From assembly GCA_015068825.1 (NCBI GenBank), contig SVJU01000019.1, forward strand, positions 1-33,165: a stretch of 33,165 nt of DNA, given 5' to 3'. The position numbers were made by a program, and so were the translations under genes. Below the pieces are notes generated by a model. It saw nothing but the letters and a program-made list of their open reading frames with translations, was not told the DNA's origin and did no database searches. The number at the start of each line of letters is the position of its first letter. The stretch's first letter is position 1. This document shows, one piece after another, positions 1-33,165 of the stretch. This DNA comes from Oscillospiraceae bacterium. Lineage in GTDB: Bacteria > Bacillota > Clostridia > UMGS1810.

Positions 1-121
1 AAATTTTTGAATGAAGTTCAAGGCTAAAAAATGTTCGTAATCCTGTCGGATATGGGCATTTTTTAACGCAGAAATTCGTCAAAAAGATGATTTTTAGGAC
101 AATACTTCCTTGTTACCCTCG

Positions 122-400
122 ACCTTACATAAGGGAGGATTTTTTTGATAGTGTGAAACATCACTTTATTACAAAGGTTAATTTAGCCCCTACTTTTGTG
201 CGACAAAAGTAGCAAAAACGCGGGGGAGTTTCGATTCTCCCCCTTCCCCCCCTTAAAACGACACAGGGGCTTTGCCCCTGGACCCCTTTATTCAAGATTT
301 TAAGCCGTTGACTAAAAGTATTAAAAATGATAATATAATCTACAAAAAAGCCTCCCTTGTGTAAAGGGAGGGGGACCACCGAAGGTGGTGGAGGGATTGT
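122..400. repeat. Mosaic of short palindromic repeats
   Basis: This gene-free stretch holds several perfect hairpins. They are a 10-bp stem at 190-199/203-212, a 7-bp stem at 222-228/237-243, a 7-bp stem with a TTT loop at 264-270/274-280, an 8-bp stem at 351-358/364-371, and ACCACC-GAA-GGTGGT at 375-389. The last unit, with its G-rich left flank and GGAGGGATT right flank, closely resembles the unit at 24615-24643 in this window, so the two belong to one repeat family. A half copy of the 351-371 stem lies near 122-138. Repeats of this kind are common between genes in Clostridia (family knowledge). No protein-coding gene is supported in 1-460. Confidence 0.75.
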
Positions 401-460
401 AATTATAAAGGAAAACATTGTGCCTTGACACAAATTACTATTTTTGATATACTACTAATT

Positions 461-565
461 GCCAAACAAACTGAATAAATCTCAAGTGTGAGAATGTATT
501 TTACCTTTCGGTAAAAATGCACGCTCTTATTTTGCATTCTTTTGCTTGAGAAAAGTTTGTTTGGC
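461..565 (+). other. Long imperfect hairpin, candidate structured leader RNA
   Basis: A 12-bp perfect inverted repeat (461-472 with 554-565) encloses further nested pairs: 481-486 with 545-550, 491-496 with 535-540, and a 7-bp hairpin at 499-505/510-516 with a TTTC loop. The nested order fits one folded RNA of about 105 nt. It lies just upstream of a terminator-like hairpin and the small gene at 642, the usual position of a cis-regulatory leader. I do not recognise a known riboswitch class. It could instead be a folded MITE. Confidence 0.5.
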
Positions 566-621
566 GACAACTTTGGAGCGATGCATTTTTCGTGCGTCAG
601 CTTTAAGTTGGCGCATTTTTT
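564..621 (+). terminator. Terminator-like hairpin before the 74-codon gene, with an alternative fold
   Basis: A 9-bp stem including G-U pairs (593-601 with 607-615, loop TTTAA) is followed directly by six T residues at 616-621, as in an intrinsic terminator. It sits only five bases before the ribosome binding site of the gene at 642. The same bases can pair differently: 564-573 with 605-614 (one mismatch), enclosing a 7-bp hairpin at 580-586/592-598. Mutually exclusive folds next to a T-tract suggest transcription attenuation, which is inferred. Confidence 0.5.
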
Positions 622-641
622 ATTTAAAGGAGATAGTTGAT

Positions 642-866
642 ATGGAAGATTTTGTGGAGGCATATGTTACTTATGAGCTTGGAAAAATGATTCCGCGCAC
701 TGAATACGAAAAGCTTCCAAAAATACCCGATTATGAAACTGCACTTAAGGTAATAAGACAAATACAAAATGTTATGAATACACCAGATTATGACTATAAA
801 TTTGTTTATGACCGCATTGGATACATACTTGGTGATAATAATATTTTTTATCCGTATGAAAAATAA
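642..866 (+). CDS. Small hypothetical protein, 74 aa
   Basis: I do not recognise this protein. The start at 642 is chosen because AAAGGAGA lies at 626-633 with good spacing. A longer in-frame extension back to 546 would run through the upstream hairpins and lacks a ribosome binding site. The product is soluble, with no membrane segment or signal peptide. It is rich in Tyr, Asp and Ile, contains several YD/DY pairs in its second half, and looks mainly helical. It stands alone, preceded by a structured leader and closed by a strong terminator at 871. The convergent neighbour is the aldolase gene of operon A. Function unknown. Confidence 0.65.
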   Translation: MEDFVEAYVTYELGKMIPRTEYEKLPKIPDYETALKVIRQIQNVMNTPDYDYKFVYDRIGYILGDNNIFYPYEK

Positions 867-870
867 AAAA

Positions 871-893
871 GCCCTGAAAACAGGGCTTTTTTT
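871..893. terminator. Bidirectional intrinsic terminator
   Basis: GCCCTG-AAAA-CAGGGC (871-886) is followed by a run of T residues on the plus strand. On the minus strand it is also followed by T-rich sequence, because A residues precede the stem. It can end both the small plus-strand gene and operon A, whose last stop codon is at 899. Confidence 0.9.
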
Positions 894-898
894 AGTAT

Positions 899-1561
899 TT
901 ACATATTCTTTCTTGCTTCTTTTATTTTTTCAACATGAAGCTTTGTAAGTCTTTCAATTTCTTTATAATCGCCATTTTTAATAAGCTCGGGTTTAAGAAT
1001 TGAAATACCTGTTCCAACACCTTTTGCACCCGCTTTTATAAATGCCTCGATTGTATTTTCGTTTGTTCCGCCAACGCAGATAAACGGAATGTGCGATAAA
1101 GGTCTTGTGATGTTTATAATATAATCTACTTTATCAATAGTTGCAGGGAAAAGTTTAATAATATCTGCACCATTTTTGTAAGCGGTTTTGCACTCTGATG
1201 GTGTAAGAGCGCCCGGAATTGATACAAGCCCTAATTTTTTTGTTAATCGGATAACATCAAGGTCGGTGTCGGGCGAAAAGATAAAGTCTACACCTGCATT
1301 ATATGCGGCAACAACATATTCCTCACATACAACTGTTCCTGCACCGATAAGCATTTTATCGCCAATAACTCTTCTTGCTTCTTTGATTAGCTTTGTTGTT
1401 TCTTCTATTGTGTTTTCATCACTTGGATTAAACGCAATCTCAATTATTCTTGCACCGCCGTTATATAAAGCCATAACGGTTTTTTCAATTTTTTCAAAAG
1501 GAACGCCTCTGAATATTACAATAAGGCCTTCTTTTTCAATCATTGCTGCTTTAGTATTCAT
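899..1561 (-). CDS. 2-keto-3-deoxy-phosphogluconate/galactonate-type aldolase (KDPG/KHG aldolase family)
   Basis: This is a class I aldolase of the KDPG/KHG family, which cleaves 2-keto-3-deoxy sugar acids, usually 6-phosphates, to pyruvate and an aldehyde. The 220-aa length is normal. The Schiff-base lysine is K136 in the motif DIIKLFPA, and the catalytic glutamate is E41 in IIEIAFN. Position 45 is Asn where KDPG aldolase (Eda) has Arg. E. coli DgoA (KDPGal aldolase) also has Asn here, so the enzyme is probably not a standard Eda. It is the last gene of operon A and overlaps the upstream dehydratase gene by 11 nt. A GAGG site precedes the start at 1561. No 2-keto-3-deoxygluconate kinase gene is in the window, so either the kinase lies elsewhere or the substrate is not phosphorylated. 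Confidence 0.88.
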   Translation of the reverse strand: MNTKAAMIEKEGLIVIFRGVPFEKIEKTVMALYNGGARIIEIAFNPSDENTIEETTKLIKEARRVIGDKMLIGAGTVVCEEYVVAAYNAGVDFIFSPDTDLDVIRLTKKLGLVSIPGALTPSECKTAYKNGADIIKLFPATIDKVDYIINITRPLSHIPFICVGGTNENTIEAFIKAGAKGVGTGISILKPELIKNGDYKEIERLTKLHVEKIKEARKNM

Positions 1562-2744
1562 ATTTTTTATCCTCTAATCCTTTAAAATAATAAATTGTGT
1601 CATCTTTAGGTCTTATGTCTGTTACTGCACCTGTGTAATGACGTAAGTTTCTTGGTGTGTATGGTCTTTTTAATACTTCGTCAACATTAACATCAATACC
1701 AATACCTGGTTTATCGTTAATTTTAATGTAACCGTCTTCAAATACAACTTCTTCGTTTGTGATTTTCTTTCTGAATGAACCGTCTGTAAGCATAATTTCG
1801 TGAATTACAAAGTTTGGCACAGTTGCTGCAAGCTGAAGAATTGCCGCGTTTGAAACAGGTCCTGACGGATTGTGGTAAGAAATCATAATATGTTTTGCTT
1901 CTGCCATTGCCGCAATTTTTTTGCCTTCCATAAGTCCGCCTGTGTGGAATACGTCTGGCTGAGCATAGTCAACGGCATCTTTAGAGAACATTTCCTGGAA
2001 TGCATATTTTGTATATCCTCTTTCGCCTGCTGCAATCGGAATACGTGAATGTTTGCGTACATAAGCGGTAGAATCCATATTATCAGGAACACAAGGCTCT
2101 TCCATAAACATTGGTTTAAACTGCTCAAGTTCTCTTGAAATTTCAATAGCGGTTGTAGGATTAAATCTTCCGTGACACTCAATTAAAAGGTCAACCTTAT
2201 CGCCTACCGCTTCTCTTACCGCACCAACAATGTTAACGCTCTTTTCAAGTTGTTCTCTTGAAATTGTCATATGTGCTGCACCGAAAGGGTCCCATTTAAG
2301 TGCTTTAACACCAAGTGCTACTGTGTTTTTTGCTTTTTTTGCAAATTCTTCTGGTGTTTTTGCACCAACAAACCATGCATTTGCGTACATTTTAACCTTG
2401 TCACGAACTTTTCCGCCAAAGAAAGTTGATACAGGAGTATTGAAGAATTTACCCATAATATCCCAGAGAGCAATTTCAATACCACTCATTGCGCTCATCA
2501 AAACTGCGCCGCCCTTCCAGTAAATATCACGGTAAACTTCAAACATAAATTTTTCGATTTCCATAGGATTTCTGCCTACAACAAGTCGTTTAAGGTCTAA
2601 AATCATACCTTCAAGTGCATTTTCGTTTGTACCAAGTGATGCTTCACCCCAGCCATATAAGCCTTCGTCTGTTTCAACCTTAATAAATGCCCAGTTTGTT
2701 CTGAAAGCATCTAAAGTATAAATTTTTACATCAGAAATTTTCAT
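1551..2744 (-). CDS. Enolase-superfamily sugar-acid dehydratase (gluconate/galactonate dehydratase type)
   Basis: This is a mandelate-racemase/enolase-superfamily dehydratase that converts an aldonic acid to its 2-keto-3-deoxy form. It has the N-terminal capping domain (about residues 1-120) and a TIM-barrel. Mg ligands are visible in LIECHGRF (about 185-195), FMEEP (about 215) and AAGER (about 240); a later SYHNP motif carries the usual barrel histidine. The IE-x-HGRFN pattern matches my memory of Sulfolobus gluconate dehydratase (GnaD) better than mannonate dehydratase. The 397-aa length is typical. It is coupled to the upstream SDR gene (TAATG, one-base overlap) and to the downstream aldolase, forming a short oxidise-dehydrate-cleave operon. 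The exact substrate cannot be read from sequence. Confidence 0.87.
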   Translation of the reverse strand: MKISDVKIYTLDAFRTNWAFIKVETDEGLYGWGEASLGTNENALEGMILDLKRLVVGRNPMEIEKFMFEVYRDIYWKGGAVLMSAMSGIEIALWDIMGKFFNTPVSTFFGGKVRDKVKMYANAWFVGAKTPEEFAKKAKNTVALGVKALKWDPFGAAHMTISREQLEKSVNIVGAVREAVGDKVDLLIECHGRFNPTTAIEISRELEQFKPMFMEEPCVPDNMDSTAYVRKHSRIPIAAGERGYTKYAFQEMFSKDAVDYAQPDVFHTGGLMEGKKIAAMAEAKHIMISYHNPSGPVSNAAILQLAATVPNFVIHEIMLTDGSFRKKITNEEVVFEDGYIKINDKPGIGIDVNVDEVLKRPYTPRNLRHYTGAVTDIRPKDDTIYYFKGLEDKKYEY

Positions 2745-3508
2745 TATCTTTTCCCTCCGTCAAATGGTAATAGCGACACCAAAACGCCCGAATCAATAGT
2801 AAGCTCGGTGCCTGTTACTGTTTTTGACAAATCTGTGCCAAGATAAAAAACGCCGTTTGCAATATCTTCGCCTGTTGATTCTAACCCAAGCGGCCAGTTG
2901 GCTCTTCTTTTAGCAATCTGCTCATCGGTTAAATCGTCCCAACGGTCTGTTTTAATGGCTCCGGCAATAATAACATTTGAACGAATACCATATGGACCAA
3001 GTTCAATAGCCATAGAACGCGAAAGTGCATTTATGCCGCCTTTTGATGCAGTATAAAGACTTCTGCCCCAGATTGATTCGTGAGCGTGAACCGAGCTTAT
3101 AAGAACAATTGAGCCTTTTTGATTTTCTTTCATAATAAGTGCTGCTCTTTGTGAGCAAAAATATGTACCCTTTAAGTTTACATCCATTAAATCGTCATAA
3201 TCTTTGCTTGTTACAGTTAAAATATCGTAATCGACACCTAAATTTGCGCTGTTTGCAACAAAAGTATCAAGTGTGCCAAAATCATTTTTAATTTCGTCAA
3301 ATACTCTTATAATTTCATCTACATTGGCTAAATCAAGAGCATATCCTCTTGCTTTTATTTTAAATTCGTCCTCAAGATTTTTAGCTGTTTTTTCAGCATC
3401 ATCTTTTCTTCTGCTTGAAATTGCAACATCAAAACCCTCGCTGGCAAATTTTTTTGCAATTGCAAGACCTGTGTTTTTTGTTGCACCTGTAATAAATACT
3501 GTAGGCAT
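2744..3508 (-). CDS. SDR family oxidoreductase (paralogue 1)
   Basis: This is a classical short-chain dehydrogenase/reductase of 254 aa. The cofactor motif is TGATKNTG near residues 8-15, an N-x-G variant of the usual TGxxxGxG. The catalytic set is N111, S138/S139, Y152 and K156. It is the first gene of operon A, with a GGAGGG ribosome binding site. It closely resembles the SDR encoded at 4541-5353, including a shared RANWPLG(L/M)ES segment and the C-terminal SG-x-EL-x-(I/V)DSGV pattern. In this context it may oxidise a sugar to its lactone or a 2-keto-3-deoxy acid at C4. Which one cannot be decided from sequence. Confidence 0.9.
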   Translation of the reverse strand: MPTVFITGATKNTGLAIAKKFASEGFDVAISSRRKDDAEKTAKNLEDEFKIKARGYALDLANVDEIIRVFDEIKNDFGTLDTFVANSANLGVDYDILTVTSKDYDDLMDVNLKGTYFCSQRAALIMKENQKGSIVLISSVHAHESIWGRSLYTASKGGINALSRSMAIELGPYGIRSNVIIAGAIKTDRWDDLTDEQIAKRRANWPLGLESTGEDIANGVFYLGTDLSKTVTGTELTIDSGVLVSLLPFDGGKR

Positions 3509-3540
3509 TTAAAATCCCTCCGATTTTGTTTTATAATGTG

Positions 3541-3546
3541 ATTATA
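3541..3546 (-). promoter_or_regulatory. Possible -10 box of the operon A promoter
   Basis: On the minus strand these bases read TATAAT, about 30 bases before the SDR start at 3508. No good -35 box lies 17 bp upstream; TTTAAA is the nearest. That fits a promoter needing an activator such as the divergent AraC protein, but the call is weak. Confidence 0.3.
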
Positions 3547-3611
3547 AAATAAAACCCTTTTATTTTAAATATGTAAAACGATTATTTTTTGTGTAATTCG
3601 CTCATTTTTAT

Positions 3612-3640
3612 TTGACTTTTAAAGCTTTGTTTAATATAAT
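3612..3640 (+). promoter_or_regulatory. Sigma-A promoter of the AraC regulator gene
   Basis: TTGACT (3612-3617) and TATAAT (3635-3640) are separated by exactly 17 bp, and the gene starts 38 bases after the -10 box. This is a near-consensus housekeeping promoter. It lies in the 170-bp divergent gap between the regulator and operon A, where the regulator would be expected to bind. Confidence 0.75.
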
Positions 3641-3678
3641 GTTTTAAAGAGTATATTAAAATAAGAGGAATTTTTTAT

Positions 3679-4500
3679 ATGATTTATTTAAACAAAACAC
3701 ATATAAAGATAGAAAACATACATACAAACACCATTCTTGCAATGGGATATTCGCCCAAAAGATTAAGGCTTAAACACGCTTTCAGAGAAGGAAGCTCGCT
3801 TCTTTATGTGGTAGAGGGAAGGTATCATTATACCTTTGGAAATAAGGAGCTTTATGTTAATAAAAACGACCTTTTATACCTTCCTGAAGGGTCGGGATAT
3901 TCTCTTGAAATTTTGTCTGAAAAAACTTATTCTCTTCAGATTGAATTTGAGCTTTTTGCTCATATAAATAATAAAAAAGAAACCATTGTGTTTTCGGACA
4001 ACCCCCAAATTATTGCACACGACGGCGCTGCAGAAACACAAATGCTTTTTTACGATATTATAAAAGGGTATAAGAGCAGTTTATATTCTCAAAAGCTCCT
4101 GGCAGATTCTTCGCTTTCAAAGCTGTTATCGTTTCTTTTTGAAAGTCTTTATGAAAACAACGAAAATTCACTTTCTAACAAAATTTCGCCGGCAGTAAGC
4201 TTTATTGAGCATAATTACAACGAAAAAATATCCATATCGCATTTAGCATCGCTTTGCAATATAAGCCAGTCGCACCTAAGACGGCTTTTTATTCAGAATC
4301 TTGGTTTATCGCCCATAAAATACAAAAATAAAATACGCATAAAAAAGGCGTGCGATTTATTAAAATCGGGTGTTTTAAGTGTCAGTGAGGTTTCGGATGC
4401 ACTGAATTTTGAAAGTGTTTATCTTTTTAGCCAGACCTTTAAAAAGGAAAAAGGTATTTCACCAAAAAAATATATGCAAAAAAAGCTTGATTTGCATTAA
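3679..4500 (+). CDS. AraC family transcriptional regulator
   Basis: The 273-aa protein has a cupin-like ligand-binding N-terminal half (about residues 15-100, including HAFREGSSLLYVVEGRYHY and a YLPEGSGYSLE loop). A C-terminal AraC double helix-turn-helix follows (about 170-270), with ISHLASLCNISQSHLRRLF for the first HTH and VSEVSDALNFESVYLFSQ for the second, ending in the typical F-K-KEKGISPKKY. An AGAGGA site precedes the start. It lies between operon A and operon B, divergent from A and convergent with B, and most likely activates operon A, perhaps in response to a sugar or sugar acid. The effector is unknown. Confidence 0.93.
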   Translation: MIYLNKTHIKIENIHTNTILAMGYSPKRLRLKHAFREGSSLLYVVEGRYHYTFGNKELYVNKNDLLYLPEGSGYSLEILSEKTYSLQIEFELFAHINNKKETIVFSDNPQIIAHDGAAETQMLFYDIIKGYKSSLYSQKLLADSSLSKLLSFLFESLYENNENSLSNKISPAVSFIEHNYNEKISISHLASLCNISQSHLRRLFIQNLGLSPIKYKNKIRIKKACDLLKSGVLSVSEVSDALNFESVYLFSQTFKKEKGISPKKYMQKKLDLH

Positions 4501-4528
4501 AGGAGCAGCAAATTTACTGCTCCTTTTT
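4501..4528. terminator. Intrinsic terminator between the AraC gene and operon B
   Basis: GGAGCAG (4502-4508) pairs with CTGCTCC (4517-4523), followed by TTTTT. It begins right after the AraC stop codon. A shorter T-rich tail on the minus strand may let it also stop operon B, whose last stop codon is at 4541. Confidence 0.85.
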
Positions 4529-4540
4529 AATTTTGAAAAA

Positions 4541-5353
4541 TTATTTAACAAGCTTTTCTCTTTCGTCTTTTTCCATATCCCAGTTTTTGTTGTAGGATAA
4601 TAAAACAGACATAACGCCTGAGTCAACAGTCAGTTCGCTACCGCTTATTGTATTTGCCTGATCTGATGATAAGAAGTATGCGGCATTTGCAATATCGTCA
4701 GGGTATGATTCCATACCAAGAGGCCAGTTGGCTCTTTTTTTCTCATAATCTTCTTCGGTATAATTAACCCATCTGTCGTTATATACCGCACCAACAATAA
4801 TAAGATTGCTTCTTATACCAAATTTTCCAAGTTCGTAGCACATATTTCTGTTCATAACTTCAATTGCGCCTTTAGATGCTGCATAAACAATTCTGTTTGG
4901 AAGTGCACGTTTACTGTGAACAGAGCCTATAAGAACAATGCTTCCTTTAATATTGGTATCAATCATAAGCTTTGCAGCTTCCTGTGAGCAGAAAAAGTAA
5001 CCTTTTGCGTTACTGCCTATTACATGGTCAAACTGCTCAGGTGTGGTAGATAAAATGCTCTGGTTGTATCCTGGGTCTGCCGCATTTGCAATAAGAGCAT
5101 CAATTCTGCCAAATTTTTCTCTTACCTTTTTAAAGGTTTCTTTAATCTGGTCCAGCTCATTTGTAAGCATACCATAGCCTACTGAGGTAATTTTTGGAAA
5201 TTCATTTTGAACTTCAAGTGCTGCTTTATCGGCAGATTGCTGGTCCCTGCTTGTAATACAAACATCATAGCCTTCTTTTGCAAATCTTTTTGCAATTGCA
5301 AGACCTATATTTCTTGCGGCACCTGTTATTAAAACTACTTTGTTTTCTGTCAT
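4541..5353 (-). CDS. SDR family oxidoreductase (paralogue 2)
   Basis: This 270-aa short-chain dehydrogenase has the nucleotide motif TGAARNIG (residues 10-17) and the catalytic set N115, S144, Y157 and K161. It is clearly a paralogue of the SDR at 2744-3508, with a C-terminal extension of about 15 residues ending in a charged tail. It is the last gene of operon B, 24 nt after the IlvD-type dehydratase, with an AAGGAG ribosome binding site. By analogy with non-phosphorylative fucose and rhamnose pathways, it could oxidise a 2-keto-3-deoxy acid at C4 to the 2,4-diketo acid. It could instead oxidise the free sugar. Role assignment is inference; family assignment is firm. Confidence 0.9.
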   Translation of the reverse strand: MTENKVVLITGAARNIGLAIAKRFAKEGYDVCITSRDQQSADKAALEVQNEFPKITSVGYGMLTNELDQIKETFKKVREKFGRIDALIANAADPGYNQSILSTTPEQFDHVIGSNAKGYFFCSQEAAKLMIDTNIKGSIVLIGSVHSKRALPNRIVYAASKGAIEVMNRNMCYELGKFGIRSNLIIVGAVYNDRWVNYTEEDYEKKRANWPLGMESYPDDIANAAYFLSSDQANTISGSELTVDSGVMSVLLSYNKNWDMEKDEREKLVK

Positions 5354-5377
5354 TTTAAAACTTCTCCTTTTAATTTA

Positions 5378-7033
5378 TTAAAGCCATGTAGCACCTTTTG
5401 CTGTTGATGAAACATTTCGTGCAAAAAGTCTTAAGAATGGTTTGAATTTTTCTTCCTGAAGCTTCCAGTCAACTTTTTCTAATCTTTCTTCAATTTCTTT
5501 ATCGGTTAAATCAATATTAATGCTTCTTTTTTCTACATCAATAAGTATTTTATCGCCGTCTTTAACAATTGCAAGAGGGCCTTTTATTGCAGCTTCGGGA
5601 GCAACATATCCAATGCTAAGTCCGCTTGAGCCGCCCGAAAATCTTCCATCGGTGATTATTGCAACCTTATCGTAAATATCCATTCCTGCAAGCTCTTTCT
5701 GGAAAGCGAATGCTGTTGTCCCAAATCTTCCTTTTGGTCCAAGATAGTTTATAACAACCACATCACCGGGTTTTATTTTTCCTTCTCTTAATGCACTTAT
5801 TGCTTTGTCAACCTCGCAAAATACCTTTGCAACACCTTCAAATTTAAGCATATTTTTTGGTACTGCGGCAGTTTTTAAAATTGCGCCTTCAGGTGCAAGA
5901 TTTCCCTTTAAAACAGATATTCCGCCATCGTCCAAAACAGGTGCATTTATATCGTGAATAACCTTGTTATCATAGATAGGTGCATCTTTATAGTTTTCAA
6001 AAAGAGTTTTTCCGTTTATGGTTTTTGCATCAGAATGAAGAAGTGGAAGCAGGTTTTTCATAAGTCCCTTCATACCGCCTGCTCTTTCAAAATCGTTAAA
6101 ATAGTAAGGCCCGTTTGGTGCAATTTCGGTAAGAAGCGGAATTTTGTGTGACATTTCGTCAAAAAAGCTCCACCAGTCGGCATCAATTCCTGCTTCGTGT
6201 GCGATTGCGGGGATATGTAGTAAAAGGTTTGTTGAGCCTGCAATTGCAATGTCGGTTATAATTGCATTTTCAATAGCCTCTTTTGTGATGATATCACGGG
6301 CTGTAATACCTTTTTTAACCATTTCCATTACATATTTTCCGCCTTCATAAGCCATTGCTCCAAGGCGTTTGTCGGTTGCATTAACCGTTGCATTACCAGG
6401 GGGTGTCATACCCATTGCCTCTGCAATACAGCACATACTGTTTGCAGTTGTCATAGAGCCGCAGGCACCTTGTCCTGCGTGAGCAGAGCAAACCATATCG
6501 TCAAATTCTTCTCTTGAAACCTTGTTCTGCATAACCTTGCCAACAGTAGAAGAAACCTTTGTTAAACCTATTTCTTCGCCTTTGTAATAGCAAAGAGGCA
6601 TATATCCGCCAGTAACTACAACAGTTGGAATGTTAAGACGAGCTGCTGCCATAAGCTGACCTGGAACAATTGAGTCACAAGTGCCAAGAAGTACCATACC
6701 GTCAAACATATTAGCTTCAACATTAAGCTCTATTTCGTCTGCGATAAGGTTTCTGCTTGGAAGCTCAATGTATCGTGGGTCTTTTAAAACCATACCATCG
6801 CAAATACCTGTTGTGGTAAGCTCAAACGGAAGTCCGCCTGCTTCTCTTATGCCGTCTTTTACCCTTTGTGCAATTTCTTTTAGATGCACATGACCAGGAT
6901 TATATTCGTTCCATGAATTTACAACCGCAATATATGGCTTTTTGATTTCGTCTTTTGTGTAGCCCATTCCGTATAAAATACCGTCTCGTTTTACACTGCC
7001 AACGCCAAATTCCCATTTACTTCTTTCAAACAT
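5378..7033 (-). CDS. IlvD/EDD family dehydratase, probably a sugar-acid dehydratase
   Basis: This Fe-S cluster dehydratase of the dihydroxy-acid/phosphogluconate dehydratase family has 551 aa, close to bacterial IlvD. Visible motifs are NPGHVHL (residues 45-51), CDGM (78-81), GTCDSIVPG with C119, ACGSMTTANSM with C191, and the C-terminal TDGRFSGGSSG. The PGH motif is as in E. coli IlvD rather than the PCN motif of some sugar-acid dehydratases. C119 and C191 are probable cluster ligands. Branched-chain amino acid genes are absent, while SDR, amidohydrolase and kinase genes share its operon, so a sugar-acid substrate is more likely than dihydroxyisovalerate. The gene starts five bases after the kinase stop codon, with the ribosome binding site inside the kinase 3' end. 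Confidence 0.88.
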   Translation of the reverse strand: MFERSKWEFGVGSVKRDGILYGMGYTKDEIKKPYIAVVNSWNEYNPGHVHLKEIAQRVKDGIREAGGLPFELTTTGICDGMVLKDPRYIELPSRNLIADEIELNVEANMFDGMVLLGTCDSIVPGQLMAAARLNIPTVVVTGGYMPLCYYKGEEIGLTKVSSTVGKVMQNKVSREEFDDMVCSAHAGQGACGSMTTANSMCCIAEAMGMTPPGNATVNATDKRLGAMAYEGGKYVMEMVKKGITARDIITKEAIENAIITDIAIAGSTNLLLHIPAIAHEAGIDADWWSFFDEMSHKIPLLTEIAPNGPYYFNDFERAGGMKGLMKNLLPLLHSDAKTINGKTLFENYKDAPIYDNKVIHDINAPVLDDGGISVLKGNLAPEGAILKTAAVPKNMLKFEGVAKVFCEVDKAISALREGKIKPGDVVVINYLGPKGRFGTTAFAFQKELAGMDIYDKVAIITDGRFSGGSSGLSIGYVAPEAAIKGPLAIVKDGDKILIDVEKRSINIDLTDKEIEERLEKVDWKLQEEKFKPFLRLFARNVSSTAKGATWL

Positions 7034-7038
7034 AATTC

Positions 7039-8202
7039 CTACCTTCTTTCTAATAACTTATAAGTATTTTTTGCTACCATTAATTCTTCATCTACATAAG
7101 TGATATATATTTTTACCTTTGATGTATCTTTTGAAATTTCAAAGGTTCCTGTATTTTCTGTATTTTCAAGCTTTTCATCGTCAAGCTCAAGACCCAGAAA
7201 TTCAAGCCTTTTTAAAATATCTTTTTTAATTCTGATACTGTTTTCACCAATACCGCCCGAAAAGCTTATGGCATCAACACCGCCAAGTGTGGCAAGGTAA
7301 GACGAAATATATTTTGCAACAGAATATGTATAAGCATCAAGCACTGTTTTGTCGTTTCCATTTTCTATATCACGCATATCATTTGAGATTTTGCTCATTC
7401 CCAAAAGACCGCATTTTGTGCTTAAAAATTTACGCATATCCTCGGCATTCATATTCTCTTTTTCCATTAAATAAAGAATAGAAAATATATCAACATCACC
7501 GCATCGGTTGTTCATTGCAACACCGCTCTGTGGCGAAAATCCCATACTTGTGTCAACTGATTTTCCATTTTTTATAGCGCATACAGATGAGCTTCCGCCA
7601 AGATGTACAGAAATAATTTTTTCGTGCTTGTCGGATAACTTATGTGCCACATAGCTATGCGCTGCACCATGGAAACCATATTTTCTTATGCCGTATTTTT
7701 GCGCCAAATCTTTGTCTATCGGATACATTGTGGCATAAGAGGGAATGGTGTTATGAAATGCGGTTTCAAATGAGCCAACAATTTTAATATTCGGGAAAAG
7801 ATTTTTTACAATTTTATAAGCTTCTATGTACGGAGTGTTGTGCGCAGGTGCAACAAGCGATAAATCTTTCATTTTATCAATAACATCATCATCTAAAACG
7901 CAAGGATAATTTATTTCGCCTGCCATAACGGTTTTAAAACCAATTGCGCCAACATTTTTTCTTCCGCCTTCGCAATTTTCGTCTATTAAAGAAATTACTT
8001 TTTCAAGGCAGATTTTATAGCCATCTTTTGTGTCAAGAAAGCCTTTTTCTTTAAAGTTTTTGGCTAAAAATTCAAAATCGCTTTTGTCAGTAAAAACCGA
8101 GCCGATTTTACCTTTAGCAATAACACTTTCATCTTCCATATTAAAATATTTGAATTTAAAAGATGTACTGCCTATATTTAAAACAAGAATATTACAAGCC
8201 AT
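7039..8202 (-). CDS. Divergent acetate/butyrate kinase family protein (acyl-phosphate kinase)
   Basis: This ASKHA-fold acyl kinase of 387 aa would make ATP from an acyl phosphate. The start at 8202 (residues MACNIL) is chosen over an upstream in-frame ATG because it places the N-terminal NIGSTS phosphate loop as in acetate kinases. Conserved features are N9, S12, S14, K16, H121 (PAHN), the YGFHG motif, the SVHLGG and DTSMGF motifs, an Arg in MNNRCGD, and DEEL near the end. Several active-site positions differ from the family (numbering of the Methanosarcina enzyme from memory): Arg91 is K90, Leu122 is A120, Asp148 is E146, and MGTR is MNNR. These changes suggest another, perhaps bulkier, acyl phosphate. 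The gene overlaps the DUF1116 gene by 11 nt, indicating joint function. Confidence 0.85.
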   Translation of the reverse strand: MACNILVLNIGSTSFKFKYFNMEDESVIAKGKIGSVFTDKSDFEFLAKNFKEKGFLDTKDGYKICLEKVISLIDENCEGGRKNVGAIGFKTVMAGEINYPCVLDDDVIDKMKDLSLVAPAHNTPYIEAYKIVKNLFPNIKIVGSFETAFHNTIPSYATMYPIDKDLAQKYGIRKYGFHGAAHSYVAHKLSDKHEKIISVHLGGSSSVCAIKNGKSVDTSMGFSPQSGVAMNNRCGDVDIFSILYLMEKENMNAEDMRKFLSTKCGLLGMSKISNDMRDIENGNDKTVLDAYTYSVAKYISSYLATLGGVDAISFSGGIGENSIRIKKDILKRLEFLGLELDDEKLENTENTGTFEISKDTSKVKIYITYVDEELMVAKNTYKLLERR

Positions 8203-9607
8203 ATTTATCACCGTAAGCTTCAATAGCTTTTTCAAAGCATTTATAAGGAACTTTTGCAATACCTGCACCAAGACGTTTTCCTGTTGTGGAAATCATACCG
8301 CCGTGAATAACAGGCTCAATGCAGGTGTCAAGAACTTTTCTTATATCAATTCCTGTTGGTGTGCCACGGTAGTTAAGTGCGGGGATAAGATAGTTGGCAT
8401 TTTCGCAAACTGTAATTTCGCTCATATTAAGTGTTTGTTCAATACCATCGTTTAATGTTTTGTCAAGCGATCTCATAACTGCAGGTGCGGCTGCTGCGGC
8501 AAATCCGCCAAGACCTGTTGCCTCTAAAATACAGCTGTCGCCAATCCACGGTAAAACTTCATCTGCATTAACATCTGATGCAACATATTCGCCCGTAATT
8601 TTTGGTGACGGAGCATTATACCAATTTGTTCCAAGTCCGCTTACCTTTATGCCGTATTCAACACCATTACCAACCATTGATGTTACGATTGTAGAATATT
8701 CAACATTTCTTATTGCCTCTAAAAGTGCCATTGCAGATGCCATTCCAAGAGGATGGAAAAATCTTACTGTGCCATATAAAAGGTCAACGCATTTTTTTCT
8801 TTCGTCATCGGTTAGAGGAGCTTCAAAAAGCATTTTCATAAGCTCGTTTGTAGCAATAAGACCTGTTGCATCTTGTCGTGAATGAAGCTCATCGCCCATT
8901 TCAACGCCACGGGTGAAGATTTTTCTCATTGCCATACCACCGTTTAATTCAAGAACTTTTGTCATTGCAGGAGCAATAATATCGTGCACCATATCAAGAT
9001 GTTCTCTTATGCTCTCGTTAAAAATACCCCAGCCTGCAAGACCGCCACGGTTCGGACCTTCAAAAGGAGGACAGAAGCCTCTAAAGCCTGTGTTTTTGTC
9101 TTCAACAATGTTAACTGCCATAGAAGGAGTTGTAATTCCTGAACCTGGCCCTACAAGGTGATAATCGTTTGAAGAAACAAATCTTACTTCGCCCTTTTCA
9201 AGCATTTTTCTTGCTTCATCTTCATTCTTTGCATAGCCTTCGTATAAACAGCCATTAATACCGCCTTGCTGTTGGGTAGCACACATTTTATCCCAAGGAA
9301 TATCAGGACCTGAATGCATAACCATTCCGTCTTCAACACCCGGTACACATTCTTTTGCAGGTTTTACACCAATCCAGTAAGGGTCGGTGTTATTTATTAT
9401 GTCAATAACCTTTTTGTTTGCTTCTTCAATTTTAATTTTAAAATCAGAATACATTGTTTTATCCAAAATTTCTTTTGCTCTTTTGGATAATTCCTTCTTT
9501 TCGGTTGGTTTCCAGTTAAGCTGCAAAGCGTCAATGCCCTGCTGTTTTATTGCATCGCAAAAAACATCTGTGCCAACATTTATTACATTTATTTTTTCGT
9601 TTAGCAT
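8192..9607 (-). CDS. DUF1116 family protein (YlbE/AllG-like), subunit of a transcarbamylase-like complex
   Basis: The 471-aa protein matches the DUF1116 family: a MHSGPDIPW motif (about residues 96-104), EGYAKNEDEA, VGPGSGITTPSMAV, a GMAMRK/GVEMGDELHSRQDAT block in the middle, and Gly/Ala-rich GLGGFAAAAAP near residue 365. E. coli YlbE is one of three proteins (with FdrA and YlbF) reported as oxamic transcarbamylase, AllFGH. Here the gene directly follows fdrA (TAA then ATG, no gap; ribosome binding site inside the fdrA end) and overlaps the kinase gene. It is cytoplasmic, with no signal peptide. The ordered set implies an obligate complex. Its substrate here is probably not oxalurate, given the sugar-acid genes around it. 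Confidence 0.88.
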   Translation of the reverse strand: MLNEKINVINVGTDVFCDAIKQQGIDALQLNWKPTEKKELSKRAKEILDKTMYSDFKIKIEEANKKVIDIINNTDPYWIGVKPAKECVPGVEDGMVMHSGPDIPWDKMCATQQQGGINGCLYEGYAKNEDEARKMLEKGEVRFVSSNDYHLVGPGSGITTPSMAVNIVEDKNTGFRGFCPPFEGPNRGGLAGWGIFNESIREHLDMVHDIIAPAMTKVLELNGGMAMRKIFTRGVEMGDELHSRQDATGLIATNELMKMLFEAPLTDDERKKCVDLLYGTVRFFHPLGMASAMALLEAIRNVEYSTIVTSMVGNGVEYGIKVSGLGTNWYNAPSPKITGEYVASDVNADEVLPWIGDSCILEATGLGGFAAAAAPAVMRSLDKTLNDGIEQTLNMSEITVCENANYLIPALNYRGTPTGIDIRKVLDTCIEPVIHGGMISTTGKRLGAGIAKVPYKCFEKAIEAYGDKYGL

Positions 9608-11149
9608 TTATCTTTCCTCCAGTTTATTTATAATTTCAAACGCATTTTTTGCCGCAATAAAGTTTGTATCAAAAAGTATTACGCCTGCATCTTTTAAAAT
9701 TTTTGCCTGCTTGTAAAAATCCTGCGGGTCTAAATCACTTCCACAGATTGTTGCTATAACAACAAGGTTTCTGCCTTCTTTTTTTGCTCTTTCTTTTTCT
9801 TCTGTGATAGCCTTAGCCATAACCGATGCAGGATCGGGATGAAGTGCATATCCTAAAAGAAAATCAAGATAAATAACGCTGGTTTCTTTATCACGTGCTT
9901 CTTTTATAAAGCGGTTAACCCTTGCGGTAGGGTCAATTGCAACGTGTGCTCTTCCTTTTGTAAAAGCTTCGTCACCAATGTCTATGATTGAGTTTTTGTA
10001 GCTTGTAAATGGGTCCTTGAGCATTAAATTATCATTCAGTGCAACATTTGAGTATAAATCCTTGCCGTTTTTATTCCAGTAAATAAGGGTTTCGTCAGTC
10101 AATGCACCGCCACAAAGGATTGCTCTTAAATATTTTTGACCGGGCTTGAATTTTTTAATTTCTTCATCTATGTTTAATTCATCTTCAAATATTTTTTTAG
10201 GCTCGATTTTTTTGCCTGACGATAATTCCATAAGAATATTTGCAGTTTCGTCAAAGGTTTCACCATACAGGATGCCGTTTTCCTTTAAAAGATTGTTGTC
10301 GCCGTTTAAAAAGTGAACAACAACTTTCTTTTTGCATTTTTTAATCTCGTCAATTACCTTTATAAAAGCCGATTTTGAAGGCGGTTTCGAAATAAGTGCA
10401 ATTATCTTTGTTCCTTCGTCCTCTTCAAGCGCTTTTATGCTTTGTATCATGGTAGCTCCTCCAACCTCGTCGGATAAATCCCTTCCGCCTGTGCCGATTG
10501 CGTGAGAAATTCCAAAGCCGTTTCTGTGAAGAAGAACCATAACCTCCTGTATGCCGCTTCCTGAAGCTCCCACAATGCCAATATCGCCTCGGTTTACCAT
10601 AGAGCAAAGACCAATCGCAACACCGTTAATAAACGAAAGACCGCATCCAGGGCCCATCATAAACTTTCCTTTTTCAATTGCAAGCTTTTTAAGCTCAACT
10701 TCATCTTTAATGTCAACATTATCGCTGAACATAAAAACGTTCATATCATTCATAAGTGCTCTTCTGGCTTCCAAAGCCGCAAACTTTCCTGCAACCGAAA
10801 TTATTGCAAGGTTAGCATCAGGATTTGCATTTTTTGCACTTGGAATACTTTGGTAACTGTTTTTAGATGCTGTGGTTTTTTCGTTTACAAGACGATAAAA
10901 TTCTTCTATTGCCTTGTCGAATGAAGCATCATCCTTTGCCTTTATTGCAATAATTAAATCGTTTGGCCCTGCATTTTTTAAATCTTCTGTGTTAAGTCCA
11001 AGGTCGGTAATAGTTTCTTTGTTTAAGGGCGTTCCCATACCGATTGATGCATTTTCAACATTGTCACTCTCGGAGAGTTTTCTTGCAATTTTCATTAAAA
11101 ATACCGAATCGTAATATCGGTTTTTTTCAATGTAGTTTTTTATAACCAA
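9608..11149 (-). CDS. fdrA: FdrA family protein (succinyl-CoA synthetase alpha-like; AllF-like)
   Basis: The 513-aa protein has the FdrA N-terminal signature YYDSVFLM (about residues 12-19) with M-GTPLNKE. It has a CoA-ligase-like Rossmann core with GASGSGIQEV (about 195-204), IGTGGRDLSDEVGG and ISKPP. A C-terminal half carries LCGGALTDE and DFLLGYALHPDPA. The active-site His-Ala-Gly loop of succinyl-CoA synthetase is not visible (the region reads VVVHFLNGD), so NTP-dependent ligation through a phosphohistidine looks unlikely. In E. coli, FdrA with YlbE and YlbF is reported to transfer a carbamoyl group between oxamate and phosphate. Here it lies in a sugar-acid operon with an acyl kinase, so phosphorolysis of a carbon skeleton is proposed. 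Confidence 0.92.
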   Translation of the reverse strand: MVIKNYIEKNRYYDSVFLMKIARKLSESDNVENASIGMGTPLNKETITDLGLNTEDLKNAGPNDLIIAIKAKDDASFDKAIEEFYRLVNEKTTASKNSYQSIPSAKNANPDANLAIISVAGKFAALEARRALMNDMNVFMFSDNVDIKDEVELKKLAIEKGKFMMGPGCGLSFINGVAIGLCSMVNRGDIGIVGASGSGIQEVMVLLHRNGFGISHAIGTGGRDLSDEVGGATMIQSIKALEEDEGTKIIALISKPPSKSAFIKVIDEIKKCKKKVVVHFLNGDNNLLKENGILYGETFDETANILMELSSGKKIEPKKIFEDELNIDEEIKKFKPGQKYLRAILCGGALTDETLIYWNKNGKDLYSNVALNDNLMLKDPFTSYKNSIIDIGDEAFTKGRAHVAIDPTARVNRFIKEARDKETSVIYLDFLLGYALHPDPASVMAKAITEEKERAKKEGRNLVVIATICGSDLDPQDFYKQAKILKDAGVILFDTNFIAAKNAFEIINKLEER

Positions 11150-11959
11150 TTAAATCAGCTCCTTATTTTTTGTCATCTTATATCCCTTTAGTATTCCAAG
11201 GCATGTTTCAACTCCCGAGGAATGTCCGTAGTCTATAAGATTAAGGGTATATTTTTTTATATCGTTTTTATTTTTTGAAATTGAATATATAACATTATAA
11301 ACCGAATCGTTTATATATCCGTTTAAAGTATCGTAAAGAAGATTTTTGCTTACAAAGGTTGTTGATTTGTCGCCATATTTTTCAAGATAATCTTTAAGAT
11401 GAAAGTTAAAATCGTAATTTTTACCGCATAAATAAAAATATGCCGATATGCCTGATATAACATCATCGCACGATGGTGTAAGCCCAATGCCAAGCCCTAT
11501 AAGCGACTTAAAACCCTCTTTGTAATTTTTATAAAGCTTTTTAAAGCCTTCATCTGCCTTTTTCTTTATAATACCTTCTGAAAAAAGAGGCGATTTTTCA
11601 AGGTGTGGTTTTATAATATCTTCAAAAATCAAAAAATTTTCGTCGATGTTTTCGCTTATGTTTAAAATCTCTCTTTTTGTTTTTATTTTTCTGGCATTTT
11701 TATAGTCAAAGCAAAAATCATCTATAAAGATTTTTTTATCTTTGTTTATAACCTTCATATCATCAAAAATGCCGTTTATATTTTCCATATTGCTTATAAG
11801 CGCTCTTGTAGAAAATTTTTGAGTTTTTTTGAATATGGTAAGCATTTTACTTTCTTCTGTAATAATGTTAAAGCAGTTATTAAATACACCGCTTACTCTT
11901 CCATATTCAAAGTTTAAGTCAAATATATTTTCGCATATATCTGTTATTTCAAAGTTCAT
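11150..11959 (-). CDS. DUF2877 family protein (YlbF/AllH-like)
   Basis: The 269-aa protein has the DUF2877 hallmark GIGLTPSCDDVISG at about residues 157-170, a glycine-rich loop followed by acidic residues. An all-beta-looking N-terminal half precedes it, with little obvious conservation. It is the third member of the FdrA-DUF1116-DUF2877 set. Its stop abuts the fdrA start without a gap, and its start overlaps the FAD oxidoreductase stop by four bases (ATGA), so the genes are translationally coupled. It is richer in Phe, Ile, Lys and Asn than its neighbours. Subunit of the same complex is inferred from the E. coli system and synteny. Confidence 0.85.
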   Translation of the reverse strand: MNFEITDICENIFDLNFEYGRVSGVFNNCFNIITEESKMLTIFKKTQKFSTRALISNMENINGIFDDMKVINKDKKIFIDDFCFDYKNARKIKTKREILNISENIDENFLIFEDIIKPHLEKSPLFSEGIIKKKADEGFKKLYKNYKEGFKSLIGLGIGLTPSCDDVISGISAYFYLCGKNYDFNFHLKDYLEKYGDKSTTFVSKNLLYDTLNGYINDSVYNVIYSISKNKNDIKKYTLNLIDYGHSSGVETCLGILKGYKMTKNKELI

Positions 11960-13524
11960 ATTTTTATCCTTTTGTGAATGAAATTTCTTTCGTATTCTTT
12001 GTTTGTATCAGGAAAATCATATCTTGTATGAACGCCCCTTGATTCTTTTCTTTCAATGGCGGCTTTTACCGAAAGAATACATACGGTAAGCATATTTTCA
12101 TACTCTGTTTTTGAAACATACGCATCAAAATCAAGATATGATGTATTTATGCTTTCGTTAAACATATTTTCAAGCGCTTTTTGTGCATCCATGAGTAAAT
12201 TGGGGTATCTTACAGGACCCATATTTTTCGACATTAAATCTCTTAAATAAAGCTTTTTATCTTCAAAATACTTTTTGCTTTGAGCATTTTGAGCTTGTTT
12301 TTCGTAAGATTTATTTTGAAGTGGTAAAAAATCATTTTCTTTTGCGTATTTTGCACTCTGATACCCTGCAATTGTGCCAAAAACATAAATTTCTGTTCCT
12401 GCATTTCCGCCAACTCTGTTTGCTCCGTGAATACCGCCTGCCGCTTCACCTGCCGCAAAAAGACCGTCAATGTTTGTTTTGGTGTTTTTGTCTATTACAA
12501 TACCGCCCATAAATGAGTGCGCACAGGGGGCAACTTCAATTTTTTCTTTTGTAATATCAATGCCTTCATTTAAAAAGCGTTTGTAGTATAGTGAGTGTTT
12601 TTCTATTATTTCGTCTTTTGGGATATCGGTAAGGTCAAGATAAACACCGTTATGCTCTAAGCCGTTGCCTTTTACAATTTCTTCAAAAATAAGCTTTGCA
12701 AGGGCATCTTTTGGTATTTTTCCTTCACTGTCATAATACTTTAATAAAAAGCGCTCGCCGTTTTTATTTGTTATTTTTCCGCCCTTTGCCAAAAGCGTTG
12801 TAGAAATGCCAAGCTTTTTAGGATAAATACATCTGCAAGGCTCATACTGAATAAATTCCATATCGGTAAGGTAAGCGCCTGCACGATATGCAGCGGCATA
12901 TCCGTCGCCTGTCATGTTAAAATGATATGTACTGTCCTTTGCGATGTGAATACCGCCTGTTGCAACAATAATTGCTTTGCACCATACAGTAACAATTTCT
13001 TTTTTGTCAAGGTCAAAATAAGTTGCACAGGCTACCTTTTCATCTTTTACAATAATGTCTTTAAGCATTGCGTTGTATTTTATTTTTACGCCGTTTTCGC
13101 AAGAGAGTTCTTTAAATTTTTCAAGTGTTATTTTTCCTGTTAAGTTTTCTATGTGTGCAAGCCTTGGGTAAGTGCAGCCAAGTGGTTTTAAAAGATGATA
13201 TCCATTATCATCTTTTTCAAATTCAAGATTTATTTTTTCAATATCTTCCACTTCTTTTTTTGCATTTTGTGCAAGTGTTTTAACAAGCTCTTTGTTGTTT
13301 ATAAGTCCGCCGCCCAAAAGAGTATCGTTATAGTAGGTATCAATGTCATCATCAGGTGATAAAACTGCGTTAAAGCCCAAAACATGATTTGATGCACACT
13401 CTTTTGTTTTTGAAATAACAAGAACATCCATACCTTCTTTTGATGCTGTCAAAGCCGCTTTTATTCCTGCAATACCGCTTCCTGCAACAAGTATATCGGT
13501 TTTAATAATTTTTCTGTTATCCAT
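11956..13524 (-). CDS. FAD-dependent oxidoreductase, fumarate reductase/L-aspartate oxidase flavoprotein family
   Basis: The 522-aa soluble flavoprotein has a GSGIAG dinucleotide loop (residues 15-20) and a second FAD motif ATGG. TGDGYAAAYRAGA and LTDMEFIQYEP follow. A GERF segment and APCAHSFMGGI (capping and active-site region) come next, then the C-terminal FAD motif GLFAAGEAAGGIHGANRVGG. It resembles L-aspartate oxidase and fumarate reductase flavoprotein subunits. There is no twin-arginine signal and no adjacent iron-sulfur or cytochrome subunit, so electrons must pass to a separate carrier or the enzyme uses a free acceptor. In operon B it could oxidise a hydroxy acid or sugar, or reduce an enoate as an electron sink. 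The sequence does not decide between these. Confidence 0.85.
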   Translation of the reverse strand: MDNRKIIKTDILVAGSGIAGIKAALTASKEGMDVLVISKTKECASNHVLGFNAVLSPDDDIDTYYNDTLLGGGLINNKELVKTLAQNAKKEVEDIEKINLEFEKDDNGYHLLKPLGCTYPRLAHIENLTGKITLEKFKELSCENGVKIKYNAMLKDIIVKDEKVACATYFDLDKKEIVTVWCKAIIVATGGIHIAKDSTYHFNMTGDGYAAAYRAGAYLTDMEFIQYEPCRCIYPKKLGISTTLLAKGGKITNKNGERFLLKYYDSEGKIPKDALAKLIFEEIVKGNGLEHNGVYLDLTDIPKDEIIEKHSLYYKRFLNEGIDITKEKIEVAPCAHSFMGGIVIDKNTKTNIDGLFAAGEAAGGIHGANRVGGNAGTEIYVFGTIAGYQSAKYAKENDFLPLQNKSYEKQAQNAQSKKYFEDKKLYLRDLMSKNMGPVRYPNLLMDAQKALENMFNESINTSYLDFDAYVSKTEYENMLTVCILSVKAAIERKESRGVHTRYDFPDTNKEYERNFIHKRIKI

Positions 13525-13527
13525 AAA

Positions 13528-14454
13528 TTATTCCTCGCTCTTATCAAGAAGTTTTAATGCATTTTTGCGACAGATTTTTTCGTAAGCAGTATAAGAAAGG
13601 TGTCCTTGTTCGCAGATTTCATCTAAAAATGCTGATAGATTAAGCATTTCATAAGCAGGGTTATCAGGATTTATATTTTCAGGGTCGTGAATATCGGTAG
13701 CAAAGAAAATTCTGTCTTGAAATTCTTCTAAAAATTTGTATGTATATTCTTTATCCCTTACCATTGCTCTGTAACCTGAAAGAGAAGATAAATCGCAGTA
13801 AAGGTTTTTGTATTTTCGCATAAGATGGGCAACCCTTCCTTCTTCTTTTACCTTTCCTGTGGGGTATGAATCTCTGGTTTCTTCTGTAACTGATGCATCA
13901 AGCTCTGACCAGAATCTAACCGAATGGCCTATAATTTTAAGGTCAGGGAACATTTTTAAAACCTTTTCAAGTTTAGGAAGGTGTAAATCATCTACAACAC
14001 CATAGTCGTATTCTTCTTTTCCGAAATGAAGTGTAACAGACATATCACACATTTCGCAGTGCTTAAAAAAGTTAAGCATTCTTTTATCGTCAAGGCTTAT
14101 GTTTGCAATCTGCTCGCTAACACCCCTTGCGCCTCTTTCTTTGTAATAGTTTAAATAGTGCGAAAAGTTTGTTGTGTCGTTGTTGCTTCCAAACCGCGGG
14201 TCGATACCGCAAAACCACCATCCGATTGTGTCGTTATAATCCTTTGCAATTTTTTCTGCCTCTCTTGGCGATAATCTTTCTGTTGTAAATTCAGGGCAGG
14301 TTCCCGGTGGCAAAAGCACGCCCTTTTCAACACCTATTTTGTCGTATATATCTCTTAATTCTTTAACTGTCGGGTAAAAATGCCCCGAAAGCTTTGGAAT
14401 TCCTCTTTCTTCAATACAATGAACATGCATATCAATTTTTTTAAGCTTTTTCAT
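13528..14454 (-). CDS. Amidohydrolase family metal-dependent hydrolase (possible sugar lactonase)
   Basis: The 308-aa protein belongs to the amidohydrolase-2 TIM-barrel group. The metal-binding HxH is H10/H12 in DMHVHC. Later ligands are likely in VTLHFG and IIGHSVRFW, and the barrel-end aspartate in FATDIHDP. The start at 14454 is chosen because GGAGGG lies just upstream; a longer in-frame ATG at 14484 has no such site. It is the first gene of operon B, three bases before the FAD oxidoreductase. Related amidohydrolases open sugar lactones in fucose and rhamnose oxidation, which fits the pathway. Decarboxylases and hydratases also occur in this superfamily. Substrate unproven. Confidence 0.8.
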   Translation of the reverse strand: MKKLKKIDMHVHCIEERGIPKLSGHFYPTVKELRDIYDKIGVEKGVLLPPGTCPEFTTERLSPREAEKIAKDYNDTIGWWFCGIDPRFGSNNDTTNFSHYLNYYKERGARGVSEQIANISLDDKRMLNFFKHCEMCDMSVTLHFGKEEYDYGVVDDLHLPKLEKVLKMFPDLKIIGHSVRFWSELDASVTEETRDSYPTGKVKEEGRVAHLMRKYKNLYCDLSSLSGYRAMVRDKEYTYKFLEEFQDRIFFATDIHDPENINPDNPAYEMLNLSAFLDEICEQGHLSYTAYEKICRKNALKLLDKSEE

Positions 14455-14481
14455 AATAAATCCCTCCAAGCTATATTTTTG

Positions 14482-14510
14482 CATATAATGTAAAAATTTT
14501 AAATGCTCAA
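14482..14510 (-). promoter_or_regulatory. Candidate operon B promoter
   Basis: On the minus strand TTGAGC (14505-14510) and TATATG (14482-14487) are 17 bp apart, about 28 bases before the amidohydrolase start. Both boxes are imperfect (four of six matches each), as expected for a regulated promoter. It is divergent to the regulator promoter. Confidence 0.4.
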
Positions 14511-14542
14511 AAACTGTATATTTAAAATAAAAAAATTAGGTA

Positions 14543-14571
14543 TTGCAAAGTTTAATGATATGATGTATAAT
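14543..14571 (+). promoter_or_regulatory. Sigma-A promoter of the regulator/epimerase unit
   Basis: TTGCAA (14543-14548) and TATAAT (14566-14571) are separated by 17 bp, 37 bases before the TTG start at 14609. The 154-bp divergent gap is the likely operator region for controlling operon B. Confidence 0.7.
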
Positions 14572-14608
14572 TATTTACCAAGTTTTTAAGCAAAAGGAGG
14601 GGGATTCT

Positions 14609-15721
14609 TTGAAAACATCCAGAATTTTAGTTGTTGCAGAAAAAAACTATCAAAAATCGGTATGGTGCAGTAAAATTTTAGAAGGCATCGAAAAAAAGAA
14701 TTTTAACCTTATTTCGCTTGAGGATTTAAGCAATTTAAACGAAAATGATGTTGTTGCAATAATAGGTTCAACAAATCATTTTTTAAGAAAAAGTATTCTT
14801 ATGTGTAACGAAAAAAAATTAAGATGTGTTGTTGTCGGTGCCGAAATTTCTGATTTTGAATATCCGATAAGCAGTATAAAGGTAAGCAGAAAATCGGCTG
14901 TTACATCGCTTGTGCATTATTTTAATCATTTAAAAAGAGTAAATTGTGCACTTTTGGGTGTTAACAGCTTTTCTAATATAGATATGGAAAAGAAGGATGC
15001 TTTTTTATCTTCGTACAGGGCACTGTATAATAAAGATGCAATAAATAATGTATTTTTTAGTGATGACGGTGTAAAAGAGTGTGTTAACAAACTTTTGAAT
15101 AATGTATCATCATTCGATTCGGTTATATGTTCAAACGATTATTTTGCGGTTTGTTTTATAACCGAAGCAAAAAAACTTGGAATAAAAATCCCCGATGATA
15201 TTTTGGTGGCAGGTTATGGAGATTCGTACATAGGCGAAAAAATAACACCGTCTTTAACAACTGTTGCTCCAAAATATTTTGAAATGGGTACACAGACACG
15301 AAAGGTATATCATTATCTTTTAGAAAATCCATCTGTAAAATCGATTGAAGTTTTGGTTGATTATGATATAATCGTAAGAGAAAGTACTGATAAAAAAGAA
15401 TTTAAACTTGATTATCATACTGATATGTCAAATTTTGAGCCGTGTCATATAAGTATATTTGACGATGAAAACCTTAAAAAAATTATGGGTATGGATTTTA
15501 TTCTTGAATCTTACGATAAAACACTTTCTATGATTCTTGACGGAATATATAATGATATTCCGTATGGAGCACTTGCAGAAAAATTATATCTTTCGGATTC
15601 TGCTTTAAGATACAAGTTAAATAAAATATTTACCTATACCAATACCAAATCTAAAAGTGAGCTTAAAAAGCTTATTGAAACACTTAATTTAAAGGACGAT
15701 GAAAATGCAAAGAACGATTGA
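14609..15721 (+). CDS. Transcriptional regulator: LacI-type sugar-sensor domain followed by a C-terminal helix-turn-helix
   Basis: The 370-aa protein uses a TTG start at 14609, placed by AGGAGGGGG at 14596-14604. Residues about 1-265 match the periplasmic-binding-like sensor of LacI/GalR regulators (VVGAEISDF, FDSVICSNDYFAVCFITEAKKLGIKIPDDILVAGYGDSYIGEKITPSLTTV in overlapping pieces). The usual N-terminal LacI helix-turn-helix is missing. Residues about 305-355 instead look like a LuxR/AraC-type helix-turn-helix (YGALAEKLYLSDSALRYKLNKI). It is divergent from operon B and overlaps the aldose epimerase gene. It likely senses a sugar or sugar acid and controls operon B, the transporter, or both. 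Confidence 0.82.
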   Translation: MKTSRILVVAEKNYQKSVWCSKILEGIEKKNFNLISLEDLSNLNENDVVAIIGSTNHFLRKSILMCNEKKLRCVVVGAEISDFEYPISSIKVSRKSAVTSLVHYFNHLKRVNCALLGVNSFSNIDMEKKDAFLSSYRALYNKDAINNVFFSDDGVKECVNKLLNNVSSFDSVICSNDYFAVCFITEAKKLGIKIPDDILVAGYGDSYIGEKITPSLTTVAPKYFEMGTQTRKVYHYLLENPSVKSIEVLVDYDIIVRESTDKKEFKLDYHTDMSNFEPCHISIFDDENLKKIMGMDFILESYDKTLSMILDGIYNDIPYGALAEKLYLSDSALRYKLNKIFTYTNTKSKSELKKLIETLNLKDDENAKND

Positions 15722-16562
15722 AATAAAGAATAAAGACTTATGCGCAAAAATAGAAACTTTAGGTGCGCAGCTTGTAAGCTTAAAAGATGAAAAAGAAGAA
15801 TATATGTGGCAACGTGATGAAAATGTGTGGGGATATTGCTCACCTGTTGTATTCCCGATTTGCGGAGGTCTTAATGAAGGAAGATATATTTTTAATAACA
15901 AGGAATATTCTATGATGCAGCATGGCTTTGCAAGATTTAAAGAATTTGAAGTTGAAAAGCACATAGAAGATGAGGCTGTATTTTTGCTCAAAGCCGATAG
16001 CGAAACAAAGAAAATATATCCTTTTGATTTTGAGTTTAGAATAACTTTTAAACTAATCGGAAAAAAGCTTGATATTACATATTCGGTAAAAAACATTTCA
16101 AATGATAAAATTTACTTTTCTTTTGGCGGTCACGAGGGCTATGCCTGCCCTGAAGGAGCAGAGGAATATTTTATAAAATTTGAAGGTGATGCCCGCCTTA
16201 CAAGACATATGTTGGAAAATGGATTTTTTAACGGAAAATGCGAAGAAATACCTCTTGAAGACGGTATTTTTAATATTGATTATAAAGAGTTTGAAAAGTG
16301 TACTTATGTTTTTAGAAATATAAACTCAAAAAGCGTTATATTTTCACACAAAGACGGAAGAAGAAAATTAAGAATAGGCATAAACGGGCATAATACCCTT
16401 GCAATATGGACACTTCCTTCAAGAAATTATGTTTGTATTGAGCCATGGTGCGGTGTATCAGAAGTTAAGGGATTTAATGGCGATATAACTAAAAAAGACG
16501 GCATTGTTGTTTTAGATGGAAATGATGTTTTTGAAAGATGTCATTTTATAGAAATTTTGTAA
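15705..16562 (+). CDS. Aldose 1-epimerase family protein (LacX-like)
   Basis: This 285-aa galactose-mutarotase-like beta-sandwich protein interconverts alpha and beta anomers of a sugar, which can feed an anomer-specific dehydrogenase. Motifs are LGAQLVSLKD, WGYCSPVVFPICGGL, MMQHGFARFKEFEV with the catalytic-type His, GGHEGYACP, and CIEPWCGVSE with the catalytic-type Glu. The ATG at 15705 is preferred to the one at 15699 because AAGGA (15692-15696) then has proper spacing. The start overlaps the regulator 3' end by 17 nt, so the two genes are co-transcribed. A strong terminator follows. Confidence 0.87.
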   Translation: MQRTIEIKNKDLCAKIETLGAQLVSLKDEKEEYMWQRDENVWGYCSPVVFPICGGLNEGRYIFNNKEYSMMQHGFARFKEFEVEKHIEDEAVFLLKADSETKKIYPFDFEFRITFKLIGKKLDITYSVKNISNDKIYFSFGGHEGYACPEGAEEYFIKFEGDARLTRHMLENGFFNGKCEEIPLEDGIFNIDYKEFEKCTYVFRNINSKSVIFSHKDGRRKLRIGINGHNTLAIWTLPSRNYVCIEPWCGVSEVKGFNGDITKKDGIVVLDGNDVFERCHFIEIL

Positions 16563-16590
16563 AACAATAATACATAATATATTAAAGAAG

Positions 16591-16628
16591 AAAAATGTTT
16601 GCAAAACGCAAACATTTTTCTTTTTTTT
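16591..16628 (+). terminator. Intrinsic terminator after the epimerase gene
   Basis: A perfect 12-bp stem (16591-16602 with 16608-16619, loop AAAAC) is followed by a T-rich tail to 16628. It separates the regulator/epimerase unit from the transporter operon. The left arm ATGTTTGCAAAA recurs at about 16679-16689 just before the transporter promoter. Confidence 0.9.
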
Positions 16629-16697
16629 GCTGAAATAATGGCGAAAATCGCATGTTTTAATGGAAAAAATTATTAAAATGTTTGCAAAAGACCTACA

Positions 16698-16726
16698 TTT
16701 ACACTTTCAAAAATTTATTTTATAAT
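16698..16726 (+). promoter_or_regulatory. Sigma-A promoter of the transporter operon
   Basis: TTTACA (16698-16703) and a perfect TATAAT (16721-16726) are 17 bp apart, 38 bases before the binding-protein start. The sequence just upstream (about 16679-16689) repeats the ATGTTTGCAAAA arm of the preceding terminator and could be an operator. Confidence 0.8.
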
Positions 16727-16763
16727 ATATTTAATAAAATATTATGGAGAGGTGTACATAATT

Positions 16764-18098
16764 ATGAAAAGATTTTTAAGTATTGTTCTTGCTATGGTAA
16801 TGCTACTTGGCATACTTTGCGGTTGTGGCTCAAAAGGCGGCGACAATGGTGTTACAAAGGTAAGAGTATGGACTTCTGATGCAGGTGGAAAATCTGTTTG
16901 GGAAAGTCTTGTAAAAGAGTTCAACGAAACAACAGGTAAAGAAAAGGGAATTGAAATTGTTTGGGAAACACGTTCTGATTTTAACACATCTATTGAGGTT
17001 GCCCGCAAAAACAATCAGCTTCCTGAAATTGCATCTGTATCTGACGTTGCAGGATATGCAAAAACAGGCGATATTATTCCTTTAAAAGATATGCCCGGCG
17101 GTTTGGAGTTTTTGGAAGAATACAATCCTCCTTTAACACAGGGCAGAAATATTATCGGCGATGTTGTTTATAATGTTCCTTCATCTTCAAATGTTCCCGC
17201 ACTTGTTTACAACAAAGATTTGTTTAAAGCAGCAGGATTGGTTGATGAAAATGGTGAAGCAAAGGCTCCCGAAACCTGGGAAGAGGTAAGAGAATATGCC
17301 AAAAAGCTTACAGATACCAAAAAACAGGTTTACGGTATAGGTCTTCCTCTTAAAGACTACGGTGTTGTTGGTGGATATATGTTAAGATCACACTTTGCTG
17401 CTACCTTTGGTTATATAGATAAATATGATTTTGAAAATATTGAAGTAAACTTTGATAATTTTAAATATCCGTTTGAGTTGCTTCTTGGCTTTAAAGAAGA
17501 TAAAAGCCATTTCCCCGGTGCAGAAAGTCTTGATAACGACACTATGAGAGCATATTTTGCAGAAGGCAAAATTGGTATGTTTTTAGGTCTTAGCTGGGAT
17601 GTTGGCGTACTTACAACACAGTTTTTAGCAAACTGCGACTGGGGTGTTGCTCCTGTTCCCGTTGCCGAAGGTTATGAAAGACTTCCAAACTGGAGAGATA
17701 TTTCTGGCTCATACACAATTTGTAAGAGTGCAAACGATATCGACAAAGAAAAAGTTATGGAAGTTTATAAATTTATTTTCTCTTTAAACACAAGAAAAAC
17801 AATTTATGAAAATGGTATCAGAATTCCTTGTAAAAAGGATGCTATTGAAGTTGCAGACACATCAAAAATTCCACCACAGTTTAGTGACTTTGCAAATCTT
17901 TTAGACGAAGAGTTTGAGGTAATTGTTTCTCCTTCTCTAAAACTTGAAGGCTACAAATGGGATGAAGCAATTACAAAGGTTTGGGCAGGCGATGTATCAG
18001 TTGATGATGCAGTTAATGACTTAAGTAAGAGATATACAGAAGCATTTAAAAAAGGTGTAGAGGATGGAAGCATTGATCCAAGCTATTACCTTGACTAA
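16764..18098 (+). CDS. ABC transporter sugar-binding lipoprotein (family 1 extracellular solute-binding protein)
   Basis: The 444-aa binding lipoprotein captures a sugar or oligosaccharide outside the membrane. The start at 16764 gives a lysine/arginine-led hydrophobic signal and a lipobox-like L-C-G-C with C21 as the lipidated residue. An upstream GTG at 16752 lies inside the GGAGAGG ribosome binding site and is rejected. The mature part begins KVRVWTSDAGG, typical of family 1 binding proteins, and contains PETWEEVREYAKKLTD and a C-terminal KRYTEAFKKGVEDG. It is the first gene of a transporter operon. A palindrome after its stop may keep its transcript level above that of the permeases. Confidence 0.93.
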   Translation: MKRFLSIVLAMVMLLGILCGCGSKGGDNGVTKVRVWTSDAGGKSVWESLVKEFNETTGKEKGIEIVWETRSDFNTSIEVARKNNQLPEIASVSDVAGYAKTGDIIPLKDMPGGLEFLEEYNPPLTQGRNIIGDVVYNVPSSSNVPALVYNKDLFKAAGLVDENGEAKAPETWEEVREYAKKLTDTKKQVYGIGLPLKDYGVVGGYMLRSHFAATFGYIDKYDFENIEVNFDNFKYPFELLLGFKEDKSHFPGAESLDNDTMRAYFAEGKIGMFLGLSWDVGVLTTQFLANCDWGVAPVPVAEGYERLPNWRDISGSYTICKSANDIDKEKVMEVYKFIFSLNTRKTIYENGIRIPCKKDAIEVADTSKIPPQFSDFANLLDEEFEVIVSPSLKLEGYKWDEAITKVWAGDVSVDDAVNDLSKRYTEAFKKGVEDGSIDPSYYLD

Positions 18099-18116
18099 AT
18101 TTTAATATAAGCGAAA

Positions 18117-18146
18117 AATCAGCCTTCAAAATTTTGAAGGTTGATT
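18117..18146 (+). terminator. Intercistronic palindrome, probable mRNA stabiliser or attenuator
   Basis: Bases 18117-18131 and 18132-18146 form an almost perfect 30-base palindrome (one G-U pair) between the binding-protein stop and the permease ribosome binding site. There is no T-run, so it is more likely a stabilising or processing hairpin than a full terminator. Confidence 0.6.
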
Positions 18147-18176
18147 GATTGCTTTGGGTTAAGGAGGAGAAAAGCC

Positions 18177-19127
18177 TTGAGCTTTAGTAACACAAAAATA
18201 AATACATCAGGCTTAAATAAAAAAGGCAGCTTTCAACAAGCAAAAAAATCAAAAGAAAGACAGGCATATTTTTTAATTGCTCCGCAGATTATTGGATTTT
18301 TTGTATTTTCGCTTTATCCGATTATCTGGGTTTTCAGATATGCGTTTTATGATTATGACGGCATAACCGAAAAATTTATAGGTCTTGAAAATTTTATAAG
18401 AATTTTTACCCGTGATTTAGATTATTGGTGGAGTGTTGTAAATACAATTATAATTGCTTACGGAAAGCTTATAGTTGAAATACCGCTTGCACTTATAGTT
18501 TCGCTTTTGTTAAGCTCAAAGCTTACAAAATGCAGAAAAGTGTTTTCAGTTGGATTTTATCTTCCAAATGTAACAGGTGTTGCGGTTAACTGTATGATAT
18601 TTACATTTTTATTTTCAACCTTCAACGGTGCAGTTAATAACCTTTTGACAAAGGTGCAGCTTATAAGTGAGCCAATAAACTGGTTTGCGGGCAAGTGGTC
18701 GGCTATGACGGTTATTATTATCCATTCTCTATGGAGTGGTTTTGCGGCAAATGTGCTTTTGTTTATGGCAGGTATTCAGAATATTTCGGATGATGTTATG
18801 GAAGCGGCTTCCATTGATGGTGCAAACAGTGTTCAGACCTTCTTTAAAATTACACTTCCAATGCTTGCGCCTGTTATAAGAACAATTTTAATGCTTGCTA
18901 TGGTAAACGGTATGAAGATTATGAACCCTGTACTTCTTTTGACAAACGGCGGACCTGCAGGCTCAACAGATGTTGTAATGCTTAGAATTTACAAACAGTT
19001 CTTTGATTTAAGCTTAGTTCCGCAGTACGGATATGCAAGCACAATGGGTGCGGTAACAACTTGTATTATCGGTATTTTAACCATAATCTATTTAAAAATT
19101 TCTAAGAAAGCAGATTCGGTATATTAA
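18177..19127 (+). CDS. Sugar ABC transporter permease (MalF-like)
   Basis: This 316-aa inner-membrane subunit has an N-terminal cytoplasmic segment, a first membrane helix at YFLIAPQIIGFFVFSLYPII and five more helices. The permease EAA motif reads MEAASIDGANSVQTFFKITLPML, with GA at the expected spacing. The TTG start at 18177 is chosen because AAGGAGGAG lies at 18161-18169; an in-frame ATG at 18141 falls inside the intercistronic palindrome. One base separates its stop from the second permease gene. It pairs with that protein to form the channel. The energising ATPase is not encoded in the window, as is common for Firmicutes sugar importers that share an MsmK-type ATPase. Confidence 0.93.
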   Translation: MSFSNTKINTSGLNKKGSFQQAKKSKERQAYFLIAPQIIGFFVFSLYPIIWVFRYAFYDYDGITEKFIGLENFIRIFTRDLDYWWSVVNTIIIAYGKLIVEIPLALIVSLLLSSKLTKCRKVFSVGFYLPNVTGVAVNCMIFTFLFSTFNGAVNNLLTKVQLISEPINWFAGKWSAMTVIIIHSLWSGFAANVLLFMAGIQNISDDVMEAASIDGANSVQTFFKITLPMLAPVIRTILMLAMVNGMKIMNPVLLLTNGGPAGSTDVVMLRIYKQFFDLSLVPQYGYASTMGAVTTCIIGILTIIYLKISKKADSVY

Positions 19128-19128
19128 T

Positions 19129-19968
19129 ATGAAAAAACTAAAATTAGGAAGTATTATATCTCATGTATTTTTAATATTACTACTTATAGTTGTGGTATGC
19201 CCGTTTGCTTATGCTTTAATGAGTTCTTTTAAAGAAACAAGAGAAATTTTAACAGCAACAAGCTTCTTTCCTAAAAAGCTAAGATTTGAAAATTATAAAG
19301 AAGCGTGGGTTACCGCAAACTTTTCTAAATACACAATAAACAGTGTATGGTATTCAGTAGTATCAGTATTAAGTGCGCTTTATACATCAGCAGTTGGTGG
19401 GTATGTTTTTCAAAGAGGTCAGTTCAGAGGTAAAAAGTTTATTTTTGCCGTGTTTACTTCTTTGATGTTTATAACACTTGGTACTGCAAGCATGTATCCT
19501 CAGCTTGAAATACTTCAGGTTTTAAAAATAAACAATTCACTCTGGGGACTTATTATAATGCACTTTTTTGCAGTTAATGTAACAAACCTTCATCTTGTAA
19601 AAAGCTATCTTGCGGCTCTTCCCACAGAGCTTGACGAGGCGGCAGAAATTGATGGATGTTCATTTATAGGTACATTTTTTAAAATTATTCTTCCGCTATT
19701 AAAGCCTGTTATGGCAACAGTCGGAATTTTTGCCTTCGGAACAGCGTGGAATGATTATTTGTGGCCTATGATTGTTACCTTGTCAAACGAAAACGAAAGA
19801 ACACTTGCGGTTGGTATGATTGCCTTAAAGGGTGATGCAAATGCGGCTGCTGCGTGGAATTTGATTTTGGCAGGTGCAATGATTTCGGCAATACCGATGA
19901 CAATTGTGTATTTGTTCTTTAACAAATATTTTATCAAAGGTGTTACAGCAGGTGCTGTGAAAGGATAA
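19129..19968 (+). CDS. Sugar ABC transporter permease (MalG-like)
   Basis: This 279-aa permease has six predicted membrane helices, starting at HVFLILLLIVVVCPFAYALM. The EAA loop ELDEAAEIDGCSFIGTFFKIILPLLKP lies near residue 165-190, and the C-terminus reads FFNKYFIKGVTAGAVKG, typical of MalG-type sugar permeases. It follows the first permease by one base and precedes the secreted propeller protein by nine bases, so import and extracellular hydrolysis are co-transcribed. Confidence 0.95.
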   Translation: MKKLKLGSIISHVFLILLLIVVVCPFAYALMSSFKETREILTATSFFPKKLRFENYKEAWVTANFSKYTINSVWYSVVSVLSALYTSAVGGYVFQRGQFRGKKFIFAVFTSLMFITLGTASMYPQLEILQVLKINNSLWGLIIMHFFAVNVTNLHLVKSYLAALPTELDEAAEIDGCSFIGTFFKIILPLLKPVMATVGIFAFGTAWNDYLWPMIVTLSNENERTLAVGMIALKGDANAAAAWNLILAGAMISAIPMTIVYLFFNKYFIKGVTAGAVKG

Positions 19969-19977
19969 GGTGATTGA

Positions 19978-22626
19978 ATGACAAAAAGAATTTTATGTAT
20001 AGTTTTATCATTTCTTTTGATTTTTCCTGCTTTTTCAGCTTTTGCAAAAGATGACACTATTGTTCCGACAAAAGAAAACCCTGTTGTGGGTGGAACAGAA
20101 GAAATGAACGAATATATGAGGTGGTTTAACTCAAGACCGCTTCATGAAAGAGATTCAAGTGAAGTTATTTATCCTGATGATATGAGAACACTTTTTTCTG
20201 AGGGAAGAAAAGAAAGTGTTAAACAGGAAGAATTTGAAAAGTATATGACAACCGAAATGGCTCCGTGGCTAAAAAGCTATCACATGACAACGGAGCAGCA
20301 GATTTATCAGGGTGAAAAAGGCGGCGAGTGGGGACAGCTTATTTTTTCAATTGCAGCTTCTCCTTATGATAAAAATGTAATTCTTTTTGGTAACGATACC
20401 GCAGGAATTTACCGAAGCGATGATGCTGGTAAAACCTGGAGACAAAGCTCAGATGGTCTTATGGGTCTTTCGGTAAACACAATTCTTTGGGACCCCGATT
20501 ACAAAGATACCGTGTATGCACTTATGACAGGTTCAAAAGATAAAGGTAGATTTGGATATCTTGGTGTTTACAAAAGTGAGGACAATGGTTACACATGGCG
20601 ACATCTTCATGCTATGAACGGAACAAAGAGGGTTTCTAAATTTTTAACCTTCGGTATGAAGAATGAGAAAGGGCAAAGACCGCTTTTTGCAGGCTCAAAT
20701 GATATTTCAGGAACAAGTGCAGAATCTAATGCATGCAAGGGTATTTTCCGTTCATATGACAGAGGCGAAACCTGGGAAAGTATTGGTGATTTTCAGAATT
20801 ACCCAATTTTAAATATTCACGCATTTTCTGATACCGAGCTTGTTGTTGCGTGTGTTCAGGGATTAGGACTTATGGTTAGTTATGACAGCGGCGATACCTG
20901 GGAAAATATCACATCTTCAATTCCGCTTGACAAAGGGGATTCAACTGAAGAAACACAGCTTGGAGGATACAATGTTGCAGGGCTTAATGCCGAGGCAAAC
21001 ACAATAGAGGATGTTGCAATAAACCCATACGATAAAAACCACTGGATTGCGGCAACTCACGCAGTTGCACTTTATGAAAGTAAAGATGCAGGAAAAAGCT
21101 GGGAAAAAATTCCGGTAGATTTTGGTGAGGCAGTTGTAAGGGATACTGTATTTGTAAGAACAGTTCAGTTCTCAAATAAAAGGGTAAACGGCAAAACAAG
21201 ATTGTTTTTAAATATGTACAGTACAACAGAAACAGTTCGTATAAGTGATGATTACGGAAGAACATACACCATTCCCGATTATCATCAGGAAAAGGCATAT
21301 TTTGAAAAGAACTGGCACACAGGCTGGTTTTCTGAAGCAATAGAATTTTCGCCGTTTGACGAAAATGTTGTTTATATAGGCAGAGGTTCAACCTTTAGAA
21401 TTTCTACCGATGGCGGAATAAACTTTTATCCATCATCAAGCGGATACTCAGGTGCAGCAGCATGGGATTTCCATTTCAGGGATGACGGCTCAGTAGATTA
21501 TGTTGCAATGATTGACACAGGTATGTGGCGACTTGCGGAAGGCTACGAAGGTCCGTATACTCCTGTAAAGGATGCAAGCAGAAATAAGCCTAACTGCTCC
21601 GATGGCGGTGCGGCAACAGGTATAGCGGTTGACCCGAATGACAAAAACCACATTTTTTATGTAATGGGCGGTGATATGTACGGACGAAGTGCTTATGTTT
21701 TTGAGTCAAACGATGCACTTGAACATTCTCATTACATTGAATCTGTAAGAGAGATTATTGATAAAAGGAAAGAAGATACCGGCAAAGCAAGTGCTCTTAG
21801 CAATACATTTATACAGTATCATAACGAAGATGATAATGTGATTTACACCACTTATTTCCGTTCTTATGATAATGGTAAAACTTGGCACGAAAATGCAATA
21901 AGAGTACGAGCTATATGTGTTCAGGATAATGATATTTTATATGGAACACAGTATTCAGGCGTTGTTGACGATAAACGACTTTTTATATCGTATGACAGAG
22001 GCGAAACCTGGCTTTATACAGGCATTGTAATTCCTGTAAAAGGACAAATGAGAACAGTTATTGCCGATACCGGCGAAAAAGGTGTTTTGTGGTGCTATGA
22101 ATACTCACAGGTAATAAGAATTGACCTTAAAACAGGTAAGGTTGAGGTAAAGGGAAGCGCTGCAAATGGTATATCTATTCTTGAAGGTCAGCGTCTTGAG
22201 GGACAGTCTTTATGGCAAAATCCAAAAAATCCAAAACATCTTTTAGTAAGTGCAAGGGATATAGACAGAAACTCAATTATGGCAACCTTTGAAACAATAG
22301 ATGGCGGCGAAAGCTGGCATATACTTGAAGGAATGCCACCGCTTGTTGGTGTTGGTGCTATGAACGAGCATCCAACATTACCGCTTGTGTATTTTGGCAC
22401 TATGATGGGAACTGTTGTTTATGATTACAGTATTTATCATAAATACCTAAACGGCGAGCTTGAATATGATGGAAATAAAAATAACTATCAGGGGGATTCT
22501 GATAAGTCGGCTCTTTACGAAGAAGAATATGAAAACTACGAAGAGTATGAACAAAAAATGAAAGAGCAGAATACAGAATTTACTTATGAAGATGATGAAA
22601 AAGAAAATATGGAGGTGGCAGAGTGA
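19978..22626 (+). CDS. Secreted Asp-box beta-propeller glycosidase-like protein (GH74-like), copy 1
   Basis: The 882-aa exported protein has a signal peptide ending near AFA (residue 23), an extra N-terminal helical region of about 85 residues, and a two-propeller body. About ten Asp-boxes of the S-x-D-x-G-x-T-W type are visible (for example RSDDAGKTW, RSYDRGETW, VSYDSGDTW, ISYDRGETW, ETIDGGESW). The body resembles GH74 xyloglucanases. The two catalytic Asp positions of GH74 seem present as D140 (GNDTAGIYRS) and D513 (MIDTGMWRL), by motif comparison only. The C-terminus is a Glu/Tyr-rich acidic tail. A propeller-type polysaccharide lyase or rhamnosidase remains possible. Its stop overlaps the SLH gene start (GTGA), suggesting joint display at the cell surface. 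Confidence 0.75.
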   Translation: MTKRILCIVLSFLLIFPAFSAFAKDDTIVPTKENPVVGGTEEMNEYMRWFNSRPLHERDSSEVIYPDDMRTLFSEGRKESVKQEEFEKYMTTEMAPWLKSYHMTTEQQIYQGEKGGEWGQLIFSIAASPYDKNVILFGNDTAGIYRSDDAGKTWRQSSDGLMGLSVNTILWDPDYKDTVYALMTGSKDKGRFGYLGVYKSEDNGYTWRHLHAMNGTKRVSKFLTFGMKNEKGQRPLFAGSNDISGTSAESNACKGIFRSYDRGETWESIGDFQNYPILNIHAFSDTELVVACVQGLGLMVSYDSGDTWENITSSIPLDKGDSTEETQLGGYNVAGLNAEANTIEDVAINPYDKNHWIAATHAVALYESKDAGKSWEKIPVDFGEAVVRDTVFVRTVQFSNKRVNGKTRLFLNMYSTTETVRISDDYGRTYTIPDYHQEKAYFEKNWHTGWFSEAIEFSPFDENVVYIGRGSTFRISTDGGINFYPSSSGYSGAAAWDFHFRDDGSVDYVAMIDTGMWRLAEGYEGPYTPVKDASRNKPNCSDGGAATGIAVDPNDKNHIFYVMGGDMYGRSAYVFESNDALEHSHYIESVREIIDKRKEDTGKASALSNTFIQYHNEDDNVIYTTYFRSYDNGKTWHENAIRVRAICVQDNDILYGTQYSGVVDDKRLFISYDRGETWLYTGIVIPVKGQMRTVIADTGEKGVLWCYEYSQVIRIDLKTGKVEVKGSAANGISILEGQRLEGQSLWQNPKNPKHLLVSARDIDRNSIMATFETIDGGESWHILEGMPPLVGVGAMNEHPTLPLVYFGTMMGTVVYDYSIYHKYLNGELEYDGNKNNYQGDSDKSALYEEEYENYEEYEQKMKEQNTEFTYEDDEKENMEVAE

Positions 22627-24008
22627 TTAAAAGAATAGTTTCTTTATGTTTGGCATCGTTGATGCTTTTTAGCTCTGTTTACGCAGTAAGCATTGATACA
22701 CAAAAAACTGATTATGATTTTGACACAAAAATATGCCATATTGAAGGTGTAACAACCTATAAAAATCAGCCAGTTAAGCTTGAGGTGTTAAAAAAGAACA
22801 AAAGCTTTGATAATAGTATTACATTTGATGATGTTATTTACATTAACCAGATTAATTCTGATGAAAATAAGAAATTTTCTTTTGATGTATATGAAGACGA
22901 AGCAGGAATTTTTTCTTACCGCATAACCGAGCTTGGCTCGGATGAAGTAAAAATTTCGGGTTTTGTAACATATACAGACGAAACTGTTGATGATGCAATA
23001 AAGGCATATTACGAAAACGAAGCAAGAACAACTTCTGATCTTAAAAAGCTTATAGACGATTATTATCCTAAATTTAATATCGACTATACAAAATATAAAG
23101 AGCTTGAACAAAATCTTGGTGAATATCTTGGCAAAATTAATTCTGCAACATATACCGATGCTCAAAGCTTTAAAGATGATGTTGCACTTGAAATTGCACT
23201 TGGAATTATAAATCTTGAAACCGATACATCAAAAAAGCTTGGCTATATAGATGAGTATAAAATCATTTTAGGCCTTGATGAAGATGAAATTTATGATGAA
23301 TTTTCAAAGCTTGGTCTTAATGAAGATGGTACAGGCGAAGTTGACAGCGTAGCAAAAGAGAAGATTATATCAAATATAAGAAATGATTTAACAAAAGAAA
23401 ATATAGCATCACAAATTAAAAACTACTATGTTTTATACAAAATTGAAGGTGCGGTATGGAGTGATATTAAGGGTATAGTAAATACATATCTTGACTTAGA
23501 CCTTACCGATACCTTGAAAAACATTACAAATGCACAAGTCAAAGACACAATGTCGTATATCAAAAAACAGGTTGAAGATAAGGTTATTACAAATACCGAT
23601 GATATTTTATCTTATGTAGTATCTTATGTTCAGAGCCTTCCTGTATACACTCCGTCAAAAGGCGGCGGTGGCGGCGGTTCGTCAAAAGGTGGATATGTAG
23701 TTTCCGGTGGAAATGTAACTATTCCTTCAACCAATAACGAACAAATTGTTTCAGACTCTATACCTTACATTAACACAAACACATCTTATTTTAATGATTT
23801 GGATAATGTTTTGTGGGCTAAAGATGCTATTGAAAATTTATATGCTGCCAAAATTGTAAATGGTGTTGGTGATAAAACTTTCAATCCAAATGGCAATGTA
23901 AAAAGAGAAGAATACATAAAAATGCTTGTTTCGATGCTAAAGCTTGAAGATAGTAATGCGCAAAGCAGTTTTGAAGATGTTGATAAAAATGCATGGTACA
24001 TTATATAA
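22623..24008 (+). pseudogene. SLH-domain surface protein, broken in its second SLH repeat
   Basis: A GTG start at 22623 overlaps the previous stop and is preceded by GGAGGTGG. The 461-aa reading frame has a signal peptide (to about residue 20) and a beta-rich N-terminal domain (about 20-125). A long helical part follows (about 125-335), then a Gly/Ser linker (about 345-360) and one full SLH repeat (DLDNVLWAKDAIENLYAAKIVNG-type, about 390-450). The second repeat starts as SFEDVDKNAWY and stops at once. Cell-wall anchoring normally needs three repeats, so the 3' end appears lost. Another frame carries an unrelated secreted-protein tail from this point, indicating a deletion fusion or misassembly. 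If intact, it would anchor partners to the wall. Confidence 0.7.
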
Positions 24009-24411
24009 AGGTGATGATGAATATGTTTACACATTTGAAGATTCATCAAATCCTATAACAAGTGGTAAATTTGGATTATCTAATGCTGCTGCTACAGGAA
24101 CAACCTATGTAAACAATATCAAAATTTCAAGCGGAAGCATTAACGAAGCTATCAAGCAGACATTTGCAAAAGGAAGCGCAGCAACACTTGAAATTCCTGC
24201 AATGCTTAAAGGCGACATCAAAATTTTATCTGGCATATATACAGATAACAATTTAATGGTTGGTGCAATGGTAAAAGATATTTCTGCTTTTGCAAATTCT
24301 GCTAAGGTTGAAATGTTTACAGACGGTCAGACAGCTGATGCAGATAAAATGAAAACATTTATCTGGAGCGGTCTTGATACATTGTTCCCATTAACTAAAT
24401 CTGCTAAGTAA
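23989..24411 (+). pseudogene. 3' remnant of a different secreted protein
   Basis: This frame opens without a ribosome binding site inside the SLH sequence. From about 24000 it encodes GTLYKGDDEYVYTFEDSS, then GKFGLSNAAATGTTYVNNIKI, which looks like the last strands of a laminin-G/concanavalin-like domain. It ends with ...KMKTFIWSGLDTLFPLTKSAK, a tail common in large clostridial secreted proteins. Its own start and most of its body are missing. It most likely came from a neighbouring gene joined to the SLH gene by deletion, or by an assembly error. Confidence 0.6.
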
Positions 24412-24437
24412 AAAACCTTATAAAATATTAAACTAAA

Positions 24438-24688
24438 AAGGGGCTTTTTGAGGTTTTGGGGTAAAGTTTAATTAATTCTTTCAAATCCCTCAGTCAAAAC
24501 CTAAAGGTTTTGCCAGCTCCCTTTAGGCAAGGGAGCCACGAAAGCCCTCCTTGCCTAAAGGGCGATGATTGCCAGTGGCAATCGGTTATCGCCGACCGAG
24601 TCGGTAGACGAGACGGGGGACCGCCAAAGGCGGTGGGAGGATTTTTTGCGAAAATAGTATATCACCCAAGAATTTATAAAAGCCCCTT
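24438..24688. repeat. MITE-like palindromic element, about 251 bp
   Basis: An 11-bp perfect terminal inverted repeat (24438-24448 with 24678-24688) bounds a run of nested palindromes: 24495-24501/24506-24512, 24516-24521/24531-24536, a 14-bp pair 24519-24532/24549-24562, 24567-24573/24577-24583, 24595-24599/24601-24605, and ACCGCC-AAA-GGCGGT at 24620-24634. The last unit and its flanks match the repeat at 370-400. The element is more GC-rich than its surroundings and encodes no protein. No clear target-site duplication was found. It sits just downstream of the broken SLH region and before the GH5-like gene. Confidence 0.65.
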
Positions 24689-24713
24689 AAAACACATAAA
24701 AGGAGTTTTCAAA

Positions 24714-25811
24714 ATGGATTTAAGATGGAGCATTGACAAAGCGTGGAATTGGTACAACGCAAGACCATGGATAAGAGGCTGTAACTATATGAGCCGTGAC
24801 TGTGCCAACAGAATTGACCAATGGCAGGAGCTTGGTTTTGAAGAAAGATTAAAAACCACTGATGAAGAGCTTTCGCTTGCGGCTTCAATAGGTTTTAATT
24901 CCATAAGAATAATTCCTGAATTTATTGTGTGGTTAAAAGAGCACGATGGCTTTATGGAGCGATTTGAAAGATATCTTGAAGTTGCGCATAAGCACAAAAT
25001 TTCGTGTATGATTGTTTTTGGAAATGATTGTATGCCTCCAAAAGATGAGGCATTAAAAAGGCTTACTTTGGGTGAGCAAAAGGTTGAGTGGGGATATCAT
25101 GGCGGCAGAAAGGTTTCGCAGCACGGAACTTTTTGTGAGCATGGATATCACCTTCTTGATGAACCCGAAATGGCACAAAAGCACTATGAATGGGTTAAAG
25201 AAATTGTTACTAAATATAAAGATGATGATAGAATTATAATGTGGGATGTGTTCAATGAGCCTGGTAACTCAAACAGAAAAAGTATGTCACTTCCGCATTT
25301 GAAAAAGTTTGTTGAAATTATAAGAGAAATTAACCCTGTTCAGCCAATAACTGTTGGAGTTTGGGGAGCAGATATAGATAATTTGTCTGAAATTGAAAGG
25401 TTCGGACTTGATAATTCGGATATTATTTCGTACCACAGTTATGGTGAATTAAAAATTGGAGTGGAAGTTCTTAAAAAACTTAAAAAATTTAAAAGACCTG
25501 TTGTAAATACCGAATGGCTTGCCCGTTGTATGAACAACAATGTTCAGGAAATGTTTCCTATATTCTATCTTGAAAATGTTGGTTGCTATAACTGGGGGTT
25601 TGTTGCGGGAAAATATCAGACCTACGAGCCGTGGAATTCAATATGGGATAAATATGAAAAAGATAAAAACATAAACTGGGACTTTACAAAATGGTTTCAC
25701 GATTTGTACCGCCCCAGCCTTCATCCGTATGATCCAAAGGAAATAGAAATAGTAAAGCACTTTTGCAAATTAGCGGATGAAGAATTTGAAAAAGAAAGAA
25801 ATAATCAGTAA
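24714..25811 (+). CDS. GH5-like (clan GH-A) glycoside hydrolase, cytoplasmic
   Basis: The 365-aa (beta/alpha)8 enzyme lacks a signal peptide. The start at 24714 follows AAAGGAG. Catalytic residues fit clan GH-A: acid/base E182 in WDVFNEPGN and nucleophile E267 in VVNTEWLAR. An early RGCNYM motif, SIGFNSIRI and a late CYNWGFVAGKYQT complete the pattern. It probably trims imported oligosaccharides, since no export signal is seen. Closest assignment is a GH5-like or related beta-glycosidase; the substrate cannot be set. It lies downstream of the palindromic element, possibly with its own promoter, and begins the second group of plus-strand catabolic genes. Confidence 0.82.
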   Translation: MDLRWSIDKAWNWYNARPWIRGCNYMSRDCANRIDQWQELGFEERLKTTDEELSLAASIGFNSIRIIPEFIVWLKEHDGFMERFERYLEVAHKHKISCMIVFGNDCMPPKDEALKRLTLGEQKVEWGYHGGRKVSQHGTFCEHGYHLLDEPEMAQKHYEWVKEIVTKYKDDDRIIMWDVFNEPGNSNRKSMSLPHLKKFVEIIREINPVQPITVGVWGADIDNLSEIERFGLDNSDIISYHSYGELKIGVEVLKKLKKFKRPVVNTEWLARCMNNNVQEMFPIFYLENVGCYNWGFVAGKYQTYEPWNSIWDKYEKDKNINWDFTKWFHDLYRPSLHPYDPKEIEIVKHFCKLADEEFEKERNNQ

Positions 25812-25905
25812 TTGGTTTTAATATACAAATTGTATTTATTAATAAGCAGCTTATGCACAATACAGAAAGTTTTGAAAAATAAGATAAAATTGCGGAGTTG
25901 ATATA

Positions 25906-28101
25906 ATGCATCGAAATTTTAAAAATCGAAATTATAAAAAAATAATATCTTTAATACTGTCTTTATTAATTTTAACTTCATCGTGTGTATTTGCACAAAC
26001 TGATGAGGCATACACAATTACAAAATTAAATGATTATGTTTCAATGTATCATATTACCTCCAAAGCACAAAAAAACCTTGGCGTTAAGGGTGGCGAGGGC
26101 GCACAGCTTGTGTTTTCAATGGATATGTCGCATCAAAACGAAGATAATATGCTTCTTGCAAACGATACCGTTGGAGTTTACCGTTCAACTGATAACGGCA
26201 AAAGCTGGATACCATCAAGCGACGGCTTGGAGTGGACAACCGTAAACACAGTAAGATATGATGTTGATGACGATAAAATTGCCTATGCTTATGTTGCAAC
26301 ACCATCGAACGAAGCAGTAAGGGTAAACCGCTTTAAAAATACAGGCCTTTACAAATCTGTTGACGGCGGAAAAAGCTGGACACAAAAACTCATTCTTTGT
26401 GCAGAAAAAGCTTACGGTACTTTTATTGCACAAGGCTCAAAGAATGAAGATGGTACAAGAAATCTTTATACTGCCGCACAAAAAATTAAGGATGATAGTA
26501 CATCTGCACAAGATGAGTATGTTGGAGTTTTTAAATCTGTTGATAGCGGTGAAACTTTTAAATGTGTTGGTCTTAAGGACAGAAATGTAAATTCGATTTA
26601 TGCAGATTTATTCTCCGGTCTTGTAATTGTTGCATCTGATAAAGGTATTGATGTAAGCTTTGATAATGGCGAAAGCTGGACACAAAAAAACAATGGATTA
26701 ACTTCATCTTATGCAACTGCGGTTACGGTAAATCCCAAAAATAAAAATCACTGGATAATAGGCATTAAAGATAACGGTGCCAAACTGTGGCAGACTCTTG
26801 ATTCTGGCGAAAGCTGGGCACAAATAAATATGTCAAAAAATATTGGTTCAGAAGTGAGTGTTTTTTCGCATCTTCAGTTTGCTGTTATAGATGAATTAGA
26901 AAATCCGCGACTTTTTATAAACGCAAGCAGATGTTCTAAACCAAATCGCTACAGTGATGATTTTGGTGTAACTTTAAAAATACCTTCATTTAATGTTGAA
27001 GGAACTTATGGACTTTTAAATGAATATACAGGATATTATCCAACTGAATTTTGCATAAACCCAAACAATACAAAAGAAGTTTTTACATCTAAAATAACAC
27101 CATACAAATCTATTGATGGTGGCGAAAGCTTTGCTTTTTCTGGCTCGGGATATTCAGGATATCTTGGTTATGACTGGATTTTTGATGAAAACGGTGCAAT
27201 AAAATATATGTCTATTGCCGATTTAGGCTTTGTTAAATTTGAGGACAGCATAGATACTCTTTATCCTGTTGCCCAAAAAACAATATTGCCTTCAATTACA
27301 AGTGTTACACCAAGTGCGGGAGGCGAAAAAATATCGTGGGCAAAAAGTTCAACAAGCATTGCAATCGACCCGAATAACAGTTTGCATGGCTTTGTTACAA
27401 TGGGTGGATATATTTATTCAAATCCTTCAACCATTATGGAAACAAACGATGGCTTTGAAACCTTTACAGAATTTACATCGCTTAATCAAAAGGTTATTGA
27501 TGAGGGCAAGGATTTGTCATTTGTAAAATATAATAAAGATAATCCTGATGTAATTTATACCGATTATTTTACATCATTTGACAATGGTAAAACATGGCAG
27601 GAAAATTCAAGAAGAATAAAAGCGATTTCGCCTTTTGATCAAAATGTGGTTTATACTATTGATAATTATGAGGTTTTTAAATCAACTGATTGTGGTAAAA
27701 ACTGGGAAACTACAAATGTAACACTTTTTGAAAATGCAGTAGGTACATATAAAGAATTTGTTGCTGATCTTTTTTATGAAGATGTTTTGTGGGCTGCCTC
27801 GCATAATGATGTTTACAGAGTGGATCTTAAAAATAAGAATATAGATAAAAGATCAAGTTTTATTGGAAGATTCAATACATCTTTGGAGTTTATGGGCTTT
27901 GCACAAAATCCATGCCTTAAAAACCATATTGTTGTTACTCTTCGTGATTTTAACGCAGGCGGATTTTATGTATATGAATCTTACGACTCTGGTAAAAACT
28001 TTTTGCTTGTAGAAGAAATTCCATACTATTCCGGAGCAGGTAAGGTTAAATTTACTTCCGATGGTAAAAGATTGTTTTTGGGAACTCCTATTTTTGCTTG
28101 A
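25906..28101 (+). CDS. Secreted Asp-box beta-propeller glycosidase-like protein (GH74-like), copy 2
   Basis: The 731-aa exported protein is a divergent paralogue of the protein at 19978. A signal peptide ends near VFA (about residue 30). About ten Asp-boxes are visible (RSTDNGKSW, KSVDGGKSW, VSFDNGESW, TSFDNGKTW, KSTDCGKNW and others). D87 (ANDTVGVYRS) and D439 (IADLGFVKF) align with the putative catalytic Asp pair of copy 1. The N-terminal extension and acidic tail of copy 1 are absent. The frame ends in LFLGTPIFA, where copy 1 continues for the last propeller strand, so about 10-15 C-terminal residues may be lost at the junction with the next gene. Substrate unknown; a branched plant glucan or pectin is plausible. 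Confidence 0.75.
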   Translation: MHRNFKNRNYKKIISLILSLLILTSSCVFAQTDEAYTITKLNDYVSMYHITSKAQKNLGVKGGEGAQLVFSMDMSHQNEDNMLLANDTVGVYRSTDNGKSWIPSSDGLEWTTVNTVRYDVDDDKIAYAYVATPSNEAVRVNRFKNTGLYKSVDGGKSWTQKLILCAEKAYGTFIAQGSKNEDGTRNLYTAAQKIKDDSTSAQDEYVGVFKSVDSGETFKCVGLKDRNVNSIYADLFSGLVIVASDKGIDVSFDNGESWTQKNNGLTSSYATAVTVNPKNKNHWIIGIKDNGAKLWQTLDSGESWAQINMSKNIGSEVSVFSHLQFAVIDELENPRLFINASRCSKPNRYSDDFGVTLKIPSFNVEGTYGLLNEYTGYYPTEFCINPNNTKEVFTSKITPYKSIDGGESFAFSGSGYSGYLGYDWIFDENGAIKYMSIADLGFVKFEDSIDTLYPVAQKTILPSITSVTPSAGGEKISWAKSSTSIAIDPNNSLHGFVTMGGYIYSNPSTIMETNDGFETFTEFTSLNQKVIDEGKDLSFVKYNKDNPDVIYTDYFTSFDNGKTWQENSRRIKAISPFDQNVVYTIDNYEVFKSTDCGKNWETTNVTLFENAVGTYKEFVADLFYEDVLWAASHNDVYRVDLKNKNIDKRSSFIGRFNTSLEFMGFAQNPCLKNHIVVTLRDFNAGGFYVYESYDSGKNFLLVEEIPYYSGAGKVKFTSDGKRLFLGTPIFA

Positions 28102-29083
28102 AGGCTTTGGCTGGTATGAAGAAAATAAAAGCCTTATAAGAGTGCCTGAAAGACTTCTTGATAAATTTAACGAAAATATGAAAGAAATTTGCCGTGATTG
28201 TGCAGGTGGTAGTGTGCGTTTCAGAACCAACACCAAAAAAATGGCAGTAAAATGCAAGTTTGGTTTTAAAAGAGAAAGTGCAACAAACACACAGTCTTGC
28301 GATGCAGGCTTTGATTTATACAGAATTTGTAATGGTGAATATCAGTTTGTTGGCACCTTCAGACCAAATCTTAACGAAAACTTTATCGATATGGAAAGAA
28401 ATATAACCGATGAAGATAAGGTGTATGACTATGTTTTGTATATGCCCATTATGTCGTATGTAGAAGATTTTAGTGTGGGTTTTGAAAAAGATTCAGTAAT
28501 TGAAAAAGCAACTGAAAGAAAAGATAAAAGAAGGGTTGTTGTTTACGGCTCATCTATATCGCAGGGCGGATGCGCATCAAGGCCGGGACTTTCGTATCCA
28601 TCAATTCTTTCAAGAATGCTTGGTGTAGAATTTATAAACCTTGGCTTTGCAGGAAACTGTCTTGGTGAAGAATTTTTGGCAAAAGAAATTGCAAAGCTTA
28701 ATTTTGATGCATTTATTATGGAGTATGATGAAAATACGCCTGATGCAGCACATCTTTTAAAAACACATCAAAGCTTTTTTGAAATTATAAGAAAAGCTCA
28801 TAATAATATTCCGATTATTATAATGACAAAGCCTGATTTTCGTCACAATGTAAGAAAAGATATTGCAAAACGAAGAGAAATTATTTATGCTACATATAAA
28901 AATGCAGTTGAAAAAGGCGATAAAAATGTGTATTATATAGACGGAAGAGAAATGTTCCCCGATGATATAAGGGGCGATTTTTCAAATGACACAACACATC
29001 CTAATGATATGGGATTTTATAAGATGGCAAATAAAATTTATCCTGTATTAAAAAGAGAACTTAATATTCATAATTTCATATAA
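28061..29083 (+). CDS. SGNH/GDSL-type esterase (GxDLY N-terminal domain)
   Basis: The protein has a beta-sandwich N-terminal part with the motif GFDLY (about residues 83-87) and a C-terminal SGNH hydrolase domain. Block I is YGSSISQGG with the nucleophile Ser, block III is GFAGN, and block V is DTTHPNDMG with the catalytic Asp/His. Such enzymes remove acetyl or similar esters from glycans. The start is uncertain: the first in-frame ATG (28061) and a TTG at 28094 both lie inside the preceding gene, and neither has a convincing ribosome binding site. The usual first residues of this family look shortened. Expression may depend on coupling, or the 5' end may be fused to the truncated upstream gene. 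Confidence 0.8.
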   Translation: MVKDCFWELLFLLEGFGWYEENKSLIRVPERLLDKFNENMKEICRDCAGGSVRFRTNTKKMAVKCKFGFKRESATNTQSCDAGFDLYRICNGEYQFVGTFRPNLNENFIDMERNITDEDKVYDYVLYMPIMSYVEDFSVGFEKDSVIEKATERKDKRRVVVYGSSISQGGCASRPGLSYPSILSRMLGVEFINLGFAGNCLGEEFLAKEIAKLNFDAFIMEYDENTPDAAHLLKTHQSFFEIIRKAHNNIPIIIMTKPDFRHNVRKDIAKRREIIYATYKNAVEKGDKNVYYIDGREMFPDDIRGDFSNDTTHPNDMGFYKMANKIYPVLKRELNIHNFI

Positions 29084-29092
29084 GGAGTTATT

Positions 29093-30571
29093 ATGACTTT
29101 AATTATTGTATTGTTAGGCTTTCTTGCAGTATTTTTTCTTGTAAAGGGCTGGGTAAATAAATATTCTTTTCTTGCAGTGGGCATGATGCTTTCTATGGTA
29201 CTTTTTATATTAAGCTCAATGCTTATTGTTAATGTTTTGGATTATAGCCATGTAGGTTTTATTTACAGCGAAAAATATTTTCTTAATTTTGTAAAGCGAA
29301 GTCTTAACCATTTTTTAATAGTAAGAATTTTTAATATATCAATTGCACTTTATATGATTAGTTTAGTATCATTTGTGTCGGCGTATTTTAAAAATACCTT
29401 TGAAAAATTCAGTTTTAAAAAAGTATTAAAAAAGATATGTATATTTATTTTCCCCATCTTGTATGTTGTTTTTTACGATAAACAAACAACATGGTATTTT
29501 TATAATGCAATTTTAAACGGAAATCTTTCGTATTTTGTTATTGCAATTATAGATATTATGTTTTATATCGTTCTTGTTGTTTATTCGTTATGGCCGTTTG
29601 TATATGTGCTTATTAAAAGGAACAAGATAACCTTAAAACACAAAAAAAGACAGATTTTTGGTGTTGGACTTTTTACATTGTCGCTTGATGTTATTTTCTT
29701 TCTTGTTTACACATTTTTAAATGTAAGGGGATTTTATTTTGCAGAAAAAACAGAAAACATTCTAAGGGTAACAAGGCTTTCAACACTTAATGAAAAAGAA
29801 TATTTTGTGCTTTTATTTGCAATGCTTATAGTTATAACAGTATTTTTTATTGCAGTTTTCAAATTTGATATAGCACCTAAAAGAGGCTTTCTTGTAAGAT
29901 ATGTTTATGCAAAAAATATGCAAAAAACAAACAAGAATTTTTTAAATATTTTTCATTCGGTTAAAAAGACTATTTTTATGTATAAAATTCTTGTTGAAAA
30001 AGCACTTAATTCTGATTTGGAAGACAATAAGCAAACCCTTATTCAGTTAAGGGATGAAATGGATAAGTATATTTCAAGGCTTTCTGAAATGCAGGGAATT
30101 AACAATGACCCTGAAATTTTTATGGAAAAGGTAAAAATTTCGGATGTTATAGACGAAATTCTACAAAATTATAAAGTGAAGGATAATAATGTGATTGTTA
30201 AGAAAACAGAATGTGAAAATGCTATTATTGAGGCAGACAGCTTTTATCTTTGCGATGCACTTGATAATCTTATAAAAAATTCTGTTGAGGCAATAAAAAG
30301 AAAAGGCAACTTAGGAAGCGTTTTAATAAGTGCCAACTGTGAGCACGAATGGGTTGTTGTGCGTATTAAAGACGATGGCGAAGGAATAGAAAAGAAAAAC
30401 TTAAAAAACATTTTCAAGCCATTTGTAACAACCAAATCACGACTTACAAACTGGGGACTTGGGCTTCCTTATACAATGAAAATTATTAAAATACATTTGG
30501 GAAGAATGTATATAGAAAGTACATTCGGCGAGGGTACAACAATAACCGTTTTACTACCAAGAATTGCGTAG
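29093..30571 (+). CDS. Membrane-bound sensor histidine kinase
   Basis: The 492-aa protein has an N-terminal region with about seven to eight hydrophobic helices (residues 1-260). A dimerisation helix follows with the likely phospho-acceptor H288 in NIFHSVKK. A C-terminal HATPase domain shows DNLIKNSVEAI (N box), DDGEGI (G1), FKPFVTTK (F box), WGLGLPY (G2) and GEGTTITVLLP. A GGAGTT site lies upstream of 29093. It is followed by its response regulator after 32 nt and follows the esterase after nine, so it is embedded in the glycan operon. It may sense a membrane or external signal linked to substrate. The membrane domain matches no sensor I can name. Confidence 0.87.
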   Translation: MTLIIVLLGFLAVFFLVKGWVNKYSFLAVGMMLSMVLFILSSMLIVNVLDYSHVGFIYSEKYFLNFVKRSLNHFLIVRIFNISIALYMISLVSFVSAYFKNTFEKFSFKKVLKKICIFIFPILYVVFYDKQTTWYFYNAILNGNLSYFVIAIIDIMFYIVLVVYSLWPFVYVLIKRNKITLKHKKRQIFGVGLFTLSLDVIFFLVYTFLNVRGFYFAEKTENILRVTRLSTLNEKEYFVLLFAMLIVITVFFIAVFKFDIAPKRGFLVRYVYAKNMQKTNKNFLNIFHSVKKTIFMYKILVEKALNSDLEDNKQTLIQLRDEMDKYISRLSEMQGINNDPEIFMEKVKISDVIDEILQNYKVKDNNVIVKKTECENAIIEADSFYLCDALDNLIKNSVEAIKRKGNLGSVLISANCEHEWVVVRIKDDGEGIEKKNLKNIFKPFVTTKSRLTNWGLGLPYTMKIIKIHLGRMYIESTFGEGTTITVLLPRIA

Positions 30572-30603
30572 TACGTTTTTTAGCCGAAAGGGGATTTTGT
30601 TTT

Positions 30604-31278
30604 ATGTCAAGTATAAAAATAATAATAGTAGACGATATGCCACAGGTTGTTGATTATTACAAAATGGTGCTTGAGGGTGAAAGAGATTTTGAAATTATAG
30701 GCTTTGCAAATTCAGGCAAAGAAGCTGTTTTAAAGGTTTCTAAATTAAAACCCGATGTTGTGCTTATGGATGTGCAGATGGAAACCGATGATGCAGGTAT
30801 TGTGGCTACCAAAAAAATAAAAGAATTAAATCCCGAAGTTAAGGTTATTATGCTTACTGCACATAACGACAGTTCAAATATTACAGAATCCTTTGTAGCA
30901 GGGGCGTCTGATTTTCTTGTTAACAACTCATCTATTATGGAAATAATAAGTACAATAAAAGATACTGTAAGAGAAAACAATCAGAAGCACGATATAAACA
31001 AAGCTATTGTAGATGAGGTTGTTAAGCTTAAAAGCGAAAAAGAAAGCCTTATTTATGTGCTTAATCTTATATCGAGGCTTTCAAAGAGCGAAATCCAGAT
31101 TTTAAAGCTTATATGCCAGGGTAAATCATACCGTCAGATTTCGGTTGAAAGAGTTGTTGAAGAGGTAACAATACGTTCAATGGTGAATAAAATGAAGAAA
31201 AAGCTTGAGGTTAATTCTTTAAGTCAGATTACCGATACTTTGAAAAAGAACGATATTTTTAATAAACTTTTTGATTAA
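30604..31278 (+). CDS. Response regulator with LuxR-type output, atypical receiver
   Basis: This 224-aa two-domain regulator has receiver residues D10, D11, D56 (VLMDVQM) and T85 (LTAH). The conserved signalling Lys after the fifth strand is replaced by N107 (FLVNNSS). The C-terminal helix-turn-helix (about residues 155-215, LSKSEIQILKLICQGKSYRQIS) is of NarL/LuxR type. It is paired with the kinase gene upstream. Phosphorylation is still plausible because the acceptor Asp is present, but the relay to output may be altered. Its targets may be this cluster; no binding site was identified. Confidence 0.88.
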   Translation: MSSIKIIIVDDMPQVVDYYKMVLEGERDFEIIGFANSGKEAVLKVSKLKPDVVLMDVQMETDDAGIVATKKIKELNPEVKVIMLTAHNDSSNITESFVAGASDFLVNNSSIMEIISTIKDTVRENNQKHDINKAIVDEVVKLKSEKESLIYVLNLISRLSKSEIQILKLICQGKSYRQISVERVVEEVTIRSMVNKMKKKLEVNSLSQITDTLKKNDIFNKLFD

Positions 31279-31292
31279 AAAGAGGATTTGTT

Positions 31293-32813
31293 ATGATAAA
31301 TATTGTAAAAACCAAACCCGAAATTTATGTAAGAAAAAACGATATATGGAGTTTGAATAAAAACAATGTAACAATAGAAAAAAATAGCGAAATTTTCGTA
31401 CAAAGCAGTGAAAAAATAGAATTTGTAAAGCTTTTGTGGAAAAGCAACAAGGATTTATGCGGTAAGGTTATGGGAGATGTGTATGAGCGTTCTTATTCAG
31501 ACCTTGAATGGAAAAATATAGATGTAAAAAGAACAATGCCTTGGTATTTTGTTTTGGATAACAATAAAAAAGTGTATTTGTTTGGTGTAAAAACAAACGC
31601 CAATGCAATATGCTTTTTTAAATGCTCAAAAAACGAAATTACTCTCTTTTTAGATGTAAGATGCGGCGGTGATGGTGTTGATTTAAACGGCAGAATTTTA
31701 AAAGCTGCAACACTTTGTTATATGGAAAGCGAAAAGAATGCTTTTGATGCCTTGGGTGATTTTTGCTCTTTAATGTGTGATAAACCAAGATATATAAAAA
31801 CACCTGTTTATGGCGGAAATGACTGGTATTGTAATTATGGTGAAAATAGCTACGAAAAAATAATTCTTCATACAAAAAGAGTGGTTGAGTGCGCACCAAA
31901 AAATGCACCAAAACCGTATATGGTTATTGATGACGGCTGGCAGATATGCTCTAAAAATGCAAATGTTTTAGATACTCAAGGGCCGTGGAAATATGCAAAT
32001 TCCAAGTTTAAGGATATGAAAAAACTGGCACAGGAAATAACAAATCTTGGTGCAATTCCTGGACTTTGGTATAGACCCCTTAAAACAAGCGAATATGTAC
32101 CGGATGATGCGTATATTCACTACATATCAAAAAGTGTAGCTTTAGATCCAAGTCATCCATATTGTAAAAAAATGATTGAGGAAGATGCAAAAACAATAGC
32201 ATCGTGGGGATATAAGCTTATTAAATTTGATTTTTCTACTTACGATATGTTTGGCGAATACGGAAAAGATTTTGATGATACAATAACTCCTGACGGCTGG
32301 CATTTTTATGATACAAGTAAAACATCTGCCGAGATTGTAAAGGATTTTTATAATCTTGTAAGAAATAGTGTCGGAGAAGATGTTGTACTTATAGGTTGCA
32401 ATACAATAGGGCATTTGTCGGCAGGAATTGTTGATATGCACCGAATTGGCGACGATACAAGTGGCTACGACTGGCAAAGGGTTGTAGGTTATGGCGTTAA
32501 TACCCTTGCATTCAGGCTTTGTCAGAATAAAACATTTTTTACTGCCGATGCAGACTGTGTTGGTATAATGGGCAAAATTGACTGGCAAAAAAACCAAAAA
32601 TGGCTTGATTTATTATCTAAAAGCTCAACAGCTTTGTTTGTTTCAATACATGATGATGCCTATACAGATGAAGTTAAAAATGACATAAAAAATGCTTTTG
32701 AGGAATGTGTTAATAGTTTTGGTAAAAAGTTAATCCCTCTTGACTGGAAAGAAAATAAAATTCCTCAAAAATGGCAGTGGGGCGATAAAGTTATTGAATA
32801 TAGGTGGCATTAA
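31293..32813 (+). CDS. GH36-like alpha-galactosidase family protein
   Basis: The 506-aa clan GH-D enzyme has an N-terminal beta region (about 1-165) and a (beta/alpha)8 domain (about 165-460). The nucleophile is D313 in IKFDFSTYD and the acid/base D387/D388 in RIGDDTSG. MVIDDGW and GLWYRPL in the barrel are typical of GH36 and raffinose-synthase-type proteins. It has no signal peptide, so it acts on imported oligosaccharides, probably removing alpha-galactosyl or related side chains. It is shorter than many GH36 enzymes (about 700 aa), as in divergent clostridial members. It follows the response regulator by 14 nt and precedes the GH2 gene by 13. Confidence 0.82.
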   Translation: MINIVKTKPEIYVRKNDIWSLNKNNVTIEKNSEIFVQSSEKIEFVKLLWKSNKDLCGKVMGDVYERSYSDLEWKNIDVKRTMPWYFVLDNNKKVYLFGVKTNANAICFFKCSKNEITLFLDVRCGGDGVDLNGRILKAATLCYMESEKNAFDALGDFCSLMCDKPRYIKTPVYGGNDWYCNYGENSYEKIILHTKRVVECAPKNAPKPYMVIDDGWQICSKNANVLDTQGPWKYANSKFKDMKKLAQEITNLGAIPGLWYRPLKTSEYVPDDAYIHYISKSVALDPSHPYCKKMIEEDAKTIASWGYKLIKFDFSTYDMFGEYGKDFDDTITPDGWHFYDTSKTSAEIVKDFYNLVRNSVGEDVVLIGCNTIGHLSAGIVDMHRIGDDTSGYDWQRVVGYGVNTLAFRLCQNKTFFTADADCVGIMGKIDWQKNQKWLDLLSKSSTALFVSIHDDAYTDEVKNDIKNAFEECVNSFGKKLIPLDWKENKIPQKWQWGDKVIEYRWH

Positions 32814-32826
32814 AAGGAGAAAAGTT

Positions 32827-33165
32827 ATGAAACACAATTTAAAATGGATTTGTAAACTTTCTGGCGAAGAAGAATTTTTTGAAGCATCAGTTCCGTCAAA
32901 TCCGCAGTATGAGTATTCAAAACACAAAAACTGGGGCGATGTAAACTATGGCGAAAACTGCAAAAAGTTTGATGTTTTAGAAGATAGAGGCTGGGTTTAC
33001 AAAACCGAATTTAATGATATAAGAGAAGAAGGAAAAAGCCTTTATTTTGTAAGTTTTGGGATTGATTATGAATGTGATATTTACATAAATAAAAAGCATA
33101 TTTTTCATCATATTGGTATGTTTGAAAAAATAGAACTTGATATAACAGATTATGTAGAAGATAAG
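32827..33165 (+). CDS. GH2 family glycosidase, N-terminal part (cut by the window edge)
   Basis: The frame starts at an ATG at 32827 behind AAAAGGAGAAAAG and stays open to the last base (113 codons). The N-terminus looks like the GH2 sugar-binding domain: W near residue 7, a VPS segment near residue 22, NYGENC, GWVYKTEF, and SFGIDYECDIYINKKHIFHHIGMFEKIELDI in overlapping pieces, closest to beta-mannosidase-like members. The catalytic domain lies outside, so substrate cannot be judged. Confidence 0.8.
   Translation, partial: MKHNLKWICKLSGEEEFFEASVPSNPQYEYSKHKNWGDVNYGENCKKFDVLEDRGWVYKTEFNDIREEGKSLYFVSFGIDYECDIYINKKHIFHHIGMFEKIELDITDYVEDK

Follow-up and report, generated by a model that had tools for sequence, protein, structure and literature searches.

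This locus raises the question of which reaction an FdrA-DUF1116-DUF2877 (AllFGH-type) complex would catalyse when its genes lie among those of sugar-acid metabolism. All three subunits are encoded together in the window (the whole 33,165-nucleotide stretch of Oscillospiraceae bacterium contig SVJU01000019.1 that was analysed), within an operon of eight minus-strand genes running from an SDR to an amidohydrolase (Table 1), and every Pfam assignment was upheld. The intergenic gaps, in that order, are 24, 5, -11, 0, 0, -4 and 3 bases, with the gene of the acetate-kinase-family protein AckL overlapping allG by 11 bases, and a Shine-Dalgarno-like purine run precedes the starts of most of the genes. 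The start of AckL was placed at an ATG (end 8202; a longer TTG open reading frame extends to 8271) and that of the amidohydrolase at an ATG with GGAGG (end 14454; a longer frame reaches 14484). The preliminary description had stated that the trio abuts without gaps and shares one operon with genes for an acetate-kinase-like protein, an IlvD/EDD dehydratase, an SDR, an amidohydrolase and an FAD oxidoreductase; both gaps are indeed 0, all genes were located as claimed, and the observation holds up and proves stronger than it was in that description. Upstream, the position of the mutarotase gene is kept in two related loci, L001 (54%) and L002 (40%).

Table 1. Features of the window at and around the AllFGH-type operon.
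Feature	Positions	Strand	Evidence
KDPG/KHG-aldolase-like protein, possible competing aldolase route	899-1561	-	PF01081
Galactonate-dehydratase-like enolase-superfamily protein, neighbour operon	1551-2744	-	NF010624, 335 bits (cut-off 311); 91% identity to L002 counterpart
Second SDR, neighbour operon	2744-3508	-	PF13561; 67% identity in L002
SDR (SDR1), candidate aldose 1-dehydrogenase	4541-5353	-	PF13561
IlvD/EDD-family sugar-acid dehydratase (putative)	5378-7033	-	PF00920/PF24877
AckL, acetate-kinase-family putative acyl kinase, altered acyl site	7039-8202	-	PF00871 (5e-99); PDB 1tuu/1g99
AllG / DUF1116 subunit, divergent clade	8192-9607	-	PF06545 (1.3e-55); PDB 3clq
FdrA / AllF subunit, succinyl-CoA-synthetase-alpha-like	9608-11149	-	PF00549/PF02629; NF004760; PDB 3dmy
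AllH / DUF2877 subunit	11150-11959	-	PF11392 (2e-19)
FrdA/NadB-like FAD enzyme, candidate C4-hydroxyl dehydrogenase of 2-keto-3-deoxy acid	11956-13524	-	Pfam, NCBIfam and PDB sequence matches
Amidohydrolase, putative sugar lactonase	13528-14454	-	PF04909
LacI-type sensor-domain regulator, divergent upstream of operon	14609-15721	+	PF13377; same place in L001 and L002
Aldose 1-epimerase (mutarotase), divergent upstream of operon	15699-16562	+	PF01263 (7e-28)

The same three subunit families, with the same gene adjacency, make up AllFGH of E. coli (fdrA, ylbE and ylbF), which works with AllK; in both systems an adjoining kinase gene would take the high-energy phosphate product, whereas in the window an acetate-kinase-family kinase and sugar-acid genes replace carbamate kinase and allantoin genes. 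The homology of all three subunits to AllFGH, an enzyme that has been assayed in E. coli (PMC11326118), favours an ordinary oxamic transcarbamylase that converts oxalurate to carbamoyl phosphate, with AckL as its kinase and the sugar genes as accidental neighbours. We regard this as very improbable, given that AckL belongs to the acetate-kinase family and not to the amino-acid-kinase fold of carbamate kinase, that conservation of the sugar genes goes along with a separate AllG clade carrying group-specific substitutions, and that no AllK-like carbamate kinase was found in the genomes and no allantoin genes near the operons. Using E. coli AllK as the query, no AllK-like carbamate kinase was found in G000, G398, G423, G448, G513, G663 or G701, and the same query found carbamate kinase in both control genomes; with that query, what had been claimed for the locus is borne out for the whole source genome. 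In the clade loci, no AllB-, AllC- or AllD-like gene lay within 8.5 kb.

A survey of 7 clade and 73 other AllG loci, drawn from a small genome sample, gave the comparison of kinase partners that the preliminary description had proposed. AckL accompanies the trio in 6/7 clade loci, the seventh being cut at a contig end, and carbamate kinase in 0/7; near the other loci, AckL, like IlvD and the flavoprotein, occurs in 0/73 and carbamate kinase in 29/73. Five other genomes carry the module, and a sixth has a copy that a contig end interrupts, with AllG identity falling to 40%; the gene set is conserved in L001, L002, G398 (L062 and L201, on two contigs), L064 and L065, and partly in L066. Its AllG proteins form one clade (branch support 100/99), and FdrA shows the same split, with a third lineage, L166, added to the module side. 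Because the gene set is conserved with its own AllG clade, an accidental gene neighbourhood was rejected; the partners recur in relatives, which had been named as a check, and the association is not due to chance. A single-protein pattern scan of genome contigs returned only two relatives. Searches of the orders to which G448 and G663 belong, as well as of the class of G274, gave already known members only, so the distribution of the module is sporadic.

Judged from gene content and sequence comparison, it is somewhat probable that the operon encodes a non-phosphorylative sugar-acid pathway with an energy-conserving last step, in which AllFGH-type phosphorolysis is coupled to AckL. The mutarotase and SDR would convert an aldose to its lactone, which the amidohydrolase (an MBL-fold hydrolase in distant members) would open; the IlvD/EDD enzyme would dehydrate the aldonate to a 2-keto-3-deoxy acid, and the FrdA/NadB-like flavoprotein would oxidise C4 to give the 2,4-diketo-3-deoxy acid. 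With inorganic phosphate, the AllFGH-type complex would then cleave the C3-C4 bond to yield pyruvate together with an acyl phosphate that depends on sugar length (glycoloyl-, lactoyl- or glyceroyl-phosphate); from this, AckL would transfer the phosphate to ADP, yielding ATP. The same chemistry is proposed for diketo acids because oxalurate (HOOC-CO-NH-CO-NH2) is isosteric with a 2,4-diketo acid (HOOC-CO-CH2-CO-R): NH/CH2 and NH2/R are the only differences between the two, with oxamate and pyruvate as the respective leaving groups. The phosphorolytic C-C cleavage itself would be an undescribed reaction; coupled to a dedicated acyl kinase, it would earn anaerobes that use a non-phosphorylative pathway one additional ATP for each sugar, and we assign about even chances to it. 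The interpretation in the preliminary description is thus partly supported; we infer the reactions, phosphorolysis above all, and the sugar. In the open PMC literature, four papers mention oxamic transcarbamylase together with fdrA, and we found none that links an acetate-kinase-like gene or diketo acids with FdrA or DUF1116.

The proposed order of steps follows the logic of route 3 of L-fucose/L-rhamnose degradation; the L-fucose pathway proceeds through a mutarotase, 1-dehydrogenase, lactonase, dehydratase, 4-dehydrogenase and diketo-acid hydrolase (PMC11199699), the last two being FucF and the LRA6-type FucG in route 3. The window shares with it the mutarotase, SDR, putative lactonase-type hydrolase and sugar-acid dehydratase families, with predicted substrates; in contrast, its dehydratase is of the IlvD/EDD type, a flavoprotein stands where the SDR 4-dehydrogenase would be, and AllFGH and AckL take the place of the FAH hydrolase, which the operon lacks. 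The absence of an FAH-type hydrolase from the locus, as first described, extends to the source genome, in which no FAA_hydrolase (PF01557) was found. The suggested anticorrelation between the trio and FAH hydrolases held in four of the six module genomes (G000, G398, G448 and G513) and failed in G423 and G663, in which FAH genes lie away from the module; these two count against the main reading.

The window IlvD/EDD protein scores below both NCBIfam DHAD cut-offs (574.7 versus 618 and 584.7 versus 644 bits), and the true DHADs of G398, G423, G663 and G701 score 765-794 bits. In every clade locus an SDR adjoins IlvD or sits one gene off, and the two SDRs near the window locus, considered as possible NAD-dependent 4-dehydrogenases, belong to the same Pfam family. 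An ordinary AckA is encoded in addition to AckL in 5/6 module genomes searched and a separate full-scoring DHAD in three, so that in those genomes neither AckL nor IlvD serves as the housekeeping copy. The metal-type residues of the amidohydrolase (HxH, H, H, D) are invariant across four relatives; its model, of low confidence (pLDDT 65), resembles amidohydrolase-2 folds, including the LigI-type lactonase 2ffi (Z 19.1) and COG3618 4dlf (Z 17.9), with lactonase and decarboxylase Z-scores tied, which counts against the main reading. So does the aldolase: in L001, L062 and L066 the main operon itself contains relatives of the window KDPG/KHG-aldolase-like protein, and the keto-deoxy acid could therefore also be split without the AllFGH route. 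Naming the sugar from nearby glycoside hydrolases was rejected, as none was consistent enough: BNR/Asp-box proteins adjoin the operon in the window, L065 shows a weak GH43 match, and L166 has an arabinofuranosidase.

Within the trio, FdrA scores 459.7 bits against NCBIfam NF004760 (cut-off 433), and its core is kept in the module clade, including the FdrA-invariant H402. AllG is only ~32% identical to E. coli AllG and matches PDB 3clq by sequence and by fold (Z 42.9); a search for remote fold relatives informative on mechanism returned 3clq alone, of the same family, the rest being not above noise. Near-perfect markers of the module group are M155G, R192G, R313G, D354W and T436G in AllG, of which M155, R313, D354 and T436 are near-invariant in the usual group and not kept in the module clade, and N183S, T198S and D394E in FdrA. 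AckL is a member of the acetokinase family (PF00871; TIGR00016 over its cut-off) that shares with AckA and TdcD the fold, the nucleotide-site glycine (331), Asn7, His180, Arg241 and Glu384. It departs from them at R91K, L122A/V, D148E, N211G and G212S, found in 7/7 operon-linked AckL proteins and 0/7 acetate kinases; the window protein carries R91K, L122A, D148E, N211G, G239N and T240N, the last two also seen in most operon-linked kinases, and thereby lacks the acetate kinase hallmarks R91, L122, D148, N211 and G239. Leu122 is an acetate-binding determinant (PMC4390882; PMC3475010), so the smaller residue may fit a larger acyl group; Asn211 and Gly239 matter for catalysis in acetate kinase (PMC4390882), and AckL activity is therefore not assured, a further point against the main reading.

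These catalytic-site changes, together with the homology of FdrA to succinyl-CoA synthetase and ATP-citrate lyase and one clade copy without adjacent AckL, are what favours a trio that hydrolyses the diketo acid or makes a CoA ester, with AckL acting on another product or in the acid-activating direction. The copy in question is a second, paralogous one in G423, in which AllG is followed directly by IlvD, and it counts against the main reading, as does G663, in which no AckL was seen and the contig ends after AllG. We nevertheless consider hydrolysis or CoA-ester formation distinctly unlikely, since the complex of E. coli works with phosphate and carbamoyl phosphate rather than with CoA (PMC11326118), and AckL is tightly linked to the trio in most loci, down to the overlap with allG in the window.

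The flavoprotein matches succinate dehydrogenase and L-aspartate oxidase among PDB sequences. Like L-aspartate oxidase and fumarate reductase, it has the FAD domain and keeps the Arg and His that bind the substrate carboxylate, whereas the second-carboxylate side is altered. Glu replaces the His of EFxQFHP, Lys replaces the catalytic Arg in PRD, and GGNAG stands in place of the ASNS motif. The H-to-E and R-to-K changes, which depart from the active-site Arg and His looked for, occur in 7/7 operon-linked proteins. No electron acceptor was apparent for the flavoprotein, which counts against the main reading. Taken together, AllG, FdrA, AckL and the flavoprotein carry substitutions peculiar to the clade that fit a changed acyl substrate.

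Which acyl substrate this would be bears on an alternative in which C-C phosphorolysis does supply an acyl phosphate to AckL, the substrate being another beta-dicarbonyl acid of this pathway (derived, for instance, from a uronate, an aldarate, a cyclitol or a branched acid) and not a 2,4-diketo-3-deoxy aldonate. In L166, AllG, FdrA and an AckL with the same signature lie next to the arabinofuranosidase, which speaks for the main reading; neither IlvD nor the FAD protein accompanies them, which counts against it and, by making the AckL link independent of these two, favours the alternative. Also in favour of the alternative, the hydrolase type varies by sub-clade (amidohydrolase or MBL fold), and IlvD, the SDR and the FAD enzyme may act on other substrates. 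The joint presence of the mutarotase, SDR, lactonase-type hydrolase and IlvD/EDD protein, on the other hand, closely matches an aldose-to-keto-deoxy-acid route, and we judge another beta-dicarbonyl substrate unlikely.

Our analysis suggests that the module in these anaerobic gut-type bacteria is a remodelled nitrogen-scavenging trio with a remodelled acetate kinase, used for ATP-saving cleavage. Where a non-phosphorylative sugar pathway finishes with a diketo acid hydrolase, the energy of the bond that is split goes to waste; if the proposed pathway is true, its phosphorolytic version would recover that energy as ATP. To our knowledge, the only measured reaction of the AllFGH family is that of oxalurate and carbamoyl phosphate, and the module would define a new enzyme activity for the family as well as a new acyl kinase. 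Not every FdrA-DUF1116-DUF2877 set should be annotated as oxamic transcarbamylase.

In the window, which makes up the entire contig G000:C25 of a 2.0-Mb assembly in 62 contigs, a minus-strand operon encodes, in order of transcription, an amidohydrolase, an FAD oxidoreductase, AllH (DUF2877), FdrA, AllG (DUF1116), the acetate-kinase-family protein AckL, an IlvD/EDD dehydratase and an SDR, with intergenic gaps of −11 to +24 bases and zero-base gaps on both sides of FdrA (to AllH and to AllG). A regulator and an aldose-1-epimerase lie divergently upstream, in the same position as in loci L001 and L002; the epimerase, an addition to the gene list of the preliminary description, matters because the known non-phosphorylative L-fucose route starts with a mutarotase (PMC11199699). 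Two further gene groups of the window are listed in the table: one possibly serves polysaccharide utilisation and feeds the operon, and the other is probably a parallel sugar-acid route, whose three genes come after the main operon in L002 (dehydratase 91% identical).

Loci and features outside the main operon
Locus	Genome	Coordinates	Strand	Content
Window	G000	19978-28101	plus	Two large BNR/Asp-box proteins (882 and 731 aa), ABC transporter, other carbohydrate-related genes
Window	G000	899-3508		Separate operon next to the main one: SDR, galactonate-dehydratase-like enolase-superfamily protein, KDPG-aldolase-like protein
L202 (C36)	G000	7447-11616		Second IlvD/EDD gene; KDPG-aldolase-like, SDR and DHDPS-family genes
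L201	G398	2756-3784		PfkB-family sugar kinase immediately upstream of amidohydrolase-FAD genes
L063	G423	1061-4198		Fused FdrA-AllG ORF, at least 1046 aa, at contig end
L200	G423	5315-8425		AllG followed directly by IlvD, AckL missing between them
L166	G701	9308-14042		AllG-FdrA and AckL-type kinase
L070		4867-13829		AllFGH with PucR regulator, CoA-transferase family III, putative cyclase (PF04199), CN-hydrolase

The genes and their association, as originally described, were confirmed, and the module recurs in L001 (G513), L002, G398, G423 (L064), G448 (L065) and G663 (L066); it is split in G398, the window's nearest relative (L062, with the FAD and amidohydrolase genes on the separate contig L201), and interrupted by a contig end in G663. 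In L064, L065 and L066, AllG is only 40-41% identical to the window's protein, and a metallo-beta-lactamase-fold hydrolase takes the place of the amidohydrolase. G423 holds a second, fused and rearranged copy, on the separate contigs L063 and L200. As the module genomes belong to one class with five family codes and most close relatives lack the module, it is a sporadic catabolic unit, probably acquired by transfer.

The AllG proteins were compared with those of 73 other AllG loci from a phylum sample (398 genomes) and a class sample (341), clade membership being set by AllG sequence, independently of context (support 100/99). Within 8.5 kb of AllG, the window's clade has AckL at 6/7 loci, IlvD at 7/7, the FAD protein at 6/7 and carbamate kinase at 0/7, against 0/73 for each of the first three and 29/73 for carbamate kinase at the other loci, counts that are descriptive since loci inside one clade are non-independent. 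Among the genomes searched with the clade profile, AllG of G448 and G663 scored above 700 bits and other AllG at most 412; FdrA showed the same split. Carbamate kinase is missing, as are all allantoin genes and permeases covered by the search, at 34 of these 73 loci, which means that the other group, too, is mixed and does not consist of oxamic transcarbamylase alone. Many loci of the usual AllFGH type are of this kind (for example L070, L067 and L073-L076), and those like L070 possibly have a further AllFGH function.

An E. coli AllK query detected no carbamate kinase in G000, G398, G423, G448, G513, G663 or G701, but it did detect the enzyme in both control genomes. The proposed anticorrelation with diketo acid hydrolases held only in part: FAA_hydrolase (PF01557) was not found in G000, G398, G448 and G513, but it is present in G423 and G663. 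Ordinary AckA occurs in all six module genomes, alongside AckL in five. The operon's IlvD-family protein falls below curated dihydroxy-acid dehydratase (DHAD) cut-offs everywhere, and separate true DHADs occur in G398, G423 and G663. The window's own genome also carries L202, an ordinary-looking sugar-acid cluster.

Aligned to the acetate kinase of Methanosarcina thermophila, the seven AckL proteins (that of L166 included) all share Arg91 to Lys, Asp148 to Glu, Asn211 to Gly, Gly212 to Ser and Leu122 to Ala or Val, a signature seen in neither the M. thermophila enzyme nor any of six AckA from the same genomes. Because Leu122, with Val93 and Pro232, is a determinant of acetate binding (PMC4390882), its change to Ala suggests space for a larger acyl group. 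Changes at Asn211 and Gly239 lower activity in the model enzyme (PMC4390882) and caution against assuming that AckL is active. Gly331 of the nucleotide site is retained. In 7/7 operon-linked flavoproteins, His of the EFxQFHP motif is Glu and Arg of the PRD motif is Lys, while the His preceding the GG motif and the GANR Arg are unchanged. As these positions serve dicarboxylate binding and catalysis in the L-aspartate oxidase/fumarate reductase family, the pattern is consistent with a substrate carrying a single carboxylate. Near-perfect group markers were found in AllG (M155G, R313G, D354W, T436G, R192G and K189G), and others in FdrA (N183S, T198S and D394E), whose core including H402 is unaltered. 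In short, the residues point to changed specificity and kept machinery.

The reversible reaction of E. coli AllFGH links oxamate and carbamoyl phosphate on one side with oxalurate and phosphate on the other (PMC11326118). A 2,4-diketo acid is an oxalurate isostere (NH to CH2, NH2 to R), and in an AllFGH-type complex phosphate would attack its distal carbonyl to give pyruvate and R-CO-OPO3, from which AckL would take the phosphate. Since retro-Claisen cleavage of a beta-diketone is, by estimate, strongly downhill, acyl phosphate formation is energetically plausible. Each step upstream of cleavage has a candidate gene; the diketo acid would be made by the FAD protein rather than an SDR. KDPG-aldolase-like genes inside the operon in L001, L062 and L066 suggest that the cell can also use an aldol split, like route 1 of the L-fucose pathway (PMC11199699).

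L166 represents a third lineage of AllG-FdrA, in which the AckL-type kinase carries the AckL residue signature. Neither IlvD nor the flavoprotein is nearby, and the sole IlvD-family match among those listed for G701 is a true DHAD. Its neighbours are an alpha-L-arabinofuranosidase, a GHL6 hydrolase and esterases. This arrangement gives a hint that trio and AckL together act on at least two different sugar-derived acids. Across the loci, the glycoside hydrolases nearby do not reveal the sugar.

The phosphorolytic interpretation is partly supported. It began as an isostery argument from one locus and now has behind it a module that is conserved, coherent in its phylogeny and changed in a matching way in AllG, FdrA, AckL and the flavoprotein; against it stand FAH in two genomes, the second G423 copy with AckL missing between AllG and IlvD, and L166, where AckL has neither IlvD nor the flavoprotein nearby. 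By the features tested, the module falls outside the oxamic transcarbamylase system, because carbamate kinase and the allantoin context are missing and near-invariant residues are changed; it most likely acts like oxamic transcarbamylase but on a carbon substrate.
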